64,000 bases of DNA from Blastococcus sp. DSM 46786. Its GTDB lineage: Bacteria > Actinomycetota > Actinomycetes > Mycobacteriales > Geodermatophilaceae. The stretch covers positions 1-64,000 of the forward strand of contig NZ_FOAO01000009.1 in assembly GCF_900109665.1 (NCBI RefSeq). The letters run 5' to 3'. The position numbers and the translations under genes were made by a program. Positions 1-64,000 of the stretch are shown here, one piece after another. The notes beneath the pieces are model-generated. The model searched no databases. It saw only the letters and a program-made list of their open reading frames with translations, and had not been told where the DNA came from. How positions within the stretch are numbered: the first letter of the stretch is position 1; each line of letters starts with the position of its first letter.

Positions 1-104
1 GGCTGCCTGACCCGAGTGCAGAAGTACCGGAGGACGGGCTTCGCCCGCCCCGCGCTGACGCGCGCCTGCAACTCACCTATTCACGGGTCTGTGTCACCTC
101 GTGT

Positions 105-132
105 TTGGTTGGTGGCAAGCACCGTGTAGTCC
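105..132 (+). promoter_or_regulatory. Possible sdh promoter
   Basis: TTGGTT (105-110) and TAGTCC (127-132) are separated by 16 bases, a loose match to a housekeeping sigma promoter. Transcription would start about 11 bases before the preferred GTG of sdhC. Only the spacing and partial hexamers support it. The rest of bases 1-149 shows no gene. Confidence 0.25.
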
Positions 133-149
133 TAGCGTGGGGACTTGTG

Positions 150-848
150 GTGACGGTGGAGCACGCGCAGCGCAGGACCCCCAAGGTTGCGAAGACCAAC
201 TCGGTCTTCAAGAAGGCCGTCATGGCCATCAGCGGCATCATCATGGTGCTGTACCTGATCGCGCACGTGATCGGGAACCTGAAGGCCTTCTCGGGCGCCG
301 AGGCGTTCAACTCGTACTCGGGCTGGATCCGGACGGTCGGCAACCCCGCGCTGCCGGGCCAGACGACGCTCTGGGTCATCCGGATCGTGCTGCTGGTGGC
401 GGTGGTGGCGCACTTCTGGGCCGCCGTCTCGCTGTGGCGCCAGGCCAAGCGGGCCCGCCCGCAGGGCTACGTCACCAAGAAGGCCACCGCGCAGAGCTAC
501 GCCTCGCGCACCATGCGCTGGGGCGGCGTGATCATCGGCGCCTTCATCATCTACCACATCCTCGACCTCACCACGGGCACGGTGAACGCCGAGGGCTTCG
601 ACAGCACGCCGTACGAGCGGCTCGTCGCGAGCTTCCAGAACCCCTTCGTCACGATCTTCTACGCCATCTCGGTGATCCTGCTGGGCATGCACCTGCGGCA
701 CGGCATCTGGAGCGCCACGCAGACCCTGGGCCAGAGCAACCGCCGCCGCGAGAAGACCGTCAGCCTCTTCGCGGTGGCATTCGCGACCGTGCTCACTCTC
801 GGCTTCCTGCTCGTGCCCTTCTCCGTCCTCTTCAACATCATCGACTGA
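150..848 (+). CDS. sdhC: Succinate dehydrogenase cytochrome b subunit (SdhC)
   Basis: This is the membrane anchor of complex II, passing electrons from succinate oxidation to the quinone pool. Five hydrophobic helices are visible (roughly residues 24-43, 74-95, 122-141, 170-190, 206-229). Histidines in IAHVIGN, VVAHFWA, IYHILDL and GMHLRHG fit the axial ligands of a two-haem, five-helix (type B) anchor, so no separate SdhD is needed. An in-frame GTG at 105 would add 15 residues; GTG at 150 is preferred because GGGGA lies just upstream and the protein then begins close to the first helix. sdhA follows after 12 bases. Confidence 0.93.
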   Translation: MTVEHAQRRTPKVAKTNSVFKKAVMAISGIIMVLYLIAHVIGNLKAFSGAEAFNSYSGWIRTVGNPALPGQTTLWVIRIVLLVAVVAHFWAAVSLWRQAKRARPQGYVTKKATAQSYASRTMRWGGVIIGAFIIYHILDLTTGTVNAEGFDSTPYERLVASFQNPFVTIFYAISVILLGMHLRHGIWSATQTLGQSNRRREKTVSLFAVAFATVLTLGFLLVPFSVLFNIID

Positions 849-860
849 GGAGCTCCCCAG

Positions 861-2803
<1,943 letters not shown>

Positions 2804-2807
<4 letters not shown>

Positions 2808-3625
2808 CAGCCACACACGAAGGCGCGATGCGCTCCAGCGTCGGCAACCCCGCGGCCGAGAAGCGCGGGATGAACCTGACGCTGCGCATCTGGCGCCAGC
2901 AGGGGCCGACGACCAAGGGCAAGATGGTGACCTACAAGATCACCGACATCTCCCCCGACATGTCGTTCCTCGAGATGCTCGACGTGCTCAACGAGCAGCT
3001 GATCATGCAGGGCGACGACCCGGTCGCCTTCGACCACGACTGCCGCGAGGGCATCTGCGGCATGTGCGGCGTCATGATCAACGGCCAGGCGCACGGCCCG
3101 CAGCAGACCACGACCTGCCAGCTGCACATGCGGTCCTTCGCCGACGGCGACACGATCGACATCGAGCCGTGGCGGGCCACCGCGTTCCCGATCATCAAGG
3201 ACCTCGCGGTCGACCGGCGGGCCTTCGACCGGATCATCCAGGCCGGCGGCTACATCAGCGTCCCGACCGGGACCGCGCCGGAGGCGCACGCGACGCCGGT
3301 GCCCAAGGCCGACTCGGACGCGGCGTTCGACGCCGCGACCTGCATCGGCTGCGGCGCCTGCGTGGCGGCCTGCCCGAACGCCTCCTCGATGCTGTTCACC
3401 GCCGCCAAGGTGACGCACCTCGGGCTGCTCCCCCAGGGCCAGCCCGAGCGCAACGACCGCGTGGTCAACATGGTGGCGCAGCAGGACCGCGAGGGCTTCG
3501 GCGGCTGCACCAACATCGGCGAGTGCTCGGCCTCCTGCCCCAAGGGCATCTCGATGGAGACCATCTCCCGGCTCAACCACGACCTGCTCGGCGCCCTGCG
3601 CGCGGGGGCCCGCCCGAAGAGCTAG
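2804..3625 (+). CDS. sdhB: Succinate dehydrogenase iron-sulfur subunit (SdhB)
   Basis: This is the electron-transfer subunit linking SdhA flavin to the SdhC haems. The N-terminal plant-type ferredoxin domain carries [10 protein letters not shown] for the [2Fe-2S] cluster. The C-terminal part has [14 protein letters not shown] and [14 protein letters not shown] for the two further clusters. The start is GTG at 2804 inside the sdhA stop (GTGA overlap); an ATG at 2828 is the alternative. At 273 residues it is of normal to slightly long size. It is the last gene of sdhCAB and is followed by a strong hairpin. Confidence 0.95.
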
Positions 3626-3640
3626 AGAAGGAACCCCTCA

Positions 3641-3672
3641 ACGGGTGGGCACCCACCTGGGTGCCCGCCCGT
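3641..3672 (+). terminator. sdhCAB terminator hairpin
   Basis: A perfect 14-bp inverted repeat (ACGGGTGGGCACCC and its complement) closes on a four-base ACCT loop, 16 bases after the sdhB stop. There is no U-tract, as is usual for terminators in high-GC actinobacteria. It can work in both directions and also lies beyond the 3' end of the convergent GGDEF-EAL gene. Confidence 0.8.
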
Positions 3673-3675
3673 CGT

Positions 3676-3739
3676 GCGCTGAGTCCCGAGGAGCGGGGGG
3701 CCGGAGGCCTCCCCGACGAGGGCTCTCGGGGCTCAGCGC
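3676..3739. terminator. Second hairpin between convergent genes
   Basis: Arms 3676-3690 (GCGCTGAGTCCCGAG) and 3725-3739 pair over 15 positions with one mismatch. The loop is itself partly self-complementary (GGCCGGAGGCC). It probably terminates the minus-strand GGDEF-EAL gene that ends at 3768. Confidence 0.6.
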
Positions 3740-3767
3740 GCGTGGGGGACGGCTCCTGGTCGCGGTG

Positions 3768-6053
3768 TCATCCGGAGGATGACGGTGTCATGGCCCGTTC
3801 CTGCAGCCAAGCCTCGAGCTGCTCCGGCGGGAGCGGCCGGCTCAGGTGGTACCCCTGGACGACGTCGCACCCCAGTTCGGCCAGCGCCGCGACCGTCGCC
3901 GCGTCCTCCGCTCCCTCGGCCACCAGCACCAGGCCCAGCGCGTGGGCGAGCTGGAGGGTGGAGGTGACGATCGACGCCGCCCGTGCGCTGCCGGTCATGG
4001 CGGCGATGAACGTGCGGTCCAGCTTCAGCTCGGTGACCGGGAGCGCCGCGAGGTAGGCCAGGCTGGAGTGCCCGGTGCCGTAGTCGTCGATCGCCACGCC
4101 GACCCCGGCGTCCCGGAGCCGGGTGAGCACCCGGACAGCGCGCTCCCGGTCCTCCATCAGGAGGCTCTCGGTGACCTCGAGCACCAGGCTGCCGGCGGGG
4201 AGGCCGTGGACGGCCAGCAGGCGGGCGACGTCGTCCGGGAAGCCCTGGTCGACCAGGTTCGAGGGGCTGACGTTGACCGCCATGGTCAGCGACCGGCCCT
4301 GGTCGGCCCAGCGGCGGCACTGGCCCAGAGCCATGTCGATCACCCGGGTGGTCAGCTGCGCCATCAGCCCGGCCGACTCGGCGAGGTCGATGAACGCGTC
4401 GGGGTAGAGCAGGCCCCGCGTCGGGTGCTGCCAGCGCGCGAGCGCCTCGACGCCCGCCACGGTGCCCGTCGGGAGGTCCAGCTTCGGCTGGTAGTGCAGC
4501 ACCAGCTCGCCGGTCTCCAGGGCCCGGCGCAGCGCCGCGATGTCCTCGAGCCGGTGCCGGCCGTGGCCGTCGCGGTCCTCGTCGTAGACGGCGGCGCCCA
4601 GCCGGCCGGACTTGGCCGAGTACATGGCCAGGTCGGCGAGCTGCAGCAGCTCGGCGGCGTTGCGGGAGTGCTCAGGCCCCACGGCGATGCCGGCGGCGGC
4701 GTCGACGGCGAGCTCCATGCCGCCCAGCCGGAACGGGCGCTGCAGATGGGTGCGCAGCCGCTCGGCCAGGGCCCGGGCGCCCTCGGCGTCGAGGTCCCGG
4801 GCAAGGACGACGAACTCGTCCCCACCCAGCCGGGCCAGCAGGTCGCCCTCGCGCACCTGGGCCCGCAGCCGGGTGCCGACCTCGCGCAGCAGCGCGTCGC
4901 CGACCCCGTGGCCCAGCGAGTCGTTGATCTCCTTGAACCGGTCGAGGTCGAGCACGAGGACGGCCACCTCCTCGCCGGCGAGCAGCCGCTCGTCGCCGGC
5001 GTCGAGGGCCTCGAAGACCGAGCGGCGGTTGGGCAGCCCGGTCAGCTCGTCGGTGCGCGCCTGCCGGCGGCTGTCGGCCAGCGCCCGGACGGCGCGGAAG
5101 GTGAGCGCGGTGCGGGCCAGGGCGGCCAGGACGGCGCCGAGGGCGAGCGCCCCGGCGACCGGGTCGCCCCCGTGGAAGTAGCCGTGCGCCAGCAGGCCGA
5201 CCGCGCTCAGTGTGCAGACCGCCGGCACGAGCAGCGGTGCACGCCCCGCCGAGGCGTCGGTGCGCCCGCTCTTCGGGATGTGGCACGCCGAGAGCCCGAA
5301 GCAGAGGAACGCCAGGCCCCACACCACGTCCAGCGGGCTGCCCACGACGTAGGTGCCGTGCGCGACCTGGTAGGCGTACGCGGTGTCACCGGTGACGAAG
5401 AGGAGGAGGCCGGTGACGATCCACCACCACCCGCCCCCGCCGTGCCGGCCGATGACGACCAGCCCGCCGGCCAGCAGGCTCAGCAGCAGCAGGTCACCCA
5501 CCGGGTAGGCGATGCCGACGAACGCGGCACCGTCGCCACCGGGGGCGCTGCGCAGCAGGTCGCCGAGAACCAGGGACGCGGCCACGGCACCGGCGGTGAG
5601 CCCGGTGACCAGGCAGTCGAGCCAGAGGTTCGCCGTCAGGCGCCGCACCCGGCCCCGGATCATCAGCAGGAGCGCCAGGAAGGCCAGCGGGTAGAAGCCC
5701 AGCTGGAACGCATCGGCCCACGACGGCCGGGGGACGGCGTCCAGGGACCGGTAGTGCATCTCGTAGACCGCACCGCCCACCAGGTAGGCGCCGACCGCGC
5801 CGGCGAAGCAGTGCCACGCCCGGCGGGTGGCCGGCGACACCCGCGCCCGCACGACGAGCATGCCGGTGAGCGCCGCGAGGAATACGAGCTTCCCCCCGGC
5901 GGCCAGGTACTCCCCGACGTACGGCGTCCCGAGGGCGGCCAGCGCCAGGCTGAGCACCCACACGGCCGTCGCGACGGTGGCGGTGATGCGGACGGTGCGC
6001 AGCGCGCGGTCCGCGCCCCGCTCCCGTGCGATCCCGGTGCGCCGCTGTCCCAT
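3768..6053 (-). CDS. Membrane-bound GGDEF-EAL c-di-GMP turnover protein
   Basis: This 761-residue protein likely makes and/or degrades cyclic di-GMP at the membrane. About the first 320 residues are a multi-helix membrane domain. The diguanylate cyclase domain keeps GGDEF (about 410-414) and an RxxD product-inhibition site five residues before it (REGD). The EAL domain keeps GVEALARW, NVSPSNL, LEVTESLL, DDYGTGHSSL, LKLD and QGY, so both domains look catalytically competent; one usual EGVE glutamate motif reads EGAE. The ATG at 6053 has no Shine-Dalgarno. A FliA-like motif lies immediately upstream, which suggests a leaderless transcript linked to motility control (inference). Confidence 0.93.
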   Translation of the reverse strand: MGQRRTGIARERGADRALRTVRITATVATAVWVLSLALAALGTPYVGEYLAAGGKLVFLAALTGMLVVRARVSPATRRAWHCFAGAVGAYLVGGAVYEMHYRSLDAVPRPSWADAFQLGFYPLAFLALLLMIRGRVRRLTANLWLDCLVTGLTAGAVAASLVLGDLLRSAPGGDGAAFVGIAYPVGDLLLLSLLAGGLVVIGRHGGGGWWWIVTGLLLFVTGDTAYAYQVAHGTYVVGSPLDVVWGLAFLCFGLSACHIPKSGRTDASAGRAPLLVPAVCTLSAVGLLAHGYFHGGDPVAGALALGAVLAALARTALTFRAVRALADSRRQARTDELTGLPNRRSVFEALDAGDERLLAGEEVAVLVLDLDRFKEINDSLGHGVGDALLREVGTRLRAQVREGDLLARLGGDEFVVLARDLDAEGARALAERLRTHLQRPFRLGGMELAVDAAAGIAVGPEHSRNAAELLQLADLAMYSAKSGRLGAAVYDEDRDGHGRHRLEDIAALRRALETGELVLHYQPKLDLPTGTVAGVEALARWQHPTRGLLYPDAFIDLAESAGLMAQLTTRVIDMALGQCRRWADQGRSLTMAVNVSPSNLVDQGFPDDVARLLAVHGLPAGSLVLEVTESLLMEDRERAVRVLTRLRDAGVGVAIDDYGTGHSSLAYLAALPVTELKLDRTFIAAMTGSARAASIVTSTLQLAHALGLVLVAEGAEDAATVAALAELGCDVVQGYHLSRPLPPEQLEAWLQERAMTPSSSG

Positions 6054-6060
6054 GGCCGAG

Positions 6061-6087
6061 GGATCGGCGCGATACGGGATCGTCTGA
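6061..6087 (-). promoter_or_regulatory. Candidate FliA-type promoter of the GGDEF-EAL gene
   Basis: Read on the minus strand the site is TCAG-N15-GCCGATCC. It resembles the flagellar sites at 56665, 57778 and 62506 but has a one-base shorter spacer. The predicted start point falls within about two bases of the ATG at 6053, which would give a leaderless mRNA and explain the missing Shine-Dalgarno. Confidence 0.4.
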
Positions 6088-6104
6088 AACGCAGATCACG
6101 TCCG

Positions 6105-6123
6105 CTCCCCCCGCCGGGGGGAG
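6105..6123 (-). terminator. Short GC hairpin after the DUF1028 gene
   Basis: CTCCCCCC and its complement pair over 8 bp around a GCC loop. It sits 21 bases beyond the stop of the minus-strand DUF1028 gene and upstream of the candidate promoter for the next gene. Confidence 0.5.
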
Positions 6124-6143
6124 ACCGGGCGCGGCGCACGGGG

Positions 6144-7049
6144 TCAGCTCGGCGGCACCGGCGGGATGATGCGGTCGACCACGTCGGCCGGCATGAGCCC
6201 GGCCTTGCCGAAGCGGCTGGCGGCCTCGATGAACTGCGGCGCGGAGGCGGCGAGGTCCACGAGCATCGCGCGGGCGTCGTCCTCGCGCCCGGCGAGCGCC
6301 GCCACGACGGCCCGCCACATCAGCTGGTCGGGCTCGCTGACCGGGTCCATCGGCCGCAGCAGCTCCAGCTCCCGGTCGGCGGTGACCGGGTCGCCGTCGA
6401 TGGCCTGCTGGAACGCGCGGACGACGTCCTGGTAGCGGGCGCGGGTGACGGTGAGGTCGGCCAGGACGCCCAGCGGGTCCGGGGAGTCGTCGACGCGCAG
6501 GTCGACCACCATGTCGTGCCAGGGCCGCCCGGTGGTGGTGGCGCGGACGACCATGATCGCGGCCGAGCGGCGTCCCCGGAAGTCACCGCCGGCCTCCTCC
6601 CCCGCCACCAGCGAGCCGAGCAGCCGTTGCGCGAGCGGGCCGGCGGAGCCCTCGAACCGCTCCACCATCGCCTCCCACACCGCCGGGGAGCTGGCCATGT
6701 TGGCCAGCGCGACGCAGGTGTCGCCGATCAGGTGACCGGCGGCGTCCACGCAGCTCGTGCCGGTGTACGCGGACAGGTCTCCGTTCACCCCGAGGACCGC
6801 GACCTGGCGGCGCTCGGGCTGCGGGTCGACGCTGCTGAGCGCCGTCAGCACCTCCTGGGCGGTGAACCCGCCACGGAGCAGGTCGAGCCCGACGGCGCCG
6901 TACATGGGCTCGGCCATCGACTGCGTGGCGATGACACCGTGCCCGGGGAGGGCGAAGGGCACGCTGTTGCCGACCGCGAAGGCCTGGGACTGGGTGGCCA
7001 CGCCCATCTCCCCGGTCTCGGGATCGCGGGCCACGATCGAGTACGTCAC
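6144..7049 (-). CDS. DUF1028 family protein (Ntn-hydrolase-like)
   Basis: The N-terminus, MTYSIVARDPETGEMGVATQS, is the hallmark of DUF1028 proteins, which adopt an N-terminal-nucleophile hydrolase fold and are otherwise uncharacterised. Further family features are GHGVIATQSMAEPMYG, the DxxPxxRQVAVLG stretch and the SCVDAAGHLIGDTCVALANM block. The 301 residues include a C-terminal helical tail (about 220-301). The start is GTG at 7049. Its substrate is unknown; some homologues have been annotated as peptidases or pilus-assembly proteins without proof. Hairpins lie on both sides, so it appears to be monocistronic. Confidence 0.85.
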   Translation of the reverse strand: MTYSIVARDPETGEMGVATQSQAFAVGNSVPFALPGHGVIATQSMAEPMYGAVGLDLLRGGFTAQEVLTALSSVDPQPERRQVAVLGVNGDLSAYTGTSCVDAAGHLIGDTCVALANMASSPAVWEAMVERFEGSAGPLAQRLLGSLVAGEEAGGDFRGRRSAAIMVVRATTTGRPWHDMVVDLRVDDSPDPLGVLADLTVTRARYQDVVRAFQQAIDGDPVTADRELELLRPMDPVSEPDQLMWRAVVAALAGREDDARAMLVDLAASAPQFIEAASRFGKAGLMPADVVDRIIPPVPPS

Positions 7050-7059
7050 CGGCGCCGCC

Positions 7060-7093
7060 TACCCGTGGCTCCCCGGGGGCCGAAACACGGGTA
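7060..7093 (-). terminator. Probable terminator of the LLM oxidoreductase gene
   Basis: TACCCGTG (7060-7067) and its complement (7086-7093) form an 8-bp stem over an 18-base loop that contains its own GC palindrome. It starts three bases beyond the LLM gene stop codon. Confidence 0.45.
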
Positions 7094-7095
7094 CG

Positions 7096-8085
7096 TCACA
7101 GCGCGCGGGATCCCATCGCCTCGGCCACGAGCTCCACCGACCGCAGCCGGCCCTCGAGGGACCCCGACTGGTGGGCGACGATCAGCTCGTCGGCGTCGGC
7201 GAGCTTGGCGAAGCCCTCGAGGTGCTCGCGCACCTCGACCGGGGTGCCGACGGCGGTGTGGGTGAGCATCGTGCCGACGTGGTGCCCGGCCCCCTGGGCG
7301 AGCAGCTGGTCGGCCTGCTCGTCGGTGACCGCCCGGCCGCGGCCGAACAGGCCGACGGCCAGGTTCCGGCGGACGGCGTGCAGCTGCTCCTGGGCGGCCG
7401 CGGTGCTGTCGGCGGCGACCACGTTGACGCCGGCGATGACGTAGGGCTCCGCGAGCTGCTCCGAGGGCTTGAACTCCTGCCGGTACGCGGCGACGGCGGG
7501 CTCGAGCATGGCGGGCGCGAAGTGCGAGGCGAAGGCGTAGGGCAGCCCCAGCGCGGCGGCCAGCGTGGCGCCGAACATCGACGAGCCCAGCACGTACAGC
7601 GGCACCCGCGAGCCCTTGCCGGGGATCGCGTCGACGCCGGGCACCCGGCTCTCGCCGGCCAGGTAGGCCTGCAGCTCGAGCACGTCCTGCGGGAAGGTGT
7701 CGGCGGAGCGCGGGTCGCGGCGCAGCGCGTACATGGTGTTCTGGTCGCTGCCCGGCGCACGCCCCAACCCCAGGTCGATGCGGCCCGGGTACATCGCGTC
7801 GAGCGTGCCGAACTGCTCGGCGATCGTCAGCGGCGAGTGGTTGGGCAGCATGATGCCGCCGGCGCCCAGCCGGATGCTGCGGGTCTGCGCGCCGACGTGG
7901 GCGATCAGCACGCTGGTGGCCGACGACGCGATCGAGGGCATGTTGTGGTGCTCGGCGTACCAGACCCGCGCGTAGCCGTGCTCCTCCGCGCGCTGGGCGA
8001 GGGCCACGCTCGCGGCGATGGCGCTCGTCGGGGTCTCCCCGCGCGGGATGGGTGCCAGGTCGAGGACGGACAGGGTGGTGCTCAT
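7096..8085 (-). CDS. LLM-class flavin-dependent oxidoreductase
   Basis: This is a luciferase-like TIM-barrel monooxygenase of 329 residues using FMN or F420. It belongs to the MsnO8-like branch, as judged by the N-terminus SVLDLAPIPRGETP and the blocks YARVWYAEHHNMPSIASS, SIRLGAGGIMLPNH and PGRIDLGLGRAPG. The AEHHN motif lies in the expected flavin pocket. The C-terminal HQSGSLEGRLRSVELVAEAMG is the usual last helix. The physiological substrate cannot be told from sequence. The start is ATG at 8085 with an AAAGG-like site upstream, and the gene stands alone. Confidence 0.9.
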   Translation of the reverse strand: MSTTLSVLDLAPIPRGETPTSAIAASVALAQRAEEHGYARVWYAEHHNMPSIASSATSVLIAHVGAQTRSIRLGAGGIMLPNHSPLTIAEQFGTLDAMYPGRIDLGLGRAPGSDQNTMYALRRDPRSADTFPQDVLELQAYLAGESRVPGVDAIPGKGSRVPLYVLGSSMFGATLAAALGLPYAFASHFAPAMLEPAVAAYRQEFKPSEQLAEPYVIAGVNVVAADSTAAAQEQLHAVRRNLAVGLFGRGRAVTDEQADQLLAQGAGHHVGTMLTHTAVGTPVEVREHLEGFAKLADADELIVAHQSGSLEGRLRSVELVAEAMGSRAL

Positions 8086-8155
8086 GCGGTGCGGCCTTTC
8101 GCGTCGGTTGCCCAGCGCAACGCCCGACGTGGCCGGCTCCTTCCCCCGGGTGTGG

Positions 8156-8198
8156 GCGCGTACACCCGGTTCCAGCGCCAGGAACCGGGCGTACGCGC
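8156..8198 (-). terminator. Terminator hairpin, 18-bp stem
   Basis: Arms 8156-8173 (GCGCGTACACCCGGTTCC) and 8181-8198 pair over 18 positions with a single G-T type mismatch around a seven-base loop. It follows the stop of the minus-strand LURP-one-like gene by 17 bases. Confidence 0.75.
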
Positions 8199-8215
8199 AC
8201 TCCGTCGTCAGACGG

Positions 8216-8833
8216 TCAGCGGCTCTGCAGCGCGTCCAGGGCCACCGCCATCGACGCCGCCACCCGGAAGTCCAGGCGCGGATCGGGGACGGTCACCGTG
8301 TAGTGGTCGCGCAGCGCGATCCGCTTCTCGCTGCTCATCACGACCGTCCCGGTCCGGCTGTCGGTGAAGTCGAAGTGGAAGAGGAAGGGCACCGGGATGT
8401 TGTTCAGGAACGGGATGAAGTTCCACACCCGGCGCAGCACCGCGATGAACTGGTTGCGCTCCTGGCCGACCGCCTCGACGCCGGGTGCGGAGACGTGCCA
8501 GGTGGAGCGCAGGAGGCTGGCCCCGAAGTCCTTGCGGAAGTAGCCGATGGGCTGCCCGTGCTCGTCGACGATGTCGTGCTCGGCGCCGACGTCGAGGCGC
8601 TGCCGGGCCTTGAAGGAGAACACCCGCCGGGTCTTGCCCGCGTCGGCGAAGAAGACGACCTCCTCGCGGAGCTTCATCCGCTTCTGCTCGGCGAGGGCGA
8701 GGAGGTGCCCCTCGCTGCCGTCGGGGTTCGCCGCCAGCACCTCGTAGCGGTTGACCATCATCGTGACCCGCTGCCGGACGAAGAACTGCGGGACGACCAT
8801 GGGGGCCGGCTGGTGTCCGGAGGGAACGGTCAC
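8216..8833 (-). CDS. LURP-one-related / scramblase-like protein
   Basis: The 205-residue protein matches the tubby-C-terminal-like fold shared by LURP-one-related proteins and phospholipid scramblases. Visible features are the opening FFVRQRVTMMVNRYEV, the strand-rich core with VFSFKARQRLDVGAEHDIVDE, GQPIGYFRKDFGASLLRSTW, and a final helix RVAASMAVALDAL. Function in bacteria is unknown. The start is set at GTG 8833, with GGAG seven bases upstream; ATG at 8800 also remains possible, while the longer reading from 8965 has no ribosome site and an atypical N-terminus. Confidence 0.75.
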   Translation of the reverse strand: MTVPSGHQPAPMVVPQFFVRQRVTMMVNRYEVLAANPDGSEGHLLALAEQKRMKLREEVVFFADAGKTRRVFSFKARQRLDVGAEHDIVDEHGQPIGYFRKDFGASLLRSTWHVSAPGVEAVGQERNQFIAVLRRVWNFIPFLNNIPVPFLFHFDFTDSRTGTVVMSSEKRIALRDHYTVTVPDPRLDFRVAASMAVALDALQSR

Positions 8834-8945
8834 GTCGGTGCTCCGTCGCTGATCGGGGCTGGGGCACGCCCATCCTGGCGGACCGGCGCCGGTCGTGGGC
8901 CGGCGCCGATCCGCGTGTCGCCCGTCGGGAGGACCGCCGCCGGGT

Positions 8946-9287
8946 TCACCGCGGCGAGGCCGCACGGCGCCCGGTGAGGGCGTCGTGCAGGCGCTGGACC
9001 AGCCGCTCCAGGGGGCTGGGGGTCTCGTCGCTGCGGGCCGGCCCGGCGGGCATCAGCACCCAGAGCAGCAGGTAGACCAGGACGCCGGCGCCACCGGCGA
9101 CGGTGAGCCCGACGAAGCCGACCCGCCAGAGGACGGTGTCGATGCCGCTGTAGTCGGCGAGGCCGCCGCAGACGCCGCCGGCCATCCGGTCGGTGGTGCT
9201 GCGCCGGAGCTCCGGCCGTCCCGGCGGGGGCTGCTGCTCCGCGCCGGGGGCGTCCGCGGGGGGAGGGAGGGGAACCGAGTTCGTCAT
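8946..9287 (-). CDS. PspC domain membrane protein
   Basis: This small protein (113 residues) has a proline-rich N-terminus, then a PspC core: RRSTTDRMAGGVCGGLADYSGID, followed by a transmembrane helix pair around VGFVGLTVAGGAGVLVYLLL. PspC proteins take part in envelope-stress signalling in actinobacteria, often alone or fused to histidine kinases. The start is ATG at 9287. The first roughly 30 residues look disordered. No partner gene for stress signalling is adjacent. Confidence 0.85.
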   Translation of the reverse strand: MTNSVPLPPPADAPGAEQQPPPGRPELRRSTTDRMAGGVCGGLADYSGIDTVLWRVGFVGLTVAGGAGVLVYLLLWVLMPAGPARSDETPSPLERLVQRLHDALTGRRAASPR

Positions 9288-9385
9288 GCCACGAGCCTGC
9301 GTCCCGCGGCGGCGCCGGAACATCCGGTGACACCCGGATCCGCCCCTGGTTCCGCCCTCAGGGTCGGCCCTGGTGAGATGCGGGC

Positions 9386-9613
9386 ATGCCGCAGGCCGAC
9401 TTCTCCGAGGGACTCCACGAAGAGCGCCACCGTGACGGCTCCGTGCGCGCCCGCGGCCGCGTCGTCGGCGGTGAGCCGGACGGGTACTGGGAGTGGTTCC
9501 GGCTGGACGGCACCCTGCTGCGGTCGGGTTCTTTCGACCGGGGGCGCCAGACCGGTGAGTGGACGACGTACGACCGCGGCGGCGCACCGTACAAGGTGAC
9601 GACCAAGCCCTGA
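9386..9613 (+). CDS. Small MORN-variant / YwqK-like protein
   Basis: The 75-residue protein has repeats of the type G-x-x-x-G-x-W-x-x-F/Y (EPDGYWEWFRLDGTLLRSG, then GRQTGEWTTYDRGG), as in the MORN-variant repeats of YwqK-family proteins. Homologues are annotated as antitoxins of YwqJ toxins, but no toxin gene is next to it here, so that role is not supported. It is convergent with the DUF1348 gene, the two stops being seven bases apart. Confidence 0.7.
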   Translation: MPQADFSEGLHEERHRDGSVRARGRVVGGEPDGYWEWFRLDGTLLRSGSFDRGRQTGEWTTYDRGGAPYKVTTKP

Positions 9614-9620
9614 GCCCGCC

Positions 9621-10073
9621 TCAGCGGAGCGGCAGCGGGCTGGTGTCGCCGTCCTCCCGCGGGCCGAGGATCCACCGCTCCTCGAGGGCGATGGGGACGT
9701 CGTTGATGCTGGCCTCCCGCCGGCGCATGAGGCCGTCGGCGGCGAACTCCCAGTTCTCGTTGCCGTAGGAGCGCCAGGTACGGCCCTCCGCGTCGTGCCA
9801 CTCGTACTGGAAGCGGACCGCGATGCGGTCGTCGGTGAAGGCCCACAGCTCCTTGCGCAGCGCGTAGTCCTGCTCGCGCTGCCACTTGCGGGTCAGGAAC
9901 TCCACCACCTCGTCGCGGCCCCGCAGGAACTCGGCGCGGTTTCGCCACACGGTGTCCTCGGTGTAGGCCTGCGCCACCCGCACCGGGTCGCGGGAGTTCC
10001 AGGCGTCCTCCGCGGCGCGCACCTTCTGGCGGGCGGTCTCCAGGGTGAACGGCGGGAACGGGGGGCGGGGCAC
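9621..10073 (-). CDS. DUF1348 / nuclear transport factor 2-like protein
   Basis: The protein (150 residues) has an NTF2-like cone fold: [22 protein letters not shown], then [20 protein letters not shown], then an [24 protein letters not shown] strand block typical of DUF1348. Members are small and have unknown ligands. The start is GTG at 10073, preceded by GAGGAGG at good spacing. It lies convergent to the YwqK-like ORF and divergent from the reductase gene at 10220. Confidence 0.85.
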
Positions 10074-10219
10074 GCGGTACCTCCTCGGCGCAGGGTGGCC
10101 GCCGGCCGGCCACCGCCGCCAGCCTGCCGGGGATGCGCCGTTGCCGCGCGCCCGGCGGATGAGTTCCCCGCCGCCTGCGCGTCTAGGTTCTCGACGACCG
10201 CATCATCGAAGGAGATCCC

Positions 10220-10759
10220 GTGGGGCGCATCACCGCTGCTCTGTTCACGACCGTCGACGGCTCGGCCGAGCGCCCCGATCTGTGGCACGGCCCGTACTTC
10301 GACGAGGCGATGGGCAAGGCCATGGACCGGCACCTGGGGCGCTGCGAGTCCTACCTCATGGGCCGGGTGCTGCACGACCAGTGGGCGGAGTACTGGCCGG
10401 GCAACGACAGCGACGAGTTCGCCGAGTTCATCAACCCGATCCCGAAGTTCGTGCTGTCCACGACGCTGGAGCGCTCCGGCTGGGCCGGCACCACGGTGCT
10501 GCGCAGCCTGGACGACGTGCGGGCGCTGAAGGAGCGCACCGAGGGCACCATCGGCATGTCGGGCAGCCTCAGCACGGTGCGGTCGCTGCTGGCGGCCGGC
10601 CTGCTCGACGAGCTGGTGCTGCTGGTCGACCCGGTCGTGGTCTCCGGCGAGCGGCGCTGGACCGACGAGCTGGACCGCACGCCGCTGGAGCTGGTGTCCT
10701 CCGAGGCGCTGCCGACCGGCGTGCTGCACGTGGTCTACCGGCCGGCCGCGCAGGGCTGA
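10220..10759 (+). CDS. Dihydrofolate reductase family protein (RibD C-terminal-like)
   Basis: The 179-residue protein resembles the RibD C-terminal/DHFR-like reductase group: MGRITAALFTTVDGS at the N-terminus, ESYLMGRVLHDQW, STTLERSGWAGTTVL, GTIGMSGSLSTVRSLLAAGLLDELVLLVDPVVV and a C-terminal VLHVVYRP strand. These use NADPH; the substrate is usually unknown. It is not the main folate enzyme, since the folate-site motifs of FolA are absent. The start is GTG at 10220 with an AAGGAG site seven bases upstream. Confidence 0.88.
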   Translation: MGRITAALFTTVDGSAERPDLWHGPYFDEAMGKAMDRHLGRCESYLMGRVLHDQWAEYWPGNDSDEFAEFINPIPKFVLSTTLERSGWAGTTVLRSLDDVRALKERTEGTIGMSGSLSTVRSLLAAGLLDELVLLVDPVVVSGERRWTDELDRTPLELVSSEALPTGVLHVVYRPAAQG

Positions 10760-10836
10760 GACTGAGGCGCCGCGTCGCCGCCGAGAGTTCGGGGCTGCGT
10801 CACCTCCCGGACACCTCGGGTGCCCACGCTGGCGCC

Positions 10837-11073
10837 ATGACGGCGAGCCTCTTCGTGATCGGTATCCGGGTCGGGTGGATCGGACCCGACGTCCGGCCCG
10901 GGGACGACGGTTTCGCGCGGGCCGCCGGCGTCGCGCACGCCGTGGCCAAGCCGGTGGTCGACGGGCTGGAGTCCTCGCTGTGCGGCCAGCTGGTGCGCGC
11001 CACCGCCGCGCAGGACTGGTCGTCGCAGCGGCAGGTGGCGCGCTGCGAGGAGTGCACCCGCCTCGCCGGCTGA
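10837..11073 (+). CDS. Small cysteine-containing hypothetical protein
   Basis: The 78-residue ORF is not recognised. It starts at ATG 10837 and ends with a Cys pair (CEEC) preceded by a single Cys (LCGQ), which could bind a metal or form a disulfide. A basic stretch lies between them. Codon use matches neighbouring real genes. No Shine-Dalgarno is obvious. The three-cysteine pattern is the main reason to believe it is a gene. Confidence 0.5.
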   Translation: MTASLFVIGIRVGWIGPDVRPGDDGFARAAGVAHAVAKPVVDGLESSLCGQLVRATAAQDWSSQRQVARCEECTRLAG

Positions 11074-11133
11074 CCACCACCGGCGCGCGCGTGGGCCCAC
11101 CGCTCGGCGCGCCGCTCACCTGACCTCCGCCGC

Positions 11134-11466
11134 GTGCTCGTCGAACACGCGCGCCTCCGCCGCACCCGCGTCGACCGGTGGCGGCGGCCGGTCCTCGCTC
11201 TCGCGGTCCTCGGCCTCGCCTTCTGGGCCGCGTCCTACAGCTGGGTGCTCGGGCTGACCCCGCCCACCCGGTGGCTCAGCGCCACCGCCCCGCCGTGGGG
11301 GGTCATGGAGGTCGCCGCCCTCGCCACCGGTGCGGCCGCCCTGGTCGGCGGCGTCCTGCTGGCCCGGCGTGGGGTGGGTCCCGCCCGGCGCACCGGGATC
11401 CTGGCGATCTGGGAGGCCGGCTTCACGCTGGTCGCGACGACCGCCGGGATGGTCGTCTCCGTGTGA
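11134..11466 (+). CDS. Small three-helix membrane protein
   Basis: The 110-residue protein has a basic N-terminus (about 17 residues), then three hydrophobic segments (roughly 19-41, 55-77, 86-109), with a short Arg-rich loop RRGVGPARR between the second and third. I do not recognise a family. The start is GTG at 11134. It is followed by 127 bases without a clear gene before the FAD oxidoreductase. Confidence 0.6.
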   Translation: MLVEHARLRRTRVDRWRRPVLALAVLGLAFWAASYSWVLGLTPPTRWLSATAPPWGVMEVAALATGAAALVGGVLLARRGVGPARRTGILAIWEAGFTLVATTAGMVVSV

Positions 11467-11593
11467 CGCCGAGCGGGCGTGCCGATCGAGCGCAGGTCCG
11501 CGGTTCGGAACCCGCGCAAACTGGGCAGGCTGGACACGGTGGCCGAGCTGCGGCGCTGAGGAGAGGTCCGCGGCCTGATCGTGGGGAGCGGAC

Positions 11594-12778
11594 GTGGCGG
11601 GAACGAACGTGCTCATCGTCGGTGGCGGCAACGCCGGCATCTCGCTGGCGGCGCGGCTGCTCCGGGACGGGGTCCCCGACGTGACCGTGGTGGCCCCGCA
11701 GCCGGTGCACCGGTACAAGCCGCTGCTGAACTACGTCGCCGCCGGCGAGGCGTCGATGTCGGAGCTGGAACGCCCGATGGCCGAGGTCGTGCCGGACGGG
11801 TGCGCGTGGATCCGCGACGCCGTCGAGGCGGTCGATCCCACCGCCCGCACGGTGCGCACGCGCGGAGGCCGGACGCTGCACTGGTCGACGCTCGTGCTCT
11901 GCCCTGGCCTGGTCGAGGACTGGGGCGCGACGCCGGGGCTGCAGCAGGCCTACGCCGAGGGCTGGGCCGCGTCGTCCTACGTGCCGGGCAGCACCCCGCT
12001 GGTGTGGCCGAGCGTGACGTCGCTGCGGTCGGGCTCCGCCGTCTTCACCGTGCCGCCGGAGCCGGCGTCGTGCGGGCCCACCGCGCTGAAGCCCCTGCTC
12101 ATGGCGTGCGACCACTGGCGGCGCGCCGGGGTGCTCGGCGACCTGCAGGTGCGCCTCCTCCTCCCGGAAGCGACCGGGACGGGCATCCCGGAGGCGGACC
12201 GGTTCCTGGAGGACGTGTTCGCGGACTACGGCATCGAGGTGCTCCGCGAGACGCGGATCGAGGAGGTGGACGGCGACCTGCACTCGGTCACGGTCAGCTC
12301 GCCGAGCGGCCGCCGGGTGCTGGAGGACGTCGCCTTCGCGCACGCCGTCCCGCACTACCGGGCGCCGCGCTGGATCGCCGACGCCGGGCTCGCCGTCGAC
12401 CCGGCGCCGGGCCTGGTGGACGTCGACCCCCAGACGATGCGGCACCGCCGCCACGAGTCGGTCTGGGGCCTCGGTGACGCCGCCGCCCTCGCCACCCGGC
12501 CGTCGGGTGGCGCGCTGCGGAAGCAGGTCGACGTGCTGAGCAAGAACCTGCAGGCCGCCGAGAAAGGCAAGCCGATGCGGCACTACAACGGCTACACGGT
12601 CATGCCGATCACCGTGAGCCGCCGGAAGCTGATGCTCAACGAGGTCGACCGCGACAACCGGTCGCAGCCGTCGGTGCCCTTCCTGGACCCGTTCGTGCCG
12701 CGGCGGTGGCAGTGGCTGTTCGACCGCTACGGGCTGCCGCAGGTGTACTGGCACCGCATCCTCCGCGGCCGGGTCTGA
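11594..12778 (+). CDS. FAD/NAD(P)-binding oxidoreductase, sulfide:quinone reductase-like
   Basis: The protein (394 residues) starts with an FAD-binding Rossmann motif (VLIVGGGNAGISLAARLL) and continues with YKPLLNYVAAGEAS, the flavin-site loop of the sulfide:quinone oxidoreductase/NDH-2 superfamily. A cysteine in PEPASCGPTALKPLLMACDHW sits where many of these enzymes have a substrate-site Cys. SVWGLGDAAALATRPSGGALRKQ is the second FAD contact. The C-terminal WQWLFDRYGLPQVYWHRILRG resembles the membrane-binding tail of SQR-type enzymes. Sulfide oxidation is not proven. GTG at 11594 follows GGGGAG. Confidence 0.85.
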   Translation: MAGTNVLIVGGGNAGISLAARLLRDGVPDVTVVAPQPVHRYKPLLNYVAAGEASMSELERPMAEVVPDGCAWIRDAVEAVDPTARTVRTRGGRTLHWSTLVLCPGLVEDWGATPGLQQAYAEGWAASSYVPGSTPLVWPSVTSLRSGSAVFTVPPEPASCGPTALKPLLMACDHWRRAGVLGDLQVRLLLPEATGTGIPEADRFLEDVFADYGIEVLRETRIEEVDGDLHSVTVSSPSGRRVLEDVAFAHAVPHYRAPRWIADAGLAVDPAPGLVDVDPQTMRHRRHESVWGLGDAAALATRPSGGALRKQVDVLSKNLQAAEKGKPMRHYNGYTVMPITVSRRKLMLNEVDRDNRSQPSVPFLDPFVPRRWQWLFDRYGLPQVYWHRILRGRV

Positions 12779-12892
12779 GCCTCTTCGGATTCTTTTCGAC
12801 GGGGTCTGCAGCCCGTGTCGAGAAACCGCGGGCGGTTCCGTCCCAGGGGTGCGAACGGCCACGATGGGCCGTACCTCACCAGGGAGAACACC

Positions 12893-13300
12893 ATGGCCAA
12901 GTACCTGCTGCTCAAGCACTACCGCGGCGCGCCGGCGGCGGTCAACGACGTCCCGATGGAGAAGTGGACGCCCGAGGAGATCTCGGCCCACGTGCAGTAC
13001 ATGCAGGACTTCGCGACTCGGCTCGAGGGCACCGGCGAGTTCGTCGACGGGCAGGCGCTGGCGCCCGAGGGGACGTGGGTCCGCTCGGACGGCGAGGGCC
13101 GGCCGCCGGTCACCGACGGCCCGTTCGCGGAGACGAAGGACCTGATCGCCGGCTGGATGGTGATCGACGTCGACAGCCACGAGCGGGCGGTCGAGCTGGC
13201 CGGTGAGCTGTCCGCGGCTCCCGGCGCGAGTGGGAAGCCGATCCACGAGTGGCTGGAGCTGCGCCCCTTCCTCACGGCGCCGCCCACCATCACGGAGTGA
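12893..13300 (+). CDS. YCII-related (DGPF) protein paired with ECF42 sigma
   Basis: The 135-residue protein is a YCII-fold ferredoxin-like domain. It begins with AKYLLLKHYRG and contains the diagnostic DGPF in VTDGPFAETKDLIAGW. Such DGPF proteins are habitually encoded beside ECF42-type sigma factors, and here the stop codon overlaps the sigma start by four bases (GTGA). Its biochemical role is unknown. The start is ATG at 12893 with AGGGAGA upstream; in-frame codons further upstream lack a ribosome site. Confidence 0.9.
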   Translation: MAKYLLLKHYRGAPAAVNDVPMEKWTPEEISAHVQYMQDFATRLEGTGEFVDGQALAPEGTWVRSDGEGRPPVTDGPFAETKDLIAGWMVIDVDSHERAVELAGELSAAPGASGKPIHEWLELRPFLTAPPTITE

Positions 13301-14454
13301 CCGCCCCGGTGGACGAGACCCTGCTGCGGGCGATCGTCCCCACCGTGATCGGGGTCCTCGGCCGCCGCGGAGCCGACTTCGCGGCGGCCGAGGACGCCGT
13401 CCAGGAGGCCCTGGTCGAAGCCGTGCGGGTGTGGCCGGACGACCCACCGCGTGACCCGCAGAACTGGCTGGTCACGGTGGCCTGGCGCAAGTTCCTCGAC
13501 GCCACCCGCGCCGAGTCGTCGCGGCGGCAGCGCGAGCTGCGCGTCGAGGCCGAGCCGGAGCCCGGGCCGGCGGAGGCCCGGGACGATTCCCTGCGGCTCT
13601 ACTTCCTGTGCGCCCACCCCTCGCTGACGCCGGCCTCGGCTGTCGCTCTCACGCTACGCGCGATCGGCGGGCTGACCACCCGGCAGATCGCCCAGGCCTA
13701 CCTCGTGCCCGAGGCGACGATGGCGCAGCGGATCAGCCGGGCCAAGCGGACGGTGTCGGGCGTCCGCTTCGACCGGCCCGGCGACATCGGCACCGTGCTG
13801 CGGGTGCTCTACCTGGTGTTCAACGAGGGATACTCGGGCGACGTCGACCTCGCCGCGGAGGCGATCCGCCTCACCCGGCAGCTCGCGGCCGTCAGCGACC
13901 ACCCCGAGGTGTCGGGGTTGCTCGCGCTCATGCTGCTGCACCACGCCCGGCGCCCGGCACGCACCGGCCCCGACGGCGCCCTGGTACCGCTGGCCGAGCA
14001 GGACCGCGGCGCGTGGGACATCCGGTTGATCGCCGAGGGGGTCGACGTGCTGCAGGCGGCGCTGGCGCGCGACCGGCTGGGCGAGTTCCAGGCCCAGGCC
14101 GCGATCGCCGCGCTGCACGCGGACGCACGGACGGCGGACGAGACCGACTGGGTGCAGATCGTCGAGTGGTACGACGAGCTGGTGCGGCTGACCGGCAGCC
14201 CGATCGCGCGGCTCAACCGGGCCGTCGCGGTCGGCGAGGCCGACGGCGCGCGAGCCGGCCTGGCGGCGCTGGCCGAGCTCGACCCGTCGCTCCCCCGCTT
14301 CACCGCCGTGGCGGCGTACCTGCACGAGAAGGACGGCGACGCCGCGACCGCGGCCCGGCTCTACGCCGACGCCGCCCGGGCTGCACCCGACCTGCGTGAG
14401 CGCGACCACCTCACGCGGCAGGCGGCACGGCTCAACGCCCGCCCCGGCGGGTGA
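13297..14454 (+). CDS. ECF42-type RNA polymerase sigma factor with C-terminal extension
   Basis: This is a transcription initiation factor of 385 residues. Region 2 lies in FAAAEDAVQEALVEAVRVWP with DPQNWLVTVAWRKFLDATRAE. Region 4 lies in LTTRQIAQAYLVPEATMAQRISRAKR. About 200 further residues (from near residue 180) form the helical, TPR-like extension (DUF6596) typical of this group, including VFNEGYSGD and SPIARLNRAVAVGEADG. No anti-sigma factor is adjacent, as expected for ECF42. GTG at 13297 lies inside the stop of the DGPF gene, so translation is coupled. Confidence 0.92.
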   Translation: MTAPVDETLLRAIVPTVIGVLGRRGADFAAAEDAVQEALVEAVRVWPDDPPRDPQNWLVTVAWRKFLDATRAESSRRQRELRVEAEPEPGPAEARDDSLRLYFLCAHPSLTPASAVALTLRAIGGLTTRQIAQAYLVPEATMAQRISRAKRTVSGVRFDRPGDIGTVLRVLYLVFNEGYSGDVDLAAEAIRLTRQLAAVSDHPEVSGLLALMLLHHARRPARTGPDGALVPLAEQDRGAWDIRLIAEGVDVLQAALARDRLGEFQAQAAIAALHADARTADETDWVQIVEWYDELVRLTGSPIARLNRAVAVGEADGARAGLAALAELDPSLPRFTAVAAYLHEKDGDAATAARLYADAARAAPDLRERDHLTRQAARLNARPGG

Positions 14455-14458
14455 CTGG

Positions 14459-14656
14459 CTACCGCTGCTGCCGGCGGGCGATGAGGACGAGGCCGCCGAC
14501 CAGGATGACGATGGGTGCCCAGCCCGGCAGGCCGAAGGGCCCGACGATCAGCTGGATCACGAAGATGGCGAGCTGGAAGGCGACGATGAAGCCCACCAGG
14601 AGCAGGAGCCCGAAGATCAGCGGCCGCTCCGCCTGCAGCTGTCGCAGGTAGTCCAT
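14459..14656 (-). CDS. Small two-helix membrane protein
   Basis: The 65-residue protein has two hydrophobic helices (about residues 13-38 and 43-60) between a charged N-terminus (DYLRQLQAERP) and a basic tail (RRQQR). ATG at 14656 is preceded by AGGAG at ideal spacing, which supports it as a real gene. The family is not recognised. Its stop faces the sigma-factor stop only four bases away. Confidence 0.7.
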   Translation of the reverse strand: MDYLRQLQAERPLIFGLLLLVGFIVAFQLAIFVIQLIVGPFGLPGWAPIVILVGGLVLIARRQQR

Positions 14657-14764
14657 CAGGTCTCCTCGGTCGTAGGCCGCCCCGGCAGCTCCGGGCCACC
14701 AGGGACATCGACAGCAGAACGCCGCTCCTGTAGCCCCTGTTCCGCCCGACCCCGACCCGCGCGG

Positions 14765-15838
14765 TCAGACGTTGAAGCGGAACTCCACGACGTCGCCGTC
14801 GGCCATGACGTAGTCCTTGCCCTCCATGCGCACCCAGCCCTTGGACTTGGCCTCGGCCATGGAGCCGGCCTCGACGATCTGGTCGTAGGAGACGATCTCG
14901 GCCTTGATGAAGCCGCGCTGGAAGTCGGTGTGGATGACGCCGGCGGCCTGCGGGGCGGTCGCGCCGACCGGGATCGTCCAGGCGCGGGCCTCCTTCGGCC
15001 CGGCGGTCAGGTAGGTCTGCAGCCCGAGGGTGCGGAACCCGACCTTGGCGAGCTGGTCGAGCCCGGGCTCGTTCTGCCCGATCGACTCCAGCAGCTCGGC
15101 GGCCTCGTCGGCGGGCAGTTCGATCAGCTCCGACTCGGTCTGGGCGTCGAGGAAGATCGCCTCGGCCGGGGCCACCAGCGCGCGCAGCTCGTCGAGCACC
15201 TCGGCGCTGCCCAGCTCGTCGGCGTCGACGTTGAAGACGTAGAGGAACGGCTTGGTCGTGAGCAGCGTCAGCTCGCGCAGCGGCTCGGGGTCGACACCGG
15301 CGGAGAAGAGCGTCTTACCGCTGTTGAGCACCTCCTGCGCGGCGACGGCGGCGTCGTGCAGGGCCTTGCGGTCCTTGTCCTTGCGCGACTCCTTCTCCAG
15401 CCGCGGGACCGCCTTCTCCAGCGTCTGCATGTCGGCCAGCACGAGCTCGGTGTTGATCGTCTCGATGTCGTCGGCCGGGCTGACCTTCCCCTCGACGTGC
15501 ACGACGTCGGGGTCGGTGAAGACGCGGATGACCTGGCAGATCGCGTCGCTCTCGCGGATGTTCGCCAGGAACTTGTTGCCCAACCCCTGGCCCTCGCTGG
15601 CGCCGCGCACGATGCCGGCGATGTCGACGAACGAGACCGTCGCCGGGATGATCTTCTGGCTGCCGAAGATCTCGGCCAGCTTCGCCAGCCGCTCGTCCGG
15701 CACGCCCACCACGCCGACGTTCGGCTCGATCGTCGCGAACGGGTAGTTCGCCGCGAGGACGTCGTTCTTGGTCAGGGCGTTGAAGAGCGTCGACTTGCCG
15801 ACGTTGGGCAGGCCGACGATCCCGATGGTGAGACTCAC
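14765..15838 (-). CDS. ychF: Ribosome-binding ATPase YchF
   Basis: YchF is a universally conserved Obg-like P-loop protein that prefers ATP and binds ribosomes. The 357 residues show the G1 motif GLPNVGKST, DIAGIVRGASEGQGLGNKFL (G3), and the NVDAD region (G4-like change of NKxD). A coiled coil follows (EKAVPRLEKESRKDKDR), then the C-terminal TGS domain ending KDYVMADGDVVEFRFNV. The start GTG at 15838 gives the standard length. Confidence 0.96.
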   Translation of the reverse strand: MSLTIGIVGLPNVGKSTLFNALTKNDVLAANYPFATIEPNVGVVGVPDERLAKLAEIFGSQKIIPATVSFVDIAGIVRGASEGQGLGNKFLANIRESDAICQVIRVFTDPDVVHVEGKVSPADDIETINTELVLADMQTLEKAVPRLEKESRKDKDRKALHDAAVAAQEVLNSGKTLFSAGVDPEPLRELTLLTTKPFLYVFNVDADELGSAEVLDELRALVAPAEAIFLDAQTESELIELPADEAAELLESIGQNEPGLDQLAKVGFRTLGLQTYLTAGPKEARAWTIPVGATAPQAAGVIHTDFQRGFIKAEIVSYDQIVEAGSMAEAKSKGWVRMEGKDYVMADGDVVEFRFNV

Positions 15839-15897
15839 GGGATACCAGCCTACGGCGCCCGCGGCCGGAGTCCCGTGCCCGCCGCGGCCCGCGCCGG

Positions 15898-16407
15898 TCA
15901 GTCGGTCGTGTCGGGGCTCGCCGGTGCGAGGGGGCCCGTCGGCGGCGCCGCGCCCGTGGGCACGGCTCCGGGGGGACCCTCCGGCGTCCCGGCCTCCACC
16001 TCGCAGGCGTCGATGCTCGTCTGCAGCCGCCGCTGCAGGGGCTGCAGCTCGCGGACGATCTCGTCGAGCCGGGTGGCGTTGAAGTCGGCGATCGCCTCGC
16101 CCAGCTCGTCGATGAGCTGGGCGATGTCCTGGGCCGCGTTGACGGCGCGCAGGCAGTCGTCGTCGATCGTCACCTGCCCCGTCGCTCCGCTCCCCTCCCC
16201 CGCCCCGGGGTCCGGGAACGCCGGCCGCGCGGCGTCCGGGTTCGTCGGCACCGGCGCCGCCACGAGCACGCTGCCCTCGCTCAGCAACCCGACGAGGACG
16301 ACCCCCACGACCAGGCCGCCCAGGAAGGCGCCGGCCCGTCCCCACCACCGCAGCACCCGCCGCCACCCCTCCTGGGGCATCGGTGACCTCGTGCCGGGTT
16401 CGGTCAT
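15898..16407 (-). CDS. Single-pass membrane protein, hypothetical
   Basis: The protein (169 residues) has a short cytoplasmic N-terminus, one membrane helix (AFLGGLVVGVVLVGLLSEG, about residues 27-45) and an external region with two cysteines (DDDCLRAV and DACEVEA) flanking a helical segment DIAQLIDELGEAIADFN. The tail is Pro/Gly/Ala-rich. I do not recognise the family. ATG at 16407. It diverges from the MMPL transporter gene, sharing its upstream region. Confidence 0.65.
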   Translation of the reverse strand: MTEPGTRSPMPQEGWRRVLRWWGRAGAFLGGLVVGVVLVGLLSEGSVLVAAPVPTNPDAARPAFPDPGAGEGSGATGQVTIDDDCLRAVNAAQDIAQLIDELGEAIADFNATRLDEIVRELQPLQRRLQTSIDACEVEAGTPEGPPGAVPTGAAPPTGPLAPASPDTTD

Positions 16408-16533
16408 GGTCGGACCTCCGCTCGCCGGGCAGGCGCGTCCGCCCCCGGTTACCCTCCGCGTGCGGTGCCAACCGGGGATCGGCCAGGGTGGAGGCCAGGT
16501 GCACGGTCGGACGACGTCTCCCCCACCGCCGGC

Positions 16534-18828
16534 ATGATGACCGGCGGTCGGCAGCCCACGCGCGCGGCGGGACCGTTCCGCCTGCTCGCGGCCGCCTACC
16601 GCAGCACCGTCGTCAAGGCCCGCTGGTTCGTCGTGCTGGCCTGGATCCTGATCACCGTGTGGGTCTCGGCGGCCCTGCCCACGGCGAGCAGCGGCGGCGG
16701 CGGCATCGGTTCGCTGGTCCCGTCCGACAGCCCCGTTGTCGAGGCGCAGCAGCGCAGCCTGCAGCTGTTCCGGCTCCCGGTGCTGTCCGACACCTCGGTG
16801 GTGGTGCACGACCCGGGCGGCCTGAGCGTGCTGACGCGCGCCGACGTGGCGCTGTGGGCCCTGTCCTTCACCCAGAACTACCTGGGCGGCACCGTGCCCG
16901 TCGGCCGCGGCAACATCGCCGCCGCCGTCCCGATCCCGACCGGCACCTCCGACACCGCGGTCACCTACCTCTACGTCACGCCGTTCACGTCCCTGTCCCA
17001 GACGACGGCGCTCGCCCGCCAGTACGCCGCGCACTTCGAGAACCAGCCCGGCGTGCAGACGTACGTCACGGGCGTCGTCCCGGCCCAGATCCAGCAGGTG
17101 TCCTACCTGCAGTCCCGGATCCACGTGTTCGAGGTGGCCACGCTGGCCCTCATCGCCGTCGTGGTGGGGCTGGTCTTCCGGTCGGTCGTCGCGCCCTTCG
17201 TGGTGCTCTTCACGGCCGGGCTCGGCTACCTGGTCGCCATCCGCAGCCTGGGGGTGGCGGCGGCGGCGTTCGGCTTCTCCCTGCCCGACCAGGTGCAGCC
17301 GCTGATCGCGGCCCTGCTCATCGGCGTGATCACCGACTACTGCGTGCTGTTCTTCTCCGGGCTGCGCCGGGAGCTCGACCGGGGCCTGCCACGCCTCGAG
17401 GCGGCCCGCGCCGCCGTCGCCGTCGAGGGCCCGATCATCGCCGTCGCCGGCATCACGGTCGCGGCGGGGACGGCCGCGCTGCTGGCCGCCGACTACGAGC
17501 TGTTCCGCGCCTTCGGGCCCGCGCTGTCCCTCACCGTGGTCATCGGGGTCGTCGTCTCCCTGACCCTCGTGCCGGCACTGCTCGCCATCCTCGGCCGGTG
17601 GCTGTTCGTGCCCCACTCCGCGCGCCCCCGGCGGGAGCCCTCGACCCGCGGCGCCGGCCCGCTGGTCCGGATCGTCGTCAGCCGCCGCGGCGCAGCGGTC
17701 GCGGCCGTGCTCGGGACCGCCGTCCTCGTCGTGGCCGCGCTCCCCCTGACCTCCCTGCGCCTGGACCTGTCGTTCACCGGCGGCCTGCCCAGCGACGACC
17801 CCGTCAGCCGCGGCGCCGCCGTGCTCGAGGAGGCCGGCGTCCGCGGCGTGGTGGCGCCCACGGAGATCATCCTCGAGCGACCGGGGATCGCCGAGGACCG
17901 TGCCGCGCTGGAGTCCGTGCAGCGCGCCCTGACCGCCCAGCCGGGCGTGGCCACGGTCCTCGGGCCGGCGCAGAACCCGCTGCCCGACAACTACGGGGTG
18001 GTCTTCTCGGCGGACGGCGACGCCGCGCGCTTCGTCGTCGTCCTGGACAGCGACCCGCTGGCCGCGGGAGCCATCGCCGATCTGCGGAGGCTGGAGGACC
18101 GGCTGGGCCCCCTGCTGGCCGACGCCGGCCTCGGGGACGCCGACGTGCTGGTCACCGGCCAGACCGCGATCGCCGCCGAGCTCGCCCAGATCACGCGGGA
18201 CAACCTCCGGTACACGCTGCTGGCAGCGCTCGTCGTGGAGCTGCTCGTGCTCGTCTTCTACCTGCGGGCGCTGGTGGCCCCCATCGCCCTGCTCCTCACC
18301 AGCGCCCTGAGCGTCGCCGCGGCCATGGGCCTGACCGTGCTGGTGTTCCAGGGGTGGCTCGACGACCCGGGGCTGACCTTCTACGTGCCCTTCGCCACCG
18401 CCGTCCTGCTGCTGGCGCTCGGCTCGGACTACAACGTCTTCGCGGTGGGCTCCATCTGGGAGGCCGCGAACCGGTTGCCGCTGAGCAAGGCGATCGCGCT
18501 GGCCATGCCGGCCACCGCGCGCGCGATCAGCGCGGCGGGGGTGATCCTCGCGACGACGTTCGCGATGGTGGCGATCATCCCCCTCGACACCTTCCGGCAG
18601 ATCGCCTTCACGATGAGCGTCGGCCTGCTGATCGACACCTTCCTCGTCCGGCCGGTGCTCACGCCCGCGCTGCTCACGCTCCTCGGCCGGTGGTCCAGCT
18701 GGCCCAGCCACCGCATCCGCACCGAGGTGGTCTCGCGCGAGGAGCTGCGCGACACCGCCGAGACCGCGGCCCGCTCGCCCAGCGGCCGGCGGGTCGGCGA
18801 GCAGACCCTGGAGACCGCCGGGCGATGA
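16534..18828 (+). CDS. MMPL family RND-type exporter
   Basis: This is an integral membrane transporter of about 764 residues, related to mycobacterial MmpL lipid exporters and powered by the proton gradient. It has the expected layout: helix 1 (WFVVLAWILITVWVSAAL), a large external loop, a helix 2-6 block including LLIGVITDYCVLFFSGLRREL, then the repeat of this arrangement with FATAVLLLALGSDYNVFAVGSIWE and LDTFRQIAFTMSVGLLIDTFLVRPVL. The GxxxDYxxF signatures hold the proton-relay aspartates. ATG at 16534 is chosen over GTG at 16465; neither has a clear ribosome site. Its stop overlaps the next gene by four bases. Confidence 0.9.
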   Translation: MMTGGRQPTRAAGPFRLLAAAYRSTVVKARWFVVLAWILITVWVSAALPTASSGGGGIGSLVPSDSPVVEAQQRSLQLFRLPVLSDTSVVVHDPGGLSVLTRADVALWALSFTQNYLGGTVPVGRGNIAAAVPIPTGTSDTAVTYLYVTPFTSLSQTTALARQYAAHFENQPGVQTYVTGVVPAQIQQVSYLQSRIHVFEVATLALIAVVVGLVFRSVVAPFVVLFTAGLGYLVAIRSLGVAAAAFGFSLPDQVQPLIAALLIGVITDYCVLFFSGLRRELDRGLPRLEAARAAVAVEGPIIAVAGITVAAGTAALLAADYELFRAFGPALSLTVVIGVVVSLTLVPALLAILGRWLFVPHSARPRREPSTRGAGPLVRIVVSRRGAAVAAVLGTAVLVVAALPLTSLRLDLSFTGGLPSDDPVSRGAAVLEEAGVRGVVAPTEIILERPGIAEDRAALESVQRALTAQPGVATVLGPAQNPLPDNYGVVFSADGDAARFVVVLDSDPLAAGAIADLRRLEDRLGPLLADAGLGDADVLVTGQTAIAAELAQITRDNLRYTLLAALVVELLVLVFYLRALVAPIALLLTSALSVAAAMGLTVLVFQGWLDDPGLTFYVPFATAVLLLALGSDYNVFAVGSIWEAANRLPLSKAIALAMPATARAISAAGVILATTFAMVAIIPLDTFRQIAFTMSVGLLIDTFLVRPVLTPALLTLLGRWSSWPSHRIRTEVVSREELRDTAETAARSPSGRRVGEQTLETAGR

Positions 18829-19574
18829 GCACCGCGATGCAGAGGTGGACGGTGCGACGGCCGCGCCGGTCGACGCTGCTCCTGGCCGCGAGCGTGGCCG
18901 TCGGCGTCCTCCTGCTGCTGTGGGGCGCCGACCGGCTGGCCCGCTGGGCGGCGGAGGGCCTGCTGGCGCGCAACGTCCAGCTCGCCACCGGCGTCCTCAC
19001 CCCGCCGGAGGTGGAGGTGCACGGGGCGTTCTTCCTGCCCCAGCTGATCGCCGGGCGGTACGAGCGCGTGGAGATCGTCGTCGAGGACCTTCGCGCCGGC
19101 CCGCTGCGCATCGAGCGCGTGGACGCCGAGCTGACCGGCGTCCACGTCCCGTTCCACGACCTGCTCACCCAGGACGTGGACGTCGTCTACCTCGAGCGGA
19201 CCCGCGAGGTGGCGACGCTGACCTACGAGGACCTGAACACCTACCTGGAGGCGACGGGGCGTCCGGTGCGCCTGGACGGGCGACCGGACGGGGAGGCGCT
19301 GCTGACCGGGTCGGTCGAGATCCTCGGGCGCCGGCTCTCCGCGTCAGCGCGAGCCGTCATCGACGCCGAGGACGGGGACCTCGCGGTGCAGCCCACGCAG
19401 GTGGACACCGCCACCTTCCTGGACGACGCGAGCCGGTTGCTGCTGCGGCAGCGCTTCACCGTCGTCATCCCCATGGACCCGCTCCCGTTCGGCCAGGAGC
19501 TGACCGACGTCGACATCGGCGAGGAGCGCATCACCGTCGAGGCCGGGGGCACCGGGATCATCCTCAGGCCCTGA
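18825..19574 (+). CDS. DUF2993 (LmeA-like) lipid-binding protein
   Basis: The 249-residue protein has an N-terminal membrane anchor (STLLLAASVAVGVLLLLWGA), then a DUF2993 domain rich in alternating strands, e.g. VEVHGAFFLPQLIAGRYERVEIVVEDL and ITVEAGGTGIILRP. Mycobacterial LmeA, the known member, is a periplasmic phospholipid-binding protein that supports lipomannan synthesis. The ATG lies in the stop of the MMPL exporter gene (ATGA), so the two products probably act together on an envelope lipid (inference). Confidence 0.85.
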   Translation: MSTAMQRWTVRRPRRSTLLLAASVAVGVLLLLWGADRLARWAAEGLLARNVQLATGVLTPPEVEVHGAFFLPQLIAGRYERVEIVVEDLRAGPLRIERVDAELTGVHVPFHDLLTQDVDVVYLERTREVATLTYEDLNTYLEATGRPVRLDGRPDGEALLTGSVEILGRRLSASARAVIDAEDGDLAVQPTQVDTATFLDDASRLLLRQRFTVVIPMDPLPFGQELTDVDIGEERITVEAGGTGIILRP

Positions 19575-19659
19575 CGACGATTGAGTGACCCAGGTCACAG
19601 TCACGTGACGTTCCGGCCGCTGCGGCGCGGCACGGTAGCGGCCGACCTAGCCTCGAATC

Positions 19660-20070
19660 ATGGCCACCACACACACGCGAAGGCTCACCCGCGGGGCGCT
19701 CGCCGCGGGTGCAGTGCTGCTCTTCCCCCTGGCGGGGTGCTCGGGCGACGAGGCGAACACGGGCACGTCCGTCCTGGAGGACACCGGCGCCGCCGCGTCG
19801 ACGGCGAGCTCGGCCGCGGGCGCCGTCGGCGAGGCCGTCGACTGCTCCGGGACCTCCTGCTCGGCGACCCTCAGCCCCGACACCCAGTCGGTCGAGATCC
19901 TCGGCACCAGCGTGTCCTTCGGCGGGGTCCAGGACGGTGAGGCGACCTTCAGCGTGGGCAACCAGGAGGTCTCCTGCACCGAGGGCCAGAGCGTCGGGGC
20001 CGGGCCCCTGACGGTGGAGTGCACCACGGTCTCCGACGACAGCGTCACCTTCACCGCCTCGCTCGGCTGA
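19660..20070 (+). CDS. Secreted lipoprotein, hypothetical
   Basis: The 136-residue protein has a signal peptide with an Arg-containing N-region (TTHTRRLTRG), a hydrophobic stretch and the lipobox LAGC, so it should be lipid-anchored at Cys27. The mature part starts with a Ser/Ala/Gly linker and has four further cysteines (DCSG, SCSA, VSCTEG, VECTT) that could form two disulfides within a small beta domain. The family is not recognised. A hairpin follows its stop. Confidence 0.8.
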   Translation: MATTHTRRLTRGALAAGAVLLFPLAGCSGDEANTGTSVLEDTGAAASTASSAAGAVGEAVDCSGTSCSATLSPDTQSVEILGTSVSFGGVQDGEATFSVGNQEVSCTEGQSVGAGPLTVECTTVSDDSVTFTASLG

Positions 20071-20075
20071 GGTCC

Positions 20076-20105
20076 GGGCACCTCATCCGGACGAGTGAGG
20101 TGCCC
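20076..20105 (+). terminator. Lipoprotein gene terminator
   Basis: GGGCACCTCA (20076-20085) pairs perfectly with TGAGGTGCCC (20096-20105); the ten-base loop contains the palindrome TCCGGA. It begins five bases after the lipoprotein stop and argues against the GTG at 20095 as start of the next gene. Confidence 0.7.
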
Positions 20106-20142
20106 GCTCCAGGTTCCCGCCCCACCGGCCGACCACCCAGGA

Positions 20143-21435
20143 GTGGGCAAGCACCGCACCGACACCGAGCAGCAGATCGCCGACCTCCTGCGAACCGCGA
20201 AGAAGTCGCTGCACCTCTCCGTGGCGTTCCTCTCCCGGCTCGACGGCACCACCCAGCACCTGGAGGTGGTGGAGTCCTCCGTGCCGTTCCTCTTCCAGGA
20301 GGGCGTCACGCAGGTGCAGGAGACGTCGCTGTGCCAGGCGGTCCTGGACCGGAAGCTGCCCGCGGTCATCCCCGACCTCAGGAAGTTCCCCGAGGCCATG
20401 AAGCTGCCGGCCGCGCGCATGCCCCGCATCCGCAGCTACGTCTCGGTGCCGGTCACGCTGTCCGACGGCACCCTGTACGGCACCTTCTGCGCCGCGGGCC
20501 TGACCACCGACAAGGACCTCACCAAGCGCGACAAGGCGCTGATGGACGTGCTCGCGTCGGCCGCCTCGGTGATCATCGAGCCGCAGGTCAGGGAGGAACA
20601 CCGGCGCACCGGCATCGAGGGCCGGCTGGCGCCCCTCATGGCCGCCGGCGGACCGGTCGTCGCGCTGCAGCCCATCGTCGACCTCGCCACCGGCGCCCGG
20701 GTGGGCGCCGAGGCGCTGAGCCGGTTCCCCGCCGAGTGGCAGCAGACGCCCGACGTCGTCTTCGAGGAGGCGCACAGCGTCGGCCTGGGCGACCAGCTCG
20801 AGCTGCTCGCCCTGCGCCGCGCCGCCGAGCACCTGCGGCAGGCCGACGGCTACGTGGCGATGAACGTCTCGCCGGGCACCCTGCTCACCCCGGAGTGCGC
20901 CGCACTCCTCGCCGAGCTGCCCCTGGACCGCATCCTGCTGGAGCTCTCCGAGCACGACGCGGTCGACGACTACGACGCGCTCGCCGCCACCCTGGCGCCG
21001 TTCCGGGCGGGCGGCCTGCGGCTGGCCATCGACGACGTGGGCGCCGGCTTCTCCTCGCTCCGCCACATCGTCGTGACTTCCCCCGACGTCATCAAGCTCG
21101 ACCGCAGCATCGTCAGCGGGCTGGACACCGATCCGGTGCGCACCGTGCTGGTGCGCTCCCTGGTCGACTTCGCCGGCGGGCTGCAGGCTCGCGTCGTCGC
21201 CGAGGGCATCGAGACGGCGACGGAGGCCGACGCGCTGCGCTCCCTCGGGGTCGACTACGGCCAGGGCTGGCACTTCGGGCGGCCGGCCGTGCCCGAGTCG
21301 CAGCCGCCGGCTGCCGTGCAGCCAGGAGCCGTGCAGCCGGACACCGTGCAGCCGGACGGTGGCGAGCCGGCGCGCGCCGGCGGCGTTCCCCGACCCCGGT
21401 CGGAACGCCCGCACGTGGCGGCCGACCGGGCGTGA
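20143..21435 (+). CDS. GAF-EAL cyclic-di-GMP phosphodiesterase
   Basis: This soluble protein of about 430 residues has an N-terminal GAF sensor domain (about 10-150; SVAFLSRLDG and IRSYVSVPVTLSDGTLYGTFC) followed by an EAL domain. EAL residues retained include GAEALSRF, MNVSPGTL, LELSEHD, IDDVGAGFSSL, DVIKLDRSIV, VVAEGIET and GQGWHFGRP, so phosphodiesterase activity is expected. The C-terminal 50 residues carry repeated PGAVQPDTVQPDG-like units. GTG at 20143 is preferred because the earlier GTG at 20095 lies inside the terminator hairpin. Its ligand is unknown. Confidence 0.88.
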   Translation: MGKHRTDTEQQIADLLRTAKKSLHLSVAFLSRLDGTTQHLEVVESSVPFLFQEGVTQVQETSLCQAVLDRKLPAVIPDLRKFPEAMKLPAARMPRIRSYVSVPVTLSDGTLYGTFCAAGLTTDKDLTKRDKALMDVLASAASVIIEPQVREEHRRTGIEGRLAPLMAAGGPVVALQPIVDLATGARVGAEALSRFPAEWQQTPDVVFEEAHSVGLGDQLELLALRRAAEHLRQADGYVAMNVSPGTLLTPECAALLAELPLDRILLELSEHDAVDDYDALAATLAPFRAGGLRLAIDDVGAGFSSLRHIVVTSPDVIKLDRSIVSGLDTDPVRTVLVRSLVDFAGGLQARVVAEGIETATEADALRSLGVDYGQGWHFGRPAVPESQPPAAVQPGAVQPDTVQPDGGEPARAGGVPRPRSERPHVAADRA

Positions 21436-21439
21436 CCGG

Positions 21440-22699
21440 TCAGCCGGCGCGGGAGTTGGCCGGTTCTGCGGTGATGCGGGGCAGGATGAGGATCTCGGTG
21501 CCGTCGGGGCGGTAGGTGCGCCATCGGCCGTCGGGTTGGCGTTCGATCCGGAAGCCGTGGTGGATCTTGGTGTGATGCCGTTCGCACAGGAGCGCGCAGT
21601 TGCCCAGGTCGGTCTGGCCGCCGTCGATCCAGTGGACGAGGTGGTGGACGTCGCACCAGTGGGCGGGGGCGTCGCAGCCGGTGAACACGCAGCCGCGGTC
21701 GCGGGCGTCCAGGGCGCGGCGCAGCGGGGGTGGGGAGATCCGTTGGCGGCGGCCGTAGTCCAGCACTTCACCGTCGGGGCCGATGACGATGCGGCTGACG
21801 CCGCCGTCGCAGGCCAGCCAGCGGGCGCGGGCGGCGGAGATGATCGTGCCGAAGCCGGTCTGGGCGGCGCCGGGGCCGGCCGCGGCGGGGTCGATGAGGT
21901 CTTCGAGGTCCACCCGGACCACCACGTGTGGTTTCTGGGTGCGCAGGATCGGCAGACCGCCGACGGCCAGGGCGTTGTCGGCCAGTTGGACGAGGGCGTC
22001 TGCCTGCTGCTGGGCGCGGGTCCGGGTGTCCCCGGCGGGCCGGTTGGCCTGCACGATGGATTCCACGGCGGTCTGCAGCTTCTCCCCGCCCACGGCGTCG
22101 AGTTCGCCGCGGAAGGTAATTGACCCGTCGGCGTGCTTGACGAAGCTCAGCGACCGGCCCTCGGTGGGGTCGGGCTCAGCACCGTCGGGGTCCAGCCGGC
22201 CCAGGTAATGCGCGACGACCTGCCGCAGTTCGGCGTGCGGGCGGGTGGCGGCCACCTGGGCGAGGGCGGCGTCCACGCCGGCGAGGTCGACGTCCTGGGC
22301 TGCGGCGGCGGCCAGGTTGGCCGGGGTGGTCACCGGCGCGATCACGGCCAGCGCCTCGGCGGGCACCGCCCCGGTCGCGGCCGCGGCGGCGACCGCCGGG
22401 AGGGCCTCGATCGCCCGCCCGGTGGTCACCAGCCGGAAGGCGGCGGCCGGGGAGAAGCGGGCGTGCCCGCGCAGCCAGGAGGCCATGGTCTTGTGCCCGT
22501 CGTGCTCGGAGGCGCCGGCGAGTTCGCACTGGTGCGTCGTGCGGGCGATTTCGGCGGACAGGCGGTTCGCGGCCGTCAGCAGCGGGGCCAGCCGCTCGAG
22601 CAGCTGCGGGCCGAACGCACCCTCGAGCCGTTCGGCGGCCAGGTCGTCCAACGCGGCGGCCAGCCGGGCCACCGCATCGACCGCACCTGTCGAACACAT
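21440..22699 (-). CDS. HNH endonuclease with DUF222 (13E12 repeat family)
   Basis: The protein (419 residues) has an N-terminal DUF222 helical domain (from AVARLAAALDDLAAERLEG through ETQ-like helical blocks) and a C-terminal HNH nuclease motif: RDRGCVFTGCDAPAHWCDVHHLVHWIDGGQTDLGNCALLCERHHTKIHHG split here into its CxxxxC, DVHH, GG-N and CxxHH elements. All catalytic residues are present. Such genes occur in many copies in Geodermatophilaceae and mycobacteria; biological role is unclear, with mobility suspected. ATG at 22699. It sits alone, convergent with the GAF-EAL gene. Confidence 0.9.
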   Translation of the reverse strand: MCSTGAVDAVARLAAALDDLAAERLEGAFGPQLLERLAPLLTAANRLSAEIARTTHQCELAGASEHDGHKTMASWLRGHARFSPAAAFRLVTTGRAIEALPAVAAAAATGAVPAEALAVIAPVTTPANLAAAAAQDVDLAGVDAALAQVAATRPHAELRQVVAHYLGRLDPDGAEPDPTEGRSLSFVKHADGSITFRGELDAVGGEKLQTAVESIVQANRPAGDTRTRAQQQADALVQLADNALAVGGLPILRTQKPHVVVRVDLEDLIDPAAAGPGAAQTGFGTIISAARARWLACDGGVSRIVIGPDGEVLDYGRRQRISPPPLRRALDARDRGCVFTGCDAPAHWCDVHHLVHWIDGGQTDLGNCALLCERHHTKIHHGFRIERQPDGRWRTYRPDGTEILILPRITAEPANSRAG

Positions 22700-22839
22700 G
22701 TGCGAATACTACCGCCGACCGACGACACCCGCACCACGAATCCCCAGCTCAGTGGGCTGTCCACAGATGCATACGCGGCCTTGACACCGGCCCTGTTAAC
22801 CCCCAGGAGCGGCAGCGGGCCGCGCCCGACACCGCCTCG

Positions 22840-23472
22840 TCAGCGCCCCAGGGGCGGCAGCAGGCCGCGCTCGACGGCGACCAGCACCGCCCGCGTCCGG
22901 TCGTCCACGCCGAGCTTCGCGAACACCCGCAGCAGGTGGGTCTTCACCGTCGCCTCGCCGATGTACAGCTCCCGCCCGATCTCGGCGTTGGTCAGCCCGC
23001 GCGCCACCCCGCGGAGCACCTCCAGCTCGCGCGCGGTGGGCGCCTCGGCCGCCGGCGCCCGCATCCGCGACACCAGCCGCGCCGCGACCGGGGGCGCGAG
23101 CACGGTCTCCCCGCGCGCCGCCGCCCGGACGGCGTCCGCGAGCTGGGGCAGCGGGACATCCTTGAGCAGGTAACCGGTCGCTCCGGCCTCGACCGCCCGC
23201 ACGATGTCGGCGTCGGTGTCGTAGGTGGTCAGCACGAGCACGCGGACGCCGGGGTGCGACGCGGCCAGCTTCTCCGTCGCCGTCGCGCCGTCCATCCGCG
23301 GCATGCGCAGGTCCATGAGGACGACGTCCGGCGCCGTCCCCGCCACCACCGCCAGCGCCTCGAGGCCGTCGCCCGCCTCCCCCACCACCGAGAGGTCGTC
23401 CTGCGCGTCCAGCCACCCGACCAGCCCCCCGCGGACGACGGGGTGGTCGTCCACCACCACGACGCGGATCAC
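22840..23472 (-). CDS. NarL/LuxR-type response regulator
   Basis: The 210-residue regulator has a receiver domain (VVVVDDHPVVRGGL; phosphoacceptor Asp in VVLMDLRMPRMDG; conserved Lys in GYLLKDVP) and a C-terminal LuxR helix-turn-helix (TARELEVLRGVARGLTNAEIGRELYIGEATVKTHLLRVFAKLGV, here read as its usual elements). Its GTG start overlaps the histidine kinase stop by four bases. It likely controls the co-transcribed ABC transporter. It is the last gene of the four-gene operon. Confidence 0.95.
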   Translation of the reverse strand: MIRVVVVDDHPVVRGGLVGWLDAQDDLSVVGEAGDGLEALAVVAGTAPDVVLMDLRMPRMDGATATEKLAASHPGVRVLVLTTYDTDADIVRAVEAGATGYLLKDVPLPQLADAVRAAARGETVLAPPVAARLVSRMRAPAAEAPTARELEVLRGVARGLTNAEIGRELYIGEATVKTHLLRVFAKLGVDDRTRAVLVAVERGLLPPLGR

Positions 23473-24713
23473 GAGCCGGGCACCCGCACCGTCACGCGCG
23501 TGCCGGCACCCGGCGAGGACGCCACGTCCATTTCGCCGCCGACCGAGGCGACCCGGCCGCGCAGCCCGTCCAGCCCGGCCCCCTGCGCCCGGGACGGGTC
23601 GAATCCCACGCCGTCGTCCTCGACGTGCACCGACACGTGCCGAGCGTCCCGCTCCCCCACGGCGGAGATGCGGATCGCCACGCTGCTGGCGTCGGCGTGC
23701 CGGCGCACGTTGGTCAGCGCCTCCTGGGCGCCGCGGAGCAGCACGACCTCCTCGTCGCGGCGCAGCGCCACGCCACCGTCCAGCGCCGCGGTGTCCACCC
23801 GCACCGCCAGCCCGGTCTCCCGGCCGAACCGCTCGGCGAGCCGCTCCAGCGCCTCGACCAGCGTCGAGCCCTCCAGCGCGACCGGCGCGAAAGCGGCCAC
23901 CACGGCCCGCGCCTCCTGGAGGTTGTCGCGCGCGACCTCCTCGATGAGGGCCAGCCGGTCGCGCGCGGCGTCCGCACCCTCGGGCAGCCGCGCCGCCGCG
24001 GTCTGCGCCAGCACGACGATGCTCGTGTAGCCCTGCGCGAGGGTGTCGTGCACCTCGCGGGCCAGGCGCTCCCGCTCGGCCAGCACCCCGCGCTCGCGCT
24101 CGGCCGTGGCCAGCTCGGCGCGGGTGCGCTCGAGCGCGCGGATCAGCAGCGCGCGCTGCCGGCTCTGCTCGAGCACCTGGAAGATCCAGAACCCCATCGC
24201 GAGGCTGAACGTCAGGCCGACCAGCGTCTGCGCGGGGCCGGACAGCGGCTCGTCGCCGCGCGTCCACGACACGAAGGGCCCGACGGTGCTGGCCGTGGCG
24301 AGCGCGAGCGTCCAGAGGACCCCGCGGGTGACGGTCTCGGAGAGGAACCACACCTGCGCGTAGCCGAGGAAGAGCAGGAACAGCAGCGAAGGCTCGAACC
24401 AGGCGAGCACGCCGAAGACCAGCACCAGGACCGCGAGGTAGGCGTTGGCGCGCCGCTCGTCGCGGCTGACCAGGGCCGGGGTGCCGAGCAGGGCGTAGGC
24501 CACGGCCAGCACGCCGAGCGGGACCAGCAGCACGGCCCGCGGCGCCTCGAACGGCGACAGCGCGATGGTCACCACGGCGATCGTCACCAGCAGCGCGAAC
24601 ACCACGTGCAAGCCCAGGACGGTCATCCGCCAGCCGCGCTCGGACAGCGGCGGGCCGCCGTCGTCCTCCTCGTCGGGAGGGACGACGGCGGCCCGGGTCG
24701 GGCAGTCGCTCAC
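23469..24713 (-). CDS. NarL-type sensor histidine kinase (HisKA_3)
   Basis: The 414-residue kinase has an N-terminal membrane domain of five to six helices (about residues 32-180), a coiled coil (LIRALERTRAELATAERERGV), and the HisKA_3 phosphoacceptor box (ERERLAREVHDTLAQGYTSI; His near 220). The HATPase region follows (EALTNVRRHADASSVAI, EDDGVGFDP, GAGLDGLRGRVASVGGE). No large extracellular sensor domain is present, so it may sense the membrane or the adjacent transporter, as DesK-like kinases do. GTG at 24713 overlaps the permease stop by four bases. Confidence 0.94.
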   Translation of the reverse strand: MSDCPTRAAVVPPDEEDDGGPPLSERGWRMTVLGLHVVFALLVTIAVVTIALSPFEAPRAVLLVPLGVLAVAYALLGTPALVSRDERRANAYLAVLVLVFGVLAWFEPSLLFLLFLGYAQVWFLSETVTRGVLWTLALATASTVGPFVSWTRGDEPLSGPAQTLVGLTFSLAMGFWIFQVLEQSRQRALLIRALERTRAELATAERERGVLAERERLAREVHDTLAQGYTSIVVLAQTAAARLPEGADAARDRLALIEEVARDNLQEARAVVAAFAPVALEGSTLVEALERLAERFGRETGLAVRVDTAALDGGVALRRDEEVVLLRGAQEALTNVRRHADASSVAIRISAVGERDARHVSVHVEDDGVGFDPSRAQGAGLDGLRGRVASVGGEMDVASSPGAGTRVTVRVPGS

Positions 24714-25543
24714 CCGTCGGCCCGGCGCCAGCGGAACGTGCGCACGCACACCACGGCACCGATGATCACCCACGCGGCCAGCACCAGGGCGATCCGGCCG
24801 TGCTCCCAGCTGCCCGCGGCCTCGGCGACGGCCGCCTGGTCGGGCAGGAACGCCGAGCGCATGCCCTGGGTCATCCACTTCAGCGGGAACAGGGCGGCCA
24901 CCCGCTGCATCCAGCCCGGCAGCTCCCCGAAGGCGAAGAAGACGCCGGAGAAGAACTGCAGCACGATCGCGACGGCCGAGACGCTCGTGGTCACCGACTG
25001 CGCGCTGCCCCGCATCGCGGAGACGGCGATGCCCAGCACGGTGCCGGCCAGGGCACCGAGCACCGCGACCCACGCGAAGGCGAGCCAGTGGGCCAGGTCC
25101 ACCGGCATCGGCACGTCGTAGCCGTACCGGGCCACCGGCAGCAGCAGCGCCAGCTGCGCGGCCGTGGTGACCAGCACCTGGCCGGCCTTGCCGCCGAAGT
25201 AGGCGACCGGCGGCGTGCCCAGCAGCTGCAGCCGTTCCAGCTGACCCGTCTCACGCTCGGCCGCGATGGCGGTGCCGACCGCCTGGAAGCTGGTCAGCAT
25301 GATCCCGGTGGCCGCGATGCCGGCCAGGAAGTACTGCGGGAACGGCACGTCGCCGGGCAGCACGTCGCCGCCGAGCACCGCCCCGAAGATCACCATCATC
25401 ACGACCGGGTAGGCGAACGAGAACACCACCTGCTGGCGCTCGCGGAAGAACAGCCGCAGCTCCAGGCCGACGCGGGCCCGGGCGATCGACAGCGCGGACG
25501 GCGGGGCGGGGCGGGTGGTCGGCGGGGGCAGGACGGCGGTCAT
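24710..25543 (-). CDS. ABC-2 type transporter permease
   Basis: This membrane subunit of 277 residues has six hydrophobic segments, starting with VVFSFAYPVVMMVIFGAVLGG. It retains the ABC-2 export features: the conserved turn AAERETGQLERLQLLGTPPVAYFGGK after helix 2 and LFPLKWMTQGMRSAFLPD before the last helix. Its ATG lies in the stop of the ATPase gene (ATGA). It is probably an efflux pump for a lipid, peptide or drug; the substrate is not deducible. Confidence 0.92.
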   Translation of the reverse strand: MTAVLPPPTTRPAPPSALSIARARVGLELRLFFRERQQVVFSFAYPVVMMVIFGAVLGGDVLPGDVPFPQYFLAGIAATGIMLTSFQAVGTAIAAERETGQLERLQLLGTPPVAYFGGKAGQVLVTTAAQLALLLPVARYGYDVPMPVDLAHWLAFAWVAVLGALAGTVLGIAVSAMRGSAQSVTTSVSAVAIVLQFFSGVFFAFGELPGWMQRVAALFPLKWMTQGMRSAFLPDQAAVAEAAGSWEHGRIALVLAAWVIIGAVVCVRTFRWRRADG

Positions 25544-26454
25544 GCCAGGTCTCCTCCGGAGCTCGCGGGGGCGGCGCCGACGAGCTGCAGGTAGACGTCC
25601 TCGAGGCCGGGCCGGGTGACGGTGAGACCGGGGACCTCGCCCCGGGTGGCGGTGGCGAGGAGGTCGCGCAGCACACCGGTGGGGTACTCGGTGACCACCT
25701 GGCGGCGGCTCCCGCCCTCGATCCAGCTGACGGTGGCACGCCGGCGCAGGTCGGCCCCCAGCTCCGCCGGCGGGGCGACGTCCACGAGCCGCCCCTCGGC
25801 GATCACCCCCACGCGGTCGGCGAGCTCGGCCGCCTCGTCGAGGTAGTGCGTGGTCAGCAGCACGGTGGTGCCGTCGGCTCGGAGACCGCGGACCAGCTCC
25901 CAGAACTGCCGCCGGGCGACCGGGTCCATGCCGGTCGTCGGCTCGTCGAGGAAGACCAGCTCGGGCCGGCCCTGCACGCCGAGGGCCACGGCGAGCCGCC
26001 GCCGCTGGCCGCCGGAGAGCGCCGACACCCGGGTGCCGGCCTTGGCGTCGAGCCCGGTCGCGGCGAGCAGCTCGTCGGTGGGGCGCGGCCGGGCGTGGTA
26101 CCGGGCGAAGTGGTCCAGCGCCTCGCGCACCGACAGCGCCTGGCCCGCCGGCTCCCCCTGGCTGACGACGCCCATCCGCGCCCGCCACTCCCGGCGGCCG
26201 GTGGCGGGGTCCTCGTCCAGCACCCGGACCTCGCCGGCGTCGCGGCGCCGGACCCCCTCGAGGATCTCGATCGTCGTCGTCTTCCCCGCACCGTTGGGCC
26301 CGAGGAGCGCGAAGCACTCCCCCCGCCGCACGTCGAGGTCCAGCCCGTCGAGCACCGCCCGGCCGTCATACCGCTTCGCCAGACCGCGCACGGTCACGGC
26401 CGCCTCCACGACGCCGGTCCCCAGCGGGAGCGGCGCCACCTCCGTCGTCGTCAT
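25540..26454 (-). CDS. ABC transporter ATP-binding protein
   Basis: This is the ATPase partner of the downstream permease (304 residues). Walker A is GPNGAGKTT, the Q-loop lies in MGVVSQGEP, the signature is LSGGQRRRLAVALG, Walker B is LVFLDEPTTGMDP and the H-loop lies in LLTTHYLDEAAELADR. A C-terminal DUF4162-type extension follows (about 225-304), common in drug and lantibiotic exporters. ATG at 26454. It is the first gene of the operon and faces the Ada-AlkA gene across 141 bases. Confidence 0.95.
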   Translation of the reverse strand: MTTTEVAPLPLGTGVVEAAVTVRGLAKRYDGRAVLDGLDLDVRRGECFALLGPNGAGKTTTIEILEGVRRRDAGEVRVLDEDPATGRREWRARMGVVSQGEPAGQALSVREALDHFARYHARPRPTDELLAATGLDAKAGTRVSALSGGQRRRLAVALGVQGRPELVFLDEPTTGMDPVARRQFWELVRGLRADGTTVLLTTHYLDEAAELADRVGVIAEGRLVDVAPPAELGADLRRRATVSWIEGGSRRQVVTEYPTGVLRDLLATATRGEVPGLTVTRPGLEDVYLQLVGAAPASSGGDLA

Positions 26455-26595
26455 GCACGGAGCCTGTCCCCCCGGTGCGTGCGCCGGGACCGCCGATGCG
26501 CTGGTGCGGCGTCCACCGACCGGTGGACGCCGGCCACCACGGCCGTGTCCGAAACCCGCCGGGAACGGTCGGCGTGCACTGGCATGCTCGGTGCC

Positions 26596-28077
26596 GTGAG
26601 CGAGCTCCTGGACCACGAACGCTGCTACCGCGCCGTCGCCGGCCGGGACGCGCGCTTCGACGGCTGGTTCGTCACGGCGGTGCGCACCACCGGCATCTAC
26701 TGCCGTCCCTCGTGCCCGGCCCGAACGCCCCTGGTCCGCAACGTCTCCTTCTTCTCCACAGCGGCCGCCGCGCAGGGCGCCGGCTACCGCGCCTGCCGCC
26801 GCTGCCGCCCCGACGCGGTCCCGGGGTCGCCGGAGTGGGACGTGCGGGCCGACGTCGTCGCCCGGGCCATGCGGCTGATCGCCGACGGCGAGGTCGAGCG
26901 GTCCGGGGTGCCGGGCCTCGCCAGCCGGCTCGGGTACTCCGAGCGGCAGCTGCACCGGCTGCTCGTGGGGGAGCTCGGCGTCGGGGCGCTCGCCCTTGCC
27001 CGCGCCCGTCGCGCCCAGACCGCCCGGGTGCTGCTGGAGACCACCGGCCTGCCGGTGACCGACATCGCCTTCGCCGCCGGGTTCGCCAGCGTGCGGCAGT
27101 TCAACGACACGGTGCGCGAGGTCTTCGCCACCACGCCCACCGAGCTGCGCCGTGCCCGCCGCGGCACCCCCGCCGGGCAGCCCGGCTGGCTGACGCTGCG
27201 GCTCGCCGCGCGGGCGCCGTACGCCGCCGACGAGGTGCTGCTCTTCCTGGGCGCGCACGCCGTCCCCGGGCTCGAGGAGTGGGACGGGACCACGTTCTCC
27301 CGCGTGCTCGACCTGCCGCACGGCCCGGCGGTGGTGCGGCTCTCCCCGTCGGCCGACGGCGCCGCCGCGGTGACCGCGCACCTGCGGCTGACCGAACTGC
27401 GTGACCTCGGCGCCGCGGTCACCCGGTGCCGCCGGATGCTCGACCTGGACGCCGACCCGGCCGCGGTCGACGACGTCCTGGGCACCGACGCCGCGCTGAC
27501 CCCCCTCGTCGCCGCCGCCCCCGGGCGCCGGGTGCCGGCCTCACCCGACGCGGCGGAGCTGGCGGTCCGCGCCGTGCTGGGGCAGCAGGTGTCGGTGGCG
27601 GGTGCGCGCACGCTCACCGCACGGCTGCTGGCCGCCGGCACGCCGCTGGCCGAACCGGTCGGCTCGCTCACCCACGCCTTCCCCGGCCCGGCCGCGCTCG
27701 CCGACGGCGACCTCAGCGCCGTGGGGCTCACCGGGGCGCGCCGCCGCACGGTGACCGCCCTCGCCGCGGCGCTCGACCGGGGCGACATCGCGCTCGACCC
27801 GGGCGCCGACCGGGAGGAGGCCGGCCGCGCGCTGCTCGCCGTCCCCGGCATCGGCCCCTGGACGGCGGCCCTGGTCGCGCTGCGCGGCATGGGCGACCCC
27901 GACGTCTGGCTCCCCGGCGACCTGGCGCTGCGCCGGTCGCTGGCCTCGCTCGGCAGCTCCGACGCCGAGGCCGCCACCCGCTGGCGGCCGTGGCGGTCCT
28001 ACGCCGTGATGCACCTGTGGGCGCTCGCCGCGCCGTCGCTGTTCACCCGCACCCCCGCCCTCCCGAGGAGCGCCTGA
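26596..28077 (+). CDS. Ada-like regulator fused to AlkA DNA-3-methyladenine glycosylase
   Basis: The protein (about 493 residues) joins three parts. An Ada N-terminal zinc domain has four cysteines at about 36, 40, 67 and 70 (GIYCRPSCPA, RACRRCRP), matching those that accept methyl groups from phosphotriesters in Ada. An AraC-type helix-turn-helix follows (about 90-190; LASRLGYSERQLHRLL, VTDIAFAAGFASVRQFN). Last comes an AlkA domain with helix-hairpin-helix LLAVPGIGPWTAALVALRGMG and catalytic Asp in WLPGDLAL. It excises alkylated bases and probably activates its own operon. GTG at 26596 is preferred; ATG at 26584 is in frame. Confidence 0.93.
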   Translation: MSELLDHERCYRAVAGRDARFDGWFVTAVRTTGIYCRPSCPARTPLVRNVSFFSTAAAAQGAGYRACRRCRPDAVPGSPEWDVRADVVARAMRLIADGEVERSGVPGLASRLGYSERQLHRLLVGELGVGALALARARRAQTARVLLETTGLPVTDIAFAAGFASVRQFNDTVREVFATTPTELRRARRGTPAGQPGWLTLRLAARAPYAADEVLLFLGAHAVPGLEEWDGTTFSRVLDLPHGPAVVRLSPSADGAAAVTAHLRLTELRDLGAAVTRCRRMLDLDADPAAVDDVLGTDAALTPLVAAAPGRRVPASPDAAELAVRAVLGQQVSVAGARTLTARLLAAGTPLAEPVGSLTHAFPGPAALADGDLSAVGLTGARRRTVTALAAALDRGDIALDPGADREEAGRALLAVPGIGPWTAALVALRGMGDPDVWLPGDLALRRSLASLGSSDAEAATRWRPWRSYAVMHLWALAAPSLFTRTPALPRSA

Positions 28078-28610
28078 TGACCGCCCCAGCCCGCCACGCC
28101 ACCGTCAGCACCCCGCCCGGCCCGTTCACCGTCGTCGTCGAGACCGACCCCGACGGCCGGGACGTCGTGCTCGCCAGCGGGTGGACCGCCGACGTGGCCG
28201 ACCTGCTCGCCGTCGTGCACCCCGCCCTGCGCCCCGTGCGCAGCGAGGTCTCCCCCGGCCTCCCGGTGCTCGACGTGGTCGAGGAGTTCCACGCCGGCCG
28301 GGTGGGCGCGATCGACGGCGTCGCCGTCCGGCAGCGCTCCGGCCCCTTCCTGCAGGAGGCCTGGGACGTCCTGCGCAGCGTGCCGGCCGGGCGGCCGGAC
28401 ACCTACGCGGCCTTCGCCGCCCGCTGCGGCCGCCCCGCCGCGGTGCGCGCGGCGGCCAACGCCTGCGCCCGCAACGCGGCGGCCCTGTTCGTGCCCTGCC
28501 ACCGGGTCCTGGGTTCCGACGGCGGCCTGGGCGGGTTCCGCTGGGGGACGCCCGTCAAGCGCTGGCTGCTCGACCACGAGGCGGCGCACTCCGGCCTGCC
28601 CGTCGGCTGA
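28077..28610 (+). CDS. ogt: Methylated-DNA--protein-cysteine methyltransferase
   Basis: This suicide repair enzyme removes alkyl groups from O6-alkylguanine. The 177 residues contain the acceptor motif FVPCHRVLGSDGGLGGFRWG with its active Cys, preceded by the DNA-recognition helix GRPAAVRAAANACARN with the intercalating Arg. An N-terminal domain of about 80 residues is degenerate, as in Ogt. ATG at 28077 overlaps the last base of the upstream stop (TGATG), with GAGGAG before it, so it is co-translated with the Ada-AlkA gene as an alkylation-damage operon. Confidence 0.94.
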   Translation: MTAPARHATVSTPPGPFTVVVETDPDGRDVVLASGWTADVADLLAVVHPALRPVRSEVSPGLPVLDVVEEFHAGRVGAIDGVAVRQRSGPFLQEAWDVLRSVPAGRPDTYAAFAARCGRPAAVRAAANACARNAAALFVPCHRVLGSDGGLGGFRWGTPVKRWLLDHEAAHSGLPVG

Positions 28611-28676
28611 GGAAGGACCGCCCTTCCCCCCGCCTCGCAGGCTCGGCCCGAGCCCCTGGAGGGCGGCCGTTCCACC
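28611..28676. repeat. Dispersed intergenic inverted-repeat element, copy 1
   Basis: The element starts directly after the ogt stop. Its ends are imperfect inverted repeats: GGAAGGACCGCCCTTCC at 28611-28627 and, on the complementary strand, GGAACGGCCGCCCTCC reading from about 28672. A GC-rich centre contains GGCTCGGCCCGAGCC. The minus-strand sequence resembles the last unit plus tail of the repeat block at 51023-51093. It could act as a terminator for ogt. Confidence 0.6.
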
Positions 28677-28718
28677 ACCTCCCCGAATCTGTCGGACCCC
28701 TCCGGCAGGGTCTCGCCC

Positions 28719-29801
28719 ATGGACGCCGCTTCCCTCTTCCTCGGGCTCCTCCTCGGCGCGCTGCTCGGCGCCGCCATCGCACTGGGCGTCGTCACCCTGC
28801 TCGCCTGGCGCCGCCCGGAGGAGGCGGGGCTCGAGCCGGTGCACGAATCGCTGGACCACCTGCACCGGCTGCTGGCCGGCATGGAGCGGGCCCGCGCCAC
28901 CGCCCACGGGGAGCTGCGGGAGCAGATGGGCACCGTGGGCCAGGCTTCGACGCAGCTGAAGCACGAGACGGCCGCGCTGGTCACCGCGCTGCGCACGCCG
29001 CACGTCCGCGGGCGCTGGGGCGAGGTGCAGCTGCGGCGCGTGGTGGAGGTCGCCGGCCTGCTCGAGCACTGCGACTTCGTCGAGCAACCCGCCGGCACCA
29101 ACGACGAGGGCGCCGGCGTCCGTCCCGACCTCGTGGTCACCCTCGCCGACGGCCGGCAGGTGGTGGTCGACGCCAAGGTGCCGTTCACCGGGTACATCGA
29201 GGCGGTGCAGGCCGAGGACCGCGACGTGCGCGCTCAGCGGGTCGCCGCCCACGCCCGCCAGCTGCGCACCCACGTCGACCAGCTGGCCGCCCGCCGGTAC
29301 CCGACCGCGTTCCGCCCGGCCGCCCCGTTCACCGTCCTCTTCGTGCCCTCCGACGGGTTCCTGACGACGGCGCTGGAGGCCGAGCCCGGGCTGCTGGAGT
29401 ACGGCTTCGCGCGGGACGTCGTGCTCGCGACGCCGAGCACCCTGCTGGCGCTGCTGCGCACGGTCGCCTACTCGTGGCGGCAGGAGCGGCTGGCCCGCGA
29501 CGCCGACCAGGTGCTCGAGGTCGGCCGGCGGCTGCACGCCCGCCTCAGCACGCTCTCCGGGCACCTGACCCGCCTGGGCTCGGCGCTCTCCACCACGCTG
29601 ACCCGCTACAACGAGACGGTCGGCTCGTACGAGCGCTCGGTGCTGACCGCCGCGCGGCGGTTCGACGACCTGGGGGTCGCCGAGTCACCCGTGCCGGAGC
29701 CCGCGCCGGTCGAGGCGACGATCCGGGCGCTGCGGCCCTCCGGCGATCTCGGACACCTCGGCCCGGCACCTGCGGAGGAGCGCGACGGCACCTCCGGCTG
29801 A
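28719..29801 (+). CDS. rmuC: DNA recombination protein RmuC
   Basis: RmuC limits recombination at inverted repeats and has a PD-(D/E)xK nuclease-like core. The 360-residue protein has an N-terminal membrane helix (LFLGLLLGALLGAAIALGVV), a short helical linker, and the core with RGRWGEVQLRRVVEVAGLLEHCDF, RPDLVVTLADGRQVVVDAKVPF and GFLTTALEAEPGLLEYGFARDVVLATPSTLLALLRTVAYSWRQE, the last being a family hallmark. It is slightly shorter than E. coli RmuC because the coiled-coil part is reduced. ATG at 28719. Confidence 0.92.
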   Translation: MDAASLFLGLLLGALLGAAIALGVVTLLAWRRPEEAGLEPVHESLDHLHRLLAGMERARATAHGELREQMGTVGQASTQLKHETAALVTALRTPHVRGRWGEVQLRRVVEVAGLLEHCDFVEQPAGTNDEGAGVRPDLVVTLADGRQVVVDAKVPFTGYIEAVQAEDRDVRAQRVAAHARQLRTHVDQLAARRYPTAFRPAAPFTVLFVPSDGFLTTALEAEPGLLEYGFARDVVLATPSTLLALLRTVAYSWRQERLARDADQVLEVGRRLHARLSTLSGHLTRLGSALSTTLTRYNETVGSYERSVLTAARRFDDLGVAESPVPEPAPVEATIRALRPSGDLGHLGPAPAEERDGTSG

Positions 29802-29989
29802 CGCCGCGCACGCCCGGCCGGACGGACTCGTCCACCCCGCGCGTCACAGCGATCACCCTGCGTTGCTGGGTCCCCACCGGTTGCCTGCGACGCGACGACG
29901 TCCTCCCACGAACTGCCAGCTCGGGTCGCTACCGTGGCTGCGTCGGTCGGCCAGTCGGGTCGTCCAGCGGAGCGGGACGGAGGTGCGCC

Positions 29990-30664
29990 ATGGCCACGGC
30001 GAGCACGGCGGGCGCATGGCAGGGCGGCGGACGCCCCGAGCGGCCGTACCCCGCACGCGCACCCCGCCCGCCGGCCGGCAGCGAACGCCCGGGCCGCCCG
30101 GCCCGCCCCGCGCGCGCCGCACGACCCCCGGTACCCGGTCGCGCCGGTGAGCGCCTGCGCGCCGCCGAGCGCGAGTACGCCGACGACCGGTTCGACCGGC
30201 CCGAGCCGTCCGGCCCCCGCCGGCGCGAGCCCGGCCCGCCGCGGCCGACCGCCGGCCGGCCCGCGCAGGATCGCGCCCGGTCGCGCATCGCGTCGCCGGC
30301 GTCGACGCAGGGCAGCCGGCTGCGCGGCTCCCTCGCCGTCCTGGGCGTCTTCCTGCTGACCCTCGCCGGCGGTGCCGTCGACTCCTTCTTCGGCATCGGC
30401 CTCGGCATGATCACGCTGGTGGCCCTGGCGGCGGGCACCTCGGCGGCCACCCTGCTGGTGCGGCGCCGGGACCTGCTCACCGTCGTCGTCGCCCCGCCGC
30501 TGGTGTTCACGCTGGTCGCGGTGGTGAACATCGCCCTCGCGCCGTCGGCGACGCTCAACCTGCCCACGATGGCAACCCTGCTGGTCCGCGGGTTCCCGAC
30601 CATGGCCGTCGCGACCGCCATCGCAGCCGTGCTCGCCGTCGTGCGGCTCGTCAGCCGGCGCTGA
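29990..30664 (+). CDS. DUF6542-type membrane protein
   Basis: The protein (224 residues) has a long Pro/Arg-rich disordered N-terminal half (to about residue 110), then four hydrophobic segments with charged turns (LAVLGVFLLTLAGGAVDSFF, MITLVALAAGTSAATLLV, VVVAPPLVFTLVAVVNIAL, AVATAIAAVLAVVRLV). This layout matches the DUF6542 domain found next to ispH in actinobacteria. Function is unknown. ATG at 29990 follows CGGAGG. The 188 bases upstream show no other gene. Confidence 0.75.
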   Translation: MATASTAGAWQGGGRPERPYPARAPRPPAGSERPGRPARPARAARPPVPGRAGERLRAAEREYADDRFDRPEPSGPRRREPGPPRPTAGRPAQDRARSRIASPASTQGSRLRGSLAVLGVFLLTLAGGAVDSFFGIGLGMITLVALAAGTSAATLLVRRRDLLTVVVAPPLVFTLVAVVNIALAPSATLNLPTMATLLVRGFPTMAVATAIAAVLAVVRLVSRR

Positions 30665-30665
30665 G

Positions 30666-30748
30666 CTCCCGCGCCACGAAGAAGCCCCGCGCCACGACGA
30701 AGCCCCGGTCCGCGCAGCTGCGCGGGCCGGGGCTTCGTCGTGCGGGAG
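30666..30748. terminator. Bidirectional terminator with duplicated 5' arm
   Basis: A 50-bp near-perfect palindrome lies at 30693-30742 (CACGACGAAGCCCCGG and its complement, with an inner stem around CGCGCAGCTGCGCG). An 18-bp direct repeat with one change (GCGCCACGA.GAAGCCCC at 30671 and 30689) gives a second copy of the left arm, and CTCCCGC/GCGGGAG at the outer ends can pair as well. It separates the convergent DUF6542 and ispH genes. Confidence 0.85.
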
Positions 30749-31729
30749 TCAGTCGCCGGTGTTCTGCTTCGCCTTCTCGGCGCGGCGCAGCTCGTGCGGC
30801 AGCGCGAAGACCAGCCGCTCCTCGGCGGCCTTCACCGTCTCCACATCGGGGTAGCCGCGGGCGGCGAGGAAGTCCAGCACCTCGCTGACCAGGATCTCCG
30901 GCACCGACGCACCACTGGTGACGCCGACGGTGCCGACGCCCTCCAGCCAGGCCTCGTCGATCTCGGAGGCGAAGTCGACCAGGTGCGAGGCGCGGGCCCC
31001 GGCCTCCAGCGCCACCTCGACCAGCCGGACGGAGTTCGACGAGTTGGTGGAGCCCACGACCAGCACCAGGTCGCACTCGCCCGCCATCTGCTTGACCGCC
31101 TGCTGACGGTTCTGGGTGGCGTAGCAGATGTCGTCGCTCGGCGGTGACTGCAGGCCCGGGAACCGGTTCTTCAGCTGGTCGACCGTCGCGAGCGTCTCGT
31201 CCACCGACAGCGTGGTCTGGGAGAGCCACACGACCTTCTCCGGGTCGCGCACCTGCACGTTCGCGACGTCGTCGGGCCCGTCGACGAGCTGGATGCGGTC
31301 GGGGGCCTCACCGGAGGTGCCCTCGACCTCCTCGTGGCCGCGGTGGCCGATCAGCAGGATGTCGTAGTCGTCGCGGGCGAAGCGCTTGGCCTCCTGGTGC
31401 ACCTTCGTGACCAGCGGGCAGGTGGCGTCGATGGTGCGCAGCTGCCGGGCAGCCGCCTCCTCGTGCACCACCGGGCTCACCCCGTGCGCGCTGAACACGA
31501 CGACCGAGCCCTCGGGCACCTCGTCGGTCTCGTCCACGAAGATTGCCCCGCGCCGCTCCAGCGTGGCGACGACGTGCTTGTTGTGGACGATCTGCTTGCG
31601 GACGTACACCGGGGCACCGTGGATCTCCAGCGCCCGCTCGACGGCGACCACCGCCCGGTCCACGCCGGCGCAGTACCCCCGGGGATCGGCCAGCAGGACA
31701 CGTCCGCGCTGTTCAGCCATGGGCTCCAT
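30749..31729 (-). CDS. ispH: 4-hydroxy-3-methylbut-2-enyl diphosphate reductase (IspH)
   Basis: IspH is the last enzyme of the MEP isoprenoid pathway, reducing HMBPP to IPP and DMAPP with a [4Fe-4S] cluster. The three cluster cysteines are present ([32 protein letters not shown]), as are substrate-contact residues in [12 protein letters not shown] and SGASVPE. About 326 residues from ATG 31729; ATG at 31720, three codons in, has a closer GGAG site and is an alternative. The longer upstream reading is not convincing. Confidence 0.96.
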
Positions 31730-31866
31730 GGTAGGCGGGTGCCGGCAGCCGGGCGGGCGCGCGCGGGGGTCGCACCGCGTGGATGTGACCAGGCACATCC
31801 CTCCCCCGGGCGCATCGCCCCTGGTCGGGGGTGTCGGGCGGGACGTTCTGGGGCACGCTGTGCGGC

Positions 31867-33117
31867 ATGGCCCGTGAGATCCCCGAGGTTGTCCGCGCCG
31901 CTGCCGGTCTGGCGGCGACCGTGCTCGACGAGGCGCGCAAGCTGCCCGAGACCCTGCCCGGCCTGCCGGTGCGCGCCATCGGTGTGGCGATGCAGCACGC
32001 GATGAAGGTGCAGCAGACCTACGCCGGGCTGGTCGCCCGCGGCGACGAGCTGCTCGTCGGGCTGCGCGGTGAGGGGGAACCGGGGCTGGCGACGTTCGAC
32101 GACGAGGACGTCGAACCGGCCACGGGCTTCCGCGGCTCCGCCTTCGACCGCGCCGGCGGCCTCACCGACGAGGAGGCGGCCGACCTCCCCGACGACCCCG
32201 CCGCCGATGCGGTGGTGGCCGCCGTCGACGACCTCAGCCGCGATCTGGTCGAGGACCTGGCCGACGGCGCCGAGGACCTCGCCGACGGCACCGACCGCGC
32301 CGAGGAGGTCCTCGCCGACGAGCCGGTGGAGGCGCCGGGCACCGAGGAGGTGCTGGAGGAGCTGGCGATCGACGAGGTCGTCCCCGAGGTGGCCGAGACC
32401 GATCCGCTCGACCAGGGCCCCGCCGGGACGACGGCCGCCGACGACGCGGTGGTCACCGAGGACGCCGGCGCCCTGGAGCGGGCGCTCCTGGAGTCCGAGC
32501 CCCCGCCGGCGGCCGCGGCCGAGCAGCCCGACGGCGGCGAGAGCGTCGACGTGCTCACCCCGGACGGCGAGGTGGCGACCGTCGAGGCGGCGGTCACCGA
32601 CGAGGGCATCGCCGCCGTCGAGGAGCCTCAGGGCGGTGCCGGCACCGACGAGACCGTCGCGGCCACCGACGGCACGGCGACCGCCGCGACGGGGACGAAC
32701 GCCGGCCCGGACGTCGCCGTCGACGAGGGTGGCAGCCCGGTCGCCGCGGCCACTGGCGTGCGCACCGACGTGGGTGGCCCCGACACCGACGAGACCGACG
32801 CCGCGATCGCCGAGGGCGCGGCCGTCGACGCCGTCGGGGAGACCTCCGCGGCGCCGACCGACGACCCGCAGGGTGGCAGCGAGGTGTCCGGCGCGCAGGC
32901 CGCCGGCGCCGCGCCGGTCGAGGGCTACGACAGCTTCTCCATCGCCCAGCTGCGCGGACGCCTGCGCGGCTACCAGCTCGCGACGGTGTCCGACCTGCTG
33001 GCCTACGAGCAGGCCACCCGGGCGCGCGACCCCTACCTCCGGATGCTGCGCAACCGGCTGGAGAAGCTCGAGGAGCAGGCGGTCGAGTCCAGCCCGCTGG
33101 CCCCGCGCGGCACCTGA
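31867..33117 (+). CDS. Lipid droplet-associated protein homologue with long acidic insert
   Basis: The conserved ends match the actinobacterial protein encoded between ispH and xseA (as Rv1109c is in M. tuberculosis): an N-terminal helical region [29 protein letters not shown] through [24 protein letters not shown], and a C-terminal block [24 protein letters not shown] with [15 protein letters not shown]. Between them lie about 270 residues of Asp/Glu/Ala/Thr-rich, low-complexity, probably disordered sequence, which doubles the usual size. The exact role is unproven. ATG at 31867 is preferred over the GTG 12 codons upstream. Confidence 0.8.
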
Positions 33118-33180
33118 CGGGGGACCCGTCCGGTCCGGGGGCGTCGGGGCGGTGTCGGTGCCGTCTGACACCCTCGGGGC

Positions 33181-34443
33181 ATGACCGCGCCGTCGTCCCC
33201 CGAGTCGCCGTGGCCGGTCCGCACGGTGGCCCGCAAGGTGGCCGACTGGATCGGCCGGCTGGGTGAGGTCTGGGTCGAGGGCCAGGTTGCCCAGCTGTCG
33301 CGGCGCGGCGGCGCGGCCACCGTCTTCCTCACCCTGCGCGATCCTGCGGCCGACCTGTCGGTCCCGGTCACCTGCCACCGCGACGTCGCCGAACGCCCCG
33401 GCCTGGAGCTGACCGAGGGCGCCCGGGTGATCGTGCGGGCCCGCCCCGACTACTACGTCGCCCGCGGGTCGTTCTCGCTGCGGGCCACCGAGATCCGCGC
33501 CGTCGGGCTCGGGGAGCTGCTCGCCCGCATCGAGCGGATCCGCCGGCTGCTCGCCGCCGAGGGCCTGTTCGACACCGCGCGGAAGCGGCCGCTGCCCTTC
33601 GCGCCCGGTGTCGTGGGGCTGATCACCGGCCGGGACAGCGCCGCCGAGCGGGACGTCCTCGTCACCGCGCGCCGGCGCTGGCCTGCCGTGCGCTTCGCGG
33701 TGCACCACTGCGTCGTGCAGGGGCCGCAGGCGGCGGGCAACGTCATCGAGGGGCTGCGGAAGCTGGACGCCGACCCCGCGGTGGAGGTCATCGTCGTCGC
33801 CCGCGGCGGCGGATCGGTGGAGGACCTGCTGCCCTTCTCCGACGAGGGGCTGGTCCGCGCCGTCGCCGGCTGCCGCACCCCGGTGGTCACCGCCGTCGGG
33901 CACGAGACCGACACGACCCTCGTCGACCACGCCGCGGACGTCCGGGCCGCCACCCCGACCGACGCCGCGCACCGGATCGTCCCGGAGATCGGCGAGCAGC
34001 GCCGGCTGGTCGACGGGCTGCGCGCCCGCGCCCGGCACCTGGTCGCCACCCGGCTGGAGCAGCAGGTGCGCTGGCTGGAGTCGGTCCGCACCCGCCCGGT
34101 GCTCGCCTCCCCCGATCGCCTGCTGCACGGCCGGGAGGACGACGTCCTCGGCCTGCGCACCCGCGCGCGCCGGACGCTCACCCACCGCGTCGAGGGCGCC
34201 GAGCGCGACCTCGAGCACGCCCGGGCCCGGGTGGCGGCGCTCTCCCCCGCGGCGACGCTGGAGCGCGGCTACGCCGTCGTGCAGCGGGCGGACGGCGCCC
34301 TGGTGCGCGACCCCGCCGAGGTCGCCGACGGCGAGGTCCTGCGCGTGCGGGTCGCCGGCGGCCGGCTGCCCGTCCGCGTCGACCGGAGCGCCGCATCCGA
34401 TCCGGGCCCCGTCGCCACCACCGTCCAGGAGGACCCCGCATGA
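33181..34443 (+). CDS. xseA: Exodeoxyribonuclease VII large subunit
   Basis: This is the catalytic subunit of the single-strand-specific exonuclease VII. The 420 residues show the N-terminal OB-fold (about 10-110; [27 protein letters not shown]), then the nuclease domain with [46 protein letters not shown], and [26 protein letters not shown] coiled-coil C-terminal part for XseB binding ends in [16 protein letters not shown]. Its stop overlaps xseB by four bases. Confidence 0.96.
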
Positions 34444-34658
34444 GCGCCGACGAGCGCACCCCCGAGCCGACGACGACCTACGAGCAGGCCCGGGAGGAGC
34501 TGGCCGACGTCGTGCGGCGACTCGAGGCCGGCGGCCTCACGCTGGAGGAGTCGCTGACGCTCTGGGAGCGCGGCGAGGAGCTGGCCGGGGTGTGCCAGCA
34601 CTGGCTCGACCGGGCCCGCGAGCGCCTCGCGGCCGCCGCCCCCGCCGACGAGGGCTGA
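34440..34658 (+). CDS. xseB: Exodeoxyribonuclease VII small subunit
   Basis: This 72-residue helical hairpin protein coats the XseA coiled coil. It shows the family pattern [51 protein letters not shown] as separate [16 protein letters not shown] and WERGEEL elements. ATG at 34440 lies inside the xseA stop, so the subunits are translationally coupled. Confidence 0.95.
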
Positions 34659-34685
34659 GCCGCCGGGGTGGCCGCTGCCTGCGGG

Positions 34686-34973
34686 TCAGGCCGGGTGGCT
34701 GAGGCGGGTCCCCTGGGTCACCGCGAAGCCGGCGTCGGCCAGGGCCGTCAGCACCCGGTCCACCCGCTGCTCCACCGCCGGCGCACCGGGGGCCACGGTG
34801 GCCTCCGCACTGCCGGCTCCCTCGTCGAGGCAGCGCGCCAGCACCGCGCGCACGTCCACCGCCTCGGCGGCCGGGACGCCCACCGGGATCCGGGTCACCA
34901 TCCCGCAGTCGCACGCGCCTCCGTCGGCCGGGGGCCGGTGGTCGCTGCCGGGGCAGTCCTCGCGTGCAGGCAT
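34686..34973 (-). CDS. Small hypothetical protein with N-terminal cysteines
   Basis: The 95-residue protein is not recognised. It has cysteines at the N-terminus (REDCPGSDH, GACDCGM) and a C-terminal helical region (VEQRVDRVLTALADAGFAV). ATG at 34973 has GAGGAG seven bases upstream, the best ribosome site available; the longer in-frame start at 35069 lacks one. A metal-binding role for the N-terminal cysteines is possible but unproven. Confidence 0.6.
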   Translation of the reverse strand: MPAREDCPGSDHRPPADGGACDCGMVTRIPVGVPAAEAVDVRAVLARCLDEGAGSAEATVAPGAPAVEQRVDRVLTALADAGFAVTQGTRLSHPA

Positions 34974-35088
34974 CCGGGTTCTCCTCGCTGCGGTGGGTTC
35001 CACGGGCGTCACCGCCAGACTGCCGCCGGAGGACGGCCACCGCCGCGCGGACGCACCGGGTGTTCCCATGTCGTGACCTCGTCGCCGC

Positions 35089-35712
35089 TCACCCCGCGAA
35101 TGGCTCCACGGCCTCGGCCACCTCGCGCAGCTCGTCGTCCCCGGCCGAGCCGGTGACGACCAGGGTGACGCCGTCGGCGACCCGCGTGAGCGCGGTCTCG
35201 CCGCGCTGCGTCGTCGACCGGGTCCACTCCTCCCCGTCGATCTCGACCGCGCCCTCCTCCGCGGCGCCGTCGAGGACGTCGAGAGCCTCGGCGTCGGCGT
35301 CGTCGGTGACCACGTAGCCGGCGTAGTTGCCCGCCGGTGTGACGTAGCCGAGCTGCACCGTGACCGGTGACCCCTCGGGATTCGTGCCGGCGTCGGTGCG
35401 CACGCTGGTGGGGCGGTACCCCTCGTCGAGGGCGGGGATCAGCAGCGGGTAGACCGCCCGCGCCTCGGCGAGCCGCAGCGAGCTCGTCGGCTCGATCTCC
35501 CGGACCGGGTCGTCGGGGTTGTTGCGGAAGGCCTGCCATCCCACCACCAGCAGGCAGATGACGACCAGGGGCAGCAGCGAACGGAGCATGTTCGCCGCGC
35601 TCAGCCGGTTGGCGCGCTCGGCGGCGGACACCGGGGGCGGCAGGACCTCGGCCCCGGCGGTTGCGTCGTCGGGGTGCGGGGGACGCTGGCTCGACGGGCC
35701 GGATCCGGTCAT
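35089..35712 (-). CDS. DUF4245 membrane-anchored protein
   Basis: The 207 residues comprise a proline-rich cytoplasmic N-terminus, one membrane helix ([17 protein letters not shown], about 46-62) and an external DUF4245 domain with [36 protein letters not shown] and [22 protein letters not shown]. The same family is encoded divergently from glpX in mycobacteria, and that arrangement is kept here. Function is unknown. ATG at 35712; 100 bases separate it from glpX. Confidence 0.88.
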
Positions 35713-35812
35713 GCCCCTAGGATCGCAGGCGAGCTCTCCCCACCTCGCCGCCCATGGCCCCGTCCCGAGCGCTCCCGGGTGGGCGGGCCGGGGTCCAACT
35801 CCCGGAGGTCCT

Positions 35813-36862
35813 GTGTCGCTGCCCCTTCCCGACGGCCCGCTGCCCACCACGGCCGGGCACCCGTTCAGCGCCGACCGCCCGGCCCCCGACCGCAACCTGG
35901 CCCTCGAGCTGGTGCGGGTCACCGAGGCGGCCGCCATGGCCGCCGGGCGCTGGGTGGGCCGCGGTGACAAGAACGGTGGCGACGGCGCGGCGGTCGACGC
36001 CATGCGGGCGCTCATCGGCACGGTGAGCATGCAGGGCGTCGTGGTCATCGGCGAGGGCGAGAAGGACGAGGCGCCCATGCTCTACAACGGCGAGCAGGTG
36101 GGCGACGGCAACGGCCCGGAGTGCGACGTCGCGGTCGACCCGATCGACGGCACCACCCTGATGGCCAAGGGCATGCCCAACGCCATCGCCGTCATGGCCG
36201 TCGCCGAGCGGGGCGCCATGTACGACCCCTCGGCGGTCTTCTACATGGAGAAGCTGGCCACCGGACCGGCGGCGGCCGACGTCGTCGACATCACCGCGCC
36301 CGTGGCCGAGAACATCCGCCGGATCGCCAAGGCCAAGAAGAGCTCCGTCGGCGACGTCACCGTCTGCATCCTCGACCGGCCCCGCCACGAGCAGCTGGTC
36401 CAGGAGGTCCGCGAGGCCGGCGCCCGGATCAAGTTCATCACCGACGGCGACGTGGCCGGCGCGATCGCCGCCGCCCGCGAAGGCACCGGCGTCGACCTGC
36501 TGCTCGGCATCGGTGGCACGCCGGAGGGCATCATCACCGCCTGCGCGCTCAAGTGCATGGGCGGGGCGCTGCAGGGCCGGCTGTGGCCCAAGGACGACGA
36601 TGAGCGGCAGAAGGCCCTCGACGCCGGGCACGACCTGGACCGGGTGCTGCACATCGACGACCTGGTGCGCGGCGACGTCTTCTTCGTGGCCACCGGCATC
36701 ACCGACGGCGAGCTGCTGCGTGGCGTGCGCTACAGCGCCGGCGGGTGCACCACGCAGTCGCTGGTCATGCGCTCCCGGTCGGGCACCATCCGCTCGATCG
36801 ACAGCCTGCACTCGCTGGAGAAGCTGCGCGCCTACTCCGCGGTCCCCTTCGACCGGGACTGA
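35813..36862 (+). CDS. glpX: Fructose-1,6-bisphosphatase class II (GlpX)
   Basis: This is the gluconeogenic enzyme hydrolysing fructose-1,6-bisphosphate, and the main FBPase in most actinobacteria. Metal- and substrate-binding motifs visible are [67 protein letters not shown] and [16 protein letters not shown]. The 349 residues are normal for class II. GTG at 35813 has CGGAGG at good spacing; upstream in-frame starts run into the DUF4245 promoter region. Confidence 0.96.
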
Positions 36863-36882
36863 GACATCGCGATCCTCCGCAA

Positions 36883-37030
36883 CACCGCGATCCTCCGGAT
36901 CGCACCGCGGCCAGGTGCCGTCCCCCCGTCGCGCTGAGCCGCTGCGTCACCCCTGCGCGGAGCCCTCCGGGCCCCACTCGGGGTGACCGTGCGCGTAAGG
37001 CTCAGCACCGCGATCCGGAGGACGGCGGTG
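36883..37030. repeat. REP-like palindromes between convergent genes
   Basis: This gap between glpX and the DUF1707 gene holds CACCGCGATCCTCCGGATCG near 36883 and, inverted, GCGATCCGGAGGACGGCGGT near 37010, which pair with two mismatches over 21 bases. Each also folds locally around TCC/GGA. A partial direct repeat, CGCGATCCTCCG, starts near 36868. The same core occurs at the 3' end of the GGDEF-EAL gene (3768-3791). A terminator role is likely. No gene is seen in this interval. Confidence 0.6.
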
Positions 37031-37654
37031 TCAGGGCAGTTGCCGGCCCTGGGCCAGCCGGTCCATCAGCGCCCGCCAGCGGCTGGGCGACTCCCCGGGG
37101 GCCAGGCTGCGCAGCCGCAGGTTCCCGAAGACCGTCCGGCCGTGCACCACGACCAAAGGCGTGCCCGCGAGCCGCGGCACAGGGGCCAGCTCGACCTTGC
37201 GGTCGCCGAACACGGTCCGGCCCAGCAGCTCGGCCTGCACGCCCTCGGCGACGATGACGTCGACGTCGCCGAAGACGGTGCTCACGTGCAGGTCGAGCCG
37301 CTCCTCGCCGGTGCGCAGGCCGCGCAGGTCGACCCGGACGTCGCCGAACACCGTGCCGGCACGCCGGGGCGGCGTCGCGGCAACGGCCAGGACGACGTCG
37401 CCGAAGACGCTGGTGACCTCCTCCGGCGTCCGCTGCCCGACGATCTCGACGGGCGGCGGGGCGTTGCCGGGGAGGTCGGCGACCAGCAGGTCGAGCTCGG
37501 CCCGCGAGACGGCCGCGTAGGCCTTCTCGGCCCGCTGGGCGAACTCGTCGAGGTCCAACCGGCCTTCCCCCACGGCCGCCTGCAACCGGGCGACCACAGC
37601 CTCGCGTTCGGCGTCCGAGGCGCGCAGGACGGGGACGTCGGGGTCGTCGCTCAC
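37031..37654 (-). CDS. DUF1707 and LiaF-like C-terminal domain protein
   Basis: The 207 residues begin with a DUF1707 (SHOCT-like) domain: VLRASDAEREAVVARLQAAVGEGRLDLDEFAQRAEKAY. Four copies of a short FGD/FGN beta repeat follow (TSVFGDVVL, GTVFGDVRVDL, STVFGDVDVIV, RTVFGDRKVEL, RTVFGNLRL), as in the cell-wall-active-antibiotic response domain of LiaF. No membrane helix is present. It is likely a cytosolic envelope-stress protein. GTG at 37654. Confidence 0.85.
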   Translation of the reverse strand: MSDDPDVPVLRASDAEREAVVARLQAAVGEGRLDLDEFAQRAEKAYAAVSRAELDLLVADLPGNAPPPVEIVGQRTPEEVTSVFGDVVLAVAATPPRRAGTVFGDVRVDLRGLRTGEERLDLHVSTVFGDVDVIVAEGVQAELLGRTVFGDRKVELAPVPRLAGTPLVVVHGRTVFGNLRLRSLAPGESPSRWRALMDRLAQGRQLP

Positions 37655-37713
37655 GTCCCGGACGCTACCGAGTCGCCACGTCCGGACCCCCTCCCGGACG
37701 CGCGCCGGCGTGC

Positions 37714-38385
37714 TCAGCCGAGCTCGGTGCAGGCCATGACCGCGTAGGCCTTGACCCGGCCCGCGCAGGTGCTGGCGTACTCCTCGTAGGCCGACAGCGG
37801 CGGCGACTCGTACATCAGGTCGTCGCAGGCCTGCAGCTCCCCGCCGAAGCAGCTCTCCGCGTAGGCGTCGAGGGTCTCGTCGGGCCCGAGGTCCGCGGGC
37901 TCCACCGGCGGGAACTGCTCGACGGCCCCGCCCGGCACCCCGCCGTACCAGCCGGCGCCGCCCTCCTCGCCGTACGCGCCCATGGCGTCCTCCATCTGCG
38001 CCTGGGTGCCCTCGACCATCCCCTCGCGGATGCCGTCGGTCAGCGCGGGGCCGAGCTCGGCCGCCACGGCACGGCCGACGTCCTCGGCGCCGCCCACGAC
38101 GGCGGCCCCCAGCAGCAGCGCGGTGGCCGCGGTGCCCACCACCAGCCCACCCAGGGCGGCGCCGGCGAGCACCCAGCGGCCGCGGGGCACCGGCACCGGA
38201 GCAGCGGGCGCGGGCACCGGCGGCGGCGGCGGCGCGGCGGGCTGCCACGAGGTCCCCCCGGCCCAGTCCGGCACCGGCTGGGCGCCCGGCGCCGGCCACC
38301 CCGCGGTGGGGGGCGGCCAACCGGGGTCGCCGCCCTGCTGCGGCGGGGCGGACGGTCCGGTCTCCGGCGGCAGGGGCTGGGACAT
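37714..38385 (-). CDS. Proline-rich membrane protein with C-terminal cysteine domain
   Basis: The 223 residues have a Pro/Gln/Gly-rich cytoplasmic N-terminus (about 1-68), one helix ([27 protein letters not shown]) and an external part ending in a small domain with four cysteines ([34 protein letters not shown]). That domain resembles the short Cys-rich tail DLxAYAESCFxGxxxACDDLY seen in many actinobacterial membrane proteins. Function is unknown. ATG at 38385; it diverges from fumC across 172 bases. Confidence 0.75.
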
Positions 38386-38557
38386 GGGGCCCTCCTCGGG
38401 GCTCGTGCCGGCTCGGCACGGTGGCTCGCGCGCACACCTCCGGCGCGCACGCCCCTCCTCGGCGGCCCCGGGAGAGGGCGGGACCGGCGGCCTCCCCCAC
38501 GGGTGTCTAGGGTCCCGTGCGGAGCACTGTCACCATCCACACCACCGGGAGCACAGC

Positions 38558-39973
38558 GTGGCCCAGCAGAACGGCGCAGCGCAGGACGGCGGGGACTTCC
38601 GCACCGAGCACGACTCCATGGGGGAGGTCCGCGTGCCCTCCTGGGCCAAGTGGCGCGCGCAGACCCAGCGCGCCGTCGAGAACTTCCCCATCTCCGGCAC
38701 CCCCATCGAGCGGGAGCTGATCGGCGCCCTCGCCGCGATCAAGGGCGCGGCCGCCTCGGTCAACGCCGACCTCGGGGTCCTCGACCGCGGGATCGCCGAC
38801 GCCGTCGCCACCGCCGCCGGCTCCGTGGCCCGGGGCGACTGGGACGACCACTTCCCGATCGACGTCTTCCAGACCGGCTCGGGCACGTCGAGCAACATGA
38901 ACACCAACGAGGTCATCGCCACCCTGGCCACCGAGTCCCTCGGCTCGCCGGTGCACCCCAACGACCACGTCAACGCCTCGCAGTCGTCCAACGACGTCTT
39001 CCCGTCGGCGATCCACATCGCCGCGACCCGCGCCATCGTGGTCACGCTGATCCCGGCGCTCCGCCACCTCGAGGCCTCGCTGCAGCGCAAGGCCGAGGAG
39101 TTCGCGGAGGTCGTGAAGAGCGGCCGCACCCACCTGATGGACGCCACTCCCGTCACCCTGGGGCAGGAGTTCGGCGGGTACGCCGCCGCCGTCCGCTACG
39201 GCGTGGAGCGGCTGGAAGCCTCCCTCCCCCGCATCGGCGAGCTGCCCCTGGGCGGCACGGCGGTCGGCACCGGCATCAACACCCCGCCCGGCTTCGCCGC
39301 CGCGATCATCGAGAAGCTGGCCGCCGAGCTCGACCTGCCGCTGTCCGAGGCCCGCGACCACTTCGAGGCGCAGAGCTCCCGCGACGCGCTGGTCGAGGGC
39401 TCGGGCCAGCTGAAGACCATCGCCGTCGGCCTGGTCAAGATCGCCAACGACCTGCGGTGGATGGGCTCGGGCCCGCGCACCGGCCTGGGCGAGATCCAGC
39501 TCCCCGACCTGCAGCCGGGCAGCTCGATCATGCCGGGCAAGGTCAACCCGGTGATCCCGGAGGCGGTGATCCAGGTCGGCGCCCAGGTCATCGGCAATGA
39601 CGCCGCCGTCACCTACGCGGGCACCACCGGCGTCTTCGAGCTCAACGTGACCCTGCCGCTGATGGCGCGCAACGTGCTGGAGTCGATCCGCCTGCTGGCC
39701 AACGTCAGCCGGCTGCTGGCCGACCGCTGCGTCGACGGGATCGTCGCCAACGTCGAGCAGTGCCGGGAGTACGCCGAGTCCTCCCCCTCGATCGTCACGC
39801 CGCTGAACAAGTACATCGGCTACGAGGAGGCGGCCAAGGTCGCCAAGCAGTCGCTGGCCGAGCAGAAGACGATCCGCCAGGTCGTGGTGGAGCGGGGCTA
39901 CGTCGAGCAGGGCAAACTCACCGAGCAGCAGCTCGACGAGGCCCTCGACGTCCTCTCCATGACCCGCCCCTGA
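38558..39973 (+). CDS. fumC: Fumarate hydratase class II (FumC)
   Basis: This TCA-cycle enzyme interconverts fumarate and malate and takes the product of the SdhCAB complex. The 471 residues contain [52 protein letters not shown] and the superfamily signature [16 protein letters not shown] with its catalytic Ser loop. GTG at 38558 is preceded by GGGAG. The N-terminal 13 residues are a variable extension. Its neighbourhood (glpX, DUF4245) matches the mycobacterial order. Confidence 0.96.
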
Positions 39974-39997
39974 GGTCCGGCACCGCGCGGCCCGGGC

Positions 39998-41140
39998 TCA
40001 ACCCGGCGGGGTGCCCGCCCCGCCGACCGAGCCCGGGTCGAAGTGGTCGAGGAACTCTGCCACCGGCCGGAGGAACCACCGGTGTGCGCCCTGGACGGCG
40101 GCCTCCGGCCAGTCCCACCAGCGGACCCGCATCAGCCGCTCGACGACGTCGTCGTCGAAGCGCTTGCGCAGGACCCGCGCCGGCACCCCGCCGACCACCG
40201 AGTACGGGGGGACGTCGCTGACCACGAGGGCCCGGCTGCCGACGATGGAGCCGGTGCCCACGGTGACCTCGCCGAGCACCGTGGCGCCGTAGCCGATCCA
40301 GACGTCGTCGCCGATGACCAGCCGCTCGCCGACCGCACCCGACGGCGGCAGGTCGTACGGCTCGTCCGGCACGAGGATGCTGATCGGGAACGTGGACGCC
40401 GTCTGCTCGCGGTGGTGGCCCCGCTGCGTCAGGTGCAGCTCGGTGCCGCCCTCGTCGTACAGTCGGCCCCCGGGCAGCACGATGCTGACCTGGTCGGCGA
40501 TCGAGCAGTACGCCCCCAGCTCCACCCGGTCGAGCGGCGTATAGGTCTGCAGCACGAAGTTCTTCCCGGCGTAGGTGCCCGGCCCGGTGACCGCGCCGGG
40601 CTCCTGCAGCGGCCGGCGGACGCGCTCGCGCACCAGCCCGGCGCCGGGCACGGCGTTCACGGGGACCCCACCGGCCCGCGCCCGGCGGACCAGCTCCGGC
40701 GCCGGATCGGCGCTCTCCGCGGCACCTGCCCACAGGCGGCGGAGGAGCTTGGCCGGCGCGGCGACGTGGGGGGCGGGGTCGTCGGGCGAGGCCACCACCA
40801 GGCCGCCGTCGTGCAACGCGACCTCCACCATGGCGGCGAGCGCGGTGGGGGCCGCGCACGCCTCGGTGCCCCCGAACCACACCACGTCGGCGGTGGTCCC
40901 GGATAGCGCGAGGGTCAGCGCGCCCGCGCGGTCCACGCCCTCGGCCGGCACGACCCGGGCGCCGTCCACGGTGCGGAGGAAGGCCGCGACGTCGGCGCGC
41001 CCGGAGCTGTCGACGACGAGCACCTCGACCTCGGATCCGAGAGCCGCCTCGGCCTGCTCGACGGCGGGCACCAGCGCGTGCAGCGAGGCCTCCACCGCGC
41101 CGGCGCGGGTGTCGGCCACGAGCACGATGGTCAGGCTCAT
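39998..41140 (-). CDS. GT-A-like domain fused to CatB-type O-acetyltransferase
   Basis: The protein (380 residues) has two parts. Residues 1 to about 150 resemble the first half of a GT2/GT-A fold (SLTIVLVADTRAGAVEASLHAL, EVEVLVVDSSG, DVVWFGGTEACAAPTALAAMV), but no DxD-type catalytic motif is evident. Residues from about 190 form a left-handed beta-helix acetyltransferase of the CatB/VatD class (LGAYCSIADQVSIVLPGG, the His-containing LTQRGHHREQ, and VIGDDVWIGYGATVLGEV, VGTGSIVGSRALVVSDVPPY). It probably acetylates a glycan. ATG at 41140; it follows the DegT gene by 66 bases. Confidence 0.82.
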   Translation of the reverse strand: MSLTIVLVADTRAGAVEASLHALVPAVEQAEAALGSEVEVLVVDSSGRADVAAFLRTVDGARVVPAEGVDRAGALTLALSGTTADVVWFGGTEACAAPTALAAMVEVALHDGGLVVASPDDPAPHVAAPAKLLRRLWAGAAESADPAPELVRRARAGGVPVNAVPGAGLVRERVRRPLQEPGAVTGPGTYAGKNFVLQTYTPLDRVELGAYCSIADQVSIVLPGGRLYDEGGTELHLTQRGHHREQTASTFPISILVPDEPYDLPPSGAVGERLVIGDDVWIGYGATVLGEVTVGTGSIVGSRALVVSDVPPYSVVGGVPARVLRKRFDDDVVERLMRVRWWDWPEAAVQGAHRWFLRPVAEFLDHFDPGSVGGAGTPPG

Positions 41141-41206
41141 GGGCCGGGACGCTAACCCGGCCGGGCCGCCCGCCCCCGGCACCGGCGCCGTCGGCGTTTC
41201 CCCGGC

Positions 41207-42313
41207 TCAGAGCGCGGCGAGCGCGGCCGAGACGCGCCGGACCTCCTCGTCGGTCATCTCCGGGAAGCACGGCACGGTCAGCACGGTCTCGGCGGCCCGC
41301 TCGGCCACCGGCAGCCGGAGCCCCCGCGCGGCCTCGGCCAGCACCGGCTGGCGGTGGTCGGGCACCGGGTAGTGGACGTCGGTCCGGATCCCCGCCGCCG
41401 CGAGCGCCCGCCGGTCGGCCTTCCGGTCCGGGCTGACCAGCACGGCGAGGTGGCCGACGTAGGCGGGCGACCCGGCCGCCGCCCCGTGCACCATGCGCCG
41501 CTCGCCGTCGCCGAGGGCCTCGTGGTAGCTCGCGACGATCGCCCGGCGGCGCGCGTTCCACCCCGGCAGGCCGGGCAGGCGGGCGAGGAGCACGGCGGCC
41601 TGCAACTCGTCCAGCCGGCTGTTGCGCCCGGCCGGCACGGTGCTCGTGTACTTGCTGGTCCAGCCGTACTGCCGGAGCCTGCGCACCCGCTCCGCGACCT
41701 CCGGGTCGCCGGTCACGACGGCTCCGCCGTCGCCGAGGGCGCCCAGGTTCTTGGTGGGGAAGAAGCTGAAGGTCGCGACGTCGCCCAGCGACCCGGCCGC
41801 CCCCTCGCCACCGCGGGCGCCGGCCGCCTGCGCGCAGTCCTCCACCAGCGCGACCCCCGCGTCAGCGCAGAGCGCCCGCAGCGGGGCCACGTCGGCGAGC
41901 ATGCCGTAGAGGTGGGTGACGACGACGGCTCTCGTCCGCTCCGTGAGCTGCGCGGCCGCGGTATCGGCGGTCAGCAGCAGGCTCCGCGGATCGACGTCGG
42001 CGGGGCGCGGGACGAGACCCGCGGCGAGGGCGGCGGTCGTGGTGTAGCCACCGGCGTCGGCGGCCGTCACGACCTCGTCCCCGGGGCGGCAGCCGACCGC
42101 CAGGAGAGCCAGCTGCAGCGCGTCGGTGCCGTTGCCGACGCCGACGCAGTGCGCCACCCCGACGGAGGCGGCGAACTCCGCCTCGAACGCCTCGTTCTCC
42201 GGGCCGAGCACGTACCAGCCGCTGCCCAGCACCCGCTCGACGGCCGCCCGCAGGTCCGCCTCCTGCGCCGGCGAGGCGCGTCGCAGGTCGTTGACCGGGA
42301 TATCGTGGAGCAC
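41207..42313 (-). CDS. DegT/DnrJ/EryC1/StrS sugar aminotransferase (FdtB/QdtB-like)
   Basis: This PLP enzyme (368 residues) converts a nucleotide-linked keto sugar into an amino sugar. The family motifs are VGVGNGTDALQLALLAVG, VVVTHLYGMLADVAPL, LVEDCAQAAGA, and the internal-aldimine Lys in FFPTKNLGALGDGGAVV, with RNSRLDELQAAVLLARLP. The neighbouring ketoisomerase/acetyltransferase suggests a dTDP-3-keto-6-deoxyhexose substrate. GTG at 42313 follows GAGAGAGG. It is divergent from the ketoisomerase gene across 285 bases that show no other gene. Confidence 0.92.
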   Translation of the reverse strand: MLHDIPVNDLRRASPAQEADLRAAVERVLGSGWYVLGPENEAFEAEFAASVGVAHCVGVGNGTDALQLALLAVGCRPGDEVVTAADAGGYTTTAALAAGLVPRPADVDPRSLLLTADTAAAQLTERTRAVVVTHLYGMLADVAPLRALCADAGVALVEDCAQAAGARGGEGAAGSLGDVATFSFFPTKNLGALGDGGAVVTGDPEVAERVRRLRQYGWTSKYTSTVPAGRNSRLDELQAAVLLARLPGLPGWNARRRAIVASYHEALGDGERRMVHGAAAGSPAYVGHLAVLVSPDRKADRRALAAAGIRTDVHYPVPDHRQPVLAEAARGLRLPVAERAAETVLTVPCFPEMTDEEVRRVSAALAAL

Positions 42314-42598
42314 GGGGCCTCTCTCGGTGCATCGGTCGGGGGCGTTTCGACGGCCGCAGCCTACGGGCGCCCCGGACCCCGGCCCGCGGCGCGCGGGCCC
42401 GCGGCACCCCCCGGCGGTGACCGCCCGCCTCGTCCTCACCGGCAGCCCCAGGCGGCCCGGGCGGCGCGTGTCGGTCGCCCGGCTGGTCCGCGCCCGGGTG
42501 GTCGAATGCGCGGGAACTGCAGGTCCGGGTGACCCGAACGCGGCGGCCGCTCCGGTGCCGGGGTCGGCGCCGGGCCGACCCGTCACAGAGGAGCCACG

Positions 42599-43570
42599 GT
42601 GTCCTTCTTCGTCCATGACCTGGGCGTGTGCGAATCGACCGACGTGGGCCCCGGCACCCGCATCTGGGCCTTCGCCCACGTGCTGCCCGGCGCCCGCATC
42701 GGCGCCGACTGCAACATCTGCGACCACGTCTTCGTCGAGGGCGGCGCCGTGGTCGGCGACCGGGTCACGGTCAAGTGCGGAGTGCAGCTGTGGGACGGCG
42801 TGCACCTGGCCGACGACGTCTTCGTGGGGCCGAACGTCACGTTCACCAACGACCCGTTCCCGCGCAGCCGCCAGCACCTCACCAGCTACCCGCGCACCTC
42901 GGTCGGCCAGGGGGCCTCGCTCGGCGCCAACAGCACGGTCCTGCCCGGCCGCACGATCGGCCGGAACGCGATGGTCGGCGCCGGCGCGGTCGTCACCAAG
43001 GACGTGCCGCCCAACGCCGTCGTGGTCGGCAACCCGGCGCGCATCGTCGGCTACGTGGACGCCACCGGCGACGTCGCGCCGGAACCCACGCACCTGGGCG
43101 GCACGCTGCCGGAGAGCCGGGTGCCCGGGGTGTCGCTGCTCCGCATGGACCGCGCGGTCGACCTGCGCGGCAGCCTGGTGGCGGCGGACTTCGAGGACCT
43201 GCCGTTCACGCCGCGCCGCTTCTTCACCGTCTACGACGTGCCCTCGACCGACGTCCGGGGCGCCCACGCGCACCGGCGCTGCCACCAGGTGCTGATCTGC
43301 GTCCGCGGCAGCGTCCGGGCGGTCGTGGACGACGGCGAGCGACGTCAGGAGTTCGTCCTCGACCGGCCCGACGTCGGCCTGCACATGGCCCCGATGATCT
43401 GGGGGACGCAGTACCGCTACACGGCCGACGCCGTGCTGCTGGTCCTGGCCTCCGACCCCTACGACCCCGACGACTACATCCGCGACCACGACGAGTACCT
43501 CGCCGAGGTGCGCGCCGGGTCCCCGGCCGGGAACGGCGGCGGTCACGCCCTCCGGCCCACCCGCCGATGA
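42599..43570 (+). CDS. Bifunctional sugar N-acetyltransferase / 3,4-ketoisomerase (FdtD-like)
   Basis: Residues 1 to about 155 form a left-handed beta-helix acetyltransferase (VGPGTRIWAFAHVLPGARIG, NICDHVFVEGGAVVGDRV, KCGVQLWDGVHLADDVFVG, LGANSTVLPGRTIGRNAMVG). Residues from about 180 form a cupin like FdtA/QdtA with its catalytic His pair (GAHAHRRCHQVLICVRGSVR) and MAPMIWGTQYRYTADAVLLV. The same two activities are fused in FdtD of Shewanella denitrificans. Together with the DegT enzyme, this would give dTDP-3-acylamino-3,6-dideoxyhexose. GTG at 42599 has AGAGGAG upstream. Confidence 0.9.
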   Translation: MSFFVHDLGVCESTDVGPGTRIWAFAHVLPGARIGADCNICDHVFVEGGAVVGDRVTVKCGVQLWDGVHLADDVFVGPNVTFTNDPFPRSRQHLTSYPRTSVGQGASLGANSTVLPGRTIGRNAMVGAGAVVTKDVPPNAVVVGNPARIVGYVDATGDVAPEPTHLGGTLPESRVPGVSLLRMDRAVDLRGSLVAADFEDLPFTPRRFFTVYDVPSTDVRGAHAHRRCHQVLICVRGSVRAVVDDGERRQEFVLDRPDVGLHMAPMIWGTQYRYTADAVLLVLASDPYDPDDYIRDHDEYLAEVRAGSPAGNGGGHALRPTRR

Positions 43571-43618
43571 CCACCCCGGATCCGGGCGTGCGCCCGGCCG
43601 AGTAGCTGGAGGCCCACC

Positions 43619-45534
43619 GTGCACCGCCCCCCTACCCACACCCACCAGGTCCTCGACGGCAACCGGGGGACCTACGACCGGCTCGTCGACCTGGTGCGCA
43701 CGCACGCGGCCCGGGGCGACGTCGAGCGGGTCCTCCGCAGCGCGACCATGGCCGCGTCGTACGGGTGGCAGGCCCCGACCGGGCTGCTCAGCGACCCCGG
43801 GCTCGAGCGGCTGGTGGTCCACGCCGTGCGCGGGGGCACGCCTCCGACCGTGGACGGCAGACGCGACACCGGCCGGGTGCTGCACGTCCTCACCGAGGCG
43901 TACGGGACCGGCGGCCACACCCGGTTGGCGTGGCGCTGGATGGACCGCGACCCGCGGGCCTCCGACGTCGTCCTCACCAACCAGTTCGCGCCGGTACCCG
44001 AGGCCCTGGTCGAGGTGGCGCGGTCTCGGGGCGGCCGGCTGCACGACCTCCGCACGGCGACCTCCGACCTGACGTCGCGGGTGACGGCGCTGCGCACCCT
44101 GGTGGACCGCGCCGACCTCGTCGTCCTGCACGTGCACCCCAACGACGCGGTCGCCCTGGCCGCCGTCAACCTGCCGGGGCCGCGGCCGCCGGTCATCTAT
44201 GAGAACCACGCCGATCACGCCTACTGGCTCGGCGTCGGGGCGGCCGACCTGGTCTGCGACCTCCGCCCCGCGGCCAGCCGGCTGACCCTCTCGCGGCGGG
44301 GCGTCTCCCCGGAGCGGGTGGGCGTCCTGCCTCTGCCGCTGGAGACCCCGCCGTCGCCGGTGAGCCCGGAGGAGCTGCGCGCCGAACTGGGCGTCCGGCC
44401 CGACGCCGTGGTCGCCGTGGCGGTCTCCGCCGAGCACAAGATCGCCGCGACCTGGGGACGCGGCATGGACCAGCTGCTGGACCGGGCGCTGGCCATGTCG
44501 CCTCGGCTCGCGGTAGTGCTCGTCGGCCCGCCGGCCACCGGGGTGTGGGAACGCCTGGCGAAGCGGTACCCGGGCCGGGTGTTCCCGACCGGGGAGGTCC
44601 CCGATCCGGGGCCCTACTACGCGCTGGCCGACGTGTACCTGGACAGCTACCCGACCCGCGCGGTCACCTCGGTGCTCGAGGCGGCGCTGCTCGGGCTGCC
44701 GGTGCTCACCATCGTGGACATGCCCGAGGACTCCCCCGCGCACATCTTCCAGGCGGACTCGCCCGGGATGGCCGGCCTGCCCCGTGTCCGCACCCGCGAG
44801 CAGTACGCCGTCGCGCTGCGGCGCCTGGTCGACGACCCGGCGCTGCGTGCCCGGGAGGGAGCGGCGGCCCGGGAGTCCGTGCGCCGAGCGCACGACGGGC
44901 CGGAGTGGCTGGCCGCGATGGAGCGGCTCTACGCCCAGGCGAGGGCGCTCCCCGCCTGCGACGTCGACGACACCCCCGCGGTGGTCGAGGACCGGACCTA
45001 CGGGGCCTTCCTCCTGGGCTACACGCCGACCCAGACGCAGAGCCCGCCGGCCGAGGCGTCGGGCGGGCCGCTGGGCGAGCTCTTCGACGACGGCCTGCTC
45101 GCCGACGTGTTCGCCGTCTGCAACCGGGACGCGGGCCCCTCGTTCACCGTCCGGGCGGCCGCCGGCTGGGAGCAGCACTCCGAGTGGACGATGCGGCTGC
45201 TCGAGCTCGCCGGGGCCCATCCCCGGCTGGCGGTCAGCCTGCCGTTCGTCACCGCCGACGACGCCCACGGCACCCGCAGCGGCGCCATCGTCGGTGCCCT
45301 GCTGGCGGCCATCGGGCAGACGCCGGAGACGTGCGGGGACATCAGCGTGGGCCCGCCCCCGGCGCCGGACGGCGGCCCGCGGCTGGCCGGGGAGCTGCGC
45401 CCGGCGCCGGGGGCGCTGGACCGGCTGGCCGGGCTGCTCGCCTCGCCGTGCTGGACCCCTCCCGCACCGCCGGAGCCGATGCCCGCGCGCGCGCCCGTGC
45501 CCACCGCTCCAGAACTGAGTAGCGTGCGCAGTCG

Positions 45535-45538
<4 letters not shown>
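43619..45538 (+). CDS. Large GT-B glycosyltransferase
   Basis: The 639-residue protein has a GT-B core: an N-terminal half with RVLHVLTEAYGTGGHTRLAWRW and LVVLHVHPNDAVALAAVNLPG, and a C-terminal half with GVLPLPLETPPSP, RVFPTGEVPDPGPYYALADVYLDSYPTRAVTSVLEAALLGLPVLT (the donor-binding region) and a closing helix. About 190 extra C-terminal residues (from 450) lack a recognised family and end in a Pro-rich tail. It probably adds a sugar to a protein or polysaccharide. GTG at 43619 has CTGGAGG upstream. Its stop overlaps gltA by four bases. Confidence 0.82.
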
Positions 45539-46836
<1,298 letters not shown>

Positions 46837-46869
46837 GCGACGACCCCGTCCTCGCGACGGGGCGTGGCC

Positions 46870-46901
46870 GGGCCGGGTGACCCCGCAGGGTCACCCGGCC
46901 C
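46870..46901 (+). terminator. gltA terminator
   Basis: GGGCCGGGTGACCC and its complement form a perfect 14-bp stem with a CGCA loop, 33 bases after the gltA stop. A smaller stem around CCCCGTC/GACGGGG lies just before it (about 46846-46862). Confidence 0.8.
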
Positions 46902-46960
46902 GTTGCGTCCCCGGCCGGGATCCCTACGGTGGGTGCGCCACCATCTCGAGAGGACCGCGC

Positions 46961-47152
46961 ATGGCCGAGCTCCCCGACGAGGACCTCCTCGTCCTGCCGC
47001 CCATGCCCTTGGCGACCGGCCGGCTGCTGGAGCCCGACGGCGAGGGCCCGCCCGTCCGCATCACGAAGCTGGAGTTCGTCGTCTCCACCGAGGACGGCGG
47101 CGAGCTGCGCATCCCCCTGGAACACCGGCACGGCGCCTGGTGGGCGCCCTGA
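46961..47152 (+). CDS. Small conserved-looking hypothetical protein
   Basis: The 63-residue ORF has ATG at 46961 preceded by GAGAGGA at good spacing. It is acidic at the N-terminus (AELPDEDLLVLPPMPL), has a beta-like middle (VRITKLEFVVSTEDGGELRIPL), and ends GAWWAP. I do not recognise it. The ribosome site and balanced composition support it as a gene. It is followed by 185 bases without a clear gene before the hydrolase. Confidence 0.6.
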   Translation: MAELPDEDLLVLPPMPLATGRLLEPDGEGPPVRITKLEFVVSTEDGGELRIPLEHRHGAWWAP

Positions 47153-47337
47153 TCCACCGGCCCGGCACACCCCCGCCCGGCTCCTCCCCCGAGGTTCACC
47201 CCACCCCGTACGGGTGACCTCCTCCCAGCCCGTCCTTCAAGCACCTCCCCCGGCGTGTCGATGGATGTGCGGAGAGCTCCCGGCCCCAGTGGTCCCAGGA
47301 GCCCCATCCGTCACGACGAGATCGCCCGGGGGACGCA

Positions 47338-49467
47338 GTGCCTGCATCGCGGACACCCGGGCGCGCGGCTGCTCCCCGCACCGCCTCCGCCACGTCGGGC
47401 ACTCCCGGCCGCACGCCGGCCGGACGGACCCCGACCGGCCGCACCCCCGCCGGGCGGACCCCGACCGGCCGCACACCGGCCGGACGCCCGCCCGAGAGCC
47501 GCGCCGGCGCAGCCGGTGCGAAGCGCTCACCGGCCCGACCGCCCCTGACCCCGGCGGAGGCCCGAGCACTGCGCGAGGCCCTGGCCCTGCGCCAGGCCGC
47601 TGCGGCCCGTCCCGGGATCACCCCCGAGCAGCTCGCCGCCGCCCGGGCGGCCGTCGCCGCCCGCACCGGCGGGTCCGGGAGCCGGCGTCCCTCCGGGTCG
47701 GCCTCCACCCGCGGCCGCCCGGCCGCCGGCCGGACCGCCGTCCGGCGGGCCACCGCCCCGTCGCGACGCAGCCGCAGCCGCGCCCCGCGGACCGGATCCC
47801 GCTGGTCGACGCGCCTCGGCGTCGTCGCGACCAGCGCCCTGCTCCTCCCCGCCGCGCTCGCGGTGCTGCTGCCCGCGGCGCAGGCTCCCGACGGCGGCGG
47901 TTCCGCCCTCGACCCGACCACCCTCGCCCTCACCGCGCGCAGTTCGTTGCTGGAGCAGGCCGACCTGTACCAGCAGCTGGCCGACGAGGCGGATCAGCGC
48001 CGCGCCCGGCTCGAGGAGGCGCAGGCCGCCGAGGACGCGGCCCGCGCGGAGCTCGCCGCCCGGCAGCGGACCGTCGGCGCCGGAGCGGCGCAGCTCTACC
48101 GGGCCGACGGGACCAGCCGGTACCCGGTGCTCGGTCTCGACCTCGACCAGCCGCGCAGCACCGCGACGTCCCTCACCCGACAGGCGCTGGCCGACCGGGC
48201 CGGGCGCGCGCTGGAGGGCGACGTGGTCCGCGCCGAGCGCACCGCCACCCGTCTGCAGGCAGCCGTCACCCGCGTCGCGGACGCCCGCGCCGCCCTGGCC
48301 GCGGCCGAGCAGCGCGCCGCCGAGGTCCTCGCCGCCATGCGCGACGAGGCGGGTGGCCTCCCCGCCGAGGTCACCGGCCGGCTCGCCGGCCTGGGCGCCC
48401 TCCCCGCGGCCGGCCCGCAGCAGCAGCGCAACGAGGCCGCGACGCGGCGCTGGCAGGAGCACCTCGGCCGGCTCGCCGCGGCCGGCATCGCGCCGCCGCC
48501 GGCGGCCGCGCTGGCCGATCCCGCCGCCTTCCCCGCGGGTCTGTCCCCGGCGCTGGACGCCGACGGCCGGCCCGTCCCGGGCGTGGCGTGGGCCGTGATC
48601 GGCAGCGAGCCCGTGACGGTGCCGGCGGCGGAGACCGTCGCGGCGGTGAGCAACGCCCTCTCCCAGCTCGGCAAACCCTTCGTGGCCGGGACCGCCGGTC
48701 CCGGGACCTATGGCTGCGGCGGCTTCACGGCGGCCTCCTGGTTGCTGGCCGGGTACGCGCTGCCCGGCGACCCCGGGGCCCAGTGGGCCTCCGGTGCGCC
48801 GGTCCCGGTGCGCGACGTGCAGATCGGCGACCTGGTCTTCGCCCCCGGTGGGCAGGACGTCGGCATCTACCTCGGCGCGGGGGAGGTCGTCGGCGCGTCC
48901 GCCGCCTCCTTCCAGGTGGCCGTCACCTCGACGCCGGCCGGGTCCTCCGCGGTGCGGGTCACCCTGCCGCGCCCGGCCGGGCCGAACCCCGCGCTGCCCG
49001 CCGGCGGCGGGACCGGCGCGTGCGGTGCCCCGCTGCCGGAGCCGGGCCCGGTGGACCCGCAGTGGGGCGGCTGGTCCAACGGCCGGATCCCCGCCGAGGC
49101 GCTGTGCCGACTGGGCGTGGGCAGGCACGCGCTGCGGTGCGATGCGGCCGCCGCGTACGCGCAGCTGGATGCGGCCTACACGGCGGAGTTCGGCACGCCG
49201 CTGCGCATCACCGACTCCTACCGCTCCTTCGGCGCGCAGGTGGCGGTCGCCGTCGCCAAGCCGGCCCTGGCCGCCGTGCCAGGCACCTCCAACCACGGGT
49301 GGGCCCTGGCGATCGACCTCGGCGGCGGCGTCCACGTGGCCCGCACCCCCCAGTGGAACTGGATGACGGCCAACGCCGCCCGCTTCGGCTGGGTGCAGCC
49401 CGACTGGGCGCGGCCCGGCGGCGAGAAGCCCGAGCCCTGGCACTGGGAGTTCGGCCACATCTCCTGA
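47338..49467 (+). CDS. Cell-wall hydrolase: NlpC/P60-like plus VanY carboxypeptidase
   Basis: The 709-residue protein has a Pro/Thr/Gly/Arg repeat N-terminus with several TPAGR/TPTGR units, one membrane helix or signal anchor (VVATSALLLPAALAVLLPAA, about 160-180) and a coiled coil (about 200-330). An NlpC/P60 domain follows (Cys in GTYGCGGFTAASWL), then a C-terminal VanY-type D,D-carboxypeptidase with zinc ligands in GTSNHGWALAIDLGG and EPWHWEFGH. In the NlpC/P60 part the usual catalytic His (HVGIYLG) is replaced by Asp (DVGIYLG), so that domain may be inactive. GTG at 47338. Confidence 0.88.
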   Translation: MPASRTPGRAAAPRTASATSGTPGRTPAGRTPTGRTPAGRTPTGRTPAGRPPESRAGAAGAKRSPARPPLTPAEARALREALALRQAAAARPGITPEQLAAARAAVAARTGGSGSRRPSGSASTRGRPAAGRTAVRRATAPSRRSRSRAPRTGSRWSTRLGVVATSALLLPAALAVLLPAAQAPDGGGSALDPTTLALTARSSLLEQADLYQQLADEADQRRARLEEAQAAEDAARAELAARQRTVGAGAAQLYRADGTSRYPVLGLDLDQPRSTATSLTRQALADRAGRALEGDVVRAERTATRLQAAVTRVADARAALAAAEQRAAEVLAAMRDEAGGLPAEVTGRLAGLGALPAAGPQQQRNEAATRRWQEHLGRLAAAGIAPPPAAALADPAAFPAGLSPALDADGRPVPGVAWAVIGSEPVTVPAAETVAAVSNALSQLGKPFVAGTAGPGTYGCGGFTAASWLLAGYALPGDPGAQWASGAPVPVRDVQIGDLVFAPGGQDVGIYLGAGEVVGASAASFQVAVTSTPAGSSAVRVTLPRPAGPNPALPAGGGTGACGAPLPEPGPVDPQWGGWSNGRIPAEALCRLGVGRHALRCDAAAAYAQLDAAYTAEFGTPLRITDSYRSFGAQVAVAVAKPALAAVPGTSNHGWALAIDLGGGVHVARTPQWNWMTANAARFGWVQPDWARPGGEKPEPWHWEFGHIS

Positions 49468-49489
49468 GCGGCCCGCAGCGAGCCGGCGC

Positions 49490-50260
49490 TCAGAGCCAGG
49501 GCAGGTCGACGACGGAGCGCCAGGGCAGCGTCACGCTTGCCTCGCTCGTCTGACCCGCGAGCCGTCGCGCGACCCCGGGGTCCGCGCACGCCACCGGGCG
49601 GTGCGGTGTCACGACCACGTGCATGTCCGGCAGCGCCAGGCCCGTGGTGGCGATCCGCTGGAGCATCAGCTCGGGAGCAACCAGGGCCGCCGAGGCCAGC
49701 ACCGGGACCGCGCGGTGCGAGAAGAGCGCCAGCGGCCCCTCCACCCGCACCTGCAGCGGCACCTCGTGCGCCCGGCCGGTCGACGCCGAGCGCACCCGGT
49801 GCAGCTCGGCCGCGCGCGCCGCCGGCGAGGGCACCCAGGCCACCGCGAGATCACCGCGGACCACGACGACGGTCCAGCCCACCGCGGTCTCCGACCGGTC
49901 CACCCAGTCCAGGACGGCGATCCCCGATGCGGCGGCGGCCGCGTCGGTCACCGGGCGTCGCTCGACCCAGCTGCGCAGGGCGGCGGTGATGCCGGCGGCC
50001 GTGCCCGGGACTCCCGCCCGGCTCATGTCGTCGGCGAGGTCGGTCAGCGCCACGCGCTGCACCCGCTCGTCCTCCTCGACGTGCAGCACCGTCCCCGCGC
50101 CCGGACGCCGGACCAGGCCCAGGTGCAGCCGGGCCGACGCCAGCCGCGGCAGCAACTGCACGGCCACGTCGTGCAGGTCGGCGACGTCCACGGGGGCGGC
50201 GCGGAACCGCTGCAGCAGCCCCCGGGGCGCGATGGTGGTGCCGAAGGGGCCAGGGCTCAC
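49490..50260 (-). CDS. Hypothetical protein, second gene of an unrecognised pair
   Basis: The 256-residue protein is not recognised. It starts SPGPFGTTIAPRGLLQRFRAAP and is mostly alternating short strands and helices, with VGWTVVVVRGDLAVAWVPSPAARAAEL in the middle and a C-terminal VVTPHRPVACADPGVARRLAG. No signal peptide or membrane helix is seen. The GTG start at 50260 overlaps the stop of the upstream gene by four bases. An in-frame extension upstream to 50611 is only a shadow of that gene. Confidence 0.6.
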   Translation of the reverse strand: MSPGPFGTTIAPRGLLQRFRAAPVDVADLHDVAVQLLPRLASARLHLGLVRRPGAGTVLHVEEDERVQRVALTDLADDMSRAGVPGTAAGITAALRSWVERRPVTDAAAAASGIAVLDWVDRSETAVGWTVVVVRGDLAVAWVPSPAARAAELHRVRSASTGRAHEVPLQVRVEGPLALFSHRAVPVLASAALVAPELMLQRIATTGLALPDMHVVVTPHRPVACADPGVARRLAGQTSEASVTLPWRSVVDLPWL

Positions 50261-50643
50261 GAGCGGCCCCCGGTCGCGAGGAGCCCGCGCAGCCGGGCGG
50301 GCAGCGCGGGGAGGCCCAGCACCGCGGCGAGCTCGGCCGGGCTGAGCCGGACGGGCAGGACGTCCTCGTCCCAGCCCGTGGCCAGGCGCACCCGGGCGGT
50401 GGAGGCCGGCCACACCGCCTCGCGAGCGGCGGCCACGTGCAGCTCGGTGAGCACGTCCTGCAGGTGGATCGTGGCCACCGGGTGCACCGAGCTGCCGGCG
50501 AGGGCGGTGCGCACCGAGGCGGCCAGCAGCTCGCGGGCGGTGGCGTCCAGCCAGTGCGGGACGAGCGTCGGCGAGCCGGCGTCGCCGGCGGGCAGCGCGC
50601 TCACCGGGCACCGCCCCGGTACCGCGCCCCGGTCCGCGCCCAC
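50257..50643 (-). CDS. Hypothetical protein, first gene of an unrecognised pair
   Basis: The protein of up to 128 residues has helical segments (PHWLDATARELLAASVRTAL, IHLQDVLTELHVAAAREAVW) and a C-terminal LSPAELAAVLGLPALPARLRGLL. Both it and its partner end in leucine-rich helices, and the four-base overlap suggests they form a complex (inference). GTG at 50643 or GTG at 50604 could be the start; neither has a strong ribosome site. No family is recognised. Confidence 0.55.
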   Translation of the reverse strand: MGADRGAVPGRCPVSALPAGDAGSPTLVPHWLDATARELLAASVRTALAGSSVHPVATIHLQDVLTELHVAAAREAVWPASTARVRLATGWDEDVLPVRLSPAELAAVLGLPALPARLRGLLATGGRS

Positions 50644-50890
50644 GGCCGGCAGGCCGGGCGGCAGGTCCTCGGGCGGGGTGTCACGTCGTGGATATCGGCA
50701 GGTTCAGGCCTCGTTCGACCCTGTGACAGGCCCTTTTCCGTATCGGATCTCCGGGGGGTCCGTCCCGTCCCGCGCGTCACCGCCGGCGGTCCGGGCGACC
50801 TGCCGCAACGCCGAGATCCCGCGCCCGCACGGAGGTGTGCGGGAGCGCGGGATCCACCGGCCTCGTCCAGAGGCTCACCCCGAGCATGGC
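50644..50890. other. Gene-free stretch upstream of the repeat block
   Basis: Bases 50644-50890, together with the repeats at 50891-51093, make a 450-base interval without a convincing gene. This part probably holds the promoter of the 50643 gene; AT-richer patches (TCGTGGATATCGG and TTTTCCGTATCGG, 50688-50747) are unusual for the window. Open frames across it have atypical composition and no ribosome site. Confidence 0.5.
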
Positions 50891-51093
50891 GACGTGCTGG
50901 AACGGCCTCCCTGCAGGTGCCCGCGCCGAGCAGGCGACGTGCTGGAACGGCCCCCTTCAGGGACCGCGCCGAGCAGGCGACGTGCTGGAACGGCTCCCTG
51001 CAGGGGCCCGCGCCGAGCGGGTGACGTACTGGAACGGCCCCCTTCAGGGACCCGCTGCGAGCGTGCGAGCGGTGGGCAGAAGGGGGTCCTTCT
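50891..51093. repeat. Tandem 44-bp repeat array ending in a dispersed inverted-repeat element
   Basis: Four tandem units start at 50891, 50936, 50979 and 51023 (45, 43, 44 and about 44 bases). Each opens GACGTGCTGGAACGGC (fourth: GACGTACTGG) and closes near CGCGCCGAGC. Each centre has a CCCTGCAGG/CCCTTCAGGG palindrome. The last unit runs into AAGGGGGTCCTTCTTC just before the sigma-like gene stop. Unit four plus this tail matches the minus strand of the element at 28611-28676. It may serve as a terminator between the two minus-strand units. Confidence 0.75.
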
Positions 51094-52197
51094 TCAGTCG
51101 GCGAGCTCGGCCAGCCGGTCCTTCAGCGCCTTCTCGACGCGGTCGGCGTAGACGTTCATGTTCCGGACCGAGGTGCCGAGGTCCGTCGAGAGCTGCGTCT
51201 TGGTCCGCCCGCCCCACGTCGTCAGGTACCAGGTCGCCCAGCCGAGGACGTTGGGCTGACCGGCCCGCTGGTCGCGACGCGCCTCCGGGTCCGGCGCGCA
51301 CGCGGCGGTCAAGGCGTGCGAGAGCAGCGTCTGCTCGGCCTCGCCCATGATCTCGTCGGGCGCCTCGGAGGAGTCCGGCAGCAGGATCTCGGTGGCCTCG
51401 GGGGCGCCGTCCAGCGACTGGAGGTTGCGCAGCCCGTTGAGCGTGGCCACCGTCTGGGAGTTGCGGCGTAGGGTGGCGACGCTCTGGCCCATGTAGGCGG
51501 CCAGCTCCTTCTCGCTGGGCCGCCGCTGGTGCTCGGCCATGAAGGCGGCGATCGCCTTCTGCTGCTTGTGCTCGGTGTCGGCGGCGGTCCGCCCGTGCGC
51601 GTTGCGCCCGAGGTCGTGCACCCACTTGGACAGCTGGGTGGCGAGGAAGGCCCCGAAGGGGACCGACTTGGTCTCGTCGTACTGGGCGACGGCCTTGAGG
51701 ATCCACTCGAAGACCTGCTGCCCCAGGTCGTCGGGGTCGGGCAGGTGCAGGCGGATCGTGCTCATGTTCCGCTGCAGGCGCTTGAGGCTGACCGGCCCGT
51801 AGTGGCGGCACAGGTCGTCGAGGAAGGCCGGCGGCAGGTCCCGCGGGGCGCGCCGGCGGACGCCGGTCTCCGCGCGCAGCCCGATGGTCGTGGTCCCCCG
51901 GCCGGCGCACCAGGCCTTCACCCAGTCGGCCAGCACGGCGGCCGAGCCGCAGGCCCCGTCCACGCGGTAGAGGCCGTCCCCCTGGTCGTAGGTGACCGTC
52001 ACGCCGTCGGGCAGGGCCTGGCGGAACTCGTCGAGCGGCAGTTCGTGGTCCACGCGGAAGTGCACCCGGTCGCGCGGGGTGATGGGCGCCAGCGCCCACC
52101 CGTCGGCCTCGGGGATGCCCCCGAAGACCAGGGGCTGGCGGGCACGGGCCCGGTCGTCGGCGGAGGTGGAGCTGGGGACGGGGATGCGGTCGGGCAT
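51094..52197 (-). CDS. Sigma-70-like protein with a novel N-terminal domain
   Basis: The protein (367 residues) begins with about 130 residues of unknown type. A region-2-like segment follows (QVFEWILKAVAQYDETKSVP, FGAFLATQLSKWVHDLGR), then a region-3-like helix pair (RRPSEKELAAYMGQSVATLRR), an acidic linker (LLPDSSEAPDEIMGEAEQ), and a C-terminal segment (TKTQLSTDLGTSVRNMNVYADRV) that could be a divergent region 4 helix-turn-helix. The likeness is to FliA/WhiG-type sigma factors but the key -10-recognition residues are uncertain. It may be a sigma factor or sigma mimic. ATG at 52197, 71 bases after the next gene upstream. Confidence 0.7.
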   Translation of the reverse strand: MPDRIPVPSSTSADDRARARQPLVFGGIPEADGWALAPITPRDRVHFRVDHELPLDEFRQALPDGVTVTYDQGDGLYRVDGACGSAAVLADWVKAWCAGRGTTTIGLRAETGVRRRAPRDLPPAFLDDLCRHYGPVSLKRLQRNMSTIRLHLPDPDDLGQQVFEWILKAVAQYDETKSVPFGAFLATQLSKWVHDLGRNAHGRTAADTEHKQQKAIAAFMAEHQRRPSEKELAAYMGQSVATLRRNSQTVATLNGLRNLQSLDGAPEATEILLPDSSEAPDEIMGEAEQTLLSHALTAACAPDPEARRDQRAGQPNVLGWATWYLTTWGGRTKTQLSTDLGTSVRNMNVYADRVEKALKDRLAELAD

Positions 52198-52268
52198 CGG
52201 TACTCCTGGGCACTACGGGGAAGAAGGGGTGCCGGGGCGGCAGGCACTCCGCACTGCACGGGAGGCCG

Positions 52269-52775
52269 TCAGGCCGGGATGCGCTCCCCCGGACCGGGGC
52301 GGCGCGGCGAGGGGACGAGCGGGACCGGCACCGAGGCCTCGGGCAGCGCCTCGAGCACCTCCACCGGCAAGCCGTCGGCGCGTGCGGCACCGGCGGCGGC
52401 GTGCTCCAGCAGAGCGGTGGCGGCGGCGCGCTCGGCGCTGCTCGGCTCGGCCGTGTAGACCGGCATGTGGTCGTACAGCGAGGTGAAGAGCGCCGACACG
52501 AAGGCGTACGCCGCCTGCGCCTGCGGGGAGAACCGGGCCACGGCGGCACGGGGGCCGAGGTCCACGCCGACGGTCACCCGGACGACGCGGTCGTCCTTGC
52601 TCAGGCCGGTGACGGCGACGACGACGTCCTCGTGCTCGGCGGCCAGCGCCGCGAGCGCCGCGAGGCACTTGCGGGTGGCGCCCCGGCGAGGTCGCAGCTG
52701 CACGTGGACCACCACGGACTCCTGGTCGCCGGTCTGGTCCCCCGCCACCGAAGCGGTGAATGCGTTACGTGCCAT
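52269..52775 (-). CDS. Hypothetical protein upstream of the sigma-like gene
   Basis: The 168-residue protein is not recognised. Residues 18-75 look like a small alpha/beta domain (ESVVVHVQLRPRRGATRKCLAAL, DVVVAVTGLSKDDRVVRVTVGVDL). A helical part follows (QAQAAYAFVSALFTSLYDHMP) and the tail is Pro-rich. The ATG at 52775 has GGGGG upstream. Its position between csrA and the sigma-like gene suggests a regulatory role (inference only). Confidence 0.6.
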   Translation of the reverse strand: MARNAFTASVAGDQTGDQESVVVHVQLRPRRGATRKCLAALAALAAEHEDVVVAVTGLSKDDRVVRVTVGVDLGPRAAVARFSPQAQAAYAFVSALFTSLYDHMPVYTAEPSSAERAAATALLEHAAAGAARADGLPVEVLEALPEASVPVPLVPSPRRPGPGERIPA

Positions 52776-52980
52776 CTTGATCGCCCCCTGTCACTTGCGT
52801 GAGGAGGAATCTGCCGCATGCACGCTCCGGACGCGGCACACAACTCGCTGTGTCCAGCGCAGTTGTGACGGGGAAGCTTCGGCAATAGTTGCCTGTGTCG
52901 GAGTCCGATCAGCCGGTCGCCACGTCAGATTGGCACGGTCTGCCGAGGTCGACCCCCCGGCGACCGTGCACATCTGCCGC

Positions 52981-53280
52981 TCAGCGGGACGTGCTGCCCT
53001 CCACCGCGGTCGCTCCGGCCGGCGCGGCCTCGGTCCCTGCGTCGTCCGGCGCCGCGGTGGGCGCGAACGCCGCCAGGGCGCCGAGCGTGTCGGCGGTGAC
53101 CTGGGCGGCCAGCAGGTTGGCCTCGGCGATCTGCCGGTAGACCTCCTCGCGGTGGATCGCGATCTCGCGAGGCGCCTTGAAGCCCAGGCGGACGGTGCCG
53201 CCCCGGACCTCGACGACGTGGACCTCGATGTCGTCGCCGATGCGGATCGTCTCGCCGACGCTGCGGGTGAGTGTGAGCAC
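52981..53280 (-). CDS. csrA: Carbon storage/translational regulator CsrA
   Basis: CsrA is a dimeric RNA-binding protein that recognises GGA in hairpin loops and blocks translation. The core LTLTRSVGETIRIGDDIEVHVVEVRGGTVRLGFKAP and REIAIHREEVYRQI elements are intact, including the RNA-binding first strand and the late Arg. About 35 extra Ala/Thr/Pro-rich residues follow the usual end. Next to fliW, it should control flagellin synthesis as in Bacillus subtilis. GTG at 53280 is preceded by GGAGGGG. It follows fliW by 92 bases. Confidence 0.95.
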   Translation of the reverse strand: MLTLTRSVGETIRIGDDIEVHVVEVRGGTVRLGFKAPREIAIHREEVYRQIAEANLLAAQVTADTLGALAAFAPTAAPDDAGTEAAPAGATAVEGSTSR

Positions 53281-53372
53281 GAGTACCCCTCCATGGGTGT
53301 GTGTGGTGGCCGTCCGTGGCGTCGCCCGCCGGGGCGGGCGTCGAAGCCGCGTCCCGACGCGGCGCAGTGAGG

Positions 53373-53816
53373 TTATCGGCGCAGGCGCCGCCGAAGGGGA
53401 AGGGAGCCGTCGTCCAGGACGACCTGCCGGGCGCGGGAGGTCGCGGGGGCGACGACCACCGGGGCCCGCAGGTTGGCCGTCGCCTCGGCCACGTCGCCGT
53501 CGGGCACGGTGACCAGGCAGAACACCCGCGCCTCGGCCGGATCGGCGAGCCCGAGCTCCACCCGCACGGCGGCGGGCAGGACGGGGGCGTACCCCGGGAA
53601 GAACTCCCGCGCCGGCACGGCGAGGAACCGGGGCCCGTCGGGGGCGACCGCCTGGAGCCAGAAGAGCAGCCCGGCGCTGTCCCCGGGGACCAGGACGTAG
53701 TCCCGGTGCCGCGGGAAACCCGGCAGCGGCTCGGCGAACGACAGCACCTGGACCGGGGGCGGAGCCGGTGCCGTCGTCGAGGCCGCCGCGGGGTGATCGG
53801 CGAGGGCGGTCGTCAA
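53373..53816 (-). CDS. fliW: Flagellar assembly factor FliW
   Basis: FliW binds either free flagellin or CsrA; when flagellin leaves through export, FliW sequesters CsrA. The 147 residues include the family features LSFAEPLPGFPRHRDYVLVP, LLFWLQAVAPDGPRFLAV, ARVFCLVTVPDGDVAEATANLRAPVVV and RQVVLDDGSLPLR. The start reads TTG at 53816, overlapping the flgL stop by four bases; the first 20 residues are Ala/Pro-rich, so a later start cannot be excluded. Its neighbours flgL and csrA support the identification. Confidence 0.93.
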   Translation of the reverse strand: MTTALADHPAAASTTAPAPPPVQVLSFAEPLPGFPRHRDYVLVPGDSAGLLFWLQAVAPDGPRFLAVPAREFFPGYAPVLPAAVRVELGLADPAEARVFCLVTVPDGDVAEATANLRAPVVVAPATSRARQVVLDDGSLPLRRRLRR

Positions 53817-54694
53817 CGCAGGTAGTCCATCAGCGTCGGGGAGATGGCCTTCGCTGTCGCCTGCAGCGCGGCCTGGTAACCGACCTGCTGCATCTGCAGC
53901 CGCATGATCGTGTTGGGCAGGTCCACGTTCTCGATCTCGCCGAGCTGGGCCTCCAGCGTCAGCGCCAGATCGCTGTTGATCTGCTGCTCGCGCTCGACGC
54001 GGGCCGCGCGGGCGCCCACGTCGGCGAGCCCGCCGAGCATCCGCTTCATCGCCGCGTCCAGGTCCACCAGCCCCTGGTCGAGGGCGGCGGGGTCGTTGAC
54101 GAGGTCGTCGGCGATCCGTGCCACCACGGCGAAGAGGTCGTCCCCGGGGGGTCCGAAGGCCTCCGGTCCGGTGAGGTCCACCCGGACCTCCTCGGTGAAG
54201 GCGACCCGGCGCATGACGTCGGCCCCGCCCATGCCGGTGAAGGCGCCGGTGTCGCTGTAGGCGTTGGCGCCCGTGGTTACCCCGCCGAAGACGGGCCGGC
54301 CCTGAATCGTCGTGTTCGCCAGGCCCAGGAGGCTCTCCCGCAGCGACTCGACCTCCGTCGCCAGCGCCCGCCGGCTGGCCTCGGACGAGCTGCCGGTGCT
54401 GGCACCCTGCACGGTGAGGTCGCGGACCCGCCGGGTGACGTCGAGCATGTTCTGCAGCGTGGAGTCGGTGATCGACAGCCAGCTGTCGGCGTCGGCGATG
54501 TTGCGGCCGAACTGCTCGACGGCGGCCTGCTCCGACCGGATCTGCATCGCCTTGTTCGTGCCGGTCGGCGAGTCGGACGGGGCGTTGAGGAGCCTGCCCG
54601 AGGTGAGCTGCTGCTGCAGCTTGCCGAACGAGTCGAGGCCACGGTTCAGACCCTGCAGGCTGGTGAGGGCGACGGCTCTCTGCGTGATGCGCAC
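53813..54694 (-). CDS. flgL: Flagellar hook-associated protein 3 (FlgL)
   Basis: This is the junction protein between hook-cap protein FlgK and the filament. The 293 residues share flagellin-like helical ends: the N-terminal RITQRAVALTSLQGLNRGLDSFGKLQQQLTSGRLLNAPSDSPTG pattern and the C-terminal RVEREQQINSDLALTLEAQLGEIENVDLPNTIMRLQ with YQAALQATAKAISPTLMDYL. The middle (GRPVFGGVTTGANAY) is short. GTG at 54694, five bases after the flgK stop; same operon as flgK, fliW and csrA. Confidence 0.95.
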   Translation of the reverse strand: MRITQRAVALTSLQGLNRGLDSFGKLQQQLTSGRLLNAPSDSPTGTNKAMQIRSEQAAVEQFGRNIADADSWLSITDSTLQNMLDVTRRVRDLTVQGASTGSSSEASRRALATEVESLRESLLGLANTTIQGRPVFGGVTTGANAYSDTGAFTGMGGADVMRRVAFTEEVRVDLTGPEAFGPPGDDLFAVVARIADDLVNDPAALDQGLVDLDAAMKRMLGGLADVGARAARVEREQQINSDLALTLEAQLGEIENVDLPNTIMRLQMQQVGYQAALQATAKAISPTLMDYLR

Positions 54695-54699
54695 TCAGA

Positions 54700-56100
54700 T
54701 CACAGCCCCACGCGGCCGGTGCGGTTGATCAGGACGTCGAGCATCTCGTCGATCGCCGTGACCAGCCGGCCCGCGGCCGAGTACGCGTGCTGGAAGGACA
54801 GCATGTTGGTCATCTCCTCGTCGAGGTTGACCCCGGCCACGGACTCCCGGGCAGCGTCCACCTGCCCGGTGATGACCGCCTGGATGCCGAGGTTGCGCTG
54901 CGAAACCGCCGACTGCACGCCCAGCTCGACGATCATCTTGCGGTAGGCCGCGTCGGGTGAGCCCACGCCGTTGCCCAGCTGGGCCAGCTTGTCGGCGTTC
55001 GCGTGGTCGAGGTTGGGAGTGCCGGGGCCGATGGACGACGCGGCGATCTTCCGCGGGTCGGTGAGGGTCACGGTGATCGACGACGCCGTCACCGGCCCGC
55101 CCGAGGAGCCGAGCAGCGCGCCGCCCTGCAACCCGTCGAGGTCGTAGCCGTCTGCGTGCGCGGTGTTCAGCACGGTGACCAGCGACGAGGCGATGCCGTC
55201 GAGCTCGGTTCGGTAGGTGGGGAGGATCGCGTTCAGCGCGTGCAGCTGCCCTCCGGCAGCACCCCCGACGGTGACCGGGAGACCGCCGGCGGCGGTGACG
55301 ACGCGCGGCGGGTCGCCGGCGGTGCCCGCCGGGTCGACCGTGCCGTGCACCGCGAGCTTCGACGCGGTGCCACCGGAGACCAGCGTGACGCTGCCGACGA
55401 CCACGTCGACGACACCGCCGTCCCGCGGCCGCACCGACACCCCCACCTGGTCGGCGAGCTTCATGACCAGCAGGTCGCGCTGGTCGGTGAGGTCGTTGGC
55501 CGGCAGGCCGCTCTGCGAGGCCCGCAGGATCGCGGTGTTCAGCTGGGCGATCGTCTCGGCCGCCGCATTGACGTCGTCGACGAGGACACCGAGGTTCTCG
55601 CGGGTCTGCAGCCACTGGCCGTCCAGTTGCGCGCTGCTGAAGTGCAGGCCGCCGACGAGCGTCTCGAGCCGCTTGAGCACCTGCCCCCGGGCGGCCGGGT
55701 CCTCCGGCTTGTTGGCCACGTCCTGCCATCCGCGCCACATGTCGGCCATGAGGTTCTGCAGGCCGGTGATCCCGGGCTCGCGGAACGCCTGCTCCACCAG
55801 CTCGTACGCATCCGTCTCGGCCGTCAGCTGCGCGCTGTTGGCGTGCTCCGTGTGCCCGCGACCCTCCAGGAAGGCGTCACGGATCCGCGTCATCTCGTCG
55901 GCGTTCACGCCGCCACCGATGCCGGTGCCGGTGGAGTAGAACGCCGGGACGGCGCTGCCGCCGATCGCCCGCATGTCGACGCGCTGCCGGGAGTACCCGT
56001 CGGTGTTGACGTTCGAGATGTTCTGACCGGTCACATCGAGCGCCCGGCGCTGCGCCCACAACGAGGTGGTCGCCGTGTTGAGGAGGCTGAAGGTGCTCAC
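54700..56100 (-). CDS. flgK: Flagellar hook-associated protein 1 (FlgK)
   Basis: This first hook-filament junction protein has 466 residues. It starts with the rod/hook-type motif TFSLLNTATTSLWAQRRALDVTGQNISNVNTDGYSRQRV and ends with the Flg_bbr_C block VDAARESVAGVNLDEEMTNML, FQHAYSAAGRLVTAIDEMLDVLINRTG. It is exported by the flagellar type III system and needs the chaperone FlgN, encoded just upstream with one base between the genes. GTG at 56100. Confidence 0.96.
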   Translation of the reverse strand: MSTFSLLNTATTSLWAQRRALDVTGQNISNVNTDGYSRQRVDMRAIGGSAVPAFYSTGTGIGGGVNADEMTRIRDAFLEGRGHTEHANSAQLTAETDAYELVEQAFREPGITGLQNLMADMWRGWQDVANKPEDPAARGQVLKRLETLVGGLHFSSAQLDGQWLQTRENLGVLVDDVNAAAETIAQLNTAILRASQSGLPANDLTDQRDLLVMKLADQVGVSVRPRDGGVVDVVVGSVTLVSGGTASKLAVHGTVDPAGTAGDPPRVVTAAGGLPVTVGGAAGGQLHALNAILPTYRTELDGIASSLVTVLNTAHADGYDLDGLQGGALLGSSGGPVTASSITVTLTDPRKIAASSIGPGTPNLDHANADKLAQLGNGVGSPDAAYRKMIVELGVQSAVSQRNLGIQAVITGQVDAARESVAGVNLDEEMTNMLSFQHAYSAAGRLVTAIDEMLDVLINRTGRVGL

Positions 56101-56101
56101 G

Positions 56102-56587
56102 TCAGAGTGCTCCGTCCAGGGTGACCGCTCGGTGGGCGCCGTCGGAGTGCCGGCCGCTCGCGCCGTACGTGCCCGTCGAGGACGTCCGCGTCTGCAGGAG
56201 CGCGTCCCCGATGGCGGAGAGGCCGCCCTCGATGAGCTCCCGGTTGGCGTCGGACAGGCTGCGCAGGTCGGTGATCAGGGTCAACAGCGCCTCGTGGTGC
56301 TGCGCGAGGAGGTCGTTCCACGGCGCGGGCGCCGCATCGGCGACCTGTCGCAGGGACGGGTTGGCGGACAGCCCGAGCCTCCCCGCGATCGCCTCGGTGG
56401 CTGCCGACCGCTCCACCTCGAGAGTGCGGAGCTGGTCGAGGATGACCTCGATCTCGTGCGCGATGCGCGCCAGCCAGCGGGTCTTGCCGGTGAGGATCAG
56501 GTACTGCTTCTCCTCGGCCTTGAACAGCAGCAGGTCCAGGAGCTCCTGCTCCCGCCACAGCATCGTCGACAGGTGCTGGTAGTCCAC
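56102..56587 (-). CDS. flgN: Flagellar export chaperone FlgN
   Basis: This helical chaperone serves FlgK and FlgL. The 161 residues begin with DYQHLSTMLWREQELLDLLLFKAEEKQYLILTGKTRWLARIAHE-like sequence in two helices, followed by ERSAATEAIAGRLGLSANPSLRQVAD and WNDLLAQHHEALLTLITDLRSLSDANRELI, ending in a low-complexity tail. GTG at 56587 is chosen over codons at 56674 and 56668 because a FliA-type promoter -10 element covers 56665-56672, which would leave those codons untranscribed, and GAAGGCGG precedes 56587. Confidence 0.85.
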   Translation of the reverse strand: MDYQHLSTMLWREQELLDLLLFKAEEKQYLILTGKTRWLARIAHEIEVILDQLRTLEVERSAATEAIAGRLGLSANPSLRQVADAAPAPWNDLLAQHHEALLTLITDLRSLSDANRELIEGGLSAIGDALLQTRTSSTGTYGASGRHSDGAHRAVTLDGAL

Positions 56588-56664
56588 GTGTCCACCGCCT
56601 TCCGTCGTCTCGCTCGTGCTCGCGGTCGCCCCGGCCGCAGGGCCGGCCACCGCCGTCGGTGCTG

Positions 56665-56692
56665 CCATCGGCACCCGTTCGGAGGGGGTTGA
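56665..56692 (-). promoter_or_regulatory. FliA-type promoter for flgN-flgK-flgL-fliW-csrA
   Basis: Read on the minus strand: TCAA-N16-GCCGATGG. It matches the sites before fliC and flgB in both boxes and in spacer length. Transcription would start about 70 bases before the flgN GTG at 56587. Confidence 0.65.
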
Positions 56693-56713
56693 GCCGAAGC
56701 ACGCAACTGGCGC

Positions 56714-56741
56714 TCACGTTCGTGCGGATTTGTGCCGACGG
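56714..56741 (+). promoter_or_regulatory. Possible FliA-type autoregulatory promoter of fliA
   Basis: TCAC-N16-GCCGACGG on the plus strand keeps the same spacer as the other flagellar sites, with a weaker downstream box. The start point would be about 34 bases before the fliA GTG at 56782. It is divergent from the flgN promoter 22 bases away. Confidence 0.45.
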
Positions 56742-56781
56742 GTGGTGCCGACTCCACCCGGGACAGCCGAGAGATACGGAT

Positions 56782-57744
56782 GTGACCCCAGTCCGTGCCC
56801 TCGCGACCGAGCGATCCCTGCGTGAGCGGTCCGCGCATGACCGGCCGTTGCGCGAACGCCCCCCGAACGGCCGGGTGCCCCACCCGGTCAAGGGACGGTC
56901 CCCGCAGGAGGTCGACGCCCTGGTGACCGAGCACCTGCCGCTCGCCGCCTTCGCCGTCAACGCCGTCGCCTCACGCATCTCCCTCCCGAGCCACGTGAGC
57001 CGTGAGGACCTCCTCTCCTGCGCGCACGTGGCGCTCGTCGAGGTGGCCCGCCGGTTCGACCCCTCGGCCGGCGCCTCGTTCGCGACGTACGCGCTGGCCC
57101 GGCTGCAGGGCGCGGTCCTCGACGGGCTGCGCTCCGGGGACTGGGCGAGCCGGTCGGTGCGGGCTGCGGCCCGCCGGACCGACGCCGCCGCCGACGCGCT
57201 GACCATCAGCCTGGGCCGGCCGCCTACGCGCGAGGAGCTGGCCACGAGCCTGGGGATCGCTCGCAGCGAGCTCGACCACCTGCAGGTCGACGTCCACCGC
57301 GCGGTCATGGTGAGCATCGACGCCGAGGCCGGTCCCGACGGCAGCACGCTGGACCTGCCCGACACCGGGGAGTCACCCGAGCGCGCCGTCCTGCGCGGGG
57401 AACGGGCACGGCACCTGCACGAGGCGATCCGCGCCCTGCCCGACCGGCTGGACGAGGTCATCGAGCGCAATTTCTTCGGTGATGAATCACTGACCGATAT
57501 CGCCGAGGGCCTAGAGGTGACGCTCTCCCGCGTCTCCCAGATGCGCGCCCGAGCCCTGACCCTCTTGCATGCCGCGATGAGCGAGATCTGGGACGGAAGG
57601 TCGGTCCCCGCCGACGGCGGCGTGCGCGCACGCAACCAGCAGCGCGCCTACCTCGACCGGGTCACCGGTCGCTGCGGCGCGCCGCTCCCCTCACCCCGAG
57701 CCGCCTGGCCGGTCACCCGGGATCACACCGCCCGGACGGCCTGA
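56782..57744 (+). CDS. fliA: Flagellar sigma factor FliA (sigma-28 family)
   Basis: The protein (320 residues) is a FliA/WhiG-type sigma. Region 2 lies in VSREDLLSCAHVALVEVARRFDPSAGASFATYALARLQGAVLDGLR. Region 3 lies in ALTISLGRPPTREELATSLGIARSELDHLQ. Region 4 lies in ALPDRLDEVIERNFFGDESLTDIAEGLEVTLSRVSQMRARALTLL. It should drive the late flagellar genes here. GTG at 56782 has GAGAGA upstream. About 50 basic N-terminal residues and a 50-residue C-terminal tail are beyond the normal family length. No anti-sigma FlgM is visible in the window. Confidence 0.93.
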   Translation: MTPVRALATERSLRERSAHDRPLRERPPNGRVPHPVKGRSPQEVDALVTEHLPLAAFAVNAVASRISLPSHVSREDLLSCAHVALVEVARRFDPSAGASFATYALARLQGAVLDGLRSGDWASRSVRAAARRTDAAADALTISLGRPPTREELATSLGIARSELDHLQVDVHRAVMVSIDAEAGPDGSTLDLPDTGESPERAVLRGERARHLHEAIRALPDRLDEVIERNFFGDESLTDIAEGLEVTLSRVSQMRARALTLLHAAMSEIWDGRSVPADGGVRARNQQRAYLDRVTGRCGAPLPSPRAAWPVTRDHTARTA

Positions 57745-57777
57745 TCCTCTGCGACGGAAAGAATTTGCCCACTCGGC

Positions 57778-57805
57778 TCAAGAGCCCCCGGGCACCGGCC
57801 GAAGA
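57778..57805 (+). promoter_or_regulatory. FliA-type promoter of fliC
   Basis: TCAA-N16-GCCGAAGA lies 71 bases before the flagellin ATG. The boxes resemble the enterobacterial sigma-28 consensus TAAA-N15-GCCGATAA. The predicted start point (about 57812) places the CsrA hairpin at 57820-57841 within the leader. Confidence 0.7.
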
Positions 57806-57819
57806 CCTTCCATGTACGG

Positions 57820-57871
57820 CCCGCAGCACGGATGCAGCGGGAAGACCAAGTACGACCCCTTCCAAGGAGGA
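57820..57871 (+). promoter_or_regulatory. Putative dual CsrA-binding site in the fliC leader
   Basis: Bases 57820-57841 fold as CCCGC-A-GCA / CGGA / TGC-A-GCGGG: a 5-bp stem, an A-A mismatch, a 3-bp stem and a CGGA loop. This shows GGA exactly where CsrA binds. A second GGA (57866-57868) lies in CCAAGGAGG, the Shine-Dalgarno of fliC. The two GGA triplets are 36 bases apart, within the range bridged by one CsrA dimer in other systems. Confidence 0.65.
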
Positions 57872-57876
57872 ACATC

Positions 57877-58710
57877 ATGGGTCTGCGCATCAACCAGAAC
57901 ATCGCTGCTCTCAACGCTCACCGCAACCTGTCGATCACCGACAGCCAGATGAGCAAGTCGCTCGAGAAGCTGTCCTCCGGCTTCCGGATCAACCGCGCCG
58001 CCGACGACGCGGCCGGTCTGGCGATCTCCGAGGGCCTGCGCTCGCAGGTCGGTGGCCTCAAGGTCGCCGTCCGCAACTCGCAGGACGGCGTCTCCGTGGT
58101 GCAGACGGCGGAAGGTGCCCTCACCGAGGTCCACGCCATCCTGCAGCGCGTCCGCGACCTGACGGTCCAGGCGGGCAACAGCGGCGTCGTCGACGAGAAG
58201 GCCCGCGGCTACATCGCGAAGGAGGTCACCGAGCTCGCCGGCGCGCTGACCGACATCGCCGGGCGGACCGACTTCAACGGCACCAAGCTCCTGAACGGCA
58301 GCGCCTCCAGCCTGTCGTTCCAGACCGGTGCCAACGGCGGCGAGACCATGACCGTGGAGCTCAGCAACGTCACCACGGTCGCCACGGCGGTCAGCGGCGT
58401 GGCCACGAACATGTCGGCCTCGGGCACCTACAGCGCCACGGCCGACCTGGCCACGCTGGACACCCAGATCAAGACGGTGTCGGAGTCCCGCGCCAGCCTG
58501 GGTGCGAAGCAGAACCGCTTCGAGAGCACCATCAACTCGCTCAACGTCTCGATCGAGAACCTGAGCGCGTCGGAGAGCCGGGTCCGCGACGCCGACATGG
58601 CACAGGAGATGGTCGGGTTCACCCGCGCCCAGATCCTGTCCCAGGCCGGCACCGCGATGCTCGCGCAGGCCAACCAGGCCTCGCAGGGCGTCCTCTCGCT
58701 GCTCCGCTGA
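57877..58710 (+). CDS. fliC: Flagellin
   Basis: This is the filament subunit, short at 277 residues: the conserved N-terminal D0/D1 helices (GLRINQNIAALNAHRNLSITDSQMSKSLEKLSSGFRINRAADDAAGLAISEGLRSQ), a reduced middle of about 60 residues rich in Ser/Thr, and the C-terminal helices (ASLGAKQNRFESTINSLNVSIENLSASESRVRDADMAQEM, ANQASQGVLSLLR). The outer D2/D3 domains are missing. The Thr/Ser-rich centre could be glycosylated by the nearby glycosyltransferase (inference). ATG at 57877 has a perfect AAGGAGG site. Confidence 0.96.
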   Translation: MGLRINQNIAALNAHRNLSITDSQMSKSLEKLSSGFRINRAADDAAGLAISEGLRSQVGGLKVAVRNSQDGVSVVQTAEGALTEVHAILQRVRDLTVQAGNSGVVDEKARGYIAKEVTELAGALTDIAGRTDFNGTKLLNGSASSLSFQTGANGGETMTVELSNVTTVATAVSGVATNMSASGTYSATADLATLDTQIKTVSESRASLGAKQNRFESTINSLNVSIENLSASESRVRDADMAQEMVGFTRAQILSQAGTAMLAQANQASQGVLSLLR

Positions 58711-58761
58711 TCCTCGATCAGCTGAACAGCTGAGGCCGCAGACCCTCAGCAGCACCCCGGG

Positions 58762-58793
58762 TGAGGGGGGAGGCCCTCGTGCCTCCCCCCTCA
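58762..58793 (+). terminator. fliC terminator
   Basis: TGAGGGGGGAGGC and its complement pair perfectly over 13 bp around a six-base loop (CCTCGT), 52 bases past the flagellin stop. It should cut flagellin transcription before fliD, so fliD would rely on read-through or another promoter that I could not find. Confidence 0.8.
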
Positions 58794-58835
58794 TTCGCGT
58801 GGGCCCCCGATCGCACCGACCCAGGAGCCAGTGAC

Positions 58836-60188
58836 ATGACGATGAGCATCAACACCGGCCTGGTGTCCGGGATCGACACCGGCACGATGATCACCCAGCT
58901 CCTGCAGCTCGAGGCCCGGCAGCAGAACTCGCTGAAGACGCGGTTGTCCGCGACGCAGGTCGCCGCCAGCGCCTACCGCACCGTCAACAGCTCGCTCGCG
59001 GCCCTGACGACCAGCGCCGAGTCGCTGCTCAAGCCGGAGTCGTTCGCCACCACGAAGGCCAGCAGCACTGCCGCCTCGGTCGCGGTCGCGACCACCTCCT
59101 ACGCCTCCCCCGGGTCCCTCACCTTCACCGTCGCCAAGGTGGCGACCACCGCCTCCAGCGTGAGCACCGGCCGGTGGTCGAGCACCACCACCGCCGCCGG
59201 GATGAGCACCCTGGACATCCGGACCGCCGACGGGACGACCAGCAAGGGCTCGGTCGTCCTGGACGGCACCGAGTCGCTCGAGCAGATCGCGGCGAAGATC
59301 AACGGGGACGCAGCCCTGGGCCTGAAGGCCTCCGCGGTGCAGGTCTCCCCCGGGCAGTTCGCCCTGCAGATCAGCGCGAGCACGTCGGGCGAGGCCGCCG
59401 GCTTCTCCGTCGCAGGCACGGAGTTCACGACCACCAGCCTCGGGCAGGACGCCGAGCTGAAGGTCGGCGAGGACACCGCCACCACGACGAGCTACACGAT
59501 CCGTTCGGCCACCAACACGTTCGAGGGCGTCCTGCCGGGCGCGACCCTCACGGTGAGCAAGGTGGAGCCCACCCCGGTCACCGTCACGGTCGCCACGGAC
59601 CCCGCTGCCGTCGCCGACAAGGTCTCCGCGCTCGTCGACGCTGTGAACAAGGCGCTGTCGACGATCGAGACCTACACGGACAACACGCCGGGGAGCAAAG
59701 CGGCGTTGCGCGGTGAGTACGCGGTGACCTCCATCGCCGGCCAGCTCCTGCAGGCCGTCTCCGAGGCGGTCGGCACCGACGGCTCGCCGGCCCAGGTCGG
59801 CTTCCAGACCACCCGCGACGGTCAGATCACCTTCGACAAGGCGAAGTTCGCCGCCGCCCTCGCGGCGACGCCGGACCTGGCCCAGCGCATCGTGGTCGGT
59901 TCCGGGGTGACCGGCGAGCCCGACGCCGTCGTCGGCCTGGCCGCGCGGGTCCGCGACGTCAGCAAGGCCGCGTCGGACGCGACGACCGGCACGCTCAGTT
60001 CCCTGGCCACGGGCCAGGACAGCCTCGCGCGCGACATCCAGGACCGGATCGCCGACTGGGACCTGCGCCTGGCCGCACGCAAGGTGGCCCTCACCCGCCA
60101 GTTCACCGCCATGGAGACCGCGCTGAGCTCCCTGACCAACCAATCCAACTGGCTGGCCGGTCAGCTCGGTTCACTGCCGTCTTCCTGA
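58836..60188 (+). CDS. fliD: Flagellar filament cap protein (FliD)
   Basis: FliD caps the growing filament and helps flagellin fold. The 450 residues show the FliD N-terminal pattern SINTGLVSGIDTGTMITQLLQLEARQQNSLKTRLSATQV, a Thr/Ser/Val-rich central region, and the C-terminal FliD block KVSALVDAVNKALSTIETYTDNT, RDGQITFDKAKFAAALAATPDLAQ, with a final coiled coil FTAMETALSSLTNQSNWLAGQLGSL. ATG at 58836 is preceded by CAGGAG. fliS follows after 49 bases. Confidence 0.94.
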   Translation: MTMSINTGLVSGIDTGTMITQLLQLEARQQNSLKTRLSATQVAASAYRTVNSSLAALTTSAESLLKPESFATTKASSTAASVAVATTSYASPGSLTFTVAKVATTASSVSTGRWSSTTTAAGMSTLDIRTADGTTSKGSVVLDGTESLEQIAAKINGDAALGLKASAVQVSPGQFALQISASTSGEAAGFSVAGTEFTTTSLGQDAELKVGEDTATTTSYTIRSATNTFEGVLPGATLTVSKVEPTPVTVTVATDPAAVADKVSALVDAVNKALSTIETYTDNTPGSKAALRGEYAVTSIAGQLLQAVSEAVGTDGSPAQVGFQTTRDGQITFDKAKFAAALAATPDLAQRIVVGSGVTGEPDAVVGLAARVRDVSKAASDATTGTLSSLATGQDSLARDIQDRIADWDLRLAARKVALTRQFTAMETALSSLTNQSNWLAGQLGSLPSS

Positions 60189-60237
60189 CGCCGCCCCGCC
60201 CGACCCGCTCGCCTCTTCACCTCAGGAGCCCTTCCCG

Positions 60238-60624
60238 ATGAGTGCTGCTTCGCTCCGCGCCCGCTACCTCGGCGACGCCGTAGCCACCGCCTCGCCGCAG
60301 CAGGTGCTGGTCATGCTCTACGACCGGCTGGCCCTCGACCTCGAGCGGGCGCAGCTCGCGGTCGCCGAGGGAGACCGCCCCCGGGTGAACGAGGAGCTCC
60401 AGCACGCACAGTCGATCGTGCTGGAACTGCTGTCCAGCCTGCAGGTCGACATGTGGGAGGGCGGGCCCCGCCTGGCCGCCCTCTACAACTGGTTGATGAG
60501 CGAGCTCGTGCAGGCCAACCTCAAGTGCGACGCGAACCGCATCGCCGCCTGCCGGGCGGTCGTCGAGCCGCTGCGCGACGCGTGGCGGCAGGCCGCCGCC
60601 TCCTTGGCGGGCGTCCCGTCATGA
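60238..60624 (+). CDS. fliS: Flagellin export chaperone FliS
   Basis: FliS binds the C-terminal helices of flagellin and prevents early polymerisation. The 128 residues contain the four-helix pattern ARYLGDAVATASPQQVLVMLYDRLALDLERAQLAV, VNEELQHAQSIVLELLSSLQVDM and LAALYNWLMSELVQANLK. ATG at 60238 follows CAGGAG. The last four bases overlap the next gene (ATGA). Confidence 0.95.
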   Translation: MSAASLRARYLGDAVATASPQQVLVMLYDRLALDLERAQLAVAEGDRPRVNEELQHAQSIVLELLSSLQVDMWEGGPRLAALYNWLMSELVQANLKCDANRIAACRAVVEPLRDAWRQAAASLAGVPS

Positions 60625-61049
60625 CCGTCGGTCCGGTCAGCGGCTCCGCCGCAGCCGGTTTCGGCTCCAGCCCGTACACGCCTGCCGGCCGGCCGAACGC
60701 CTCCGGCAGCTCCACCTCCGGCGACCGGCACCCGCCCGCCGACTGGCACGAGGCCCTCGACCAGCTCGAGGGCGACGTCATCGACGCCCAGGAGAGCCTC
60801 GCCCGGGGCCGGGCCGAGGAGATCGCCGCGTGGGGCCGGCGCAGCACCGACTGGGTACCCCCGTCCGGGCTCGGCCCCCTGCCCGCCGACCTGCGGGAGC
60901 GGGCCGCGCGGCTGCTGCAGCACCAGCTGGCGGTCGCCGAGGCCCTGGTGGAGCGGATCACGCAGTCCCAGAAGCAGCGCGACCTCGCCGCCCGCATGTC
61001 CTACGGCGCCGAGCGACCCGTGCCCTCCTTCATCGATCGCGGGCTCTGA
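60621..61049 (+). CDS. FliT-position helical flagellar protein
   Basis: The 142-residue protein is not clearly similar to a named family. After a disordered Ser/Gly/Pro N-terminus (about 45 residues) it has helices WHEALDQLEGDVIDAQESLAR and LRERAARLLQHQLAVAEALVERITQSQKQRDL, the usual shape of small export chaperones. Overlap with fliS by four bases, and position after fliD-fliS, make it a candidate FliT-like chaperone for FliD (inference). Confidence 0.65.
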   Translation: MTVGPVSGSAAAGFGSSPYTPAGRPNASGSSTSGDRHPPADWHEALDQLEGDVIDAQESLARGRAEEIAAWGRRSTDWVPPSGLGPLPADLRERAARLLQHQLAVAEALVERITQSQKQRDLAARMSYGAERPVPSFIDRGL

Positions 61050-61202
61050 CGCGGGTCCGCCTCCGCGGCGGAAGAGCGCGCTGACGGAACCGTCGGGGGT
61101 CCCGACTGCCGATGACAGAGGAGCGAGCGCCGGCTCCCGGCGCCGGGCACCGCCCCAGCGCACCACTCCCGGCAGCCGTCACAGACAGAAGGGTCCTTCC
61201 AC

Positions 61203-62294
61203 ATGCGCGTCCTGCTCACCCACGCGATCGCCCAGGGTTCGACGTACTACCGCGTCGAGGAGCCCGCCCGCGCCGTCCAGGCCGCAGGGCTCGGCATCGA
61301 GGTCGCCGTCTCCCGCGGGATCCGGACCACCATGCGCTCGGTCACCGAGGGCGCCCCGATGGAGGTCGTCGACGTCGACAGCCAGGGCGCGGACGTCGTC
61401 GTCCTGCAGCTGCCGAAGACCGCCGAGATGCTGCAGACGCAGCGCATCCTGCAGGCGCAGGGGGTCGCCGTCGTCGTGGAGATGGACGACCTGCTCTCCG
61501 GCGTCCCGTACGGCCACATGGGGCACGACGCCCTGGTGCGTGCCGGCAGCAGCGGGTTCGCGGCCCAGGCCGCCCGGGAGGCGGACCTGGTGACCACCTC
61601 GACGCCCGCGCTGCTCACGGAGTACGCCCGCCACGGCCGCGGCACGGTGATCGAGAACGCCGTTCCCCGCCGAACTGCGGAGCTGCCGCCGGCCTACGAG
61701 CGCACCCCGGAGACCGTGACCATCGGCTGGGCCGGCAGCGTGCCCAGCCACCCGTACGACCTGCAGGAGATGGGTTCCGGTCTGCAGCAGGCGCTGGACC
61801 GGACCCGCGGGCGCAGCCGGCTGGTCATCCTCGGCCAGAAGTGGGACATCAAGGTGCGCCTGGGGCTGCCGGACGAGCCGGAGGAGGTGCCCTGGGTGAT
61901 GGACGTGGACGGGTACGCGGCGCGGATGGGCGAGCTGTTCGACATCGGGATCGCCCCGTTGCGGATCGACCGCTTCAACACGAGCAAGAGCTGGCTGAAG
62001 CCGCTGGAGTACTCCGCGCGGGGCGTGTACTGCGTGCGCGCCCGCACCGAGGAGTACGAGCGGCTCGGGCTGGGGATGCCCGCCCGCGCACCCAAGGACT
62101 GGGCCAAGTGGCTCACGCTCGGCGTGAAGGACGCCGACCGCCGGCGGGAGGTCGCCGCGGCGGCCCGGGAGCACGTGCTGGCCCACCACCTGACCGAGCA
62201 CACCGCCGAGCGCTGGGCAGCCGCCTGGCGGACCGCGCGGGAGAACCGCACCCGCGCCCTCGGGGGTGGGCGGCTCGCCACCGCCGCACGCTGA
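61203..62294 (+). CDS. Glycosyltransferase within the flagellar cluster
   Basis: The 363-residue protein has a GT-B-type pattern: RVLLTHAIAQGSTYYRVEEPARAVQ at the N-terminus, VVVLQLPKTAEMLQTQRIL, VVVEMDDLLSGVPYGH, then TIGWAGSVPSHPYDLQEMGSGL, FDIGIAPLRIDRFNTSKSWLKPLEYSARGV (the donor-site region, with the Glu) and a C-terminal helix. A signal peptide is absent, so it acts in the cytoplasm. Between fliS and flgB, its most likely target is flagellin. ATG at 61203 follows AGAAGGG. GCCGATGA at 61108-61115 could be part of a FliA-type promoter, but no matching upstream box is seen. Confidence 0.85.
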   Translation: MRVLLTHAIAQGSTYYRVEEPARAVQAAGLGIEVAVSRGIRTTMRSVTEGAPMEVVDVDSQGADVVVLQLPKTAEMLQTQRILQAQGVAVVVEMDDLLSGVPYGHMGHDALVRAGSSGFAAQAAREADLVTTSTPALLTEYARHGRGTVIENAVPRRTAELPPAYERTPETVTIGWAGSVPSHPYDLQEMGSGLQQALDRTRGRSRLVILGQKWDIKVRLGLPDEPEEVPWVMDVDGYAARMGELFDIGIAPLRIDRFNTSKSWLKPLEYSARGVYCVRARTEEYERLGLGMPARAPKDWAKWLTLGVKDADRRREVAAAAREHVLAHHLTEHTAERWAAAWRTARENRTRALGGGRLATAAR

Positions 62295-62305
62295 CCTCCT
62301 CCCTC

Positions 62306-62344
62306 CGAACGCCCCGCCGCCGACTTTCGGCAGCGGGGCGTTCG
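62306..62344 (+). terminator. Terminator of the glycosyltransferase gene
   Basis: CGAACGCCCCGC (62306-62317) pairs perfectly with GCGGGGCGTTCG (62333-62344), and an inner 5-bp stem GCCGA/TCGGC closes on CTT. It starts 11 bases after the stop. Confidence 0.85.
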
Positions 62345-62653
62345 TGCGTTCCTGCGGCGGGGTCACGATCCCGCCCACCCACGGGCGCGACATGTGCCAA
62401 CTCCCCCGCCCCGGTCGACCCGGGACCAGGCGAGGTCCCCTCTGGTCACATCCGCCCCCGTCACCTCATCCGGTGGCTGGCGTCCCTCGGGTGGCGGAGC
62501 GGTGGTCAGCCGGTACCGGCCGGCTGCCGATGAAGCCTGTGCACGGAGAGCACCACCATCGCCACGGATCGGCGGCCCCTCACTCGCTCGCGAGTGCGTT
62601 CCGCGTACCCGGAGGTCGATCGTGTCCTGCTCCACCCGCCGGCGAGGCGGCCG
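62345..62653 (+). other. Intergenic leader before flgB, no gene seen
   Basis: This 309-base interval contains no convincing gene. It holds a FliA-like promoter at 62506-62533, a hairpin-forming CTCGCTCGCGAG near 62583, and GGAGG at about 62611-62615, too far from the flgB ATG at 62654 to act as its ribosome site. Short open frames cross it without ribosome sites and with unlike composition. Confidence 0.5.
62506..62533 (+). promoter_or_regulatory. FliA-type promoter for flgB-flgC-fliE-fliF
   Basis: TCAG-N16-GCCGATGA repeats the spacing and both boxes of the fliC and flgN sites. Transcription would start about 115 bases before the flgB ATG. If real, rod and basal-body genes are at least partly under FliA here, unlike the class-2 control usual in enterobacteria. 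Confidence 0.55.
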
Positions 62654-63001
62654 ATGATCCCCGACGCCACCTCGTCGGTCCTGAAGGCGGCCCTCGCCGG
62701 GCTCGCGCAGCGGCAGCGCGTCACCGCCGACAACATCGCGAACGTCAACACCCCCGGCTTCCTCGCCGGGCGGACCGACTTCGAGACGTCGCTGCGCGGG
62801 GCCGTCCGCAGCGGCGCCACACCGGTCATCTCCGGCGGCACGACCGGCCGCTCGCTGGAGCCGACCAACACCAACGGCAACAACGTCAACCTCGATGCGG
62901 AGACCGTCATCGCCACCGAGACCGGGCTGCGCTACCAGCTGGCGCTCAACGCCCTGGACGGCAGGTACAACTCGCTCCGCACCGCCCTGAGGACCTCGTA
63001 G
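62654..63001 (+). CDS. flgB: Flagellar basal-body rod protein FlgB
   Basis: This proximal rod protein has 115 residues. It has the rod-family motif RVTADNIANVNTPGFLAGRTDFE and a C-terminal helix TGLRYQLALNALDGRYNSLRTAL. ATG at 62654 lacks a strong ribosome site; an in-frame start at 62594 would add 20 residues with no better site. flgC follows two bases after its stop. Confidence 0.93.
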   Translation: MIPDATSSVLKAALAGLAQRQRVTADNIANVNTPGFLAGRTDFETSLRGAVRSGATPVISGGTTGRSLEPTNTNGNNVNLDAETVIATETGLRYQLALNALDGRYNSLRTALRTS

Positions 63002-63003
63002 AC

Positions 63004-63408
63004 ATGAGCATGTTCCAGGCCCTGAGCATCTCCCAGTCCGGGCTCATGACCCACCGGAAGTGGCTCGACGCCACCGCCGACAACATCGCCAACATCAACA
63101 CGGTGCGGCGCACCGACGAGGACGCCTTCCAGGCGCGGCTCGTCGTCGCCCAAGCGGTGGACTACGGCAGCGGCGAGGGCGGCGTGCGCGTGGCCCGCGC
63201 CGAGTTCGGCGACCCGGAGGGCCGGCTGGTCTACCAGCCCGACCACCCGCTGGCCGACGAGGGCGGTTACGTGAAGTACCCGGACATCGACCTGGGTGAC
63301 CAGATGACCCACATGATGATGGCCCAGCGCGGCTACCAGGCCAACCTGGCCGTCATCGAGCGGGCCACCAACGCCTACCAGGCGGCGCTGCAGCTCGGGA
63401 AGCGTTGA
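63004..63408 (+). CDS. flgC: Flagellar basal-body rod protein FlgC
   Basis: This rod protein has 134 residues, with MFQALSISQSGLMTHRKWLDATADNIANINT at the N-terminus and the family C-terminus YVKYPDIDLGDQMTHMMMAQRGYQANLAVIERATNAYQAALQLG. Its stop overlaps the fliE start by one base (TGATG). It belongs to a flgB-flgC-fliE-fliF operon in the classic order. Confidence 0.95.
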   Translation: MSMFQALSISQSGLMTHRKWLDATADNIANINTVRRTDEDAFQARLVVAQAVDYGSGEGGVRVARAEFGDPEGRLVYQPDHPLADEGGYVKYPDIDLGDQMTHMMMAQRGYQANLAVIERATNAYQAALQLGKR

Positions 63409-63722
63409 TGACGATCCCGCTCGGCGGCATCACCCCGGTCGGGGTCGGCGCGGTCACCGGCGTCGCCGGCAGCACCCGCGGCACGCCCGCGACCGAGGGA
63501 GCCGACGGCTTCGCCGCCGTCCTCGCCTCCACCTTCGACGCGCTCCAGGCCAAGCAGTCGGTGACCTCCGAGCTGGCCGTGCAGGCCGCCACCGGCGACC
63601 TGAAGGACGTGCACGACTACATGATCGCCAGCGCTGAGTCCGGCGTGGCGACCGAGATGGTCGTGACGATCAAGAACCAGGCCGTCGCGGCCTTCAACGA
63701 GATCATGAGGATGCAGATCTGA
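63408..63722 (+). CDS. fliE: Flagellar hook-basal body complex protein FliE
   Basis: FliE joins the MS-ring to the rod. The 104 residues have a Gly/Thr-rich N-terminus and the typical C-terminal half ELAVQAATGDLKDVHDYMIASAESGVATEMVVTIKNQAVAAFNEIMRMQI. ATG at 63408 is chosen; a TTG one codon earlier is also in frame. The stop overlaps the fliF ATG by one base. Confidence 0.93.
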   Translation: MTIPLGGITPVGVGAVTGVAGSTRGTPATEGADGFAAVLASTFDALQAKQSVTSELAVQAATGDLKDVHDYMIASAESGVATEMVVTIKNQAVAAFNEIMRMQI

Positions 63723-64000
63723 TGAAGTCGGCACTCGCCGGGACGCTGGAGCGTGCCCGCTCCTCGTTCGACACGATCAGCCTCGGGCAGAAGGTCGTCA
63801 TCGGCCTGCTGCTCGCCGGGCTGACCCTCGGCGGGTTCTTCTTCTACAGCTGGATCACCACGCCGACCCAGGCCCCGCTGTTCTCCAACCTCGCCGCGAG
63901 CGACGCCTCGGCCATCGTCGAGGAGCTCAACGCCCAGGGTGTGGCCTACGACCTGGCGGACGGCGGCAGCACGATCATGGTCGCCAAGGACGCCGTGTAC
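63722..64000 (+). CDS. fliF: Flagellar M-ring protein FliF (5' part, runs off the window)
   Basis: Only the first 93 codons are present. FliF forms the MS-ring in the cytoplasmic membrane. A membrane helix (VVIGLLLAGLTLGGFFFYSWI, about residues 25-45) is followed by the start of the first ring-building domain (TPTQAPLFSNLAASDASAIVEELNAQGVAYDLADGGSTIMV). The ATG overlaps the fliE stop. The frame is open at base 64000, so the gene continues outside. Confidence 0.95.
   Translation, partial: MKSALAGTLERARSSFDTISLGQKVVIGLLLAGLTLGGFFFYSWITTPTQAPLFSNLAASDASAIVEELNAQGVAYDLADGGSTIMVAKDAVY

Follow-up and report, generated by a model that had tools for sequence, protein, structure and literature searches.

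The soil bacterium Blastococcus sp. DSM 46786 carries a flagellin gene in the stretch of 64,000 nucleotides analysed here (contig NZ_FOAO01000009.1, positions 1 to 64,000; hereafter the window), and the question raised by the leader of this gene is whether an actinobacterium controls its flagellin mRNA with CsrA and the CsrA antagonist FliW. A sequence-only reading of the window had proposed such a switch, citing a leader hairpin with GGA in its loop, a second GGA in the ribosome site 36 bases on, and fliW and csrA about 4 kb away in the same cluster. The analysis supports, with good confidence, a reading of the leader as an operator with two CsrA sites, from which FliW would release the flagellin mRNA. 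Published sources are identified by their PubMed Central numbers and cited for the passages of them that were available. The features concerned are:

57877..58710, plus strand: flagellin gene (fliC/hag), the presumed target (Pfam Flagellin_N and Flagellin_C; ATG at 57877-57879)
57811..57876, plus strand: predicted 5' untranslated leader of the flagellin mRNA, its start placed from the promoter-like sequence
57777..57805, plus strand: sigma28/FliA-like promoter (CTCAAG at 57777-57782, 15 nt, GCCGAAGA at 57798-57805), from the pattern CTYA-N17/18-CCGWW
57820..57841, plus strand: candidate CsrA site 1, hairpin CCCGC-a-GCA / TGC-a-GCGGG with a CGGA loop, from sequence, folding, conservation and covariation
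57828..57834, plus strand: conserved loop core ACGGATG, from the alignment of distinct hairpin segments
57863..57871, plus strand: candidate CsrA site 2, CAAGGAGGA, overlapping the Shine-Dalgarno sequence, from the enrichment of CA[AC]GGA at flagellin ribosome sites
56659..57744, plus strand: FliA-like sigma factor ORF directly upstream of the leader (Pfam Sigma70 regions 2, 3 and 4), true start possibly further in
52981..53280, minus strand: csrA, 99 aa including a C-terminal extension, with R44 and N55 present (ORF list; Pfam CsrA, 4.2e-24)
53373..53816, minus strand: fliW ORF, the predicted CsrA antagonist, true start possibly further in (Pfam FliW, 6.9e-29)

The nearest named kin of the flagellin are Blastococcus records. 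From 57744 to the ATG, a sigma28-like promoter, the GGA-loop hairpin and the ribosome site follow one another. The hairpin is composed of the 5' arm CCCGCAGCA (57820-57828), the loop CGGA (57829-57832) and the 3' arm TGCAGCGGG (57833-57841); its sequence and coordinates had been given correctly, but the stem has eight pairs and one A-A mismatch (57825/57836) instead of nine pairs. The second GGA lies where it had been placed, at 57866 in the ribosome site (CCAAGGAGG / CAAGGAGG), and the loop GGA at 57830 precedes it by 36 nt. A search of positions 50000-64000 of the window against Rfam yielded no RNA family match at E up to 5.

The segment 57777..57805, which we take to be a sigma28-type promoter, matches a pattern (CTYA-N17/18-CCGWW) that occurs upstream in 64 of 97 hairpin-bearing leaders, as against 7 of 5000 segments of 100 nt drawn at random from the window, and that ends 16-27 nt before the loop GGA in 55 of these 64; the other 33 leaders did not match it. 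Its position places the expected transcript start near 57811, 5' of the hairpin, and a start downstream of 57842, which would remove the hairpin, appears unlikely given the sequence at 57777-57805.

The 22-mer hairpin is its own minimum-energy fold (-11.5 kcal/mol, z -3.3 against shuffles) and is retained in the minimum-energy folds of segments of 43, 75 and 93 nt (z -2.0, -0.8 and -0.8), the two longer of which are no more stable than their own shuffles. Judging the hairpin by folding energy alone was abandoned as uninformative, since such structures are ordinary for GC-rich DNA: of 2170 GGA trinucleotides counted over the two strands of the window, 80, that of the leader among them, lie in the loop of an equally or more stable hairpin. 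Neither the stability of the hairpin nor the presence of GGA within a Shine-Dalgarno sequence proves anything by itself, and the case is therefore carried by comparison across genomes.

Two genome sets were compared. The first consisted of 60 relatives including the window's own genome (40 with a flagellin match, 20 without), and the second of 394 genomes of the class, which shares the window genome (G000) and G011 with the first. In the class set, 54 genomes matched Flagellin_N with E no higher than 1e-15; in 10 of these the matches were weak and FlgL-like and their leaders were left out, so that 44 genomes were covered. A GGA-loop hairpin with a score of at least 12 precedes at least one flagellin in all 40 flagellated relatives and in 42 of the 44 class genomes, counting in that of G115, which was scored wrongly by the script and whose ACGGAUG stem comes to about 10 by hand; one further leader (L130) was scored in an alternative register. 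Two class genomes lack the hairpin: G433, which is complete and gave no CsrA match, and G136, which has CsrA and FliW and yet shows no hairpin in the single flagellin leader examined. Both sets together comprise 118 leaders, 107 of them distinct, of which 97 reach score 12 and 82 reach a stem score of 15, as against 2.7 expected from shuffles of the leaders; because the leaders are related sequences, these counts overstate the number of independent events.

Most Blastococcus-like genomes share an identical 22-mer between differing flanks, and in more distant genomes the stem varies around a constant loop. Covariation of the hairpin in related genomes, which the sequence-only reading had named as a check, was found. 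In an alignment of 24 hairpins, changes on both sides occur at 7 of 9 pairs, and the covariation is 0.401, compared with 0.107 when partners are shuffled and no more than 0.095 when they are slid (one row with a GGC loop, L037a, is in and L048, also with a GGC loop, is out; 21 loci with an ambiguous loop are omitted; the window's copy and one copy from G044 were added by hand). Among 67 distinct cores, changes on both sides occur at all 9 pairs, and the covariation is 0.54 as against 0.146 for shuffled partners. The A-N-GGA loop is kept, and its consensus, C-A-[C,U,A]-GGA-[U,C]-G, agrees with the CsrA SELEX consensus RUACARGGAUGU quoted in PMC7652899. These comparisons argue that the hairpin is a real, conserved element and very probably a functional RNA, and they make CsrA by far the likeliest ligand.

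The ribosome site carries a context of its own. Of 85 distinct flagellin ribosome sites, 58 have CA[AC]GGA and 79 have CA(N)GGA; among 111 control starts the corresponding counts are 4 and 29, and the figures are rough because the control starts include spurious ORFs. By another count, 53 of 97 flagellin leaders have CAAGGA and 17 have CACGGA, as against 1 and 0 of 60 starts in the window. A GGA alone is expected in any Shine-Dalgarno sequence; the enrichment supports a site 2 that is CsrA-like beyond what a Shine-Dalgarno sequence requires. The spacing of 36 nt falls inside the published range for CsrA bridging, 10-63 nt and best above 18 (PMC7652899).

The gene company agrees with the proposal that fliW and csrA are encoded about 4 kb away: both have Pfam matches and lie 4.0-4.7 kb upstream of the flagellin on the opposite strand, together with flgK- and flgL-like ORFs, and each has one match in the window genome. 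CsrA is present in 40 of 40 flagellin-bearing and 0 of 20 flagellin-less relatives. In the class set it is present in 56 genomes in total, comprising 50 of the 54 with Flagellin_N and 6 of the 340 without. The four genomes with Flagellin_N and no CsrA match are G081, G425, G433 and G324, and of the three whose leaders were examined, G081 (80% complete) and G425 (63% complete) have a GGA-loop hairpin and G433 has none. G126 has FliW and no CsrA or flagellin match.

Every one of the 40 CsrAs from the relatives, that of the window among them, has the RNA-binding residue R44. CsrA N55 is required for FliW binding in Campylobacter jejuni and, as quoted there, in Bacillus subtilis (PMC7829508). Residue 55 is Asn in 36 of 36 relatives with FliW and in none of the 4 without. 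Of 39 further class genomes, which bring the coverage to 41 of the 56 that have CsrA, all 33 with FliW carry Asn at position 55 of the main CsrA and none of the 6 without FliW does; these six are less informative because they also lack a flagellin match. Both sets combined give Asn in 69 of 69 FliW-bearing and 0 of 10 FliW-less genomes, of which 4 are flagellated. The FliW-bearing genome G343 encodes a second, divergent CsrA with Arg at this position. One genus of the class has a divergent family of CsrA-like proteins (MLVLAR or MLVIAR at the start, RRGEL or RRAEL): four genomes carry it and have no flagellin match, and one flagellin-bearing genome has it as an additional copy (L182, L184, L185, L187, L221). 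A conserved ORF lies 3' of csrA on the same strand (window: 52269-52775, minus strand), with 53-55% identity to copies in two FliW-less relatives (L139: 45-611 and L140: 103-594, both minus strand) and no Pfam match above the cut-off; it is a candidate for a new CsrA partner or flagellar protein.

Several described systems resemble this arrangement. The hag leader of B. subtilis likewise has two CsrA sites, the second on the Shine-Dalgarno sequence, and FliW as antagonist; it belongs to another phylum, and its sites (BS1, A51-A55; BS2, C75-G82; Yakhnin 2007 as quoted in PMC8523840 and PMC7652899) are about 24 nt apart instead of 36. The closest leader described in the available passages is that of C. 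jejuni flaA, with two ANGGA stem-loops (PMC4894983). It shares ANGGA in hairpin loops, a second site over the ribosome site, compensatory changes among relatives and FliW as antagonist, and differs in that its second site is also a stem-loop and that fliW lies apart from csrA. The sequence-only reading had traced the known mechanism to Firmicutes, which holds for Bacillus hag but is too narrow, as the C. jejuni system shows (PMC4894983). The fliC leader of Clostridioides difficile (PMC8523840), a member of Bacillota, combines a SELEX-like GGA site (BS1, TGACAAGGATGT) with a CsrA-like Shine-Dalgarno sequence (BS2, CTAAGGAGGG), both predicted there, and effects of FliW and CsrA on FliC have been reported. 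In the Escherichia coli glgC leader, CsrA is tethered at a hairpin and bridges from there to the Shine-Dalgarno sequence (PMC7652899); glgC is a metabolic gene, and the CsrA antagonists there are sRNAs, not FliW.

For actinobacteria, the available passages name Actinobacteria among the phyla possibly using FliW on CsrA, proposed from gene presence (PMC4682653), list CsrA and FliW among flagellar queries (PMC10746217), give the gene order fliA-flgN-flgK-flgL-fliW-csrA in Actinosynnema (PMC9019756) and name csrA of Modestobacter as a starvation gene (PMC8602919). No description of an actinobacterial leader of this type was found in the available passages of the open-licence PubMed Central literature. 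The principle of FliW, CsrA and flagellin is known.

By analogy with Bacillus and Campylobacter, from which we infer CsrA binding, repression, bridging and the flagellin-FliW limb, one RNA pocket of a CsrA dimer would hold the ACGGAUG hairpin loop and the other would reach to CAAGGAGG. The bridged CsrA would cover the ribosome site and stop flagellin translation; FliW from the same cluster would bind CsrA via the N55 region and free the mRNA; and unexported flagellin would hold FliW, so that flagellin would be made only when it can be exported. The FliW-CsrA-flagellin switch that had been proposed gains support from the covariation, the context of site 2, the promoter-like sequence, the co-occurrence of CsrA and flagellin, and R44 and N55, and it is likely to operate here.

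CsrA might instead act on this leader chiefly through mRNA stability, or as an activator, or the flagellin mRNA might be a sponge that titrates CsrA. The C. jejuni flaA mRNA is itself a CsrA antagonist (PMC4894983), and the hairpin is expected near the 5' end, in a position able to protect the mRNA; a second site with CsrA-like context on the Shine-Dalgarno sequence is nevertheless what ribosome blocking predicts, and we regard these alternatives as unlikely. It is distinctly improbable that the hairpin serves another factor, or merely stabilises the 5' end of a highly expressed mRNA whose ribosome site is just a strong Shine-Dalgarno sequence. Such a reading could appeal to the commonness of GGA-loop hairpins in this GC-rich DNA and to the hairpins of G081 and G425, which lack a CsrA match in genomes that are both incomplete. 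However, a plain stabiliser needs no conserved A-N-GGA-N-G loop, and 84 distinct hairpin segments, all chosen for a GGA loop, have A two positions ahead of GGA in 82 cases and G as the second base behind it in 82. Moreover, CACGGAGG keeps its CsrA-like letters despite pairing less well with 16S rRNA than AAGGAGG does, and hairpin, flagellin and csrA mostly travel together. We give hardly any credence to a DNA operator palindrome in place of an RNA, because, even though the stem is an inverted repeat that compensatory changes would also preserve and G-U pairs are neutral on the matter (34 as against 38 in shuffled stems), the best conserved part is the asymmetric loop and the element lies on the sense strand between the promoter-like sequence and the ribosome site.

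A covariance model of the hairpin (R1), trained on a set that includes the window, gave the flagellin leader as its top match in the window genome (E 1.7e-5). A best match below 1e-3 was obtained for 31 of the 40 flagellated genomes and for none of the 20 non-flagellated ones; the other 9 flagellated relatives gave no match below that value. Some match at E up to 0.5 exists in all 60 genomes, and in G008, G010 and G047 the best one is off the leader. The second match in the window genome (G000:C24:135031), apparently in protein-coding DNA, was set aside as chance. Among 120 candidates scored per genome, no wider CsrA regulon was found. Applied to 46 of the 50 class loci, R1 gave 41 hits with E no higher than 1, some of which missed the leader or fell on the wrong strand, and the alignment made from them was set aside. 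R1 also matched two copies of a sequence at about 31 bits (G017:C1:144742 and 2614291; also in G021, G007 and G010), several of them near contig ends, perhaps a ribosomal RNA hairpin.

Of 80 named loci, many of which come from genomes already in the two sets, 67 reach score 15. Going by record titles, GGA-loop hairpins beyond the class accompany a CAAGGAGG or CACGGAGG site in MAGs labelled Thermoanaerobacteraceae (score 21.5) and Thermoleophilia (14.5), in Bacterium HR32 (12) and in a Pelobacter record (20). An Acidimicrobiia MAG (15.5) pairs its hairpin with a CAGGGAGG site; Paenibacillus camelliae reaches no more than 11 and a Clostridia MAG 6.5. CsrA is present in 10 of 10 searched genomes of such loci. 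The class to which the Pelobacter record belongs shows flagellin matches in 29 of 78 genomes; 31 of 36 leaders scored there reach score 12 and 11 reach 15, as against 0.21 expected, with the alternative starts of L348 counted twice and 3 of 30 loci giving no start. CA(N)GGA stands at the ribosome site in 22 of these 36 leaders.

Additional flagellins differ in their leaders. Eleven extra flagellin leaders in the relatives, not counting the hairpin-bearing tandem copies of G044 and G057, comprise 3 with the same hairpin, 1 with an unlike GGA loop and 7 with none. The second, divergent flagellin of the window genome (L046; G000:C19:1128-2321) has a leader without a CsrA-type hairpin and so may escape the switch. 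In the FliW-less genome G028, the extra leaders L037 (first flagellin) and L048 have a perfect stem but GGC in place of the loop GGA, which looks like loss of CsrA control over the extra copies.

Four of the 40 flagellated relatives (G025, G035, G028 and G031) have no FliW match anywhere in their genomes. In all four, csrA begins 132-143 nt past the flgL stop, which leaves no room for fliW there; residue 55 of CsrA is Arg, Arg, Gln and Gln, respectively, and CsrA, R44 and the GGA-loop hairpin at the main flagellin are retained. An RpoB tree of 18 genomes favours, rather than resolves, a single clade of the four (support 73/66, 73% of bootstraps); a single loss of FliW therefore suffices, and the four may represent one event. 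FliW is thus not indispensable to the leader, judged by its persistence in these genomes. With fliW gone and N55 replaced by Arg or Gln, and with R44 and the leader site kept, CsrA there would need another switch or be governed by the flagellin mRNA load alone. On balance, we favour the view that a leader with paired CsrA sites is an ancient component of flagellin genes (in Actinomycetota, in the class containing Pelobacter and, from print and one MAG, in Bacillota), that it can outlive FliW, and that in the FliW-less branch of the family CsrA is switched in one of these two ways.

The leader element supplies the target site and makes the switch directly testable in a second large Gram-positive phylum, and the FliW-less relatives are natural cases of a target that persists after the loss of the antagonist and of the residue contacting it. 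The leader also fits the suggestion in PMC4894983 that CsrA and FliW had their older role in controlling flagellum assembly. For the organism, the predicted benefit is that the cell probably holds back flagellin until export is possible.
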